Below, one piece after another: positions 1 through 64,000 of a DNA stretch of 64,000 bases. The notes below the pieces were generated by a model. That model saw only the letters and a program-made list of their open reading frames with translations, did no database searches and was not told where the DNA came from. Within the stretch, counting starts at the first letter, position 1. Each line of letters starts with the position of its first letter. The position numbers were made by a program, and so were the translations under genes. Origin of the DNA: Loxodes magnus (Eukaryota > Ciliophora > Karyorelictea > Loxodida > Loxodidae); contig CAMPDV010002822.1 of assembly GCA_946699065.1 (NCBI GenBank), positions 1-64,000 of the forward strand, written 5' to 3'.

Positions 1-480
1 CAAAATGATCCCATGGATATGGAACCGAATATCAAACCAGCAAAAATTCCGATAGTAAAGAATAGAAAGTAATGCTAGTATTGCAGGAAATATGGTCACA
101 ATTTAAGATATTGCTGAAAATTCTTTAAAATAAAAACTTGAAAACTTAAGTTATGAAAATCCATAAATAATTTATACTACACTCCAGAAGGTTATTATAC
201 AGAAAAATATGTACATAGGAAATGAACTCTTGAAGGACATTGCATTTGCTCAATAAAAAAAAATATTGAATATATTTTGAATCGAACTCGATTGAAGCAA
301 GATACCTTTAAGTAAAAAGGGTGAACAGAGGAGTACTGCAAGATATGTATCCTAAGAAGAAGAATCAGAAGAAGATTTAAAAATAGAATAATATTTAAAA
401 TAATTTAAAAATTTAAACTTTTTGATTAGAGGCAAACCAAATAAAGGTGTTACCACGTAAATAAATAATGTTATGTTAAG
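1..480 (+). CDS. gag-like CCHC zinc-knuckle protein, 5' end outside window
   Basis: Read with TAR=Gln and TGA=Trp, the frame runs in from the window edge and carries one complete zinc knuckle, CQYCRKYGHNLRYC (CX2CX4HX4C), at about 90-132. It is followed by a YYTPEGYYTEKY segment and, after a one-base shift near 225-230, by LLKDIAFAQ, LDWSKIP and EEDL blocks. The same order (PEG, LL-DI--AQ, DW-KIP, EEDL, then GKPNK) occurs in the minus-strand gene at 40.7-41.3 kb, so the two are homologous. Single CCHC knuckles in a basic protein are typical of retroelement Gag, which binds the element's RNA. No reverse transcriptase is visible nearby, so element origin is inference. The start lies upstream of the window and the end is approximate. 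Confidence 0.6.
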
Positions 481-2388
481 TTATATTATCTATATATTTT
501 AATTAATGATAGTCTATGTTAATATTAAATAAAAATCAAAGCTGATTTATTAGGTTAATCTGGTAATGTCTATCTTAGTAAAGTATGTATTTAAATATAA
601 TGTTTATATAATTTTTTATTAGTTTATAAATTTTAAGATATTTTGTTGGAATCAATAATTAAAACATTTAAATATTTAACAACATTATTTCAAAATTACT
701 ATCTAATTTTACTAACTACAGATATCAAAACTATACAACATTTTAAATCACTAATTTCATTAAATATATTCAACAACTAATATACCAAAATATCAATCTT
801 CAAATTACCTATTTATTCTTATACTTTAAATACTTCCCACATAAATATACTAAATATATGTGTGCACCAAAATACATACACACATTTTCAATCATCTCTA
901 CTTTTTATACATTTCCTTAAATAATTTGTAAAGAATACAAATATAAGACACAATCTACTTAAACTAACCATTTATTTTTAATCAAATATCAGAAATTGAT
1001 TTTCAATTATATTAAGATTTTACAAAGAAAAAGAAATTAAATATTTGAAAATATCTATTAAAACTAAATAGAATTAAAGGTATAATTAAAAGAAACTTTT
1101 ATAAGCGATGATAAAATACAAGAAGACTTAAGAAACCACATGAGAAAAGAAGTTTGACATTTTATTAAACATAAACTTAAATAAAGTGATGTTTCTGAAT
1201 AAAAAAGAAGCTTCATTTAATAGGAATATTTATTAAAGTGAAATAATTATAAATTTTATAGTTTAAGGTTTATTAAATTATTATTAAAGATTTATCTCTT
1301 AATTAATCTCATTCGAAACTATATTTACTATGAAATATAAACTTATTTTATTATTTCTTATGATTAATTAAATATCTTGTATTTACTTTAAATAAATATA
1401 AAACCATATTTATTCTTCTTTATATAGAATACTTATTTAAGATCTATTATTTTATTCTTAAACTAATTTATTACTAACTTCTTTAATTATTCGTTAAATT
1501 AAAAAATATTTCATTTATATAGCTTCTAAAATTACTTAATGAATATCTTAAAAAAAAATTAAATTTTAAAATTTTATTTTTATATCAAGACAAAATAAAA
1601 TTTCTAAGAATTAAGAATCAACAAATATAGAAAATTTGACATAGAATGTTAGATTAAGGATTTATTACTTTATTTTATTTCTGAGTTTGTATAATTTATG
1701 ATATTATAATAAAGTTTAGCTTTTTTATATTCAATTTTATTAATTAATTAAAAATAGATTTTTTATATTTGTTTTCTTATCATTATTTTTAATTTATCTT
1801 TTTTAATTTTTATTATATATAATTAAAGCTTTTATAAAGATGTTTTTATTTATAAATTTTTAATTTATTTCTCTTTTTATTATAATATTTTATTTTGATG
1901 CTTTGTTTTACTTTAATATATTATGAGAGCCAATTCTTTAATGATTAAGCCTCCAATATTATTAATTATGTGTTTTAATCAGTTTAAGCAATACAATTTA
2001 ATCTTTTTATTTTATTTATTTAGTTATATTTAAAGCTACCTCATACTGTAGTTTTACCTTAAATTTTCTTTTTTTGTTCTTATCTAGTATATTTATCTTA
2101 TAAAATGACTTATTCATATGTGAAATTAACATATATTATTGCTTTTTAAAGATTAATTTTAATAATTACATTAATTAATTTTATTTAATAAGAATAATTA
2201 ATTTTATATCTACACTTGCAAATATAAATATTTCACAGGATTCTAAAATTCAAAAATCTTTTAATTGCTGGAAACGGAGAAGGCTTAAAAGAATGAAGTA
2301 AAAGGTGAGAAGAATATATGATTTATTAGTAAATGATGAGATTTAAGACATAATAAAAAAATGAAGTAAGTAAAATTTTAAATTGCGA

Positions 2389-2690
2389 TAATATCTCTAA
2401 TCTTAGAGAGTTACCCGGTCTATTCCAAGATTTTGAAGAAAGTTTGTTTGAAAAATTATCTGGCTTTATAAGGGTTAGAAGTTTATGATTTTCGAATTTA
2501 TATTCATTACTCAATGTTTCTCTGTTTGCAGAAACTGATTAGCAGTATATCTGTTATAACTATTTACAATTTCATCAGAAAGAAAAACATGATGAGAACT
2601 ACTTTTCACAAGCATTAGAAGTTAATATTTCATTGATTAAAAAAATTCGCAAGCATCTTTTGGGTAAATAAAGCATTTATAATAATAAAA
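2389..2690 (+). CDS. short hypothetical coding stretch inside the duplication
   Basis: With the reassigned code one frame gives about 95 residues of mixed, protein-like composition, including NLRELPGLF, FEESLFEKL and HDENYFSQALEVN. One TGA lies where Trp is plausible (SLWFSNLYSL). The matching stretch in the second copy (about 28560-28820) keeps much of the frame but has several indels. I recognise no family and cannot place a start. It may be an exon of a larger gene or a gene relic. Confidence 0.3.
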
Positions 2691-3029
2691 TTTCAAACAC
2701 TTTTTTAGTTAAAAAATTTAAATTTAAAATTATTAAGTAACTTTTATTATACTATGAGATTAAATATACACAGAATTAGTTCAAACTTAAAAATTAACAT
2801 TATTTAAAATTTGTTCTTATAGATAAAAAAGTAACTTTTTTAGTAAAATTATAGAATAATTAATTTTAAAATTAACATTTAAAATTGTATTACTTTAAAA
2901 ATTATTCAGATTATCTTTGTCTTAATTATAAATTTAGAACTAGTATTATCATGCACTAAGTATAAATTTAAAATTATTTAAAATTAACGATTTAAATTTT
3001 TTAATAAGTACATATTAAATTATTATATT

Positions 3030-3563
3030 TTAAAATCGCCATAGTTGTTAGAAGGTGAACAGCAAGGTCGTCTTCATCAGAGGGGAAGTTAAGTACCCAT
3101 AATCGACTTTATGTCTTCCTCTGCTTTGGTTTGGCCTCGAGACATAAGATTCTTAGACCTTCGGCACTGGCTTCATTTATTTTTAACTCTGGAACTAAAA
3201 AGAAATAATATTGCGAGCTTCATCAGAGGTGGGGAATTTAAGGTACCCATTAATTGGCACATGTCGTTCCTCTGCTTTGGTGATGCAATGAGACACAATC
3301 CTGCCATGTCCTTGGACCTCCAGCAAGTATTAAAGATTACGAATTATTCTAAAATTATATCAGTATTGAACATTTTTATCTATACTGAATAATTATACCA
3401 GTACTGAACAAGGTTTATAAGTATCTGATAATTTTAATCAGTAACAAACATTCTTGTCAGTATGAAACATCTTTTTTTAAAGAGCTACGCACCAACGAGA
3501 GTGCTACGCACTCTATAATCAAATTTATTTATTTATTTATTTGATTATTTATTTATTTATATT
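3030..3563. mobile_element. 534 bp insertion present only in copy 1 of the duplication
   Basis: The second copy reads straight through this point (29170-29190). Here about 534 bp interrupt it, flanked on both sides by TTATATT (3023-3029 and 3557-3563), which looks like a target-site duplication. The insert is richer in G+C than its surroundings. It holds a ~110 bp segment present twice (about 3069-3170 and 3215-3335; shared blocks CTTCATCAGAGG and TTCCTCTGCTTTGG). After that come four degenerate CAGTA-type repeats (3361-3470), a hairpin (3498-3514) and an ATTT run. There is no transposase. It could be a small non-autonomous element or a ciliate internally eliminated sequence. Confidence 0.6.
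3498..3514. other. perfect 7-bp hairpin in the insertion
   Basis: AGAGTGC and GCACTCT pair perfectly around a TAC loop. The motif GCTACGCAC occurs twice within 25 bases (3484-3492 and 3503-3511). It sits just before the AT-rich right end of the 534 bp insertion, so it may be a terminal structure of that element. Function is unknown. Confidence 0.5.
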
Positions 3564-4263
3564 AGGATTTGAATTAATGAATATCAAAATATATAATTTT
3601 CATATCTTCAATAAAAAATTAAATTGTTTTCTCAAATTAAAAAAATTAAACCTTTTAAGCTTTATTAGTAGATCAACAAACATTTCAAAAGATCTAACTT
3701 GAAGATTTTAATGTGTTTACTATTTAATATATTATTTTCTCTCATCTCTTTTTTAATAATTTATAATTAATTTATTTTATGATGAAAAATAAATTTTTAA
3801 TCATAATTTGCTATTTAGCAATTCTGAATTCATAAATATATATGAAAAAAATTTAATATTTTCTAATTGTCTTTTTATTAAATTTATCATTCTTACCTAT
3901 AATAAATATCAAAAATAGCAAAATAAATAAATTCTTATATTATAAAAAGTAAAAAATTGTATAAAATAAATCTATATTAAAAATATTTTTATTTTAAATT
4001 TAGAGAGATGTAATTAACAATTTATGTAGATAAAATGATTTACTTTATTAAAATATATCTAAATATATTTACATCTTTTTAATATAAATCTCCTTAAAAA
4101 TTTTGTCCATCTTTAAAATTTCCTGAAGTGAAAAAAGCAAAAAAGAAATTTTAAAATATTTAAAATATTACTAATTTCTCTAATACTTTTTATCTAAAAA
4201 TTTTTATACTTCTAACGATTTTATCTTTAAAAAAAATTGTAAGCCTTAGCATTAAAATTTTTA

Positions 4264-5600
4264 TTCCGTCCGAAAAATCTCTTGTAGTGTAAAACGCTGA
4301 GCAAAAAAACAAAATAAAAATTTTTCCATTTTATTTCGATGTTATAGTTAAAAAATAACTGATAGAGATTATTAAATAACTTTATTAGACATTTTATATT
4401 CAAATTGTCAAAATTTTTTCCAAAATTAAAAAAAATTCTATTCAATGCTTAATTTACATTATGACTCCCCAAATTTTTAACCCATAACCTTAAAAAATAT
4501 TCATTTTATAAATATTCGATTATTTAAATTAAAAAATATCCGATCTCTTTAAATCAAAAAATTTTTTCTTATTCCGTCCGAAAAAAACTCTTGTAGTAAT
4601 AAAACGCTGAGCAAAAAAAACAAAAATAAATTTTCACGCTTTTTGACTGTAAAAACATTTTTTACTTTTTAAATATTTATTTTCAAAATTAATCTTAAAA
4701 AATTTTTAAATTCTTGAAACCAAAAATATACTTTGTTCTTAAAAAAAAAATTAACTCCAAACTAATTTGAAAAAAAAATTTGCGTTTTTTTTGAAATTAA
4801 AAAATCTTAAATTTTTTGTCTTATTGCAGTTCTAAAAAACATTTTAATTTAAAAATTTTTTTTAATCACTTCAATTATTTGTTAATTCCCAATATTAATA
4901 TAAACTTTTCACTAATTCCGTTTCTCCTTTTAAAATTAATCCATTCTCCTTCATATCCTTTACTTAACAAATCTCACTCTTTAATAATTTAATCAACACT
5001 CCCCTTCCCTTATCCCTTTTTACACTTTTTTAGTTCCATTTCAAATTTTTTTTGTCCTAACTTTCACACTTTTGTTCCGACGCCACTTTTCCCTATAGTG
5101 CAAAAACGCTGAGCAAAAAAACAAATATTTTATTTTCGCAATTTTTATAACTCTTTTAAACCCTTTTCTACTTTTTCAATTCTTATTTTAAGAATTGTCT
5201 TAAAAAATTATATGTTCTTAAATTCAAATAATATTCTTAAATTAAAAAAAATTACACTACTTAATTCTAAAATTCTTTCTTTTCCTCAATTATCTAAAAT
5301 CTCAAACACTTTTTTTTTTATTCGCAACTCAAAATATTTTTTTTCATTTTAGAAAATTTTGCACTCTCCTCTCTTAAATTAAACAAAAGTATAAATTTCA
5401 ACTAATTCCATTTCTCCCTTTTAACTAATCCATTCTTAATCTTATTAAAACTTATACTTAAAAAACCTCACTCTCTAATATATTCATTAAACATTACCAT
5501 CCCTTTTTACCCTTTTATTAGTTATGCTTCAAATTATTTTATGTCAAAAAAATCAATTTTGTTCCGACAGAAAATATTTTTTTTAGTACAAACAATGAGC
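4264..5600. repeat. four degenerate copies of a TTCCGTCCG...GCTGAGC box, copy 1
   Basis: Boxes at about 4264-4301, 4571-4612, 5076-5117 and 5562-5600 share TTCCG(T/A)C..., then (A/T)GTG-AAA-CGCTGAGCAAAAAA. The first two are closest and the last is most degraded. On the minus strand each gives GCTCAGCGTTTT...ACTA(C/T)(A)AG, which could hold a 15-16 nt intron. The DNA between boxes 3 and 4 encodes a repeated LxxLL(K/E)SE(I/V) pattern on the minus strand. This suggests internal repeats of a gene downstream of the TRIM-like gene, but I could not join exons with confidence. Confidence 0.5.
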
Positions 5601-6099
5601 AATCAAATATTCTATTTTCATTATTTTTATACGTTTAAAAAACATTAATTAAATATATACTATTACACATCATTAAATTATTAAATGCATAATCTTTAAA
5701 ATAAATAATATATAATAACTTTAAAATTATAAAATTATAAATAATATTATAATTATAAAATTATAAATAATAAAATTAAAATAATTACCTTCCTTCTTTT
5801 ATAACAAACATTTAACTTTTATTATCTAAAAAACAATCTACTCATTAAAAAAAATACCTTTAACATTCTTTATACTCTTTATACTCTTTTCACTCTTTAT
5901 AATATTTATATTCCCTTAATAGTATTTATACTCAAATAGTATTTATAAGCAACTTTTATTTACTAACCATACACACACTAAATAGTATTTATAACCAACT
6001 TTATTTAAACTTATAAACAATCTTTCATATATAAATATATAAACTCATAAACATATAACCATATAAACATATAAACATATAAATATAAATATTATGTAA

Positions 6100-6480
6100 T
6101 TAATAAGAGTTATTATTAAGTATATCAGTTGTTCACTCTCATACTTTGTGACCAGACTCATCCATCACTACAACCATGAAATTCATACAACCTGAATTCA
6201 CATTAACAAACTCACACCCCCCTTATTTCACAAAACATACACTCTATTACATTATCTTTAAACCATTTGTACCAACTTATATTAATTAAAACTTACCATC
6301 TATTTAATTAAAACGTAAAAAAACAAACTTACATACTAATTCTTACTCCAATTATTACATTCTAAAATTAATATCTAAACCTAAAATACCTTCTTCTAAT
6401 ATTGATTAAAATATATATTACTATCCGAAACTTATAAACATATGTCAAATTGTATATTACCAACTGATCAGTAATACTTA
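6100..6480 (-). other. probable exon/micro-intron region downstream of the array, copy 1
   Basis: On the minus strand, sequence after the array keeps the form AG-NNN-GTA: codon-sized pieces AAT, TAT, ATG and TTG each lie between an AG and a GTA. Then comes a longer stretch starting WYKWFKDN that is shared with the second copy (about 31800-31995). In that stretch a Trp codon is TGA here and TGG in copy 2 (VMDESGHKVW against VMDKSGNKMW), as expected if it is translated. I therefore think a gene continues past the array. Its exon structure is not settled, and no domain is recognised. Confidence 0.35.
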
Positions 6481-6481
6481 C

Positions 6482-6791
6482 AATCTATACAGTTAAGAAT
6501 ATTAAAATGCTTACATCCTATAATTTAAGAATATTAAAATAACTTACCTAAGTTAAGAATATTAAAATAACTTACATGCTATAAGTTAAGAATATTAAAA
6601 TAACTTACCTAAGTTAAGAATATTAAAATACTTACCTAAGTTAAGAATATTAAAATGACTTACCTAAGTTAAGAATATTAAAATTTTTTACGTTCTATAA
6701 GTTAAGAATATTAAAATGCTTACATCCTATAAGTTAAGAATATTAAAATAACTTACAATCTATAAGTTAAGAAATATTAAAATAACTTACC
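6482..6791 (-). repeat. intron-like tandem array, copy 1 (10 units)
   Basis: Ten tandem units, read on the minus strand (the strand of the TRIM-like gene). Each begins GTAAG(T/C), runs through ATTTTAATATT to CTTAAC, and ends in TTAG or TTATAG, so every unit has a 5' splice site, a branch-site-like CTTAAC and a 3' AG. Units ending TTAG abut the next GTAAG with no spacer. Units ending in TATAG are followed by exactly three bases (ATT, GAT, AAC, CAT, GAT, ATT) before the next GTAAG. The 5' neighbour is a longer intron-like piece starting GTACGT. The 3' neighbour is an 18 nt piece ending ACTGATCAG. Confidence 0.8.
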
Positions 6792-6829
6792 TATTTTAAA
6801 AAATAAAAGTTTAGAAATGTAACGTACTT

Positions 6830-8655
6830 CCTTAATATAGATTATTTACCATCTACATATATTATTTAAAATTAACTCCATCTCATTTATAACTATTCCC
6901 CATCCATTATATTTAAAGATTGCATTGTCTAGTTGAACTCTAACTTATTGCCATTCTTATAGATAGCCAATGACCATCAGTATAAATTTGTTTATTCTTA
7001 TATCATGTTCTTTAGTTATCCGATAGTAGTGTCTTGCTTAACCACAAGCTTCACAGATTTATTATTCGGAGATACTATTGATATTATGGATTTCATATTT
7101 CATTATCCTTGCTCGTAACTCATTCGACTAACTAGTTAACTATTTCCTTTCCTCCAATAAATTTTTATCTAGTTCTCCAAATTAGATCTCTCCTATCGCA
7201 AACTCTCTATCTACTAACCCAACTCAAGATTTAATGAAATATTATTATTATTAGCCTTTGTAACCACATTCAAATCACTTTCTCTCTAACTATTTTACTC
7301 ACTCAATTTATTGATTTAAACCCTTAAATTATCATTGTCCTCTCTCTAAAGATCAAACTCATTCTACAACTCTCTTATTCTTTACTCTTTCTATAAATCT
7401 TGCTTTTCATACTACTACTATTTAGATATATTCCTCTAATCCTTCTCTTGAATAACCTACAACAACTCACTTATTCGTAATTTATATTAAACACCCTCAC
7501 TCGATAAACTCTCTATTTACTCACTCAAAACCTTAGACTATTCCTATAGCTTATCTTTACATCCTTATAACTCGAAATCCTTTTACTATAAGATAGCATT
7601 CTATTACTATATCAAACTCTTTTTTTATAATTATTGATCCTCTATTACTTTCTAGTTACGAGATATTTATTCCCTCAAGTCAGTCAACAACATATCCTTA
7701 TCTCTTATTACCTAAACAACTTTTATATTTGTTCTTCACTTTTCTAATTGACACTCTCCTATGATTTAGCCTACAACTATAACTCCTTTCATAAATGCTA
7801 TATAGTTCTCTAAAAAGATTATTTCTATTCTCTAACTCGCAACTCCTATAGCGGCTGAATCTCCTTTATCATTTTCTCAAAGACCTAAACTTCCATATTC
7901 TTTAAACTAAGATAGCCTTATACTAAGAATATTTTTACTCATCCTTTATTCACTTCTCTTATAACTATACCTCCAATCTCTCTATCTCCATCTTCTTTTT
8001 CTCACATTACTATATAGTAGCCTATTACATTGACCCGATACTCTTTAGTCTTTCAAATAGATTTATTTTAACCCATTTCCTATCTACACTATTCACCTTA
8101 GTCCTATACTCTTAACACCACCTCCTCACATGCTTACTCTAAACTTCTCTTGATTTTATCATAGATTTATACTATATATTTAATATTTATCGCATAATCC
8201 TCAGACAATTACTTTTATCATTGACCTAAAACAGAAGAATATTGCTTTAACCTCTCCTTTATAACACTCAAAGTCATTTACATACGAACTTACATAATAG
8301 GAACGATCTCCTCTTGTCTAACACATTGATGATTCTTATGAGAATCCTATTAACATTTTTCACATATTAATGCACTATCATTCAGACAATACAATGATAG
8401 AATCTCATTATGCTACTAACATATACTCAATTGGCTTTATTTGGACTCCTCTTAAAGATGTAAATCTAGTATTTACAATTCTTCAATTGGTCTATCAGTG
8501 ATGATGTTGTGATTGTTGCATATGAACTTCTTTTAAACTTTGTAGATACCTCTCAAACATCTCTCACAGATGATACATCCACAATCACATCTTCTAGGCT
8601 TTTTAAGCTCTTAGTTGAAGCCTTTTTCGCAAACTTCACATTTAGATGCTTGCAT
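6830..8655 (-). CDS. TRIM-like protein: RING, B-box, coiled coil, ubiquitin-like domain (copy 1)
   Basis: ATG at 8655 (minus). Residues 6-50 form a RING-like finger: CEVC, then CDCGCIICERC, then a CNNH block. Around residues 80-115 is a B-box with CQQHNEILSLYC, LICEKC and an HKNH pair. Next comes a long Gln/Glu/Lys-rich coiled coil. The C-terminal part resembles ubiquitin: VKLVIKQDTTIGQLKDMIEQ, LAIYKNGNKLE and QTMQSLNIM. RING/B-box/coiled-coil proteins are usually E3 ubiquitin ligases that oligomerise through the coil. The appended ubiquitin-like fold is unusual for the family. A TGA in GQWQKQL reads as Trp. One extra T near 8066, compared with copy 2, breaks the frame and could be a sequencing error. 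The gene may continue through the intron-like array. Confidence 0.7.
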
Positions 8656-8699
8656 TTTATTTTTTGAATAAACTAAAAATTAAAAGAAACTAAATTTTT

Positions 8700-10255
8700 G
8701 GCTTAAGAGATACTTAGATATTAATAGTATTATTTTATTAACTTAATACTTAATAAATAGAAGAATAATTACTATTAAAATTAATATATAAAATGGAAGA
8801 ATTTTCCCTCTAAAATATTACTATATAAATAATATTTTGTTACATAGCCAAGGGATACGATGAATTTTAGGAAAATATAGGAAAATTAGTAAGCCTAAAT
8901 AAAAATTTAGTAGAATAGCTAGATGATACCTATAATAGCCTCTAGTAGATAACTAAATTAATACGCGTGACATAATATCAAAGAAAAAATAACAAATATT
9001 TCTAATCATTACAGAATCTAACTTAAGTTATAATCACATCCAAGGTTTCTCGCTTATCAACTACAAATAACTGAGAAGGCTAATAGTTAATCTTAACTAA
9101 GTTTAACAAGTTTTTTGAAATGCTGATCTCTTAGAGTTGACAAAAAGATGATATTTCTTTTAACTAGTTGAAAAACCTAGAAAGACTGAAAAACTACATT
9201 TAGTGCTTAATGCTTTGCTATATTGAAATAGAGTTTAAAAAAAAAAAACGCAAGATAGCATATTAATTTTGACTTATCCTCAAAAAATAGACTTGTAATA
9301 GAACCTCTTTAATCTGAAGTATTATTCGTACTTAGAATAGAAATTAAAACTTTAAGAATAGATTAAGAGTCACTAACATTGGATAAGTATGAGTAACAAA
9401 ATAAAAAACAAAAATTTTTAAAGCACTAGTAAACATAATAAGTGCAAAGGTATTTTTTATAGTGCATGGAAAGATTGAAACATTAGATTGTTCTAATTTT
9501 AATGAATATATGAAAAAATTAGAGATTAAATTAGCATGTTGAATATATTACTGTTCTCTTAGGTGAGGAAAGTAAAATAACAAGATATTAAAAAGCTCGT
9601 ATGAAGAAATTCTTCGTGCTCTAATACTCATAACATGCTAACTAAATACTTTCATGAATCAAGAAACTAAAAGTCTGTCATTTAATTCTAAATTACAAGA
9701 TTAGCATTCAATCTAATTACGGTGATGCCTAGAAAACTGATGAAACCAAACACTATTTAAAATCAGTTTTTTTTTCTTGAATGATCTTTATCAGAGATTA
9801 TGTATTTTTAGATTTTCAGTTCCAAAAAAATAAGGCTCTTCCAAAATATCTGTTGCTAAGCTTCACGAATACAATATTCATCAAGTAAAGAAAAAAGATC
9901 CTCTCTCAAAAAGAAAGCTCCTGCACATATATTACAGGATCACTTATCATTTTTATAGCAATATACATTTGGAAGATTCATATTTAATACAAATGTGTGA
10001 ATTTCTAATATTACGTTCTAAAATTTGAAGTGATTTTAAAAGAAAAAAAATTGAATATCTGTTTGCATTAAAAGAATTTTAGCTCTTTCCTTAGAATCGG
10101 AATTTCATTTAACTAAGTCCTTAAACTGAAAGCATTAAAGGGTTTAAACAATTAATTGCTTAAATTACTTGTATAAGCTTTTATAGTCGTTAGTTTACTT
10201 TAGGAGTAAAATGTAGTTAGTAAAACTGTTAGGAGCCATCGAACTTTTTACCTAC
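8700..10255. other. AT-rich DNA upstream of the TRIM-like gene; no clear gene
   Basis: The first ~900 bp belong to the duplicated segment and are well conserved between copies, including a rare ACGCGTG block near 8964. They may hold the promoter of the divergent TRIM-like gene or a gene I could not read. From 9614 to 10255 the sequence is unique in the window, and I found no frame that looks like protein over more than about 40 codons. Confidence 0.3.
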
Positions 10256-10790
10256 TACCTACTATTACTCGTCTATATAATGATTTCCATTTGTCAAAAG
10301 AATCTTAACCAAAATTCTTCTAAACTCTTTCTGTCAGAGCTTCGGCTAATGAAAGATAAGGTCGATCAAAAGTTCCCTTGTTTAAACTTTGAGTTTTCAT
10401 TTGGCTATTCGCTAGTCGCTTCATCGCAAAATTTATAGAAAGCCCCGTTTTTAGTAAATCCTATTAGAGGATAATTTATATTCGTAACATAAATAACCAA
10501 AGGATTCTCCAAAGAGGATTAATCAGGACCTTCCTCACATCTAGGATCATTTGGGTTAGCTAAATTTTTAATAAGCCCAGCAGGAATTCATCTAGAAAAA
10601 AAAGAGCCGATTCTATAAATTCTTAATTACAATATCAGCAATGCCAATATTTGGAATTTTATTCTACGCGCTTTGATTTTAGTATCATACAGAGCAAAAA
10701 GGATGAACATGAAAATATTGTTTTTCCCAAAAGATCGAAAAGTAATGTTTAATCTTAGTCTTAAGTATCATTGAACATATAAGTACAATC
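10256..10790 (+). CDS. hypothetical coding stretch
   Basis: One frame with TAR=Gln gives about 170 residues of good protein-like composition, for example SFGYSLVASSQNLQKAPFL, NPIRGQFIFVTQITKGF and NANIWNFILRALILVSYRA. It leads towards the membrane-protein region at 11.2 kb and could be its upstream part. No family is recognised. Start and end are approximate. Confidence 0.4.
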
Positions 10791-11169
10791 AGCTCCATCA
10801 TAAAGACACCCTGCAATCATATATTTTTTCTTGATTTTTTTAATCTTTCTATTATCATGAAAATTAAGTTTAAGAGCTCTTATAGTTTTGATAATTCTAT
10901 TAAATTTAATCATAGTTATATTAAGTTTCCAATATTTCTTAAAAACTTTCCTTCTCGCTGTTGCTATTCCATTTAATTCATACATTCTAACGGGCGATCT
11001 TCTAAATACACGCTTTTATCATTATTTGAAATTCTTTGAAAAGCTTATTAAAATGTGAGACTATACTAAATTTCAAGTTTATGTGGAAGTTTAATATATA
11101 GCATGCATTCAGGTTATGCTAAGGAAATTTATCGTCTCTTGATCTACTTAACTATCTCAGTCATATTGA

Positions 11170-12130
11170 ATGCAACTGGCTTAGTAAATACTATCGCCTA
11201 AATTATTTTATGTGGTTTAATCTTTTCATCTCATTTTACAGCAATGCTTATAATCAAAATCGCAGAAAATTTTTGTTTGCATATTTCATTCCTAATTCGA
11301 TTTCATATAATCACAACACATTATTCTCCATCACTTTCATAACAAATGCAATCTTTCTATTCTCAAACACATTCTTTAGAATAGCATTGCTCATCGCATT
11401 AACCATTCCCTATAAAAATAAGACTAAAAGATTTAAGAGCTTAGCATTTCACTTAGTATTCATTGGTCAGAATCAAGAAATTAACTTTTCATATATTCAA
11501 TTTCTTGCTGCGTTGGATAGCGCATTTACAATGCTTATTGCAATAATTGCACTCTACTACTTTACACCAGCCTTCACAATAATTTTCATTTTGTAAATGC
11601 AAGAATGAAGATCATTTAACATTAGAGGTATATTTACTCAAGCACAGGTCACTAAAAAAGATGTACTAAGAAACATTATAATTGAATAGTTTCATTACTC
11701 CAGGGTGAGTATCAAAGCTACAATAACTATTTCAACAATCACTTATCATTCTTATAATCTATTACTCTTTTAACTGTAAAGTATAATGATATCTAAACAT
11801 TTTATGCAATCTCTTTTTATCTTCTAAACATTACTTAACAAAACATAAAAGATCGCAAAATCCATTATTAAGTAACTCTGGATAGCAAGGAAATCCTTCA
11901 TAAGAATCTGATTTATTCATTTCTTTAAAGCAACATTAATCGTTATCATAGTCACAGTAAAAAGAACTGCAATTTTGATCGCTTAATTATCTATCATTGC
12001 AAAATTCATCTATTGCCCAGACTTATACTGCAACATTCTTTGACTAAATCTGTTGTACAACAATTCAAACCATTCATAATTACAATAAGGACTTAGCAAT
12101 TCTTCAAACATATTCCATTTCCTATTTAAC
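11170..12130 (+). CDS. multi-pass membrane protein, unrecognised
   Basis: A single frame of about 310 codons, free of frameshifts, contains several hydrophobic helices: around FITNAIFLFSNTFFRIALLI, then FLAALDSAFTMLIAIIALYY followed by FTPAFTIIFIL. Short basic loops (IPYKNKTKRFKS) separate them. A TGA reads as Trp in QMQEWRSF. The soluble segment after the helices (TQAQVTKKDVLRNIII) resembles a cytoplasmic loop. It may be part of one gene with 10.26-10.79 kb. I do not recognise the family. Transport or signalling is possible, but nothing in the sequence decides it. Confidence 0.45.
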
Positions 12131-12149
12131 TGATATTATGATAACTAAA

Positions 12150-13004
12150 ATAATTTCATCTACATTATTTTTAATAATAATAATAATATACTTAAAGTTA
12201 GTAGAGTTTTGCATTCTCTGGAATTGCAACCAGTTCCTGCGGACAGTTTTTTTTAACGTGGGTGTGATCCACGACCTTTTTATTAAGTGGAAGGTTACCA
12301 CAGGTAACCATTCAAGTGGTCTAGCAAAATGCTTTTATTTGTAGATCCCTGTTGGAGTTATTCATAGTTTATTGAGTTGTCTCCATGTTCTTTTCTGCTC
12401 TTATTCGTTTATTTTCTTTCATTATCAACAGTTTTTTAAAATATGATGATTTGATTTGCAACATCAACAAAGTTTGTATTATTGTCTTTATTTCGTTCTT
12501 TTTTATGATAATTTATTTTCTATATTTTCTAATCTTTTAATGAAACTTGTAGCAATCATTTCTTTTTCTGGATTCAATTCTGTTTTTAATTCTATTGGTA
12601 TTTTTTCTATTTCCATTTTTGTGTCGTATTTAAAATTTTATTATGATTAAGTTCAGAGTTATTCTTCCGTTATTAATTTGCTACAAATAAGTTATCTCTA
12701 AGTATTAGCAATTCGTTGTTCTAATCTTCTATGTTACTCATTAGTTCCCGTATTTTTTCGCCTAAGTTGTAAGTTGTTTCTTCATAATTTGAGATTACTT
12801 TTTACATTTGGTTCTAATTAAATTTAAAGTTTTTGATTAGTTTTCGTTTTTAGGTTAACTTATCTCTATTATCCTACCATAACCTTTACCTTCTGAAGAA
12901 GAGCTTGACTCCTCCTATTGTTATTATTTTTTCTAAATTTCTTTTGCCGCTTTTCTCTTTAGGTTTCTAAGTTAATTTTTTGAGAGTCGAAGAGATTAAT
13001 CCAT
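12150..13004 (-). CDS. gag-like protein with coiled coil and CCHC knuckle
   Basis: ATG at 13004 (minus) starts MDQSLRLSKNQLRNLKRKAA, followed by a Gln/Ser-rich stretch (QQQQEESSSSSEGKG). A coiled coil follows (NYEETTYNLGEKIRELMSNI, in a shifted frame). Then, after MEIEKIPIELK, comes one knuckle, CWCCKSNHHILKNC (CX2CX4HX4C), at about 12432-12473. The tail ITPTGIYKQKHF aligns with the PEG-x-Y-K segment of the other two gag-like genes. About two frame corrections are needed. Coiled coil plus a single CCHC box is the usual Gag layout, in which particle assembly is followed by nucleic-acid binding. It lies on the opposite strand from the flanking membrane-protein genes, which fits an inserted element. 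No pol is seen. Confidence 0.55.
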
Positions 13005-13129
13005 TTTTTTTAACTACATTATTTTTAATTAAATATAAAAAAGAACTCGTAAAAACCCAGACATTTGTCACTAGTACATTTATTATCCTTAATTATACAA
13101 AATTCATATAGATCCTTTTTATTAAGGGT

Positions 13130-14650
13130 GTTTCTGCTCTAAAAACCAATAGAGTCATAATTTCATTCGAAAAAAATCACATTCTAATAATACTAATTAT
13201 TACGTGCTTATCTAAAGAATATTTTGTTTGAGAGCATAACAGATAATCATCATAGCCTTGCTGATTATTATCAAAAAACATTCTTCGTATTAGCATTATT
13301 CTTGAAAAATTAAATGCCCAATTTGTTTGATTTTGCAGCCTTTCTCTAAATACTTTTTACAACCTCCGCCATCTCAGTTGCATTATTTATTATAGCAACT
13401 TAAGTCACATATGCTATCTCCTTAAGATTGAAAGACATGTAATTATTGGTATCTATGCAAGCTTAGCAGTCATTGCCATTGTACTTTCATAGACTATTCT
13501 AATCTCTTTTAGAATTTTTGTAGCAAACTATATGGCATACATTATTTCCTATCATATTCCACTTACAATTATAATGTGGATTTAGTTGTAATATGTAAAA
13601 TTTTGATGAGCAGGTCATTTCAATCGTGCCATTAATCTTAATTGCACCTTTAATCTAATACATTTACATAATTTTAACTCATATTCTACGGATTATTTAC
13701 ACTGTTCTATTGATTATTTTCATCTTACTACTAAGGTTATTCTCAGTTAGAATAAAGTCGTTCCTTATCACTTCAATCTAATCAAGTTTGATTAGAACTT
13801 GGAATACTTGAACACATAGGAATATAACATTAGGAGTAGAGTTCCTTATCATCTTCAATAATTGATCTATTCATAAGGGTTGTGAAGCAGGTTGCCATTG
13901 GGAAGTTGTAATTTTTTTAGTGTATTATAATCGTAAAATGAAGCTTCTTTTCTACAACAATCTCCTTAATCTCACTAACAACTTTCAGTCATGCAAGCTA
14001 AATCACAATTTTCGTTGCCTATTTGCCTTTTTATATTATTAAAGTTTTAATCCAAGCAGCCTGGAGAATAGAAAGATGAGTTTTATAGTAAAGATCCAAA
14101 GTTATAATTCTTATTTGAAAGTTATGAAGTTAAGTAATCCATTGTATGTCAACCACATTAATTAACTAAGCATTCTTAATTGCATATTTTTTTACCTTTT
14201 TTTTCAGCGCTAAATTATCCACCTAAAGCTAATAAGCAAGTTTCTAAGCAATCGTAACGCTCTAAGAAGGAAATGCACATTGGATTTAAATACTCTTAGT
14301 TACATGAAACGTTATCTATAAGATCAGGCGTGCAACTAGTAAAAGTAAAGCTACAGTCTGAATAATGGAAATGATTTTAGTAATAAAAGCATTGAAATTA
14401 GAACTTTGAGTATCCTATCATTGCTTAGAAGCAAGCATCATTATTCTATATAAGAAACTAATGCTAAGTTATTTATTCTTTTGGATTAGTTACATTAAAA
14501 TATAAGCATTTAACTAGATTATTCTTCTTATTGAATGTATAGATGGGATTGCAGACTTTAGAGGGTTTACTGAAGCAAGGTATTACATGAGACAGATTAA
14601 AGATTCCCTTAAGAAAATAAGATATTTGTATTCTATAATGGGTTTATACT
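13130..14650 (+). CDS. multi-pass membrane protein, unrecognised, several frame shifts
   Basis: Successive frames give clearly membrane-spanning sequence: GIYASLAVIAIVLSQTILIS, then ISIVPLILIAPLIQYIYIIL and YTVLLIIFILLLRLFSVRIK, then SQITIFVAYLPFYIIKVLIQ, then a helix around LSYLFFWISYIKIQ. The end is hydrophilic (DGIADFRGFTEARYYMRQI). A soluble segment with paired cysteines (KGCEAGCHWEVV) lies between helices. At least two frame changes are needed. It may be related to the 11.2 kb protein by duplication, but I could not align them. No function is assigned. Confidence 0.4.
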
Positions 14651-15660
14651 TAAATTGTAATTAGCGTTCTATATGTTACAGCTAAGAGTGAAGAAGTTTA
14701 ATTTAAAAAGGTATTAATTTGTTGTTTTGGTTTAGAATTAAAAGTTGATTAGCCTTTAAAAGATGGTATGTAGAGAATATAAAATAGTGGTGATAAATGA
14801 ATTAGATAGTTAAATAAACTAAAAGGAATGATTAATAATTTAAAATAAAGCTTAATAATTTTAGATATAAAAGTATTATAGCAAATATACCTAAGCTAAT
14901 TAAGTTTATTTTGCTGTCTACAAAAAACAAAATAAGGATTAAATTTGTTTATTGATTGCTATATAAGATAATTTGCCTAAATGATTAAAATAAAAGCTAA
15001 AGTAAATGACTCTTATTTGATAGATAAATATTCTAAAATATAGTCTTAATAAATATAAGGAAACTAATATTTTAAAATATTTTGAGTACTAAAATTCTCC
15101 TCGAATATAGCATCTAGGATTCTTTAGTATATCTTAAACTAGCTAGATTTGCAAATGAAGAATTTTTGATTCTATTACTTTATTAAAGTTCACTAATTTG
15201 AAATTTCCTAAATATTTGTATCTTAAGATGTATTTAAAATCTTGTATCTTGCTAAAGATTCAATAGAAACTTCTTTTGTAAAGGATTTAGATAAAATAAA
15301 ATGTTAAGCTTAGGATTTGATTCCTAATTATAATGAATTATTTTAAGAATATTTAATTTCTTTTCCATTTGATTAAGAATCACAAAATTACTAAAATGAT
15401 TGAAGAATTACCTTTTATAAAGTTCTCTTTAATACTATGAACATAAAATAAACTTAAGCAAAATAAGAGAAAATTAATTTATCAGCGAAATGATAAAACC
15501 AAAACTAAGAAGTTTTATTTAAAAGGCAATTTAGATAATTAAAGATATTGCACTTATAAAAAATAAATGACTTATGAAATAAAGAGAAAGCTCCTTAATT
15601 TAATTTAGAGATGAGACTGATATTTTAGTTATAAAGTATTTCTTATTTTAATTTTCTTTA
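14651..15660. other. AT-rich spacer, no recognised gene
   Basis: Short protein-like runs occur in several frames, but none continues convincingly. It may include the 3' tail of the upstream membrane-protein gene and the promoter of the receptor gene that starts at 15667. Confidence 0.3.
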
Positions 15661-15666
15661 TTATAA

Positions 15667-18600
15667 ATGAAAAACTTTTTTCCTTATTTATACCATTCTC
15701 TGCCGTTATTTCTTTTAAGCTACTTTTAATTACTTCACCTTTGACCAAACCCCATTTAGCTTAATATTTATAGCTTGGATTGGAAACTAGCATGTTTAAT
15801 AAAACAGATTTCTAGACTTCAACTTTGTTTATAGGAAATTGAAAAATATAAAATTAGGTTTTAAAAGAGAGAAATAAATCCTACAAAGTACAAATAATCC
15901 TGGATATTACTTTCAGTGTTTATTACACTCAAAGAATAAGCAACTTGGAATTATCTGTCCTTCATCTTGTGGCATATAGAACTAATTAGCAGTTTTAAAG
16001 AGAAAATATTTATTCAATAATGCCAACTTACCAACAAGAAGGTAAAGCACTTTAAGATTTATTCAAATTACTTAAATTTACCAAAGTCTTTTATTTTAAC
16101 TAGAAAGAAGAACCATTTTATAGAGCACCAGAGGCAGATGTTTATTGATAACTCTAAATACTGAAAATAACTTCATCATATTGGACATCTAAAAGTCAAT
16201 ACGCTTGAATAGTTGGTTTAGAATCTTCCAATATAATGAATCCTGAAGTAATAGCCACTATAGATGAAACAAATTTTAGTAGTGTCCTAGATGATGGATT
16301 AATTGGATTAACTCCAAAAGGATTTATTCCCCAAAAATTACCTTGAATTATCATATTACTATGTCAATCTATTCTTAGCCTTAATAGATTAAAATTCTCA
16401 GTTTTTAAGTAAGATTTATTAAAGTAATTTGCCTAAATATTTTAAGGGCCATTCAGCTCTAAAATTTTAATGACAAAAATCAAATTATTCCAGTGTTTTC
16501 TGTTTACAATATTCAAAATAGGAAACCAGTTTAAGTTCTTCAAATTTAGAATGAAAATCTGAAAAAATTAGTAGTGTTAGTTTACCCTGGACCAAGCTTA
16601 ACAGCGCCTAATTATGATTTTAAGATAAAAATGTCTTATTCAACTAATGATAATGAACCTAATAACTAAAGCTCTAAGAAAGTTATTACCAATCCTCCTC
16701 TTTTTATGCCCTTCATTATTGGATTCATTAACAAAGAAGAAATTTTAGCGAATAATTATTCTTTATAAGAGATCCCTTATTCTTATGGGGGCTTTAATTT
16801 GATTAAAATTTTAGCTTATAAGTATTAAACGAAAAAGACTTTGATTTAGGAGTTGTACATCAAGGTAGCTTAATAATAAGAAGCTACTATTTGACTTATA
16901 ATCTTCTTTAAAATATAGGAATAAGAATTCCTTACTTAATTGCTAGTAAAGAAGACGAATTAAGTAATAGTTCCATATTCACTAACGTAATTGATAACTA
17001 TATCTCTTAAAAGCGTTTTAGTGATATGTATATCAAATTTATCAATAAAAATTAATGAAACTAAGTTGGAATGTTTTTTGAAGAATATGAGCCTTCTAAC
17101 TTTTAAATATAAAATGAAATAAAAGTTAAAATAATTGAGGAAGGCAAGAATATCTTAAACTCTAATGAATCTACTTTTATATTGTAGAAAGATTTATTTA
17201 ATCAGACTCTTTACGATGATATTGCTTACTAAATTATTTAAAGACAGATCAAAATCATACTTTCATCTCCTACTATGGCTTTAATTTACCAGACTCTTTC
17301 AATATTTTTTTACCTAAGATGGAAAGAAGGAGATACAAATTTTATTCTTTTATATACTGCTAATAACATAGAAGCTGTGATATAAAATAACATATGGCAA
17401 GCTTAAAAGCTTTTGCATGGTTCAATAACAATTACTCCTATTTAATATATAGGAGAAGTTGGATAAATGCTATATCAACTACAGAAAGATAGTATAAGTA
17501 ATATTCCCTAAGCTCCTTGCTACTATGTAGAATAACCATTTATAGTTGCTCATGGTCTTAAAAGTTGTATTCAACAGGGATTAAATTACTATAATTCAGA
17601 TATTTTAATTACTTAAATTAAAAATACTAAATTTACAGCATGTAGCGGAACCATAAAATTCCATAAGAATAGTAATTTTAGGGATAATTTAAACTTTTAT
17701 TTCATGAGCAATATTTATGATTCTAATAGAAATCTACACTTAGTACCTTATCTTTAGTACTGCTAAATTTTTGCTATTGTATGAAATAAACATAGCGAAG
17801 CTATTTGAAATGATAATACAACTAACAATCCTAAAGATACTTTTGAACTTTATCGTGATAACTGGGATTTTTCAGTACGAAGAGTTTAAAAAATATAATG
17901 AAGGATTTAGAGCGATAGTTATATATTCAGTGTTAATTATGCTTCTTACCTTGCTGGTTTCAATTTATGGAATAAAGATTTAGAAATCGACAAATTTTGA
18001 AATTTTAGATTAAGAAAATGTGAATGAGTAGTGAAGATGACCTCTTTCTCAAAATTATAGTTGTTTAGTTTGGCTTCTACATTTTGATAGGACCTGATGT
18101 AAGAAACTTACTTTTTTAAATTCCAATCATTTAGAATTTTTCCTTAGATTTCATAGTTAAACAAATAAGTAGTTTAGCATTTTGGGAAATCATTAATCTT
18201 TGTAATGGTTTTGCTTTTTTAATTACTCTCTTAATCTTAACTTTCCTGTTCTAATTTGAAATAAGATACAAAAATAGTTGGATACTAAGAAACTTAGGGT
18301 AACTAACATATATAGTTTCACCTGCTTTAATAGAGTTCACTTTCATGCCAATTATCTATATTTTAACTGAAATACTAAAGTGTAGCTATGGAAGAGATGA
18401 AAATGTTGATTTCAAAATTTTGCAATCAGAAACATTTTTAGATTTAGACTGTTCTAAGCAATGTATTTCAAAACCACATATTATAACCATAGCATTTTAA
18501 AGTTTAGCTTTGTTCTTCTACATTCCTTTAGTAATAATGTTTAGTCCACACTGGTAAGAGCTGTTAGTAGTCACAATTCATATAAAGTATCAGCCTTGGT

Positions 18601-18840
18601 ATGTAATTTTGAAATACTGTTTTTTAATTTTTTATAGTAATGATAGGGAAGCTATTAAGAGAGTTTGACCCCTAAATCCATGCAGCTATTTACTCTATAT
18701 CTTTTATGATTTTAGCTATTCTAGTACTAAAGCAGAAGCGAATAAGATACTTAAAATTAAATTTTTTCCAATTCTTGCTGTTATTACTGATCTCTTTAAT
18801 AACTGGAGCAATTGGTTTTTCTATTAAAGCAGAAACATTA
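15667..18840 (+). CDS. Venus-flytrap-like ectodomain + ~7 TM receptor, paralogue A (3'-truncated)
   Basis: ATG at 15667 starts a hydrophobic signal-peptide-like run (MKNFFPYLYHSLPLFLLSYF). The ectodomain carries MPTYQQEGKALQ, VLDDGLIGLTPKGFIP and a periplasmic-binding-fold (ANF-receptor-like) part: IGIRIPYLIASKEDELSNSS, VGMFFEEYEPSN, WKEGDTNFILLYTA. Then follow TRDNWDF-type linker residues and helices from RAIVIYSVLIMLLTLLVSIYG on, with an extracellular loop holding two cysteines (LDLDCSKQC) and the motif PHWQE at 18546-18560. This resembles a class C GPCR plan: clamshell ligand domain plus seven helices. Homology to paralogue B stops near 18830 just after the last helix, so the tail is missing. 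Single-base shifts occur near 15735, 17885-17887 and 18025, and others are likely. Confidence 0.6.
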
Positions 18841-18849
18841 AAATACTTC

Positions 18850-21800
18850 TCTAGATTGTATGGGAAATTTATTTTATAGTTAGACTTTTTAACTAGGAAA
18901 GGTTATTTAATGAATGGTTTAATTTATTTTAATAAATCTTTGTAAATGAAATAGTTATTCTAAATCTTCTACTTTAAACTTATAACTTTATTATTTATTT
19001 CCCTTTTATTTCTATTCTTTATATTAAGCCACCTCACTCTTATTGAAAGCAAAATTATCTTAAGAAGTCTTATCAATGATAGCTGTTTTAGTGCTATTTG
19101 ATCTATTTACTCTGCTTGTATTTTCGTAAGATTAAAATTCTTCTTAGTTTTCTTAAACTTCTAGCTTACTTTCCCTAGATCTTATACTCATTAACTACTA
19201 TTTTCTTTTAAGTTGCATAAGCAATTTTTAAGTTTCAATGCTTTGCTTATCTACTGTCTCTGCCTCAATTGCATTTGATAGTAGCATATCTGTTGATATT
19301 TGCAGCCTTTAGTTTTAAGCTTGGATATGTTGCTTTAATATGCTAGGATCTATCCTTAGTTTATATTAGAACCTAAACAAATTAACTAAATCAGGTTCTA
19401 TTTATTTTAGCAGCTTTTTATACCTAGACATGACTACTAGCCCTATAGTTAGAATGATCACTATACCTACTAAAAGTATTACTTGCAAAGTAATTCTATG
19501 ATTATCACTTGCATTTATAGATATTCCTGATATAGTACCTACTAATGCTACTAGTAAAAGAAGAATAAACTATAGTCAGTTAACTTTCTAGTAAGTAATT
19601 ACCTTTTTTATTAAAACTAAGCAAAAGTAAAGAAGGTAATAGAGTATATGATAGCATGACTAATAGGATACAATTAAGTATCTAGTTAATAAGTACTAGA
19701 AATTAGCAAATCAAAGTCTTTAGAATTATGAATCATGTCTTTCTACTTTATATTAATGGTGTCTTTCTGAACTTCCTATCAATGTGGACGAATCAATATA
19801 ACTAGTGGAACATAGAAAAATAAAGCTAAATTACTAAATATTATAGTTATTATATGAGGTTAAGAAAGACACTACTTGGAACAATCTAAGTCTAAAAAGG
19901 ATTCTCAAACTTCTATTTCAAAGTTTAGATTACTATCCCTTCCATAACTACATCTCATTATTTAAGCTAGTAAGAAAAATTACTCCTATCAAAGTTATTT
20001 CTATCAAAGCTGGAGAGCATTTATAAGTTAGTTTTCCTTTATTTCTAAGTAACTTCAAATTATAATAGAACAGCTATTGCCAATAATACTGTTAAGAAAC
20101 CAAAACAACTTCATAGCTTTATTATATCTCAGAACGCTAAATCTGTTACTCTCGTTGTCAAATAACTAAACGAAATAGACTAAACAGAATTTATTTAGTA
20201 TAGAAGTGGTCTTAAATCAGGTACTAATAAAATGTATTAGGCAAATTAAATAAAAAGTATCTATGAAAAGAATTCATCTTCACTTGTCATTCATACTTCT
20301 TTGCTCAAAATTTCCTATTTTCTAGATTTTCATATTTTAAATCCAAAAAGTTAAGTTAGCAAAGCTATACTAAATAGTACTACTTATTATATTATTATTG
20401 CGTTGTATCCTCTCTCATATTTTTTAACTCTCCGTACTGTAAAATCACAGTTATCACTATATAGTTCAAATTAATCTTTAGGAATGTTAGTTGTATTATC
20501 ATTTCAAATTGGTTCATTATGTTTAGTTCAAAACGATGGACAAGTTTGGCAGTACTCAAGATAAGGCACAAGATGTAGATTTCAGTTAGAATCATAGTAA
20601 TTATTCATAAAGAAGAAGTTCTGATTATCTCTAAAGAGGCTATTTTTCTCAAATTTTATGCTTCCATTACATCCTAAAAATTTCTTATTTCTCATTTTTT
20701 TAAATCAGATTATCAGAAATATAGTAGTCTAAGCCTTCTTCTATGCATTGCTAAAGGCCATATGCTAATATTATTGGCTATTCTAAGTAGTAGCAAGAAG
20801 TGAAATGAATAGAGCTATTACATTACTCTTGTATTTCTAGTAATTTTTAGCCTTCTTCTCCTACATACTCAATTGGATTTATGGTCATTAAACCATTTAA
20901 AAGTCTTCTTACAGCTTTGAGTACTTCAGGCTAAATTTAAGCTTCGTAATTATAAGCATTATATAAAAACACAAAATTAGTATCTCCCTCTTACCATCCT
21001 AGTTCCATTAGTTTATCAACTGAAAACCAAATAAAATTAGCAGCAGGTAAGGAAAAGATAATTTTGATTTCCCTTTGCATGATTTGATTTGCAAGTTGTT
21101 CATATACTTGAAGATTTCATACATTATCTCCTTTTATGAAAGTAGTATCATAAGAGTTCATTACAGTTCTATAAGTTTCTTAAAGATTTTATATGCTAAA
21201 ATTTCAAATTTATCTATTTGAAGGCTCGAAATCTTCGAAAACAATTCCAACTTTATTTAAATTCATTTTTTCAGTTAATTTGAGGTACATTATATCAAAT
21301 AAATTTCAGGAAATGTAGTTATCTAGAACATTACTATAGAGATTGGTGCTGTTAAGTTGATCTTCTTTACTTGTAATAATATAAGGAATATTAATTCCAA
21401 GTTATTAGAAAGTAAAATAAACTGGACTTCGATTTGATATGATCAAAGACGCTAAATGGCTAATTCCTATATCACTTTATTATCTGCAAGTACTTATAAA
21501 GTAAAGCTTAAGTTGAAATACAACCAACCATAGGACAGTGGATTCTCTTTAAGTAAAGATCTTCCTGGTATTATTTTTTCTGTGTTTATGTAAGAAACTA
21601 CACAAGGAATGTGATAAGAGGGTAATTAAAGAATCGATTAAGATGAAGACATTTATGATCCGTTAGAGTTAGTGGAATAAGAAAAATCTATATAAAAATT
21701 ATCAGGTGGAGTGTAAGTTTGTCCTGGATATAGCACTGAATTCTTCTATATTACCCAATCCTAAGATATTTGAAAAACTTCATCAGGCTATCCTTTCTAG

Positions 21801-22660
21801 TTATTATAAACAGAAAACTAGGCTTTTATTTTATTATTTTGATTAAAGAGTTGTTTGAGCATTTGCTTATTGGTAAAGTAACTTTCTTAAGAAACAAAAG
21901 TTAAGGAAAGTGTCGTGTAGTATGCAGTCGATTCGAAATAGGATTTCGGAATAAATCCTTTCGGAGTAATTCCAATAACTCCGTCGTCTAGAGCATTGAT
22001 ATGAATTTAGGTATTGGATTAAACTAATTAAGTTACTTCTGGATTAATCAAATAAGAAGATTGTAATCCTAATATCTAAAGGTATTTATCAGCTGTAATT
22101 TATAAAAGGTAAATTTAAAGCATAGCGAAAGCTTATCAACAAATATCTGGTTATAGTAAACTACAGGAGCAGCATAGAGTCTTAGCATCTTAGTGATTTA
22201 TTATGGAGTAGTATTTTATATTTATTAGTTGTAGCATTAAGTTGAATTTAATCCATAATAAGAGTGTAGAGGAATATTAACAGTGGTAGTTAGGTTTATT
22301 TGATTAGTATCAAAAGTCTCAAGAGGTTTATAAAATGTTTATTCTTATTGATATATTAACGAAAGCTGTTTAAAGTTTAGTTTGTCTAATAAAAGTTATA
22401 GCGGTTGTGGTTCCTATTGATAGGTTGGCATAATTAAATATAGATTTTGTTGATAGAATTACTAGTCTGTTGTATAGCGTAGTGACTGTATTTAGGTTAG
22501 TTTATAGGTATAATAGACATTAAAGGTGATGTGTAGAATAATTTGAATGGTATAAGTTTGAATTTGATTTTGTATGTGTTAGATTTGTTTTGTTATAAGG
22601 ATAAAGGCACTATACTGTACTTATCTATTGTATATGATACATAGTGATCTAAGTAAGTTG
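18850..22660 (-). CDS. Venus-flytrap-like ectodomain + ~7 TM receptor, paralogue B with cytoplasmic tail
   Basis: Minus-strand paralogue of the gene at 15667-18840, arranged tail to tail. It has the same order: MPTYQQEPQPLQ, ALDDGVIGITPKGFIP, NIPYIITSKEDQ, VGIVFEDFEPSN, WQEGDTNFVFLYNA, EPIWNDNTTNIPKD, LDLDCSKQCLS and PHWQE. In PHWQE the Trp is TGA (19781-19779), where paralogue A has TGG. After the last helices comes a hydrophilic tail of about 230 residues, rich in Gln, Lys and Glu (SNAIEAETVDKQSIETQKLL, ENTSRVNRSNSTKT). It runs in one frame and has no match in paralogue A. A receptor for an external ligand, with a signalling tail inside the cell, is the natural reading; ligand and partners are unknown. 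At least one single-T shift (near 19620) is present. The N-terminal start and final stop are not fixed. Confidence 0.6.
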
Positions 22661-22799
22661 TTGTTGACTCTAAAGATAGCAATAAAGATTTGATTATAAT
22701 GAATAAATAGTTGATATATTAAATGAACTATTGCTTTACATTAAGTATATGAGTTTGGTTTAAAAAAGGAAACATAATAATATTTGATCTTTTATTAGT

Positions 22800-25700
22800 T
22801 GTTAAATAAAATTGAAGAATTATGGATAAGATTAAATTATTAGCAATCGAAAAAGATATTAATAATGATAAAAACTAAATTAAAAAGTTAAATTAATTTT
22901 AATTTAAGAAATATTTCATAAGGTGCTTATATCTATTTTTTCAATAAATGCCTTAATCATTTGATAAAACTTAAATCATTTATAATATTTAATTTTAGTA
23001 AGAAGTGATTCATAAATTTAAACAGATCAGAGTATATATGAATAAAGTATTTAAGTTGATTGATAAATTAAAATAATTTAAGTATTATATTGATTTATTA
23101 GAGGATTAGAGGAAATTAAGCATAAAGTCTATTATAATATCTTAAGCGAATCATTTATTTTCAATCTATTAGCAACTCTACAATTAACGTGCTTGAATGT
23201 TTATTTATTGTACCTAAAATGTTTATTTAATGCATGCTAATAGAATGTGGATTTAACTAAAGTTTTTATAAATAAAATAGAAATAAATAAATTAAAGAAA
23301 TAAATTAAGATTAATTTTAGAATTCATTTTAAAGCTTTCAAAAGTTTTTACTCATCTGTGAATAAATCAAATTTTGGATCATTAATTAACTTAGACATCT
23401 TTGTACTAAAGTTCGCGCTTAAGATGAGAAAAATACATTTTTAGGAAATTGAAAAGGAATTTTTTTAATTCTGGAAATAGTTGATTTGAGAAAAAAGAGA
23501 AAAAAAGAAAAGTAGATAAACTAATGAAGATAAAAATAGAAAATAAATGTAAAATTTAAATTTTATTTTACTAGTTTATTTATAAAAAATTATTTTAGAA
23601 TAAATTTATAAAAATTATAACCAAAAATTAACTGCTTAATTAAATGTGACCATTCCTTTTTACACAGTATAAGGCTTAGTTATATATGAACCTAAAATTT
23701 CTATCAGTCAACTAAAAGATTTAATTTAATTAAATTAGGAGACAAATATTTCTCAGTTTTTAGGCTTTTTTGATTTAGTTAAATGACAGTAGCTGTATTT
23801 ACTTATAACTACTAAAAACTGTTAATTAATTTGAAAAATTATTATTAAAGTAAGTTGAAATATATAAAATAGTGTGCATACAAAATAATTTTTGGAATGA
23901 TTAGAACTTATAAGAACCAATATTGTAATAAAATGCCATTAATTAAAATTTAATCTTTTCAATTGGCTTTGATAAATCAGTTCTAAAGCAGATGAACAGA
24001 ATAGTGTTTAAAAGCAATAGAAGATTTTATGAAGTGTTCATGAAAGCTAATTAGTTATAATGAATATATTAAACTTTGAGTTTTTGTTGAACTGTTTAAG
24101 TTTAAATTTATAAATAAGATAAATGAATCAAACCTTTAATATAAAAATTAAATAAATAAATATAAGCTTAAAGAATTATATAATAAAGCTTTAATTATCT
24201 GGTTTTTCTATTTATTTTCATTAAAAAGGAAGATCAGATTAATTAAATAAACTTACAATCCTTTAAATAGAAAATGTTTTAAAAATTATAAAACTTAACT
24301 AAAATTTAACATTTTTCTATCAAATTAATTTAAGCTTAAAATTATTTAGACTTTAACTTTATAGTTAAGAATAAACATTTCTTTAGAAAAAAGCATTTCT
24401 CTAAATTTATTTTAGAGATTAATATTTATAAAATATAATCTTAATAATTTTTTATTAGTTTTTATTTAAAAAATCATATATTTTATGGTTCCAACTAATA
24501 TATAATTATAAGTATTTTAATATTCTTTGTTCAAAGTTTTGTTTCTAGGAGCAATCATTATTCATATTTCAATCTTTTAAGAAAAATTTAATATAGATAA
24601 ATCCTAAATTATTAATAACCTTCATTATTATTCTTAAGCTTAATACTTCATTATATGGTTATAATAAAGATTTATGTAGCTTTTTTCAATTTATGTGAAA
24701 TAGAAGTCTATATAAATAAATTTAAGCTATATTTGAAGCTCATCTAGAAATCTATGTCCTTATGCTATTTAAATAAAATAAGGATTTAGTTTTTTAATTA
24801 GTTGCTTGAGTTTCTGACAGATACTAAAATATTAATTAATTAAATTTGATTTCTATATTATAAGCTTTAAATCGTTATTTGAATGTATTCAATTACTACT
24901 AAATACATTTTCATATTTTATAATTGAAAATTCTTCCTGAATAGCTTTAAATAGAATATTTAATTTATAAGTAATTTTATAGAACTTCATTGTAAATAAT
25001 ATTAAGATAAATAAGCAATTTGCAGTTTATTTTAGCTATTTATTTTGATCTATATAAGTTTATAGATTCAATTTTAGCTTAATAGACCCAATATTAATAC
25101 ATTTTCTCTTTAATTTCAATATCAGATTTAACATCAAATTAGTATATCTTTAATAAACCTCCTATCAAATTATCATCCTCTTATTTTTAATTAACTAAAT
25201 CATACACTAAATTAATACAAACAATACATCAAAGCTAGAATCATTTTATAAAACTGTAAGATCTATTCAATAAATATAAAAGCGAGTGCATTGCTAAACT
25301 AATAACCACAGATACAATAAATCACTACTTTAGTAATTCATTAATCAATAGATTTATTTTCAAACTTCCAAAACTTAAACTTATATTCTTCTTTGTATGC
25401 TCTAGTTATTATATACTCGCATCAAGACAAATACCTCAATAATAACCAAAAACTGTCTTCCTTACTCAATTAAGAAAATGCTTTTTTAATCAAATTATAA
25501 GTATAAACTTTATAAAAAGCTTAATACCTCTTGGTATATTATAATTACCTAAGCTTTTTAATTATTTATTTTTCTTTTACCTTTAATACTTAAACAGCAG
25601 ATTCAGAAGTTTTTTACAGAGATTATTTGGATATAATGTATACTGCACTCCTCTTAGCTATTCTTTTAAAAGTAGTGCATATGTTTAATATGATCAGTTT

Positions 25701-26560
25701 TCTTTTTTCACTTCTATAATTAAATTTTTTCTGGTTGATCTCTAGGTCTACATCCATTGACTAATTTTAAAGGAATATGCTTTCGGTTAGCACTGCAAAT
25801 TGGCTGAATTTTGTTTCTAATCATTCGATTCTAATATTTGCTGAGTACTTATTTTAAGTCTTTTTAGTATGCGATTTCCCCCTTCAAGCTCTTATACATT
25901 TCTTAAAAATTTAAAATTCTCCTATTACATAATTTGGGTTCTTAAAGTAAATTTTGCTAGTCGTATCTTGATTGGTATAGATCCTATTCAGAAGAGATTT
26001 TTGCGTAAAATGTTAGTTTTTTATATAGTAGGTAATGAAAGGATAAAAATAAGTGAATGATAAATTTAGTTTATAAGGTAAATAGTAAATTTTAATTGAT
26101 TATTGTATATAATATTTAATTATTTAATTTAATTTTAACTTAAATATATTTTCTAATGGATAGTTCGTTGATCTCTTTAAATAAATGGTAAAACAGTTTT
26201 GCTTATAGCATAAAAATCTAAAGGGATAAGCATTATATTTAATTTAAGTTATATAGAAATAATAGCAAAAATATAAGAAAATAAAATATTTTTCTTATAT
26301 TTAAATGATTTAAAAGGATGTAAATATGTTTTAATAATAATATACTTATAAGTATAATTAATTAATTAATACTTTTATACTTAATTCTATTTAAACTAAG
26401 TCAGGATATTATTTTCCTTATATCAGATAATATAATTAAACTATTATAAAGTAAGTTATAAAATTATAAATCAAAATAAAAAATATATAATTTATTAAGA
26501 GTATCTGTTTAACTAATATTTTAAATTACCTAATTATTCTCTAGGTAAAATTACTTTTTT
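22800..26560. other. AT-rich DNA, no gene recognised
   Basis: I checked both strands with the reassigned code. Only short low-complexity Asn/Lys/Phe-rich runs appear. There are no tandem arrays, RNA genes or family motifs that I can support. A small conventional reading frame near 25869-26060 has no supporting context. Confidence 0.4.
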
Positions 26561-26640
26561 TCTTAAATATGAAATTCTACCTATTTTGTTTTTTTAAACT
26601 GGAAAATATAATCAACTACGACAAAACTAAAGGTAGGTCT

Positions 26641-27376
26641 TTAATATTTAGATAGAATATTCCAAGAACATACAGTCCTGTATTATCTGTAGCGATATCT
26701 AGTAACTATAATTGAATTCGTATCGGGAAGTAGAGATAATACGATAAAGATATGGGACTTAACAACTGGCTAGTGTAAGGTTACTTTATAGGGACATACG
26801 AATCCTTTATTATCTATAGCGATCTCAAAAGACCAAAAAAGGAATCGTATCGGGAAGTTCTGAAGGTACGATAATGATATGGAACTTAGCAACTGGTTAG
26901 TTAAAAAATTCTTTGTAAGGACACGAATGGTGTAAATTCTTTAGCGATATCAAGTGATTGGAATTGAATTTTATTGGAAAGTTATGATAAATCCATCAAT
27001 AAATGGGACTAGCTAATGTAAGGGTTCTTTGTGGGGAGATACAGATTCTGAGTTTTCTGTAGCGATTTCAAGTGACCAGAACTGATCATATCAGGAAGTA
27101 TTGATAAGATGGTCAATATATGGGGATCCACAATTAGTCAGCTACTTCGAACTCTTCAAGGTCATTCAAATAATGTATCAAGTATTCAATTTAGTAATGC
27201 TTCAAGTGTTTCAATTTCTGGATCATGTAGATATGGAACTTTTATATAGGTGAATGTATATAAACTCTTTAAGGCTAAAAAATGATCTAAATTCTATAGC
27301 ATTGGGTAAGGACAAGAAATAAATAGTATCAGGAGGATATGATAATACTGTGAGAAAGTGGAAAATAATAAGTTGA
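26641..27376 (+). CDS. WD40-repeat protein (partial or frame-disrupted)
   Basis: About five WD40 repeats can be followed: LSVAISSNYNW-IVSGSRDNTIKIWDLTTG, LSIAISKDQK-IVSGSSEGTIMIWNLATG, NSLAISSDWNW-LLESYDKSINKWD, SVAISSDQN-IISGSIDKMVNIW, and a last IVSGGYDNTVRKW ending KIIS-TGA at 27374-27376. In two repeats a TGA occupies the Trp before the IVSGS-type strand, supporting TGA=Trp, while the final TGA must be a stop. Each repeat boundary needs a one-base correction in a short homopolymer. WD40 propellers are protein-binding scaffolds; here no other domain is seen. High similarity among repeats suggests recent internal duplication. The 5' end is not defined. Confidence 0.65.
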
Positions 27377-29880
27377 GAGAAAGTAATAACTATTAAGACT
27401 TTTAATTTTACAATTTAAGAAGTTTATTATTACTATTAGGTAAAGCATACTATGTATTTAATTACGTATAAAAGCTTTAGATTATATAAACCAATTAAAA
27501 ATTAAGATATTTACGCATGGTAAAAAACAAAAAGACTTAAGAAACAACATGAGAATAGAAGTTTGACATTTTTAAACATAAACTTAAATAAAGTGATACT
27601 TCTGAATTAAATCAGAAGCTTCATTTAATAGGAATTTGATTAAAGTGAATTAATGATAAATTTGATAGTTTTAGGTTTATTAAATGATTATTAAAGATTT
27701 ATCTCTTAACCAATCTGCTTTAAAACTAGATTTGGTATGAAATATAAGGTTATTTTATTATTTGTTATGATTTAATTAAATATCTTGTACTTATTTTAAA
27801 TAAATATAAAACATTTATTCTTCTTTATATAGAATACTAATTTAAGATCTTTTATTTTATTTTTTAACTAATTTATTATTAACCTCTTTAACTATTCGTT
27901 AAGTTAAACTAATTATTTCAATTTTTTAATTTTATAACTTCTAAAATTACTTAATTAATATCTTAAAATAAAGATTTATTTTTTATAATACGACAAAATT
28001 AAATTTCTAAGAATAAAGAATCAACAAAATTAAAAAAAATAGACATAAGATGTTAGATTAAGATTTATAACTTTTATTAATTTCTGAGTTTTTATAATTT
28101 ATGCTATTATAATAAAGTTTAAACTATTTTTATATTTAATTTTTATTAATTTATTAAAAATAGCTTTTTTATATTTGTTTTCTTATCATTATTTTTTATT
28201 ATATATAATTAAAGCATTTATAAAGATATTTTTATTTATACATTTTTTTAATTTCTCTTTTTATTATAATCTTTTAATGCTTTTGTTTTACTCTAAGTAT
28301 GAAAATTAATTCTTTAATAATTAAGCCTCCAATATTATTTAGTATGTCTTTTAATCAGTTTAAACAATACAATTTAGTCTTTTTATTTTTTCTTTTATTT
28401 TGCTATATTTACAGCTACTTCATTCTGTAGTTTTTTCCTCAGATTTCCCTTTTTTTGTTCTTAACTTGCATTATTATGCTGTAAAGTGACTTGTTTTAAT
28501 GTAAAATTAACATATATTATTGTTTTTTAAAGATCGTTTTAATAATGACATTATTTAATCTTAGAGAGTTTCCCGCTGTATTTTCCAAGATTTTGAAGAA
28601 AGTTTTTTTTTAAATTATCTGGCTTTATAAGGGTTAGAAGTTTATGATTTTCGAATTTATCAATGTATTATCTGTTTGCAAAAACTGATTGGAAGTATAT
28701 CTGTTATAACTATTTAAAATTTCATTAAGAAAAAGAAACATGATGAGAATTACTTTTCACAAATATTAAAAGTTAATACTTCATTGACTAAAAAAATTCA
28801 CAAGCATCTTTTGGTAAATAAAGCATTTATAATAATTAAAATTTTCAAAAACTCTTTTGTTCAAAAATTTAAATTTAAAGCTAAGTAACTTTTATATGCT
28901 ATGAGATTAAATCTATACAGAATTAATTCAAACTTAAAAAATCAACGCTATTTAAAATTTTGTCTTATAGATTAAATAAGTAACCTTTTTTAGTAAAATT
29001 ATAGAATAATTATTTTAAAATTAACATTTAAAATTGTATTACTTTAAAAATTATTCAGATTATCTTTGTCTTAATTATAAATTTTAGAGTTAGTATTATC
29101 GCGCACTAAGTATAAATTTAAAATTATTTAAAATTAACGATTTAAATTTTTTAATAATTAGATATTAAATTATTATATTAGGATTTGAATTAATGAATAT
29201 CAAAATAAATAATTTTCATATCTTCAATAAAAAATTAAATTATTTTCTCAAATTAAAAATTAAACTTTTTAAGTTTTTATTAGTTGATCAACAAACATTC
29301 AAAAGATCTAACTTGAAAGATTTAAATTTTTTTACTATTTAATATATTATTTTCTCTCATCTCTTTTTTAATAATTTATAATTAATTTATTTTATGATGA
29401 AAAATAAATTTTTAATCATAATTTGCTATTTAGCAATTCTGAATTCATAAATATACATGAAAAAAATTAAATATTTTCTAATTGTCTTTTTATTAAATTT
29501 ATCATTCTTACCTATAATAAATATCAAAAATAGTTAAGTCAATAAATTCTTATATTAAAAAAGTAAAAATTGTATAAAATAAATCTATATTATAAATATT
29601 TTTATTTTAAATTTAGAGAGATGTAATTAAAAAATTTATGTAGAATAAAAATGATTAACATTATTAAACTATATCTAAATATATTTATTCTTTTTAATAT
29701 ATATCTCCTTAAAAATTTTTCCATCCTTAAAATTTCCTGAAATTAAAAAAAAGAAGTTTTAAAAATATTTTTTAATTACTAACTTCTCTAATACTTTTTA
29801 TCTAAAAATTTTATACTTCTAACGATTTTATCTTAAAAAAAAATTGTAAGCCTTAGCATTAAAATTTTAAAAATTTTTAT

Positions 29881-31170
29881 TCCGTCCGAAAAATCTCTTG
29901 TAGTGTAAAACGCTGAGCAAAAAAAACAAAATAAAAATTTTTTCCATTTTATTTCGATGTTATAGTTAAAAAATAACTGATAGAGATTATTAAATAACTT
30001 TATTAGACATTTTATATTCAAATTGCCAAAATTTTTTCCAAAATTAAAAAAATTATTTTCCATGCTTAATTACATTATGGCTCCCCAAATTTTTTAACCC
30101 ATAACCTTAAAATTTATTTTATAAATATTCGATTATTTAAAATAAAAAATATCCGATCTCTTTAAATTAAAAAAATTTTCTTATTCCGTCCGAAAAAAAC
30201 TCTTGTAGTATAAAACGCTGAGCAAAAAAACAAAAATAAATTTTCACGCTTTTTAACTGTAAAAACATTTTTTACTTTTTAAATATTTATTTTCAAAATT
30301 AATCTTAAAAAAAAATTTAACTCCAAACTAATTAGAAAAAAAAATTTCGAATATTTTTGAAATTAAAAAATCTTAAAATTTTTTTTTCTTATTGCAGTTC
30401 TAAAAAAAATTTAATTTAAAAATTTTTTTTTTAATCCAACTTTTTTTAATCACTTATTTTTTAATTCCCAATATTAATATAAACTTTTCACTAATTCCGT
30501 TTCTCCTTTTAAAATTTATCCATTCTCCTTCATATCCTTTACTTAAAAAACCTCACTCTTTAATAATTTAATCAACACTCCCTTCCCTTATCCCTTTTTA
30601 CCCTTTTTTAGTTCCATTTCAAATTTTTTGGTCCTAACTTTCACACTTTTGTTCCGACGCCACTTTTCCCTATAGTGCAAAACGCTGAGCAAAAAAACAA
30701 ATATTTTATTTTCATTATTTTTATACTATATAAAACTTTCAAACTTTTTCAATTCTTATTTCACACATCACTCTTAAAAAAAATTTAATATTCTTAAATT
30801 AAAATAATACTTTACATTAAAAAAATTACACTACTTAATTAACAAAAAAATTGTTTTCCACTCTCTAAAATTAAAAATTATCATACTAATTTTGTCTTAT
30901 TCACAAACTCAAAATACTTTTTTCAAATAGAAATATTTTTTTACTCTCCTCTCTTAAATTAAAAAAAATTATAAACTCTCAACTAATTCCATTTCTCCCT
31001 TTTAACTAATCCATTCTTATTATTAAAACTTAAACTTAAAAAACCTCACTCTTTAATATAATTTCATCAACACTCACATCCCTTATCCCTTTTATTAGTT
31101 ATGCTTCAAATTATTTTTGTAAAAAAAAAATCACTTTTGTTCCCACAGAAAAATCTCTTATAGTGCAAAC
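29881..31170. repeat. four degenerate TTCCGTCCG...GCTGAGC boxes, copy 2
   Basis: Counterparts of the boxes in copy 1, at about 29881-29917, 30184-30225, 30652-30690 and 31139-31175. The last has lost most of the CGCTGAGC core. Spacing and divergence follow copy 1, so the internal repetition predates the segmental duplication. Confidence 0.5.
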
Positions 31171-31799
31171 AATGAACAAAAACAAATATTTTATTCTCAT
31201 TATTTTTATACTATATAAAAAATTATTTTAAATATATAACTATTACATTTCCTTAAATTATTATACGCAAAATCTTTAAAATAAATAATATTTAATAACT
31301 TTAAAATTATAAAATTATAAAACTTAAATTATAAAATTATAAATAATAAAATATAATAGGATTAAAATTCTTTACTTAATAATAATTAACTTTCTATTCT
31401 TTATCCACAACATTTACTTTTATTATCTAAAAAACAATTTACTCTTATTAATTTAAAAAACAATTTACTCATTAAAAAAAAATACCTTAACACTCTTTAT
31501 ACTCTTTTCACTCTTTTCACTCTTATCACTACCTACACTCTAAATAGTATTTATACTCTAAATAGCATTTATAAGCAACTTTTATTTACTAACCATACAC
31601 ACACTAAATAGTATTTATAACCAAATTTATTTAAACTTCAAACAATCTTTCATTTATAAACATATAAACTCATACATATTAACATATATATAAATATATA
31701 CATATATAAATATATAAATATTAATATAGAAGAAGAAATACCTTGAAACTATAAATATGTATACATATATATAAATATAAACATATAAACATATATAGT

Positions 31800-32198
31800 T
31801 ATTTATTTAATTTTTTTAATTAATAAGAGTTATTATTAAGTATATAAGTTGTTCAAAACCACATTTTGTTTCCAGACTTGTCCATCACTACAAAAATGAA
31901 ATTCTTACAACCTTTACTCACATTAACAAACTCACCCCCTTATTTCACAAAACATACACTCTATAACCATTATCTTTAAACCATTTGTACCAACTTATAT
32001 TAATTAAAACTTACCATCTATTTAATTAAAACGTAAAAAATAAACTTACATACTAATATTTACTCCTATTATTACATTCTAAAATTAATATCTAAATCTA
32101 AAATACCTTTTTCTAATATTGATTAAATATATATTACTTGAGTAAACTTATAAACATATGTCAAATTGTATATTACCCCCTGATTAGTAAATACTTGC
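31800..32198 (-). other. probable exon/micro-intron region downstream of the array, copy 2
   Basis: Minus-strand counterpart of 6100-6480. It keeps AG-NNN-GTA junctions with AAT, TAT, ATG and TTG, then a frame WYKWFKDNGYRVYVLWNKG. A 32 nt piece with GT...AG ends (GTGAGT...TGTAAG) can then be removed to continue as NFIFVVMDKSGNKMWFW. The joined reading keeps a Trp where copy 1 has TGA. Exon boundaries are my inference. Confidence 0.35.
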
Positions 32199-32853
32199 AA
32201 TCTATTCAGTTAAGAATATTAAAATAACTTACCTAAGTTAAGAATATTAAAATACTTACTCACTATAAGTTAAGAATATTAAAATGCTTACCTAAGTTAA
32301 GAATATTAAAATAACTTACCTAAGTTAAGAATATTAAAATAACTTACTAACTATAAGTTAAGAATATTAAAATGCTTACATTCTATAAGTTAAGAATATT
32401 AAAATACCTTACCTAAGTTAAGAATATTAAAATAACTTACCTAAGTTAAGAATATTAAAATAACTTACCTAAGTTAAGAATATTAAAATAACTTACCTAA
32501 GTTAAGAATATTAAAATAACTTACCTAAGTTAAGAATATTAAAATAACTTACCTAAGTTAAGAATATTAAAATAACTTACCTAAGTTAAGAATATTAAAA
32601 TAACTTACCTCCTATAAGTTAAGAATATTAAAATAACTTACCTAAGTTAAGAATATTAAAATAACTTACCTCCTATAAGTTAAGAATATTAAAATAACTT
32701 ACCTAAGTTAAGAATATTAAAATAACTTACCTAAGTTAAGAATATTAAAATAACTTACCTAAGTTAAGAATATTAAAATGACTTACTAACTATAAGTTAA
32801 GAATATTAAAATAACTTACCATCTATAAGTTAAGAATATTAAAATGCCTTGCC
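32199..32853 (-). repeat. intron-like tandem array, copy 2 (22 units)
   Basis: Same unit as in copy 1: GTAAGT at the start, CTTAAC near the end, TTAG or TTATAG as terminus, 28 or 30 nt long. Fourteen-odd units abut directly as CTTAG|GTAAGT. The eight (T)ATAG-ending units are each followed by exactly three bases (ATG, TTA, GAG, GAG, AAT, TTA, TGA, ATT). The first unit on the gene strand starts GCAAGG, and the piece after the last unit is a 19 nt GCAAGT...ACTAATCAG, another intron-like form. Twice as many units as in copy 1 shows the array has grown or shrunk since the duplication. Confidence 0.8.
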
Positions 32854-32899
32854 TAAGTTAAAAATAAAAGCTTAGAAATGTAACGTACCTCCTTTAATT

Positions 32900-34717
32900 A
32901 GATTATTTACCATCTACATATATTATAAAAAATTAACTCCATCTCATTTATAACTATTCCCCATCCATTATATTTAAAGATTGCATTGTCTAGTTGTTCT
33001 CCAACTTATTGCCATTCTTATAGATGGCCAATGACCATCAGTATAACTTAGTTTATTATTCTATCATGTCCTTTAGCTATCCGATAGTAGTGTCTTGCTT
33101 AATCACAAGCTTCACAGATTTATTATTCGGAGATACTATCGATATTATGGTTTCATATTTCGTTATCCTTGTTCGTAACTCATTCATCTAACTCGTTAAC
33201 TATTTCCTTTCCTCCAATAAAATTTATATCTAGTTCTCCAAATTAGATCTCTCCTACTTCAAACTCTCTATCTACTAACCCAACTCACGATTTAATGAAA
33301 TATTATTATTATTATCCTTAGTAACCACATTCAACTCATTCTCCTTCTAACTATTTTACTCACTCAATCTATTGATTTAAACCCTTAAATTATCATTGTC
33401 CTTTCTCTAAAGATCAAACTCATTCTACAACTCTCTTATCCTTTAGTCTTTCTATAAATCTTACTTTTCATACTACTACTATTAAAATATATTCCTCTAA
33501 TCCTTCTCTTAAATAGTCTAAAGCAACTCACTTAATCGCAATTTATATTAAACACCCTCACTCGATAAACTTTTTATTTACTCACTCAAACTCTTAGACT
33601 ATTCCTCTAACTTATCTTTATAACCTTATAACTCGAAATCTTTTTACTATAAGATAGCATTCTACTACTAGATCAAACTCTTTATTTATAATTATTGATT
33701 CTCTATTACTTTCTAGTTACGAGATATTTATTCCCTCAAGTCAGTCAACATCATATCCTTATCTCTTATAACCTAAAGCAACTTTTAGATTTATTCTTCA
33801 CTTTTCTAATTGACACTCTCCTATGATTTAGCCTACAACTATAACTCCTTTCATAAATGCTATATAGTTCTCTAAAAAGATTATTTCTATTCTCTAACTC
33901 GCAACTCTCATAGTGGCTGAATCTCCTTTATCATTTTCTCAAAGACCTAAACTTCCATACTCTTTAAACTAAGAATACCCTTATACTAAGAATATTCTTA
34001 CTCATCCTTTATTCACTTCTCTTACAACTATACCTCCAATCTCTCTATCTCCACCTTCTTTTTCTCACATTACTATATAGTAGCCTATTACATTAACCCG
34101 ATACTCTCTAGTCTTTCAAATAGATTATTTTAACCCATTTCCTATCTACACTATTCACCTTAGCCCTATACTCTCATCACCAACTCCTCACATGCTTACT
34201 CTAAACTTCTCTTGATCTTATCATAGATCTACATTATCTTTTTCCAATTTAACTTGTAATCCTCAACCAACTACTTTTATCATTGACCCAAAACAGAAGA
34301 ATATTGCTTCAACCTCTCTTTTATAACACTCAAAGTCATTTCCATACGAACTTACATAGTAGGAACGATCTCCTCTTATCTACCACATTGATGATCCTTA
34401 TGAGAATCCTATTAACATTTTTCACATATTAATGCACTGTCACTCAGACAATACAATGATAGAATCTCATTATGCTACTAACATATACTAAGTAAGTTTT
34501 ATTTGGACTCCTCTTAAAGATGTAAATCTAGTATTTCCAATTCTTCAATTGGCCTATCAGTGATAATGTTGTGCTTTCTACAGTTAAACATCTATTGTAT
34601 TTTGTAGAAAAATTTCAAACATTTTTCACAGATGATACATCCACAATCCAACTTTCTAGGTTTTTTAAGCTCTTAGTTGAACTCTTCTTCACAAGCTTTA
34701 CATTTAGATGCTTGCAT
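32900..34717 (-). CDS. TRIM-like protein: RING, B-box, coiled coil, ubiquitin-like domain (copy 2)
   Basis: ATG at 34717 (minus). About 600 codons in one frame, with no interruption I can see. The RING-like finger has CKACEEEF, then LDCGCIICEKC and CRKH. The B-box has CQQHNEILSLYC, LICEKC and HKDHQC. The coiled coil runs over about 350 residues (for example QLQIKSLIQQQNAILQQKDF). The C-terminal ubiquitin-like fold starts VKLVIKQDTTIGQLKDMIEQ and has LAIYKNGNKLEN. Known RBCC proteins act as E3 ubiquitin ligases. The terminal domain might let this one dock on ubiquitin receptors, which is inference. It ends close to the intron-like array, where a GTACGT could be the first of its introns, so the true C-terminus may lie beyond. 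Confidence 0.75.
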
Positions 34718-35910
34718 TTTATTTTTTGAATAAACTAAAAATTAAAAGAAACTAAATTTATGGCTTAAGAGATACTTAGATATTAATAGTATTATTTTAT
34801 TAACTTAATACTTAATAAATAGAAGAATAATTACTATTAAAATTAAATTATAAAATGGAAGAATTTTCCCTCTAAAATATTTGCTATATTTAAATAATAT
34901 TTTGTTACATAGCCAAGGGATAAGATAAATTTTAGGAAAATATTGCGAAAATTAGTAAGACTTAATAAAAATTTAGTAGAATAGCTAGATGATACCTATA
35001 ATAGCCTCTAGTAGATAACTAAATTAATACGCGTGACAGAATATCAAAGAAAATTAACAAATATTTCTAATCATTACAGAATCTTAACTTAAGTTATAAT
35101 CACATCTGAGGTTTCTCGCTTATTAATTACAAATAACTAGGAAAGCTAGTAGTTAGTCATAACTAAGTTTAATAAATTTTCTGAAATGCTGATCTCTTAG
35201 AGTTGACAGAAAGATGATATTTCCTTTAACTAGTTGAAAAACTAGAAGAAATGGAGAATTACATTTAGTGCTTAATACTTGCTATATTGAAATAGAGTCT
35301 AAAAGAAAACGCAAGATAGCATATTAATTTTGACTTATCCACAAAAAATAGACTTGTAATAGAACCTCTTTAATCTGAAGTATTATCCATACTTAGAATA
35401 GAAATTAAAATTTTAAGAGTATACTAAGAGTCACTAACATTAGAAAAGTATGAGTAACAGAATAAAAATTTAAAGCAACTAGCAAAAAAGAATAATTACA
35501 TGGAGATTATTTTATAGTAGCATGTAAGGATAGAAACTTATGATTTTATTAATTTTAATGAATATATGAAAAATTAGAGATTAAATTAGCATGTTGAATA
35601 TATTGCTGTTCTCTTAGGTGAGGAAAATAAAATCACAAGTTATTAAAAAGCTAGTATGAAGAAATTCAAACACCTTTAAAAATGATTATAGTTAGTTATT
35701 AAAAATGCTATTAATCTTAATGTATAATACCAGGGTTAATTTCTAGAGAAGTGCAAAATTCTTTTTAATTTCCTACTTATTAGCCAAAATCCATTTCAAC
35801 TATGAAAATCTGCATCTCACCTCGTACTTATTAGTTATAATAAATTATTATAATCTTTATAGCTCCATATAGGTCAAAAAATTTATCATTATTCTAGCTG
35901 AGAAACAAAA

Positions 35911-38900
35911 AATGAACGAAACTTAATAATAGCAAGAAATAAACACTCCAAATAAGAAGAAGTGCTCAATGGAGTAAAAGTAATCCATTCGACATTTCTG
36001 AAATGATTCAAAGAATTAAAGATATTCAGATTAATCTAAATCTTAATCTCAGGGAGTAATTTACAGTACTAATAACCAATAAAGTAAAAGCAAGCTTTAT
36101 TAATCAAGGATCTAAATTGAATAATTTTTTTCATATCTACTTAAGATGAAAAATAGCAATCAAGAGGCAGAATTTTAAACAGATTATTTTTAAAAAACTT
36201 AAAATAGATTTGCTGCTTCTTTTATCTTCAGGTGAATATTTAAAACATTGGAAAGACATACTTCTGATAAACTTATAGAGCAGATAAATTTAAATATACA
36301 CAACAGTTTTTCCAATAATGAAAACTAAACTAAGATACAGTAAATAAGTAAAAATAACTGAAAATTATTAAGGTAAAACAACTAGAAGTAAGGTAATTAA
36401 ACCTTGGTATCCTTGGAGAAATAACTAACTGAATGCCTTTAAAGTTTACTTGAAATTAACGAGTCCAAAATAAGTTAAACTTAAAAGGATAATAATAGAT
36501 AGGTAACCAAAATGCTTAAAGCAAGTAGAAACATCTTGAAGATAAATTTTTATCTCCTTTCAATTTATCCACATTTTCAATCTTTAGACTTTATCAAAGA
36601 TACTAATTAAAGTAAAGTGATAAACTAAGTTAAAAAGTAAGAATGATCAAGATATGAGCGACAGGCAAAACAGTAATCGGATTAAAAGCGAAAAATAGTA
36701 AAAATAAATTAGCCTAAAGGATCAAAAACCAGGTTACTCAAAAATTTCTAATTTAAAGAACTTGCAAATCCTAGTCAAATTTAGAAAATTATTAAAACTC
36801 TAATTTGCAAATATTATAAGTAAGCAGAAAAACTTCCTTAAGTTTTAAAAAACCTACTATGATATTAAAATAAAAAGGAATTTAAGTAACGCCAAATGAA
36901 TATAAGAGCTTAGGGAATAAATCAGTTTCTCTATTAACTTGAGAGAAGCATCCTAGAAATCAGGGTTACATAGAAAGAAAACAAGTGTCTTAGATTAAAA
37001 ATGATAACAAAAAAGAAATAAATAGTAGGATTTGGCTAAAGAATACAAAATCAAATAAGAAAAGCCTAAATATTAAATTTCTCGTTTATCTATATCAGAT
37101 AATACCCCAAAAAATAAAGCAATGAGGAATTGACAAAGCACTTTGAAAGAAACTTTAGTATCTAGAAAAATATTCAAAGTATATTAACTAAACTACAATA
37201 GTAAGTACTTGTATAGAAAGATTAAGAAAAGTTAAAAAAAATTGAAGAAAAAGATTAAAGAGCAGTTTATTAAGGAAATGAAATTGAGATAATTTGTCGA
37301 AAACAGGAAATAAAAGTGAAAAGAGTAGTCAAGGTCAAAGAGAAATATGTAGGAGAGTTTAAATTAATCTATTAGTAACTCTAAAATTAGTATTTAAAGA
37401 TGTTTTAGAACTTTTGAGATAGAAATAAAGTGACGATTATTATAATCATGTTTTAAAGTTCGAAAAAGTGAATAAACCAGTTCGTACTACAAAAAACGAG
37501 CAAAGAAACCTTAAACTCAGAGATGGTCTTGAATAAAAATTTTAATAGTTAGATTGAAAGGTGAAGTAGTTTCAATAAGTATGATCAGCTAATAAATTAC
37601 TCATCAATCTTATAGAACATAATAAGACCTATTTCATGAACCAAAACGTGTTTAGACTAGTAGATAATTTTCTCATTTTTAAAAGCTTAAAAATGAGTTA
37701 ACCTAATCTTAATAGCCGTTTTCTTACCGGCAAATATTTCAGACATATTCCCCTTCAATTACTTCTTCAATCAAGCTAATAATGTCTTTCGATAATATCT
37801 CATTTTTTGTATACAAAGCGAAATTCTTCCCTCTTTTATGTTGGGTAAAGGAATAATAAAATCGATGATCTCTTAAGCAGCAATTCCACTAGGACCTGAT
37901 TTTAAGCAATAGCAAGACAAAATTTAATTTTTAACCTGAATTAACAAAGTTTTGGATGAAATTCTATATGTTAAGTACTAAGCTATGAAATTAAGCTTAG
38001 CAGGATTATAAAAATTATACCTATAAATTATATAGATTTATTAATAATAAAGCCAGCTGAATTTAGCTTCTCATTGTTGCATATGCTTATCCATTACCTG
38101 AATCGATGATTGAATCAGTTTAACAGATAGCAGAAACAGAAATTTAATGATAAGTATAGAAAGATGTCATTATTATGCTTAAGCTGATATAGAGAAATCA
38201 GTTCGTTCAGGTAAAGAAACTGAAAATGGTTAAATTAGCTAAGGGAAAATTGAGTATAGAAACGTATAATTGGATTATATACCTTAGCTTTCTAATATAC
38301 TCAATTTAGTTTATTTCATAGTTTAGGCTCATTAGGAAATAGGAATAGCAAGCAGAACTGGATCGGAAAGTCATCCATTTTCTTATGATTATTTAGAATA
38401 GTAGAAGTAGAAAATGGAAAAATTATTATTTACGGAGTAAATATATAAGACATATCTTTACATTCACTAAGAAATAGTTAAGTGTTATTCCTCAAGACCC
38501 CATAATATTTACAGGAAGTTTGAGAATGAATTTAGATCCCTTTGATGATTATGATGATTAAACAATTATTAGTACTTGCATACATTAATATATTGGAAAA
38601 GTTTTAAAGCTAAAATGATAATCTATCAAGTGAAAAAGAGGATAAAAAAGAAAGTGGTAAAGATGTAATGGAATGTAAAGTATTCGATAAATAAATACAG
38701 GAGTAAGGACAAAACATAAGTGTAGGAGAAAGGCAGCTAATTTGTATAGGATGAGCACTATTATCGTAATTTATTATATTTCAGATGCAGCAAAATATTG
38801 GTAATGGATGAAGCAACAGCTTCAATTAATTAGAAAGCAGATTAATTTATACAGTAACTAATAAAAGAGAAATTATAAGATCGAGCAGTTCTAACTATAG

Positions 38901-39037
38901 CACATAGAATTCATAAAATTCAAGGATATGATAAAATACTTGTCCTCAAGCAAGGTAGAGTTACCTTATTTGATACACCTAAAAACGTGATAGGAAATTT
39001 AGAAGAGGAAAGTTTGGAAATACAAGGAAGCAAATGA
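35911..39037 (+). CDS. ABC transporter, ABCC (MRP) type; C-terminal half clear
   Basis: ATG at 35911 starts MNETQQQQEINTPNKKK, followed by a WSKSNPF stretch like the start of ciliate ABCC proteins. The middle is hard to read and I cannot place the first nucleotide-binding domain. The C-terminal half is clear: GKIEYRNVQLDYIPQLSNIL, a Walker A region around RTGS-GKSSIF with a missing G in the run at 38365-38366, [20 protein letters not shown], signature SVGERQLICIG, Walker B ILVMDEATASI and the H-loop TIAHRIHKI. It ends GSK-TGA at 39035-39037. These proteins export organic anions and conjugates across membranes using ATP. A 19 nt intron is removed at 38766-38784. In the signature helix a TGA stands where Arg is usual. 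Two or more one-base shifts are present. Confidence 0.65.
38766..38784 (+). other. 19-nt intron in the ABC transporter gene
   Basis: GTAATTTATTATATTTCAG begins GTAA and ends TTTCAG. Removing it joins ALLS to CSKILVMDEATASI in frame, exactly as the conserved ABC Walker B region demands. Keeping it shifts the frame away from the motif. Length 19 is not a multiple of three. Confidence 0.75.
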
Positions 39038-40728
39038 ATTTATATATAAAATTAAAATTTATGCTTATATAAATAAAGAATTTGCATAGACTAAAGAACA
39101 GTACTATTATTAATAACTTTTTATTAATTTAACAAAAATCTTTCAACGCTTATAAACGATGATTACTCTGTTTAGTATTTTTTTAATTTCAACAAATAAT
39201 AGATCTTTACAATTAGGTGAATAAAATGATAAAAAAGAAAAACGTAAGGATTTAAATACCTGATTTAGAATACATCTCAGTAAAATGAAAGCTTTTATAA
39301 AGAAAAGAAAATTTAGTTAATAAACTTAGAAATATATTGCTGCAGCAAGAGAAATAAATTAAAATTTAATTGCGCTTTACTTAGAAAAAAATGTAGAAAG
39401 AGAAATAAAGCAGCATTTTAAAACTTTAGCAATCTATTTTTCTTAAAGAAAAATGTTATAATTATACTAAGTTCTACATTAAAAATAAATCTCATAAAGG
39501 AAAATAGATAAACTTTATATCCTATAAAATATTAGATTTTTAAATAGATGGTTATAATGATATTTTATATTTCTCTCTATTAAAGCAAAATATAAAAGCA
39601 TAACAAATATGAACCTTATAGCTACTAGCTCTATTATAAGAAATAAATAAAAACTTGCTAATTTTAAATTTAGATGCTAATATTTTTATTTATTTCCAGT
39701 TATTTAATTTATAGTTATTTTCTTCTTGCTTCAAGTTCTGTATAATTGATAGTGACTTTAGTAATTATTAAATTTAGTAGGATGCAAAATTATAGAAAGA
39801 AGACTTAAAGTATTAATAAATAAATACTTAAGTGCTTTAATAATAAATTATCTATATAATTAAGCTAATATTGCTCAAATCAAATGCTAAACCTTTAATA
39901 AGGCACTCAATACATTTATTTACTTTACTGAGGAAAGATAAATCTAACTCCTACTGTCTTCATAAATCTAACTTTGAACTATGAACTTAAAATTTAGCCA
40001 ATTAAAAATAAATTATCAATCATACTTTAAAGCAAAAGAAAGGTGTATACTTGCTCTGCTTAACTAAGTTATTTCTTAATTAATAAAAATCTTTTAATTT
40101 AGACTTTTTAATTTTCTTCTTTAGTAAAAGAAATATAGTATTAATGCTTAAGAAAGCTGCTATTAAATTATAAAGCATTTCTATATTTAGAAGTTAATAT
40201 TAAAGCATTGCCAATAAATCTTAAGCTGATAATTAATTTCCCTTAAAATATATCTCTCTTTATACAAATTCTAGATAACTTAAGAAATTAATTATTAATT
40301 AAATAAAAATTAGTTCTACCAAATAGAAAACTTGAAAGTGATAATATATAAAAAGATTTAATTTAGATAAATGAAAAACTAAATTACTTTAAATCATAAA
40401 GTAATAGTTATCTTAGAAAATATTTAATATGGGCTATTATATTAATATTACTTATAAACACTTCTTTTCTATTTTTACCTTCAAATCAAAAATACAAAAG
40501 CAAAATTATTTTAACTTTAAACATTAGAGTTAAAAACAGAAAAGAAATCTAGATATATCTAACTTATGTTTCATTTTTACTCAAAGAACGTTTTTTCAAA
40601 GTAATAGTCATGAGATATTTTGCAAATTTAAGTAAAAAGCATGCTATAAATAATTTTACATACCTAAGACTTTAAATTCTTTATATTTAAAATTTTAACA
40701 TAACATAACATAATTTATTAAAGTGACT
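39038..40728. other. AT-rich spacer, no recognised gene
   Basis: No frame on either strand gives a convincing protein with the reassigned code. No repeats or RNA genes seen. Confidence 0.4.
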
Positions 40729-41346
40729 TCACTTTTATTTGGTTTACCACTAATTAGTTTAGGAGTTTTAGGATGTAAATGAATCGTTCAGGTCTTCTTA
40801 AAAGATTGCTTCTTCTATTGCATATCGTGTTGTACAGATTTAACCTTTCTTGATCTTAGGAATTTTTCTTCAATCTCAATTAGGTCCCAACATCTTCCTT
40901 GTCCTTCTTTTTTGAGCATTTACTATATCCAATAGTAATTAATCTCCACCGAATAATTTTTTCTTGTAAAGTCTTCCTTCTGGAGAACAGTATAATTTTG
41001 TCATATTATTTCATATTTTTCAATTATTAGATTCTTGCTTCTTCTGAAAATACCAGCATCTTCTAAAAATGTGTCCAATCTTTTAACAATAAAAACATCT
41101 TGTTTTATAATATTTCGAGTTATGTCCTATTTTTAAGCATTTTTAGCATTTTTGGAATTTTTAAAAATTGACAATTTTTTTCCGATCCGAAAAAGAATTT
41201 AAATTTTGTTCTTCTATTATTATAGGACCATTATTAAGATTAGAATTGTATGGTTTATTAATTTCTACTATTTTTTGCTCCGTTTTTCCAGTTTTTAATT
41301 ACCTTGCACCATCAAGGTTTTAATGCTTATTTCCGTTTTTAACCAT
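40729..41346 (-). CDS. gag-like protein with two CCHC knuckles, uninterrupted frame
   Basis: ATG at 41346 (minus) to TGA at 40731-40729, 205 codons with no frame correction. Two tandem knuckles: CQKCLKIGHNSKYY (last Cys replaced by Tyr) and CFYCQKIGHIFRRC (CX2CX4HX4C). They are followed by LYCSPEGRLYKKKLFGGD, DIVNAQKRRTRK, PNWDWRKIPKIKKG and a Gln-rich end (TNQWQTKQK). Four internal TGA codons fall in NNWKIWNN and NWDW, and the DW-KIP Trp is also TGA in the homologue at the window start. This is the cleanest example of TGA as both Trp and stop in one gene. CCHC proteins of this form are usually retroelement Gag or cellular proteins derived from it. No polymerase is adjacent. Confidence 0.7.
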
Positions 41347-41349
41347 TAA

Positions 41350-43175
41350 TTTTGTTTTATAATTATTGTACAGTAAAAGTTAGAGAATCTAATGGTTAAA
41401 TAAAGTCTAGAAGTGATTGTTGGATTTTTTTTCCCCGCTTCTAGGGAGTATATTTCGATTAGAGAGTTTGATGGTTAGATTTGGTGTTAGTTTTTGGTAG
41501 ATGATTTCTTATAATTTTATATATATAAATTATATATTAGAATATCAAAGTTAGACTGTTATACTTGTTTGAAAAGTAAAATAAATGAAATAATTTAATC
41601 TTCTTTACGAGTTTATTTAGGAATAGCAATAAGATATAGTATTTAAGAATATTAACTAAAATATTAGTTTTAAGCATAAAAATAAAATTAAAATTAGTAT
41701 AGCCAAGTATTAGGAAATAAAGCATGATAAATAGGTAAGTTAAATTAATAAATCTATTGCATCAAAAAGATGATTTGGCAATAAAAGCATTTGTAATTTC
41801 TAAGAACTATACACATATTTTAAATTAGTGTTATTGAATATTTGATTTATGCATCTAAAATTGAGTTAATTTATGGTATAATAGTAATTTAGTTTAAATA
41901 ATATAATTAGAGCCAAGAAAATGAAAGTTTATAGTGAAATTGCAAGGATAGACTGAATAATATATGAAAGGCACTTATAATAATAAAATAATTAGTTTAG
42001 GTAAATAGTACATAAAGGAAATAATAATTGAATATCATAAGGTAAAGTGTTACAACGAATAGCTATTTATAGATTTGTTTTAATATCTATTAGTATATGC
42101 TAAATAAAGTTAAAATTATAAAGTATTTACTTATAAATTTAAGAGTTACTAAAATAATAATATCAAGGTTAAGTCCCTTATGCTATCTAAGCATATAAAT
42201 AAATATAAAATTCTTTAGTAAACTAGTTTTCATTAATAATTAATTTATCTAATATTAAATAAAAAGTAGACATACAGTTAGCTGTTTAAGGATTATTAAA
42301 ACTTAAATTCAAAAAGCTTAAGAGAAATAAATGCTATATTAAATAGAATTAAGAGCATATACAAAATTAAAACTATTATACCATATAATAAAAATATTAT
42401 TTCAGAATTCTCACTATCTAAACATTTTTATATGACCAAGTGCAAAAATATTATTTACAACTTTTAGATGGTTAAAAGAAATATAATGAGCAATGTGTGT
42501 ATTAAATAAAATTAAAATAATAACTAAACTAATAATAAAACTTAACTAATTTTAGGGGTAAAATTCATTTTATTATAAGTGACTACTCTGGATGAAAATC
42601 TATTTAAATAACTATTTATTATTATTTTAAAGTTAAAATTATTATGATCTAGTTAATATAGTATCTCTATTGAAGGATATAAGCAAGTCTTTAATGGTCA
42701 TTAATTAACTTAAATTATTATAAAATAAAGATAAATTAAATTAAATTAATTAAATATCCTGGATATATAAGAGCAAGCAGTTATTAACTATAAGAGTAAA
42801 ATAACTAATTTATTATCATTTAAGAGAAAATCAAGTTTATTAATGTTTCACTTTATTTGCTTATATACTTCTTAAGCTTTACATTTTTTCATTTTTTACT
42901 ATTATCAAAATTGGAATTTAAGAGAACCCGCTATTTGAATGCAATGGAATCTATGATTGGAAAAAATAGTTATCTAAATTAAAAAAATCTAAATATTTAA
43001 AAAATTTATAGAAGAGTGAACTAAATTTAGAATTAAGTGCTAAAATAATTTTATTAAGACCTTAATCAATAAAACTAAATTATAGAAGCTAATAAAGCAT
43101 AGCAAGTAGACTAGATTGTTAATCTAATCTAATAATTAATATAATTTAAATTGAAATCTAGAAACTTAAACAAAG
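41350..43175. other. AT-rich spacer, no recognised gene
   Basis: Contains short similar blocks near 41380-41400 and 41455-41480 (TAGAGA-TC/TTTGATGGTTA). Otherwise I see no coding, RNA or repeat signal. Confidence 0.35.
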
Positions 43176-43930
43176 ATGATTAGTCTTAAAGTTTATATCA
43201 GTCTTTTATCTTAACCTTCTAGAGCTATATTAGCAGTTCTAAAATTAGCAAAATTCCTTATGAAGTTGAATTTCCTCTTTTAGATAAAGGATAATATTTC
43301 CTCTTAATTTTTAAAATTAAATCAACTGGCTTAAGTACCAGTACTTGAGATAGGGATTTTTTGATAACTGAAAGTTAAACAATTTTGATGTGAAATTTAA
43401 AAATAAAATTATAAAATAACTCTATCCTAGAGATTTAATAGAAGGAGCTAAAGTAGATTAGCTACTATATTGATATCATACTAATCTAAGATTATCAGCA
43501 ATTTTAACTATTATTTTCTACTCTTTTTATACCTAAATTAGAGAAAAAGTCCATTAGTTAGGAAGAAAGAAGTGCTAAGCTTATAGATCAATTATTAAAA
43601 AGTAAATAGAAATTTTTACTAGGAAACTAAATTACATTGGCAGATATTGTTTTTGAGTGAAATTTTTATAAATAAAATTACTAAATTTAAGTGACTAAAA
43701 TTTATAATTTGGATTTTAAAAATAAACTTCAGATAGATTTAAAGAGTAAATGCTTGAATTTATGAAGATAAAAGAATTATAAGAAAAGTCATTAAATTCT
43801 ATAGTAACTTCTGGAAAAAGGAAAGATTAATTAGTTACAAGCAAGTCATGAAGATTAAATATTTTCTTCAGAATATTCCTTTATTAAAAGTAAAATATCT
43901 GAATAGAATAATTAGTGCTTTTATAATAGA
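43176..43930 (+). CDS. glutathione S-transferase, theta-like
   Basis: ATG at 43176 starts MISLKVYISLLSQPSRAILA, the theta-class N-terminal pattern in which a Ser of SQPSRA is the expected glutathione-activating residue. After a one-A shift (43250-43253) it reads IPYEVEFPLLDKG. After a second shift it reads SSQFLKLNQLAQVPVLE. After a missing G (43353-43355) it reads DFLITESQTIL, matching the KlNP-VPvL and tES motifs of the thioredoxin-like domain. The all-alpha domain has EERSAKLIDQLLKSKQKFLL and GNQITLADIVF, the conserved T-LAD capping box. GSTs conjugate glutathione to electrophiles in the cytosol. All three shifts are in homopolymers, so the gene is probably intact in life. The stop is uncertain. 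Confidence 0.65.
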
Positions 43931-44502
43931 AAGTATAGAGTAGGTTTTATTATTGTATCGATATAAAACCTTAAATTTGATTTCTTTAACTAAGTGTCTT
44001 AATTAAATTTACTAAAATGGTAAATGTTAAATTTCGAATATAGTTTAAAGAATTATTCTCTATATATAATAAATATGCTTTATATCAATTTAACTATTTA
44101 AGTTTAATACTTATATTTTAAGTTTTAGTTTCTTAATAATTTATATTTAAGAAAGATAAATATCTTGAAAAACTGGATTAATATATTAGACTTTTATAAA
44201 TCATGATACTTAGCCCTTAAATAAGCTAACGTTAGACTTTAATTAAAATTATTTTCTGAGACAATTGCTGAAAAGATTACGCTAAATTTAAATTAAAATT
44301 TTTACCTAATAAAAAAGAATAGCTTTTAAATACAAAAATTTTGGTAAGTGTTATATAGATAAGTATTACCAAACTAGATATAGTTAGCTATACATTTTAG
44401 AACTTGCAGTATTAAATCCTAAAATTAAAATATTTTTTATAATTTAATATATTATACTATTCTATGAAGTCTTTATTTAGTATAATTAACACACTTTTAA
44501 AA

Positions 44503-44566
44503 GGGCTGTTCCGGGACCTCTCCCACTCTAAGCGAGAATCATACCCCTAGACCACCTACCTTTATT
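44503..44566 (-). pseudogene. truncated tRNA-Pro-like sequence
   Basis: On the minus strand GGTCTAGGGGTATGATTCTC, a CGCTTAGAGTGGGAG stem-loop and GAGGTCCCGG match the D arm, anticodon arm and start of the T arm of eukaryotic tRNA-Pro. The anticodon loop reads TTAGAGT, giving AGA in place of the Pro anticodon AGG. The anticodon stem has a G-G mismatch. The T loop with TTCAA and the 3' acceptor strand are missing. It looks like a decayed or SINE-derived tRNA fragment. Confidence 0.55.
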
Positions 44567-44689
44567 CTATTCCTATCTACCCTTTACTTCAAAATCGCTT
44601 ACTAACTTATTCCCATCTAATTACTACCTTTTACTGTCTCTTCGCTATCCTTCCTTAAGAGACCAATCTATCATATGAAATGTTGCCTT

Positions 44690-45420
44690 AGAATAGAGTT
44701 ACATGATAACAGGTTTTAGACTAAGAAATATAGTTAAGATTAGGAATAAAAATTAGCTTTATTTAGACCTTTTAGAAGAATAGACTGGATGTGATAAATG
44801 CTTCCTTTAAAGGCTCTAAGAGAATTATGACAAACTCAATCTCTGAAGACAGGAAGAAAGTTAAGCTTTTACTTTATCAGCTTAAAGTTTGCTATTTAGT
44901 CTTAAAGAATCAATTCTAGTGCCGAAGCTAAACCAATTTAAAATTTTATCGATGATGCTAAGACTTTCGATTATATAAAAAGAGTGAATTAGAACATCAA
45001 AAGCAGAGAAGAAATTCAAGTAAATATAAAAAGTCAACTAAAAATAAGCTGAAAGCAAATCTATAAAGTTAAACTCCCTCCTTATCCATAATAATGCTAT
45101 ATAATCATCATATATCAAGCTCAAATTCAATGATATTGTGCCTATGCAAATTAGAACTCTTTAAATAGAAACTAAACAAGAGACTAGAAAGAATGTTTAA
45201 TCTTAGTAAAAACCTAATAATAAAGATATAAAATGGTAAATTCATTATTTGCTATATATAGATAAATAAAACTAACTGGTGAAATATTAGAGATATAACT
45301 TCGTAAAAAATGATTGCGATACAGAATGTAAAGTATTATGTTAGCTATGTCTAAAACGAAGAAATTGAAGAGATATAGTAGTTTAATTAAGTGGCTATAC
45401 CTAAGTTGGCTTACCACTTT
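44690..45420. other. AT-rich spacer with weak coding-like runs
   Basis: The plus strand shows short Lys/Glu/Gln-rich runs (for example KLNLWRQEESQAFTLSAQSL) that could be a coiled-coil protein. Nothing extends far enough to annotate as a gene. Confidence 0.2.
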
Positions 45421-45429
45421 ATTTATTAT

Positions 45430-46570
45430 TATTTAATTGAAAAAAACAACAATTTAGTCTACATGCTCGTTGGCTTCATCAGTTGAGGTAACTCCACATT
45501 GTCCAACCGAGATACTTGAATCGGTTCTCTTCAATTTATTATATCCTTTCTCTCCTCATTATGTACCACACGAATTATTGATTCTCAAGTAGTCTTGTCC
45601 ATTTCAGTACCATAACTAACAAGATTTACACTATGGTTAAGATGAACATTATCCATTATAAATGTCTCAAGAATGGAATGACCTATTTGAAATATCAACT
45701 GCAACTGAGACAATATGTCCATTTACTGCATTTTTCAAAGCAGCTTCATTAGAGAGAACTTCTAAAAAGTTTGCTATTCCGATAATAGTCTTGGATGAAT
45801 CATATTTGCAGCTTCCATCTTAACCAGTGTAAAGATAATCTGATTCAGTCTCTTCACTATTCTATTACCAATATTGGAAGGCAGAGTCCATCCATCCACC
45901 ATTGCATCCTTGGTTGCAAAATTAATTAGAGCAGTCAATTAGTTCTTATTCAGAGAAAGATACCAATAGTAGTTTTTATGAAGTAAGCTCCTTCCCAACT
46001 TCTATAGTACTAAAAGCATAGCAGCTTTTGAATTGGTTTTAATCTTTGACAGATGTTAAAGCTCCCTTCTATTCCCAATCAAGAGAATCAGCAACATTTT
46101 ATTCATATTAATATATGTAGTTCTATGCCCTGTTTAAGTATCCTTGTATCCAAAGCAAGTCTTTCTGAATTCTTCGTTAGTCAATTCAACGAAGTGGTTA
46201 ACGGCTAATCTTTTGATCATGTTTCTCTAGTTCTAGACTTTAATCCAGTAATAGTTGTCATGGAAAATATTGTAGCTTTGCTATATCTCTTAGAAAGAAC
46301 TATAAGTCTTGTTGGATTTCTTATCGAAGGCTTGGAATTAAATCTATGATTCTTCAGCACTTTCTTGAAACTAAAATTTTCCCATCAAAGCTCTTCCGTT
46401 ATTTTTTGCTGCAAACATTACTAAAGCGACTAAACTGTTTAGGACAGGCAATAATTTACTAATTAGCTTGGTAGAAGGCATTGAATTTATTAAATTAGGT
46501 ATTATTAATTGGCTAACTAGAAAGTAAAATAAAGTTAAGTTTAATAATCTAAGCATTAAATACACTTATT
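45430..46570 (-). pseudogene. papain-family cysteine protease, copy 1 (frame-disrupted)
   Basis: Minus strand, starting near 46565 with MYLMLRLLNLTLFYFLVSQ, a signal peptide. The prodomain follows (FQAFDKKSNKTYSSF, FHDNYYWIKVQNQ, FVELTNEEFRKTCFGY). The mature enzyme starts near LDWEQKGALTSVKDQNQ and has SCYAFST, where the Trp after the catalytic Cys is Tyr. It then has SEQELIDCS, GCNGGWMDSAFQYW and the His region LNHSVNLVSYGTE. The end reads NNSCGTQ-TGA-GEKGY: TGA stands where the family has Trp, and TGT replaces the Trp of NSW. One-base shifts and an unrelated C-terminus suggest decay. C1 proteases degrade protein in lysosome-like compartments. A paralogue in reverse orientation is at 59960-60992. 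Confidence 0.6.
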
Positions 46571-46609
46571 TATGTCTAATACTTTACTAGTTTAAGGTTT
46601 TAATCCTTT

Positions 46610-47700
46610 TAGCTTGCTTATTACTTCATTCATTTTTCATTCTTTGTTGATTACAGGGTAAAGGGTATAATCTTTTTAGTTAAAGGAAAAATTATATAGC
46701 TTTGGTATGGAAAAGAGTGTTAGATTATTCTAGAATTGATAGTGTAAATAGCAATTAAGAGGTTAGGCTAAGATATTTTTCCAGTTCAGGTAATGTGTAA
46801 GAAAGAATTTAAATGGGAAAATCCTTCTAATAGTCTGTTGTTGGTATACATCAGCATGACAATAAAGCTACAGTTATGAGATATAAGTGAATGCCTTACT
46901 CTTTTAATTTAAGCTTTTGATGGAGCAAGAAATGCGTGAATATCAAAAAGCTAAATAAAAACTTATCAATAAACACAGTCTAATTGATATAGCTACATCA
47001 GCTACTTAATTTCTTAGATTTAGCTAGAAATATTCAAGTTTCTGAACTAAGTTCAAAAGCAAAAGCATCAGCAAATTCCTAAGAAGGAACAGAAAGTGTT
47101 CAAATATTAGAGTATTAAAGAAGAAATTTCTAAGGTATAAAAGCTTAATAATTATAAGTTAGGCTGAAAGGGAAAAAAGTCTGAAAACTGGTAGTTCAAG
47201 AAAGGAGTTATTTAGTTCATGGATGTAAAATAAAGAAGATCTGTTGAGAGTTAGTAATACTGAAGGTATTTTATAAATTTTTGATATTTTACAAAGACAG
47301 GACTTGAGATTAAGAGGCTTAGTTGTAGAGTGAAGCAAGATACATTTAGTCTAAGTAAATGAATAAAATCAACCAAATAATGAAGGATAGAAAATGCAAT
47401 AACTAAGCAAAAGCTTATTTCAATATCAAGTAAAAATTAATGCTTCAAGAAGTGAAGTAAGCCTTTTTAGACTTGCTTAAGTTAGACTAAAAATAGAGAA
47501 GAGTATTAAAGAATGAAGCTCTAAGTTACTCTTAGGCTAACAAGTTAGATAGACAATTTACATCTATTAATACTAATAAATAATCCTTTATTTTCCAATT
47601 TAATGAATAAGAAGCTATATTACTCCTGCATTTTATACTCTAAAGCATAAAAAGAAAGTTAGTCAGTATTATAAATAAAAGGATTATAGTTAACTATGAA
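46610..47700 (+). CDS. hypothetical coding stretch
   Basis: One frame from about 46915 gives MEQEMREYQKAKQKLINKH and later AEREKSLKTGSSRKELFSSW, IFDILQRQDLRLRGLVVEW and FQYQVKINASRSEVSLFRLA. It has mixed composition, with several TGA codons at plausible Trp positions. Other frames are also open in places, so the assignment is tentative. No family recognised. Confidence 0.25.
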
Positions 47701-48685
47701 GGGATTAGTGAATTAATAGCTTTAGTTATTAAATAAGTTTGAGATTATATAACTATAACTAAAAGTATAAATAGATATGCTTTCTTTATTCATATCTCTA
47801 TTTAATATTTGAAGCATATTTCAAACTATTTAATCAGATAGTTATTAAAAAACCTATTAAGATTATTATTTTAGCACTAAAGACTTTTTATATATGGGCT
47901 TTCTTTTAATTTTTAGAAATAAAATAGAAGTTCTTTACTTATAATAAATCTATCTTGTTGTTTAAGAAAAATGGAAATATATTTGTGTGCCTCTCAACAC
48001 TAAGGATTATTTTAATATTAAGGATTATTTTAGGTTTAATTTTACTATCTATTAAATTTATATACTTTATTAGCTTTTAATTAAGCTTTTATTTAGTGCT
48101 TAATCATCTCTTTTACTAATCCATTCTTTTTTAAAGAAATGACGAAGCATATTAAAAAGAATAAGCTGTCTTAATTACCAAATGATATTAGCACTTATTA
48201 AATTACTTCAATTTACTTTTCTTTTTTATTTTTTCTTAGTTTTACCTTATAGTTCGTAGCTAGTCATATTTTTAAAAACAATCACAAAAGTTTATGAATT
48301 TATAGCTTAAATTGAGTAAAGATCTATGCTGCTATGAGAAAAATGTGTTTGAAGTTGCAAGATTAAGTTAATTATAATTTAAATTAAGCTTTTCTAAATC
48401 TTTATTAGTATATTCTGGAAATGTAATAATAGATGCAAAACATGTTTAAGTTACTAACTATCTATTATTTTACTTAGCTTCTAATTTTAATTCTTTCTGC
48501 TTTATTTAAACCTATCTTATTTTTCATATGCTTCAAACTTCAAATTAACTACCAATTATCTATTACTATTACCTTACATTCCCATTCATTAGATTTTCTA
48601 CCTAAACCTTTTAAATCATATTTAGAACCAAATTTCCACAAATCATCATAGATAAATCCCCATCAAGGTAATCAAATGCAAGTAT
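47701..48685. other. AT-rich DNA, no recognised gene
   Basis: Nothing convincing in any frame. If the kinase fragment that follows belongs to a full gene, its catalytic domain should lie here, but I could not find the HRD, DFG or APE motifs. Confidence 0.3.
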
Positions 48686-48689
48686 AACC

Positions 48690-49440
48690 TTTTACCATAG
48701 TAACATAGATAAGAAATTTAGTTCTTAGTGTGCCTTTATTTAGTTAAAATCCTGACTAAAGACCAACTGTAAATGAGATTCTCTGTATAACTTTAGTTAA
48801 TTCAAGAATTCCTTTCTTCTTATCTTAGAAGGAAATCCTTAAACATATCTTCTCATACTACTTTAATAATCAAACATTAATAGATCCATAAGAAATCAAT
48901 TATTACTCAGAAATCTTAAAAAACCCCTTTATAATATTAGAGCATATCTTAACACCAAACTTAACTATTCCTTAAGTTAAAGCTAATGAAAATGCTACAA
49001 AAACTGTCCTAGTTTTAGAAACTACTAACACAGAATGAGAAAACTTGAATCTTAACAAAGAAACATTTAAAATAAACTAATCTAGAATAATAAAAATTAA
49101 TTAAAGAATAGCTAGGATAATTGCATCAAAGAAGACTTTATTAAAGGAATTTAAATGCGAGATTAGAAGCAGAAAGAAAAGTAAATAGGTAGTAAAAGTT
49201 AATTATCAAGAGCCAATAATAAATTAAAATAGAAGATAAAATATAAGAATTAGGTTTAAGTCCTACAAAAGAGTATAATATAGTAAATATTGCTTAAAAT
49301 AAAAAGAAATCAAACTAGATTGAATAAGTTAAAGTCTCAAAGTAAATTAACATCCAATATTAAGAATTGGAAGGTTTAAAAAAAGTTTTTACTCTTATAA
49401 TTTCCAGGAAAAATATGAATAAATTCCTAATGAAAATTAG
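48690..49440 (+). CDS. C-terminal fragment of a protein kinase plus tail
   Basis: NPDQRPTVNEIL at 48748-48783 matches the invariant end of kinase domains (subdomain XI, with the conserved Arg). It is preceded by LFSQ and followed by IPFFLSQKEILKHIFSYYF and a Lys/Asn-rich tail. The two Gln codons in this stretch are TAG/TAA. The rest of the kinase is not readable upstream, so this is either a pseudogene fragment or a gene broken by frame errors and introns. Confidence 0.4.
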
Positions 49441-50860
49441 GAATTTTGATAAGGAGAGTAAAAAGAATGAAAAAGGAAAAATTTGTAAATTAAATATGTG
49501 TAAGTGAATATAATATTTAGTAGAAAATAATAAATAGCCAAGGATTCTTGCAAGTAGATCAAAAATAAAAAAATTATTTGTAAGCTTCTATTCAGAATTT
49601 ATTAAAGTAATGGATAAGCAACTAAAGCATTCAAAGAACTTTCTTCAATAATAGAATTATAGATTATTTTACAAAATTAAATAGCATGAATGCGATCTAA
49701 ACAATAAAATATTTAAATGACAGCCTTAATAAGAAAAAATTAATGTAGCAGTTAGAGGATAGAAGGCCAAATGAATTCTTATAAATGTTGAAAGATTTTT
49801 AAGTTTTGAAATTAAAATTAGAAGTGTATGATACCTAGTTTGTTTATTTACCTGGCATTTTAAATATTTAGTATTTTAGTTTAACTTAACTCTGGTTGCG
49901 ACTAGTTATCTACTAAATAGCCTTATGATATTCAAATAAGTTAGGTTTAATTTATTACCCAATAATTGTATGATTATGTATAGTCAAGCTAGGTATTTAT
50001 ATGTTAGATAGTTAAATAGAAATAAGCATCTGAAGGATTATATGTAAGTAAGAAATAGTGGCAGGCGTATGATTAGGATATGGCTATTATGATCAGAGTA
50101 ATTATAGTATTTTTACCTAAATGCAAATTAGCTAATGAATGAGCTTCTACATTTAATTAGATAGAAATAATGATATTAAGAGGAAAAATAAATCTTAAGA
50201 ACGGAGATAGAAATATCAACTTTAAGTAGGTAATCAGTCTTTTATTTGTTGACAGTAAGATTTTGAAGATAAAATTACTAAGAAGATAAAATGAAGAGTT
50301 AGAAATAGAGTGATAGATGATAAGTATTCACCAATAATTTTAAATCTAGAAATTAAAAGATAAACAGGAGCAAAATATCTGATAATTGCTATAAGAGTAG
50401 GTAAAAGTATAATTCTGAGATTAATGAATAGCAATAAAATAAGTACGTGAGATAAATAACTTAACTAAGTGCTTACAAAGTAAGAGATTAGGGATATTTT
50501 AGAAATTTGTTACTCAGAAACTAAACAAGCTTCCTACTCTTTTTTGAAGTGATATGATATAATAATAACTAATTTAATTAAATATAATATAGCTTAAAAG
50601 GAAGCTAGGTATATATAAAAAAATTCTAATTTTTAATATTTATTTAATTAAAATAATAAGTGATATAATCTCTTATAATAGAGATATTTTGAGTTATTAA
50701 AATGAAAATCTAAGAGATTTTACAAATCAAGCGTTACAAATAATCTATTTAAAAATAGGTTAAAAACTAAATTTAATTAAGAGTAATTATATTTAGAAAT
50801 TATAATCTGCTATTATTTATATGGAAAGCACATCCATATAATCGAATAAAATAAAATCAA
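49441..50860. other. AT-rich DNA, no recognised gene
   Basis: Short open runs on both strands only; no motif, RNA or repeat that I can support. Confidence 0.3.
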
Positions 50861-50867
50861 AAGATAA

Positions 50868-51560
50868 ATGTTTAATTTTAATTTTAATTAGATAGAAGAG
50901 CTATTAATTTCTTAGTGGCTCGCTTAAAAAATTATTAAAGATAAATTTTTCAAAGATGATAGAGTCTTATCATTTATGCATTTAAAGGGATATGAAATTC
51001 ACTTAAATAATAAAAGTTTATCCAATTATATAATGCAGAATTTATTGTATAATTAGCGCATTATAGATAAATATTCTCAAAACTAATCTAACTTCCTTGA
51101 ATAGCAAAATGATTATATTATAAATAATTTCAACTTTATATATTTATCTCTTAAAAGTAGCATCAATATACTTTATGTCTCATTTTGTTGAAATAATGAG
51201 ATAGCAGTTGATATTTTAGATTTTGACTAGAAGAGTTAATTTTCCCTTTAAAAATGTTCAGATTTATTAATTTTATAATTTATAGAAATATAATATCTAT
51301 ATACTGATATCTATGCTTTTAAATATATGTTTATTAGAAATGCTTCATTAGTTCATTAATAAATGAGATGGAAAATTTATTTATTTGAAGGTAAGAGTAT
51401 ATTATAGAATGCTATTAAAATTATTCTAGCATAAAGCTAGCAAATTAATAAATACAATCTTAACAAATCATTACACTCATAAAATAGTAAACTTTAAAGG
51501 TTAAAATACCTTATAATTTATCCCTATAAAAGATAGTTCAATAACCCTAATATTTAAATA
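50868..51560 (+). CDS. hypothetical protein, about 230 codons
   Basis: ATG at 50868 starts MFNFNFNQIEELLISQWLAQ and the frame stays open with good composition: KDDRVLSFMHLKGYEIHLNN, NFLEQQNDYIINNFNFIYLS, FCWNNEIAVDILDFDQKS (TGA as Trp) and MRWKIYLFEGKSILQNAIKI. No frame correction is needed up to about 51400. I recognise no family. The first in-frame TGA that could terminate is near 51825, but the last part reads like non-coding DNA, so the end is a guess. Confidence 0.45.
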
Positions 51561-54500
51561 TTTCCACTTCACATTATTATGTTCTTTCCTCGCCAAATTT
51601 AATTAAATCATCATCTTTATCCACTTAAGCATTTTATTCATCTAACCTCTTTTAGTAATGTTTTCCTTCCACTTAATATTTACATCTATAAAATCCTAAA
51701 TTTGCTATTTTTCCTGCTTCTTCTTAACAAGTACAGATAAGTCAATTTACGCATGATCTAGAAAATAAGGAAATTAATATTTTTATTTTTAGGGAAATGG
51801 ATGGTCAATATACTATCTATACAAATTTGAGAACTGATGCCTATAAATAAATTTGCTCTAGCTACTATTTAATTTAAAATAATTTAAAGTTACATTAAAA
51901 AATAAAGCTAAGCATTTATTTTCTAGCTTATTAAACTTAATTTTTAAATAGCAGATTAGATTTATTATAAATCTTCAGTTTAAAATTATGAATATTAATG
52001 CTATTTTATCTTTAAAACTCTAACATTATATTTCTTTATTTATGTCTTTTTAAGTTAGTCAATAAGTCATTTTATATATTCTCTTATATATTTTACCTGA
52101 CCAATTATGATAAAAAATCTAATTCATTATACTTTTTTAACTAGCACACATTTGATAGAACAACTATATCTAAGAAATTCTAAAGTTTACTACTAATAAA
52201 GTGACAAATATATTTATGAGATTAAATGAGTAGCATACTTAATAAATGCTTAATAGCTTTAAATTAATTTCTAGATGGTAAAATGCTAATTAAATAAGGG
52301 TTAATTAGGCTCAAATTATTTTTACTTGAGCTTGTATATAAAAATTTTTTGGTGGCTTTATTTTATAAATTTAAGTCTTGCATAGCTTTATTTTTCTATT
52401 TAAGTTTTCTTAGAAAATATTTAAGTTTTAAAATTAGAAGGGGAATTAAAATTGCTTGGTGTATTAGAAAAACTGAATTAATAACAGGCCTAATGGAGAT
52501 TAGAGGCCAAGGAAGTTTCAATTGAGTTTATTTTCAAAGGTATGAATGAATTTGACTGCATTATCTTGCTTTATACTCAGCCTTTTTCAGTCTTATCTTG
52601 ATGGATTAGGTGCCAGCCGCAATGTAGGATTTTTTACAAAAATTTATGAATTTATAAAATATCTTGATTGCTACCATTTAACTCCTAACTGTATTCTTTT
52701 AAAATACAAGCAAAACCTTCCTAATTCCAAAAAGAAGTGCTTTAAGGAAATTTCAAGCAAATTATTTCAACTACCAAGATAAAAATTATTTAAAATGACT
52801 ATGAGAGTCTAATTAAAAAGCTAAATTTTGTCTTTTGCATAAATTAAATTATCTGAATCTTAAGTTATATTCGTTGCATCTATAACCTAATTAATATATT
52901 TATTCCTTTAATTGTACTAGAATCTTTTTTATAATCTTAATTATCTTTAGCTATTTCATATTGATCATTAGGATCACGATAACGTTTTCTTACTTCTAAT
53001 TTTCCAACTTAAATCAGAACCTCTAACAACACTATCTTTAAACGCTATAAATATTAAATAGCTGATTACAGATATACCTGTTTATGTAAATAGATTACGA
53101 ACAATAATTTTACATTTCAAGTTAAATAAATTTATATGATTCATGCTTCTTTTAGAATCAGTCAGATTCTCACTGATCATTATAAAACTCTATAAGATAT
53201 ATAAATTTGGGGTTTTTCTTACTTGATTCTTCACTCAAATTGCGTTAATTATAGAAGAATCTTAAGCTTTTATAGTTCTACTTCTCTATCTTAACTAAAA
53301 GATATTCCCTTAGTAGATCTTACAAACTAATAACTTAACTAACTACTCATTCTAAAGTTAATAACTAAAGTTCTATTTCATTTATTATTATTATATATCT
53401 ATTAGACTAAAAGCAAACACATCTTCTCTAATATTTTAAATATGATTTTAATAATTTAAATACTGCAACTTGATGTTCTTATAAACTTAGCCTTTTTATA
53501 TAAAGCAAAGCTTAATAGCTATATTTATTACCCTTTTTATAATAAAATAAGCAAATGGTAACTTAACCTTTTTATATACTTTATAGTAAGTTATTCTTAA
53601 CCAAAATATGCAAATTAGATTGTAGATATTTTACAAGACTAATAGCTTAGATTCCTGCTGATTATTTTATATTAGTTTAGTTACAAGAATCTAGATAATA
53701 CACATATAGACCCTTTATTATATTTAAACTAGATTAATCCTGCACTTTGTAAATTAACTCTAGAACCTCAATTAATATAGTTTTAAATAGCAATTTAAAA
53801 AGAAATATCAAGGAATATTTTATAATACATTTATTCCTTTTGTCAGATTAGCTAGGATGTCTTTATTATAAAATATTGTTATACATGTCAAGCTTATATT
53901 TCTCATTTTTAATATTTTACTTTTTTATTTACTCTAATTCCCTTATTATAGCTACACTTTATGATTGCTTAAGATAAGGATTAAATTATTTATTTAATAC
54001 CTATTGAAGTAAAATTTGTATCTACTGTTGATAGAAGCTATTTTTAAAGTTAATTTTAGACTTGATATAACTTAAATTTGCTTCCTTTTAGATTCTTAAT
54101 TTTAAGCTTCTAATTCTATATAAATGAATCTAATAAACCTTTTCCCTAGTTCTTATATATTACCATTTAATGCTTTTATTACTTATGACTTGCTAGTATA
54201 AGAGATCCTGATCTTAATAATTTTGATTCTATTCCTTTATCTTTATTTTTCAGTTATAAACTATGATCTACACTTCTAATCAAAAAAATTTAACTTTCTT
54301 AGCAATATTTTTCATATTTCTAGGAATCTTAAATTTAGTTTCAGAGTCTGAGATTTTAAACTAAGTTTCTTGAATTTCTAGACTCTAGAGCCACTAAAAA
54401 GTTTAACCTTTAAGGTAAGAAAATTAATATTTAGCATATCTATGATTTTACTCTAATTAGCTTGAGTCTTTAAGACCAACATCATTATTTTAACATTTAT

Positions 54501-54870
54501 CAGGAATAGACTAAAGGACTGACTCTGATTTACTACTAAAAGCAATTAAAATAAACCTGATAATAGCAGAGTATTAGGTCTAGTAATTCCTATATTGAAG
54601 GTATCGAAAAAGCAGATAAATTATCTGACTGACATAGGAAAATAAAATAATGATATATAGCTAATAATTAAAAAAGATTCTTTAAACAATGATATTTATA
54701 TAAGTATCTAGTAGTATAAGCTACTATTATTAGATATCATTAAATTACTATTTTAGTTAGAAATATATACACAAATATCTAAGTTCTACTATCATCATTT
54801 ACCTATTTCAAAAAACAACTAATATAAGAAGCAAGATTAACAGCAAATTGCAAGAAGTACCTAAGTAAAA
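51561..54870. other. AT-rich DNA, no recognised gene
   Basis: The small frame at 52546-52782 (starts MNLTALSCFILSLFQSYL) has fair composition and could be part of a gene, but nothing around it supports this. The remainder shows no family motif, tandem repeat or RNA gene. Confidence 0.3.
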
Positions 54871-54879
54871 CTCAAAAAG

Positions 54880-55345
54880 ATATGACAGTTCTGGAAGTAT
54901 AGCTATTGACAGGGTAAAATAATAGAAACTGGCATGGCAATAATTAATCTTTTAATAAATAGCATAAACTTAAGGATAAGTTATACTTATCATTTTAATA
55001 TAGCTTGATAATGTCTTATCTTATGAAGACTAAATTATTAATTAAATGGATAAATAATTTATCTTGTTAGACTTATCACAAACAAAGAAATTTAAAATCT
55101 TTTTTAAGTTTCTGGAAAAAATAAGTTAAGAACTTATTTTAGTCTCATCTTGTCAGTGGTATTTTTATATTTCACCAAGTCATCTCACATTTCATATGAG
55201 ATCTTGATATCTATATTGCTAAAAGGATTGGTATGTCGAAGTATTATATTTGAAGAATCTTCTAAGTAAACTTACAATAGAAATTAACCTTCACATATAA
55301 TTAGTGAGATCTTCTTTAGATCCTGCTAGCTAGTCAGTTAATCAT
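54880..55345 (+). CDS. hypothetical coding stretch
   Basis: A frame with NVLSYEDQIINQMDKQFILL, FKIFFKFLEKISQELILVSS and QKDWYVEVLYLKNLLSKLTI looks like a soluble alpha/beta protein. Gln codons are mainly TAA/TAG. Flanks are unclear and no family is recognised. Confidence 0.3.
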
Positions 55346-56670
55346 AGTTATATTAATATCAATAAATTTAAATAAAATACCATAATATACTAAACCTAAG
55401 CTAACCATACATGTCTCTATCATAATCTAAACCTGAATATAAAGAAAATGATAGTAACTAGAACTAATATTTAATCTAAAGATTTAAGAACAAAGATACT
55501 CTATTTTTTATATTAAGCTTAATAAAATATTCTCTTGTAATAAATAGATATCTACTTAGTATATTATCTAGCTAATATTCATACTATTAAGAATAATTAT
55601 AACCAATCTTGCTAGAAAAATAGCTTTAAAGTATAAAAATCAGGTGAAATACATTTGATGCTTATAAGATATGTAAAAGGGGCTTAACTATCATTTATTG
55701 AAATTAATTAAAGTTTGCTTTTCTACTTAGGAAATTAGCAAAAGAAATATAAGAATAACTTTAGACAACAAATTTGTATTTAGTAGAATATGATTCATAT
55801 TAAGATTTTGCTTATTTTTATATATTTTATAAGATAATTTGGCAATAAGTTATTTACAATAATAGCAAGATAAAAGTTTCTTGCTAATAGAGAGTATTCA
55901 AATCATCATGATTTTCATAAGCAATACGAGTTATCTTTACCAATATTTTTATGGGTTTACAATGAAGATTTTGATATAATTTACTAAAATTACTCTATTT
56001 CAATACTTTTTTTAATTAATTTCTAAAATGTTTGTGTCACTTAAACATATAAATAGCTCAAAATTAATACTTAAAAATAAAAAATTAATTAAAATCTCTT
56101 AATAATCATTTCAAACACTAAGCATTACCAATATCTCTTATTTGGTAATATGCCTCACTTATACTCTATTCATATAATGCTCAGCTTATTTATCTAAATA
56201 TTCTTTCCCTTACTCGAAATTTAACTAATATATTTTTTATCCTTACTAGTGTATCAACTTTTCTATTTCTTAGAGCTGCTGGTCGTTAAAATTTGACTAA
56301 TTATGATATTTCTTTATCTCTCTCTTAATCATTCTTTTAATACTCATTGAAAGTAAAATATCATTTTTTATATCTGTTGTTTATTATTCAGGCTAATGAA
56401 TTAACTCAAAATACTATTTACCTTCTATATCCTCTTTACAGTAATGCTTAGATACTAGTAATATTCACTTAGCTATTTATAAGCTAAATGGCATCACTCT
56501 CTATCATGAAAGTTACCAGCATACTTTCATATAATGTAAACGTTTAATAATTAAATTACCTTTAATTTATAGTTCATATTTAGCATATAGCTAGCAAGGA
56601 ATTTTTAATAAGTTATTAATTTAATTAAACCTTCACTAAAATTTAAATTGTTGGTATTTTATAATTAAAA
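55346..56670. other. AT-rich DNA, no recognised gene
   Basis: No convincing frame, repeat or RNA gene. Confidence 0.3.
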
Positions 56671-58560
56671 ATGAGGAAGAAAGATACAGATTAATGTCAA
56701 CAACGCATATCTATAAGATGAAATTAGGAGAATTTGGAGTTGGAGGGTAAGAAAAAGAAGCTTTTCTTGGGTAAATAAGGGTAAACGTGTTCGTTATGGA
56801 TGAGTTACTAGGAGAAAGACTCCTAGAAAAAGCTTAAAAGCAAAGAGGAATAGAAAAGCTTTGAGGGTACTGATATTTAAAACTTCTAGCATTTAAAGAT
56901 GCTATAAATTTGCGATTATTAAAATACTGCTGACGGAACAGTCTTTACTGAAAGATTTAAAGATTCAGATCAGTCTTTTATAGGAAATTTGGAGGATCTA
57001 AGTCAAAATATGAATAAGCAAAGTTAAATTTAGAGATCCATCAAAAAGGATTCATATTCCACTCCTAACGAAAGAAACAATCAAAGCTAGTCTAGTTTGA
57101 GTAGCCCTCAAGAATTTAATTAAAAAAAGCAAGCCAATAAAGTTTAAGCACTATAATAATAAAAATAAAGAAAATTAGAAGCAAAAGTTGGTAATATAAG
57201 CTAGATAGAAATGGAATAATAAGAAGCATAAGATTGAAAAAAGTTTATGACTTCATAATGGACTTTTCCTTACACAAAAAAGGCAAAGAAAAAGAAAAAT
57301 TTAACAGATTTGAGAAACATACCTAAGAAATAAGTTTTGGCAAAAGATAGTTTTGTCCCCCTAGAATAAAAGAATGAAAGAATTAGGCAAGCAAATAGCA
57401 CTACATCTTTTAAAATTAAAGCTCGTTTTCCTGTCTAAGAGATATAGTTAAGAAGCAACGCTTTTAAGATGCTGAAAGTGAGTTCAAATGAGAAAGCGAA
57501 GTTGGTATGAAAGTATAATTGGAGAGATAAAGGAAAAAATATAATAATAGAGGAGATGAATGGAAAATCAGGGACAAAAAGAAATATGGAACAGTTTTAT
57601 ATTTTATTAACGAAAGACAGCAACGAATTTACTACTCCCAATATAAAAATATATATTCAAAATAGTGAAATTAAAAAGAGAGGCAAGCTTCCTAAAAGTA
57701 CAGTTTAAAGAAAATGCTGTGATTGCTAAAGATTAGAGTGCAAGTAATTTAGTTAAATAGCTCAAGAAACGAAGAAATCATTAAGAGCTTTAATACTGAA
57801 GTATAAGTTAGATATGGAGATTATTACTCTAACAAAGAAGCTATTCTAGTTGCTTTCGTAATATCCTTAGAACTCTTAAGAGCTTCAATCAAGAAAATGA
57901 ATCTATTAAGAGATTTTTAACAGTTTTTCCATTATTAAGTGCTAACATTGAATGAATAACTTTAAAGCATACTTATCAAAGAACTTAAGTGGAACATTTC
58001 CTTGATTTTTTTGTTTAACCAACAATAGAAATAACTCCAAGTAATGATGTTAAAGTGAGACACTGAAAATTGTTAGTTACGGAAAAGTCTTTATACTAAG
58101 AAAAAGTAGTTTAAAGTAATCTGAGTAATCTATCCTGCTTAAGCACCTAAAAAATAAAAAAAAACTTAGATTTGGAAATCAAGAAGACAAACTGTCTCTT
58201 CCAAGAAAATTAAGCAGCATAATCTCTTTAGTAGAGAATACTTTTACCCTTAGAGAAAATCTTTCTGATGAAGTAGCAGATTTAAATAGCCAATTTTATT
58301 TACTATATTATTTTATTGCTAGAGACTGGCTAAAAAGCTTAGAAGAAAAAGAACAATATTAATATAAGATTTTAGCAAAATCAAGTTTTAGAGAATAATT
58401 ATAATTCTGCAGAGAGTTAGTAAACTCACAGATTTTGAATAAGATATGCTGCAAGTCTTTAAAAATCTTATAGCATGAAATAAACAAGTTATTAATACTT
58501 TAGTTTAAATTCTAAAACCTTATACACTAACTATAGAGAAATTAAGTCTATTTTAATTGG
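56671..58560 (+). CDS. hypothetical basic, Gln-rich protein, about 620 residues
   Basis: ATG at 56671 starts MRKKDTDQCQQRISIRWNQE, with TGA as Trp. The first ~360 codons run without a shift: NTADGTVFTERFKDSDQSF, SLSSPQEFNQKKQANKVQAL, DWKKFMTSQWTFPYTKKAKK, KAKLVWKYNWRDKGK. In DWKKFMTSQW one Trp is TGA and one is TGG. After about two one-base shifts it continues ENESIKRFLTVFPLLSANIE and ends in SSIISLVENTFTLRENLSDE and FIARDWLKSLEEKEQYQY. Composition suggests a soluble, partly disordered cytoplasmic or nuclear protein with helical C-terminus. I recognise no domain. Confidence 0.5.
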
Positions 58561-58879
58561 TGTAATTCATAATATTCACTTTTGTAAAGTTATTTAAATA
58601 GGTAAAGTAATCAAGTAGGAAGTAACATAATGTAGTATCATGTAAAAAATAATTAGAATTTAATTCCAGATAGCCGGGGTTGATAGAATTTACCTCTTAC
58701 TAGTTAGCTTAGATTATCAATCTTTTTGTATAATCCATACTAGAAGTAGCTCTATTTAACTAAATGGATTTATGGATTAAATAAGTATATTAATAAAAAT
58801 GGCTATTCTTGCTTATTAAAATCTATTGAAGACTTAAAATAACCTAGAATTACACTTAATGATCGTTTAAGGTAAGCTA

Positions 58880-59345
58880 GGCTCAATGGTCACTTTTTCT
58901 TCAGTCTCTTTCTCTCTTGAAATTTAATTTTTCTTTTATAAAAAAGAAAATCTTTAAATGCTATTGCGCTTATTAGTCTTTATGATTTGGTGGATTTATC
59001 CCCTTTTTTGACTAAACGTGCGTCTGTCTTTACTCTATAGCTAAGATTTTTAAACATAAGCCTATTCTCAGGCCATAAATGGAAAAATATCATAAACTTC
59101 TAAAGCGTCTTCTGTTTCATAATTCTTAACAGACTTAATTCTTTTAACAATCATAAACTAAGAAGCTTCTTACTTGAGCTACCTGTTTTCAAAATTTATT
59201 TACTTTTAGCTAAACTCATAATTAGTTCTTTTATTGCTGAGATATTTCTTCTTAAATGCTCTAACATTGGAGCATCTCAGTCCATTCTAAGGAATTTTTT
59301 GATACTTAAGCGCTTTAAATAAGCTCAGAAAATAGAGTATTTTTA
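58880..59345 (-). CDS. hypothetical basic protein fragment
   Basis: Minus-strand frame with KALKYQKIPQNGLRCSNVRA, FKKKYLSNKRTNYEFSQKQI and KRIKSVKNYETEDALEVYDI, ending near FPFMAWEQAYV (TGA as Trp). Composition and continuity over ~140 codons support coding. It converges on the gene at 56671-58560. No family recognised. Confidence 0.35.
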
Positions 59346-59959
59346 GTTAAATAAGGGAATTTAAGCAGCTGATGTAACTATATAAACTAGACTCTGAATA
59401 TAGATATATTTTTACTAAATATTTTGATATTCACTCATTTCTTGCTCCATATAATAACATAAATTTAAAGAGTAAGGTACTCACCTACTTTTCATAACTG
59501 CAGCTTTAGAAATAGTCATGCTGATATATACAAACAAGATCTATAACCAACAACAGACTATTAGAAGAATTTTCTTATTTAAATAGCTTCTTACATATAA
59601 AAAGCTGGAAAGCATTTCTAAGCCTAAACTTTTAATTTCTATTAACACTATTAATTTAAGAATAATCTATCACTCTTTTTCATATAAAAGCTATATAATT
59701 TTACTCTAACTATTAAATAAATAATACTCTTTACCTTGTTCTCAACTCATAGAAGAATGGACTAGAAGCAAAAACTTATAAATGAATGAAGGAAATAAAT
59801 AGTTAAAAGGATTTAATTATTAACCATTAAAAAATAGACATCAGTAAGAGAATTTAACACTTAGATTATTAAATTTTAATACTTAATTTTACTTTAAAAT
59901 AGGCTATTCAAGAGAAAAATCTCTAATTTAATAAATTAAAATAACCTCAACTAAGACAA

Positions 59960-60992
59960 TTATTGCATTATTCGCTTTCGTATGCAAGGCTTAGTTGATT
60001 TGGTGATGTTTGCAACACCAAATAACGGAAGAGCTTTGATGGGAAAATTGAAGTTCTATGATAGTGCTGAAGAATCATAGGTTGAATTCCAAGCCTTCGC
60101 AAAGAAATTCAACAAGACTTATAATTCCTTCGAAGAAATATAGCAAAGATACAATATTTTCCATGACAACTATTACTGGATTAAAGTCTAGAACTAAAGA
60201 AATATTATCAAAAGATTAGCCGTTAACCACTTCGTTGAATTGACTAACGAAGAATTCAGAAAGACTTGCTTTGGATACAAGGATACTTAAACAAGGCATA
60301 AAACTACATATATGAATATGTATAAAATTTAGCTGATTCTCTTGATTGGGAATTGAAGGGAGCTTTAACATCTGTCAAAGATTAAAACCAAGCTGCTGTG
60401 CTTTCAATGCTGTTGGAAGTTTGGAAGGAGCTTACTTCATAAAAACTGGACTATTTGTATCCTTCTCTGAATAATAATTAATTGACTGCTCTGGTTCATT
60501 TGGCAATCAAGAATGCAATGGTGGATGGATGGACTCTACCTTCCAATATTGGCAATAGAATAGTGAAGAAACTGAATCAGATTTTCATACACCGGTTAAG
60601 ATGGATCATACAAATAGATCTCAGCCAAGGATATTATAGCAAACTTTGTAGATGTTCACACTAATGAAGTTGTTTTGAAAAATGCAGTAAATTGACATAT
60701 TGTCTTAGTTGCAGTTGATGCTTCAAGTTGGTCTTACTGCTCTGGTGGCATTTATGATGTATATTGCTCAACTTAACTTGATCATAATGTAACACTTATC
60801 GGTTATGGAACTGAAAATGGACAGGACTACCGGACAATCAAGAACTCATGGAATACATGATGAGGCGAGAATGGATACATTAGATGGAAGAAAACCGACT
60901 CAAGTTCCTCAGGTGGACAATGCGGAGTTGCAACCTCTGCATCATACCCAATTCTATAATCCAGCCAATTTTATATAAAAAATAAATAATGA
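59960..60992 (+). pseudogene. papain-family cysteine protease, copy 2 (damaged active-site segment)
   Basis: Plus-strand paralogue of the protease at 45430-46570. The prodomain is intact (FQAFAKKFNKTYNSF, FHDNYYWIKVQNQ, HFVELTNEEFRKTCFGY). At the active site about seven bases are missing, so KDQNQ is followed by a shift into CCAFNAVGSLEGAYF, with TGT where Trp is expected. Then come SEQQLIDCSGSFGNQ, CNGGWMDSTFQYW, the catalytic His in LDHNVTLIGYGTEN and KNSWNT, followed by two TGA codons before GENGYIRW. The second TGA sits on the invariant Trp. The frame ends SYPIL-TAA or, reading on, at TGA 60990-60992. The lost active-site residues suggest it is inactive. Confidence 0.65.
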
Positions 60993-61489
60993 TTTCTTGA
61001 ATTAAATTATATTAAATATAGTAGATAATCGAACTTAAGCATGCTGACTTAATTAAACTACTATAGCTCTTATATTTCCACAGTTTTAAATATATGTAGT
61101 ATTAAATTTTATATTATATATTGGAATTATTCTTTGAAATTTGTTTCTCTAATAGTTCTAAACCTTTTTCAAATGTTTATATATTAAATTAGTAAATAAT
61201 TAAGTTGCTATTCTATTTCTTTATTATTAAGTTTTGAATTAGATTAAACTTTCTTTCTTAATCTCTTGTCTTAGCTATTATTTAAGATTGAAATGAGTTA
61301 TAATATCCCTAGATATGATATTATTGAATTATAGCTTTATTACATGATGATTATATGTTGTTATTATTGCTATAAGGGAGTATAACTTGAAGATTTGTTT
61401 CAACTAAGATTCAAATTTATTTTATATTTTTACTTCTTCCTTTCATTTAATTTTCTATTTACTTATTTTATTTAAATAGGAGTCTTAGT

Positions 61490-64000
61490 TTCATCGACAA
61501 GATTTTAGATTGGCTTGACCTCAATACTAGGATTAATTGTTAAAGACTAAGTAGCTGATAAAATTAAAGCTAAATTTGTATCCTTCTTCAGAGAATAAAT
61601 TATTATATTTTCTGAATACCTATAAAGGATGCGTTAATCATCTTCAATCTATTTTTTTAAAAGAACTAAAGAATGATGATCTCTTTTCCAAAACTCTATA
61701 TTTCTTAGAATTTTATGCATGACTTAGCTATTCAAATAAGTACCAGTGCTCCTAATCTTTCTCCTCTAGATATGAAACAGTTCTTATGATATCTATCCTA
61801 AAAAATAGAGAACCAAGAATAGATAACAATACCAGTTTCAAGCTACTATGAAGTAAGACTAAACGTAACATCTGAAAACCTGCAGAACTATATAGACAGC
61901 ATCTACCAATGTCTTAACTAGTAAACAAAGTACCAGATATCCTAAAATTAGATGTCTTAGCTTATGCAGATCATTAAACAGTTCTACTATATAAAGTTTA
62001 ACATCGAACAAGAAGTATAAGCTAGTCTAATAACTAGAAGAAGTACCTTTAACTATACAAACGATCATACTTTAACCTATCAAACTTCTAAAAGTCTAAA
62101 TTTGATAAATCTTGCAAGTAATTCTTCTATCCTATACAAAGGAGAAGGAAATCCCTACTTAAGAAATAGAGCTATGAGACTAGAGTCTTTTCTTTTTTAT
62201 GATCTAAACTGTTGAAACTCTAAAGGAGAAGTAATGATAGTATTGGAATTTCTCTGCCTAAGTACTAAGCTACTCTAATGATCTCTAAGGAAGCTTTGTT
62301 GTAGTCTTTACTATTTGAAGAAACAATCCATGTGAGATGGATGATTTGAGCTATATCAATTATTTAAGTCTTGAAGTATACTAAATATCTGAAAAGACGT
62401 AAGAAGGATTCTATATCAAGAAGGATAGTCTGAAGAAAGTGAACATCTAAGTTGAGTATGTTCTGAACTATACCCAAACTTAGACATCTTCAAACGTAGT
62501 ATGCCAAATGTGAGATATCAACGAATATAAGTGAGATAATGGAACTTCATGCTCTATTGAAAAAGCCCAACTAACTAACTATTACAGGTGTAAATGTAGC
62601 TAGTCAGGACTTATTAGACTCGCTTCAATTGTATAAGAGGTAGAAGAATAAGAAAATGAGGAGCAAGAGGAACAATAGGAGGAAGAGAGTGGAGAAGAGC
62701 AAGATTAAGAGGAATAAGCTTAGGAAGAAGAAAGTGAAGAAAATTAAAATGAAGAAGAATCAAACTTAGACCTTGATTTAGATGAAAAAAGAAAGTATGA
62801 AAATTAATCAAGCTATAAGCATCCAGTTCCAACTTACTTATAAGTAATCTTATGCTTCATATGCCTTCAACTTAGATGCTTATAATTCTGATTGTAGTGT
62901 AAAAGACAAAAGAAAATTTAGATCAAGCTTTAGATTTTAGTTCTATAAATCTACTAAAACTATCCCAATGAGCATCTTATGCTTCCATAATAAGCCCTTG
63001 AGTAAGGGTTCAATCCCAAACTCTAAGAAAAACTTCATTTTTATATATCGACTTTACTATTACCATCTGATGCTTACTGATAAATCTTATAACTGCTACT
63101 TAATAGACAAGATTAGGGTAATTTAAAGGTTAAGATTTTGGAGTTGGGTTTTAGTAGGTTTAGGAATGTCTGTATGAAAGTAGATACGCATAAAGATCCT
63201 AATCTAGTGTTAGAAAATCTAGTAAGTCCTTATTTTCATCTACTGCGTTTCATGCTTAATTGTCATTTCTTGCGTTTGCGCTGCTTTTAACACAGCAGAA
63301 ACTCTTCCTTGAATACCTTGTCTCTTTATCAGCTACTTTTTCTACTATCTCCTATTTAATCCAATTCTGGTCTTTTGATTATGACATTATGCTCCAATAA
63401 GATATTTAGATCTACAAGTGAATAAAGCAAATCCTAAGTGTCATAGCCAGTGCATCCATCTTAAGATGGTAAGTAGATGAATGAGGGTTAGAAGGAGAAA
63501 AAGAGCGACATAGCTAACCTGATAAGTAACTTCTAGATCGATGTTATGGTTGAAGATAGCACTTCCTACTTGAATAAAGACACACTATAGCAAACATAAA
63601 TTACTACTCAACGTGAGGCTAATGAATCTTATTTGCATCAGAAAATTAAAGGTCAATATTTGGATAGTATTCATATCAATAATGGTGGACAGATAAAGGA
63701 TAAAGCAGATAGAGGGACAGAATTTTTATTCCATAAGAACATTGAAAAGGAAAACCAGGAGACTAAGCAGGAAATTTTAAATCAGTCTGAAGACGCATAA
63801 ACCTGTATGTAAAACTAAGAAGAAATAATCATTCCTTCTTACTCTAATTCTTCACCTAAAAATCCTCATTCTAGAAAGGAAGTTTAGAACCCTCAAGATG
63901 AAGAAAAAAAAATGATAAATATACTTTAATTTAGATCTATGGATGTAGAAGATTATAATGAAAGAATCAACTTAGACTCATTGAAAAATAGCCAATAGTG
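61490..64000 (+). CDS. membrane protein with GPS (GAIN-type) motif, 3' end outside window
   Basis: The ectodomain (KLKLNLYPSSENKLLYFL, ITIPVSSYYEVRLNVTSENL, LQNYIDSIYQCLNQQTKYQI) leads to a GPS-type motif at about 62502-62600: CQMWDINEYKWDNG, then SCSIEK and YYRCKC, the CxxW...W...C...CxC pattern. Both Trp codons are TGA (62511-62513 and 62532-62534). After it comes a ~45-residue Glu/Gln-rich segment, then a FNLDAYNSDCS region and membrane helices (LSFLAFALLLTQQKLFLEYL, FSTISYLIQF). The acidic, Ser/Asn-rich C-terminal tail runs off the window. GPS motifs mark autoproteolysis in adhesion GPCRs and polycystins, and the cleaved halves stay associated. The usual HL-T cleavage triad is not evident here, so cleavage is doubtful. 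Several frame shifts; start unknown. Confidence 0.6.

Follow-up and report, generated by a model that had tools for sequence, protein, structure and literature searches.

Two arrays of near-identical intron-like units in the ciliate Loxodes magnus raise the question of whether the three bases that recur between the units are exons one codon in length or spacers that never reach a mature transcript. Both arrays lie on the minus strand of a 64,000-nt stretch of contig CAMPDV010002822.1 (C2822), referred to here as the window, the GC content of which is 24%. The copy 1 array (6482..6790) comprises 10 units, with six 3-nt slots (ATT, GAT, AAC, CAT, GAT, ATT) and four zero-nt joints, and the copy 2 array (32199..32852) comprises 22 units, with eight 3-nt slots (in order, ATG, TTA, GAG, GAG, AAT, TTA, TGA, ATT) and 14 zero-nt joints. 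The window contains no open reading frame of 150 amino acids under the bacterial code and no run without stops of more than 157 codons under the standard code. In L. magnus, UAA and UAG encode glutamine, and the host gene was translated with TAA and TAG as Gln and TGA as Trp. In the account of the published 706 Mbp MAC assembly, UGA is either tryptophan or stop and is the sole stop codon (PMC11441545); the genome-wide counts given below refer to an assembly of 705,730,643 bases.

The first-pass annotation had claimed that every unit with a TATAG-like end is followed by exactly three bases and then GTAAG. The spacing was found at all 14 joints that follow TATAG- or AATAG-type ends in the two window copies, whereas the motif that follows is GTAAG at 13 of them and GCAAG at one; the first unit of the copy 2 array also starts with GCAAG. 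Units with a TTAG end are followed directly by the next unit (the other 18 joints of both window arrays). Genome-wide, the pattern TTCTTAACTTATAG-N(0-9)-GTAAG has 1168 matches, with spacers of 3 nt in 1157, 1–2 nt in four, 4–9 nt in three and, by subtraction, 0 nt in the remaining four, so that the rule, for which spacers of other lengths at the same frequency had been named as the contrary outcome, is borne out across the other arrays of the assembly. Reversed-pattern controls gave 0–1 matches, which together with these counts rules out chance as the cause of the 3-nt spacing. Insertion with a 3-bp target duplication is likewise ruled out, since successive slots usually differ.

A joint-by-joint parse of 40 arrays, made with a wider parser and excluding L018, L044 and L045, gave 324 joints of 0 nt, 345 of 3 nt and two of other lengths, both in L047; hence 345 of the 347 non-zero joints hold 3 nt. 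An earlier parse of 20 arrays (near-duplicates L003 and L010 dropped, L018 counted apart) gave 162 zero and 157 three with no other length, and 15 arrays fetched once the rule had been stated gave 138 of 0, 135 of 3 and three longer pieces, which hold units missed by the parser; none of these arrays is odd in the 40-array parse. As many of the arrays are related, the joints are not independent events, and the zero-nt joints probably represent one ancestral junction that has been copied many times. The claim that joints are always of 0 or 3 nt therefore holds in the 40 arrays bar two joints but not in L018, where 9 of 169 joints are odd (154 of 0, 6 of 3). L018 (contig C979:102000-111999) has approximately 170 units over 5 kb, nearly all with zero joints and with several defects of one to a few bases, and is possibly a dead or expanded copy. 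A search for other intron-like arrays among repeats of period 12–70 with at least three copies, covering 290,116 bases (36 sources) outside rows of this family, detected none; GTAAG and TAG were found together in only one such repeat row, that of L023, at its own array.

The context of the arrays is that of a protein-coding gene. Copy 1 of the host gene (6125..8655, minus strand) runs from a start codon at 8655-8653 to a TGA at 6125 and encodes, in order, a RING-like region, a B-box, a coiled-coil-like stretch and a ubiquitin-like (Ubl) domain, followed by the array, a set of micro-exons and the last exon; copy 2 (31845..34717, minus strand) starts at 34717-34715 and has TTA at the position of the last-exon TGA. 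The RING-like Cys motif and B-box of copy 1 occupy approximately 8310..8655 (minus strand). The B-box matches Pfam PF00643 above the cut-off (E 1.5e-9), as is found in TRIM/RBCC proteins, and is preceded by the spacing CxxC...CxCxxCxxC...CxxH, which was judged RING-like by eye and has no Pfam RING match. The coiled-coil-like stretch is a long Gln/Leu/Glu-rich open frame, for which the Pfam coiled-coil match is weak and below the cut-off (0.02). The Ubl domain of copy 2 (32939..33175, minus strand) matches PF00240 above the cut-off (5.1e-8) and, against the PDB, ubiquitin variants (best 3.3e-4); an AlphaFold model of the single Ubl sequence (mean pLDDT 51.5) gives the strand-strand-helix-strand order only. 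A candidate 22-nt intron inside the Ubl region was ruled out, as the frame continues straight across it. A homologue search with the N-terminal part of the protein returned 15 candidates, none of them significant.

Values of dN/dS are 0.75 for the coiled coil and 1.09 for the Ubl exon (16 copies each), and 1.23 for the last exon (21 copies). Within the Ubl exon, seven codons occur in at least five states, and several of these presumably lie on one helix face and the adjoining loop, by ubiquitin numbering. Relative to the family alignment, the coiled-coil exon of copy 1 has lost one nucleotide and, close by, gained one, and L022 has an extra base in the Ubl exon. A 5′ intron model of 34, 17 and 20 nt fits copy 1 but does not maintain the frame in copy 2; it is incomplete. 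Given the indel pair of copy 1, the extra base of L022, and the TTA and lost frame of copy 2, individual copies may be pseudogenes.

The family was detected at at least 66 places in the assembly, a count of places rather than of distinct genes that includes allelic or duplicate contigs and near-identical pairs. In the window, direct duplications at 1108-9612 and 27517-35667, approximately 26 kb apart and composed of blocks that are 83–93% identical, enclose both gene copies, and several further contigs carry two or more gene copies tens of kb apart. The window also contains two inverted pairs, one of approximately 2.6 kb (44721-47290 and 59084-61708, 76% identical) and one of approximately 0.8 kb (17314-18104 and 20210-21002, 72% identical). 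Four of 22 copies (L011, L014, L017 and L020) have another upstream part, with approximately 56% identity to the consensus where the two align, and keep the same cassette of Ubl domain, array and tail, which suggests, at the level of sequence, cassette exchange between families. A different gene, L045 (1-3505; contig C241), encodes repeats rich in Asn, Leu and Ser and, after them, another ubiquitin-like domain (PF00240, 3.3e-8). Located 3′ of it are small candidate exons (GTG, ATAAAG, GAA, AGA) and then an array with the unit GTAAGTTAATTTAATATTCTTAACTTAG, in which the joints are mostly zero in the part inspected; nine 3-nt slots listed at 426730-428668 of the contig are all CAT.

The sequence on either side of the array appears to be divided into further very small exons. 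In copy 1 (all coordinates minus strand), the Ubl exon is followed by a putative intron of 24 nt (6853..6876; 23–25 nt in aligned copies) and two putative micro-exons identified from sequence and alignment, ATG (6850..6852) and GAN (6828..6830), the latter being GAA in copy 1 with a third base that differs among copies. Beyond the array are e1 (TTG, 6461..6463), which is variable and has a length of 3 nt at all 66 exact genomic matches; e2 (9 nt, 6422..6430), hypervariable, and e3 (6 nt, 6390..6395), variable, both from the alignment of copies; and e4–e7 (AAT, TAT, ATG and TTG, 3 nt each, 6273..6361), which are nearly invariant and separated by introns D5–D7. The last exon, e8 (6125..6243), encodes ECMFCEIRG..VCQCEFRL.. 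and ends, in the chosen frame, at TGA; it is 116, 119 or 125 nt in 21 copies. The gene order is therefore Ubl exon, ATG, GAN, array, e1, e2, e3, e4–e7 and last exon, and the putative introns of the host gene are 17–37 nt.

Indels distinguish the proposed exons from the proposed introns. In the same 21 copies (L010, near-identical to L009, was dropped, and the last-slot fragment cut by the anchor was not counted), e1–e7 are constant in length and e8 changes only by +3, +3 and +9 in three copies, while introns D1–D4 and D6–D8 differ by 1–2 nt and D5 is constant. Heterozygosity is 0.276 in e1–e3, 0.043 in introns D1–D8 and 0.026 in e4–e7; not every micro-exon is variable. The suggestion that the slots are what single-codon exons would look like thus gains support from the coding flanks, from the micro-exons in multiples of three and from exon indels that are multiples of three only, all of which is evidence from genomic sequence.

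Within the arrays, the slot is the most variable element. Among 304 units of 29–30 nt, which were selected for a TATAG end so that their last five bases are fixed by the selection, the per-base entropy of the slot is 1.91, 1.33 and 1.87 bits, compared with at most 0.14 bits in the 5′ GTAAG and a maximum of 0.37 bits over the final 21 bases of the intron. At the middle position of the slot, 281 of the 304 units have A or T and only two have C. When whole strings are considered, slot entropy is 4.34 bits (28 triplets among 350) and that of the 2–3-base head that follows GTAAG is 2.14 bits. The description of the unit as nearly constant, with variation confined to a codon-sized slot, hence applies to the intron core and to the slot as the most variable site, but the head varies as well, to a lesser degree. 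The head also differs in length: of 498 units, 181 have 2 nt between GTAAG and TTTTAAT and 317 have 3 nt. Length thus shifts freely a few bases from the slot, which provides an internal control. The repeat period is not fixed either, array introns being 26–32 nt and back-to-back units 26–28 nt.

These patterns bear upon two explanations in which the slots would encode nothing. If the array were a minisatellite drifting neutrally in a dead region, a single founder repeat would have passed on the 3-nt rule, a proposal that accords with the probable single origin of the zero joints, with the variable unit head, and with the decay or frameshifts seen in L018, L047 and some gene copies. The slots would in that case be expected to be roughly as uniform as the remainder of the repeat, yet 25 different triplets occur among 135 slots in the 15-array set and 35 distinct slot strings occur in the 40 arrays; variation is not spread over the repeat regardless of position, as it would be in a neutral minisatellite, and the flanking exons show indels in multiples of three only. 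Drift, which the first-pass annotation had already regarded as a poor explanation, is very improbable in light of the contrast between slot and core and of these flanking indels. The other proposal is that the array is a minisatellite within one long composite intron, removed as a whole between its first GT and its last AG, such that the slots never appear in mRNA. A single long removal would also keep the frame, the slots being multiples of three, and the giant array of L018 would be easier to remove at once. Nothing in such an intron would hold the slot at 3 nt (1157 of 1168) while a stretch five bases away varies between 2 and 3 nt, and it accounts neither for the variability of the slot, which far exceeds that of any other part of the repeat, nor for the multiples of three at isolated micro-exons outside the array; we consider it unlikely.

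It may alternatively be supposed that the excised introns are themselves the product, the array being a tandem source of nearly identical 27–30-nt RNAs and the slots mere spacers. The units are indeed numerous and almost identical, and tandem introns with RNA products exist, as described for the SNORD115/116 host gene (PMC11608373). A spacer would, however, require neither hypervariability nor codon size, and no Rfam match was obtained at gathering thresholds within the window, making this the most improbable of the readings considered.

If the slots are instead exons, their reading phase depends on the exons at either end. In the chosen frames the Ubl exon leaves one base over and the last exon takes one in, from which it may be deduced that the micro-exons and slots are read in phase 1, each codon being formed by the last base of one slot and the first two of the next. 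The frame of the last exon was selected by eye on two grounds: block changes (for example, TTT to AAA) coincide with its codons, and it terminates in TGA in both copy 1 and the consensus. Two formal tests on multi-base changes did not single this frame out, and pN/pS is lower in another frame (0.097/0.154, versus 0.112/0.092 in the chosen one), so that the agreement in phase is weaker than it appears; that this frame is not firmly established also leaves room for the composite intron. Phase 0, in which each slot would itself be a codon, was set aside because the flanking exons in their chosen frames give phase 1; read in that phase, 21 arrays would use only 13 amino acids, with NAN, NTN, AGA and TGA as the codons, and later arrays add TGG and GCT slots.

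Neighboring slots are themselves linked in a manner that the composite intron does not predict. In a test on distinct neighboring slot pairs from 35 distinct arrays, the information shared between the third base of a slot and the two bases that open the following slot is 0.147 bits, compared with 0.075 in shuffles (z 4.1, 1/1000), while other junction measures give z of 1.8, 2.2 and −0.5. The link has a z of 4.7 (0/1000) between directly adjacent slots but is weak across zero joints (z 1.8, 46/1000). Identical neighboring slots are in excess (z 2.3; 8/1000 shuffles reach it). The slot-to-slot link supports the phase 1 reading, although common descent of neighboring units may inflate it.

Joined and translated in phase 1, the slots of 21 arrays (excluding L003 and L018 but including the near-duplicates L010 and L021) would give MRWNG, a hypervariable stretch of 5–31 slots, and V..LYV(E/G)CMF(C/Y)EIRG, except that two of the arrays have another residue at the tail V or altered spacing of its neighbors. 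The stem MRWNG was typed in from the consensus and occurs in 19 of the 21 copies, the other two having MEW. Loops rich in Tyr and Trp are associated with binding, and these are the commonest residues of the predicted loop in the 21 arrays (21 each of 182); a larger set of distinct neighbor pairs gives Gln 0.094, Tyr 0.089, and Trp and Lys 0.079 each. A Tyr+Trp test (4/1000) was chosen after the composition had been seen and is not counted as evidence.

The best explanation of these observations, and one we regard as probable on the genomic evidence, is that the slots are single-codon-length exons, that the intron-like units are spliced out and that the joined slots form a hypervariable loop. 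Each near-identical 26–32-nt unit (GTAAG...TTTTAATATTCTTAACTTATAG) would be a spliceosomal intron, and the triplet that separates TATAG from the following GTAAG an exon kept in the mRNA in phase 1. TTAG-GTAAG units would represent back-to-back introns flanking a zero-length exon, either removed stepwise, like ratchet points, or skipped together. Were the introns removed in turn from the 5′ end, each codon-length exon would join the growing upstream exon, and the resulting loop of 5–31 residues would follow the last strand of the ubiquitin-like domain, carried by a TRIM-like protein with RING-like, B-box and coiled-coil-like regions. To our knowledge, there is no precedent for the consecutive splicing of 10–50 such introns, or in one case 170. 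Points that tell against this explanation are the A/T bias at the middle slot position, the variable unit head, the odd joints of L018 and L047, and the frameshifts in some gene copies. A further counterpoint is the length of the array introns (26–32 nt), which exceeds that of most L. magnus introns described in the published account, where the mode is 17 nt, 93% are no longer than 25 nt and annotation allowed up to 40 nt (PMC11441545). Although the array introns fall within this 40-nt limit, such arrays could have been missed by an annotation based on the mapping of short RNA-seq reads (PMC11441545), since reads that cross several successive 3-nt exons would be difficult to place.

If units were to recombine unequally through their almost identical introns, loop residues would be gained, lost and reordered, and no frameshift would result because every repeat holds exactly one codon length. 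Blocks repeated inside arrays (AAT GAA TTG - AAT in L042 and CTA TAT - in L029) resemble the outcome of unequal exchange between units. Of five array pairs with identical slots, two have unequal numbers of zero-joint units (22/23 and 24/22), a change that would be silent in the protein. We are inclined, by a little, towards the broader proposal that the array is a codon-by-codon generator of diversity, in which an intron minisatellite builds a CDR3-like loop for target recognition on a ubiquitin-like scaffold in a single-celled eukaryote. If the slots are translated, they would take exon size to its extreme, with serial exons of a single codon length or of zero length, and would provide a new route to hypervariable loops in which the recombining repeats are intronic, carry no protein cost and leave the frame protected. 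Splicing would then have to cope with dozens of tiny introns in succession, and the family would point to hypervariable TRIM-like recognition, in immunity or self-recognition, in a ciliate.

Several elements of this arrangement are known individually from the sources cited below, namely single 3-nt exons, micro-exon genes with exons in multiples of three, and zero-length recursive sites. A search of openly accessible journal articles yielded no description of tandem near-identical short introns that spell out a hypervariable loop, and a term search of the main text of PMC11441545 did not return micro-exon, B-box or ubiquitin. The micro-exon genes (MEG) of Schistosoma resemble the present family in having many tiny exons, mostly in multiples of three, within a variable gene family; their exons are given as 6–81 bp (3–81 in the abstract) and their introns as 100 to almost 5000 bp (PMC10526429). 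In the Loxodes genes the exons are similarly short multiples of three (3, 9, 6, 3, 3, 3 and 3 nt for e1–e7 in 21 copies), but the micro-exons are mostly 3 nt, the introns are not long (17–37 nt) and are nearly identical in the array, and the product would be one loop of a domain protein. Recursive splicing, as described in PMC8605326 and PMC5126111, uses juxtaposed 3′ and 5′ splice sites with a zero-length exon, as the zero joints would; the cases described there concern long animal introns, whereas the units here are 26–28 nt and occur by the dozen. That a one-codon exon can be spliced is evident from the 3-nt micro-exons described in RPS24 and in Drosophila (PMC12686416; PMC8042270). Slots of the present arrays are by comparison tandem and hypervariable. 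The RPS24 and Drosophila exons are single and conserved and are not known to be tandem or hypervariable, and the finTRIM proteins of fish carry a B30.2 domain at their C-terminus. The finTRIM family, with RING, B-box and coiled coil and a diversification through duplication and selection (PMC2657112), resembles the Loxodes genes, which have a B-box between a RING-like motif and a coiled-coil-like stretch, but the C-terminal part of the Loxodes protein is, unlike that of finTRIM, a ubiquitin-like domain followed by the putative micro-exon loop.
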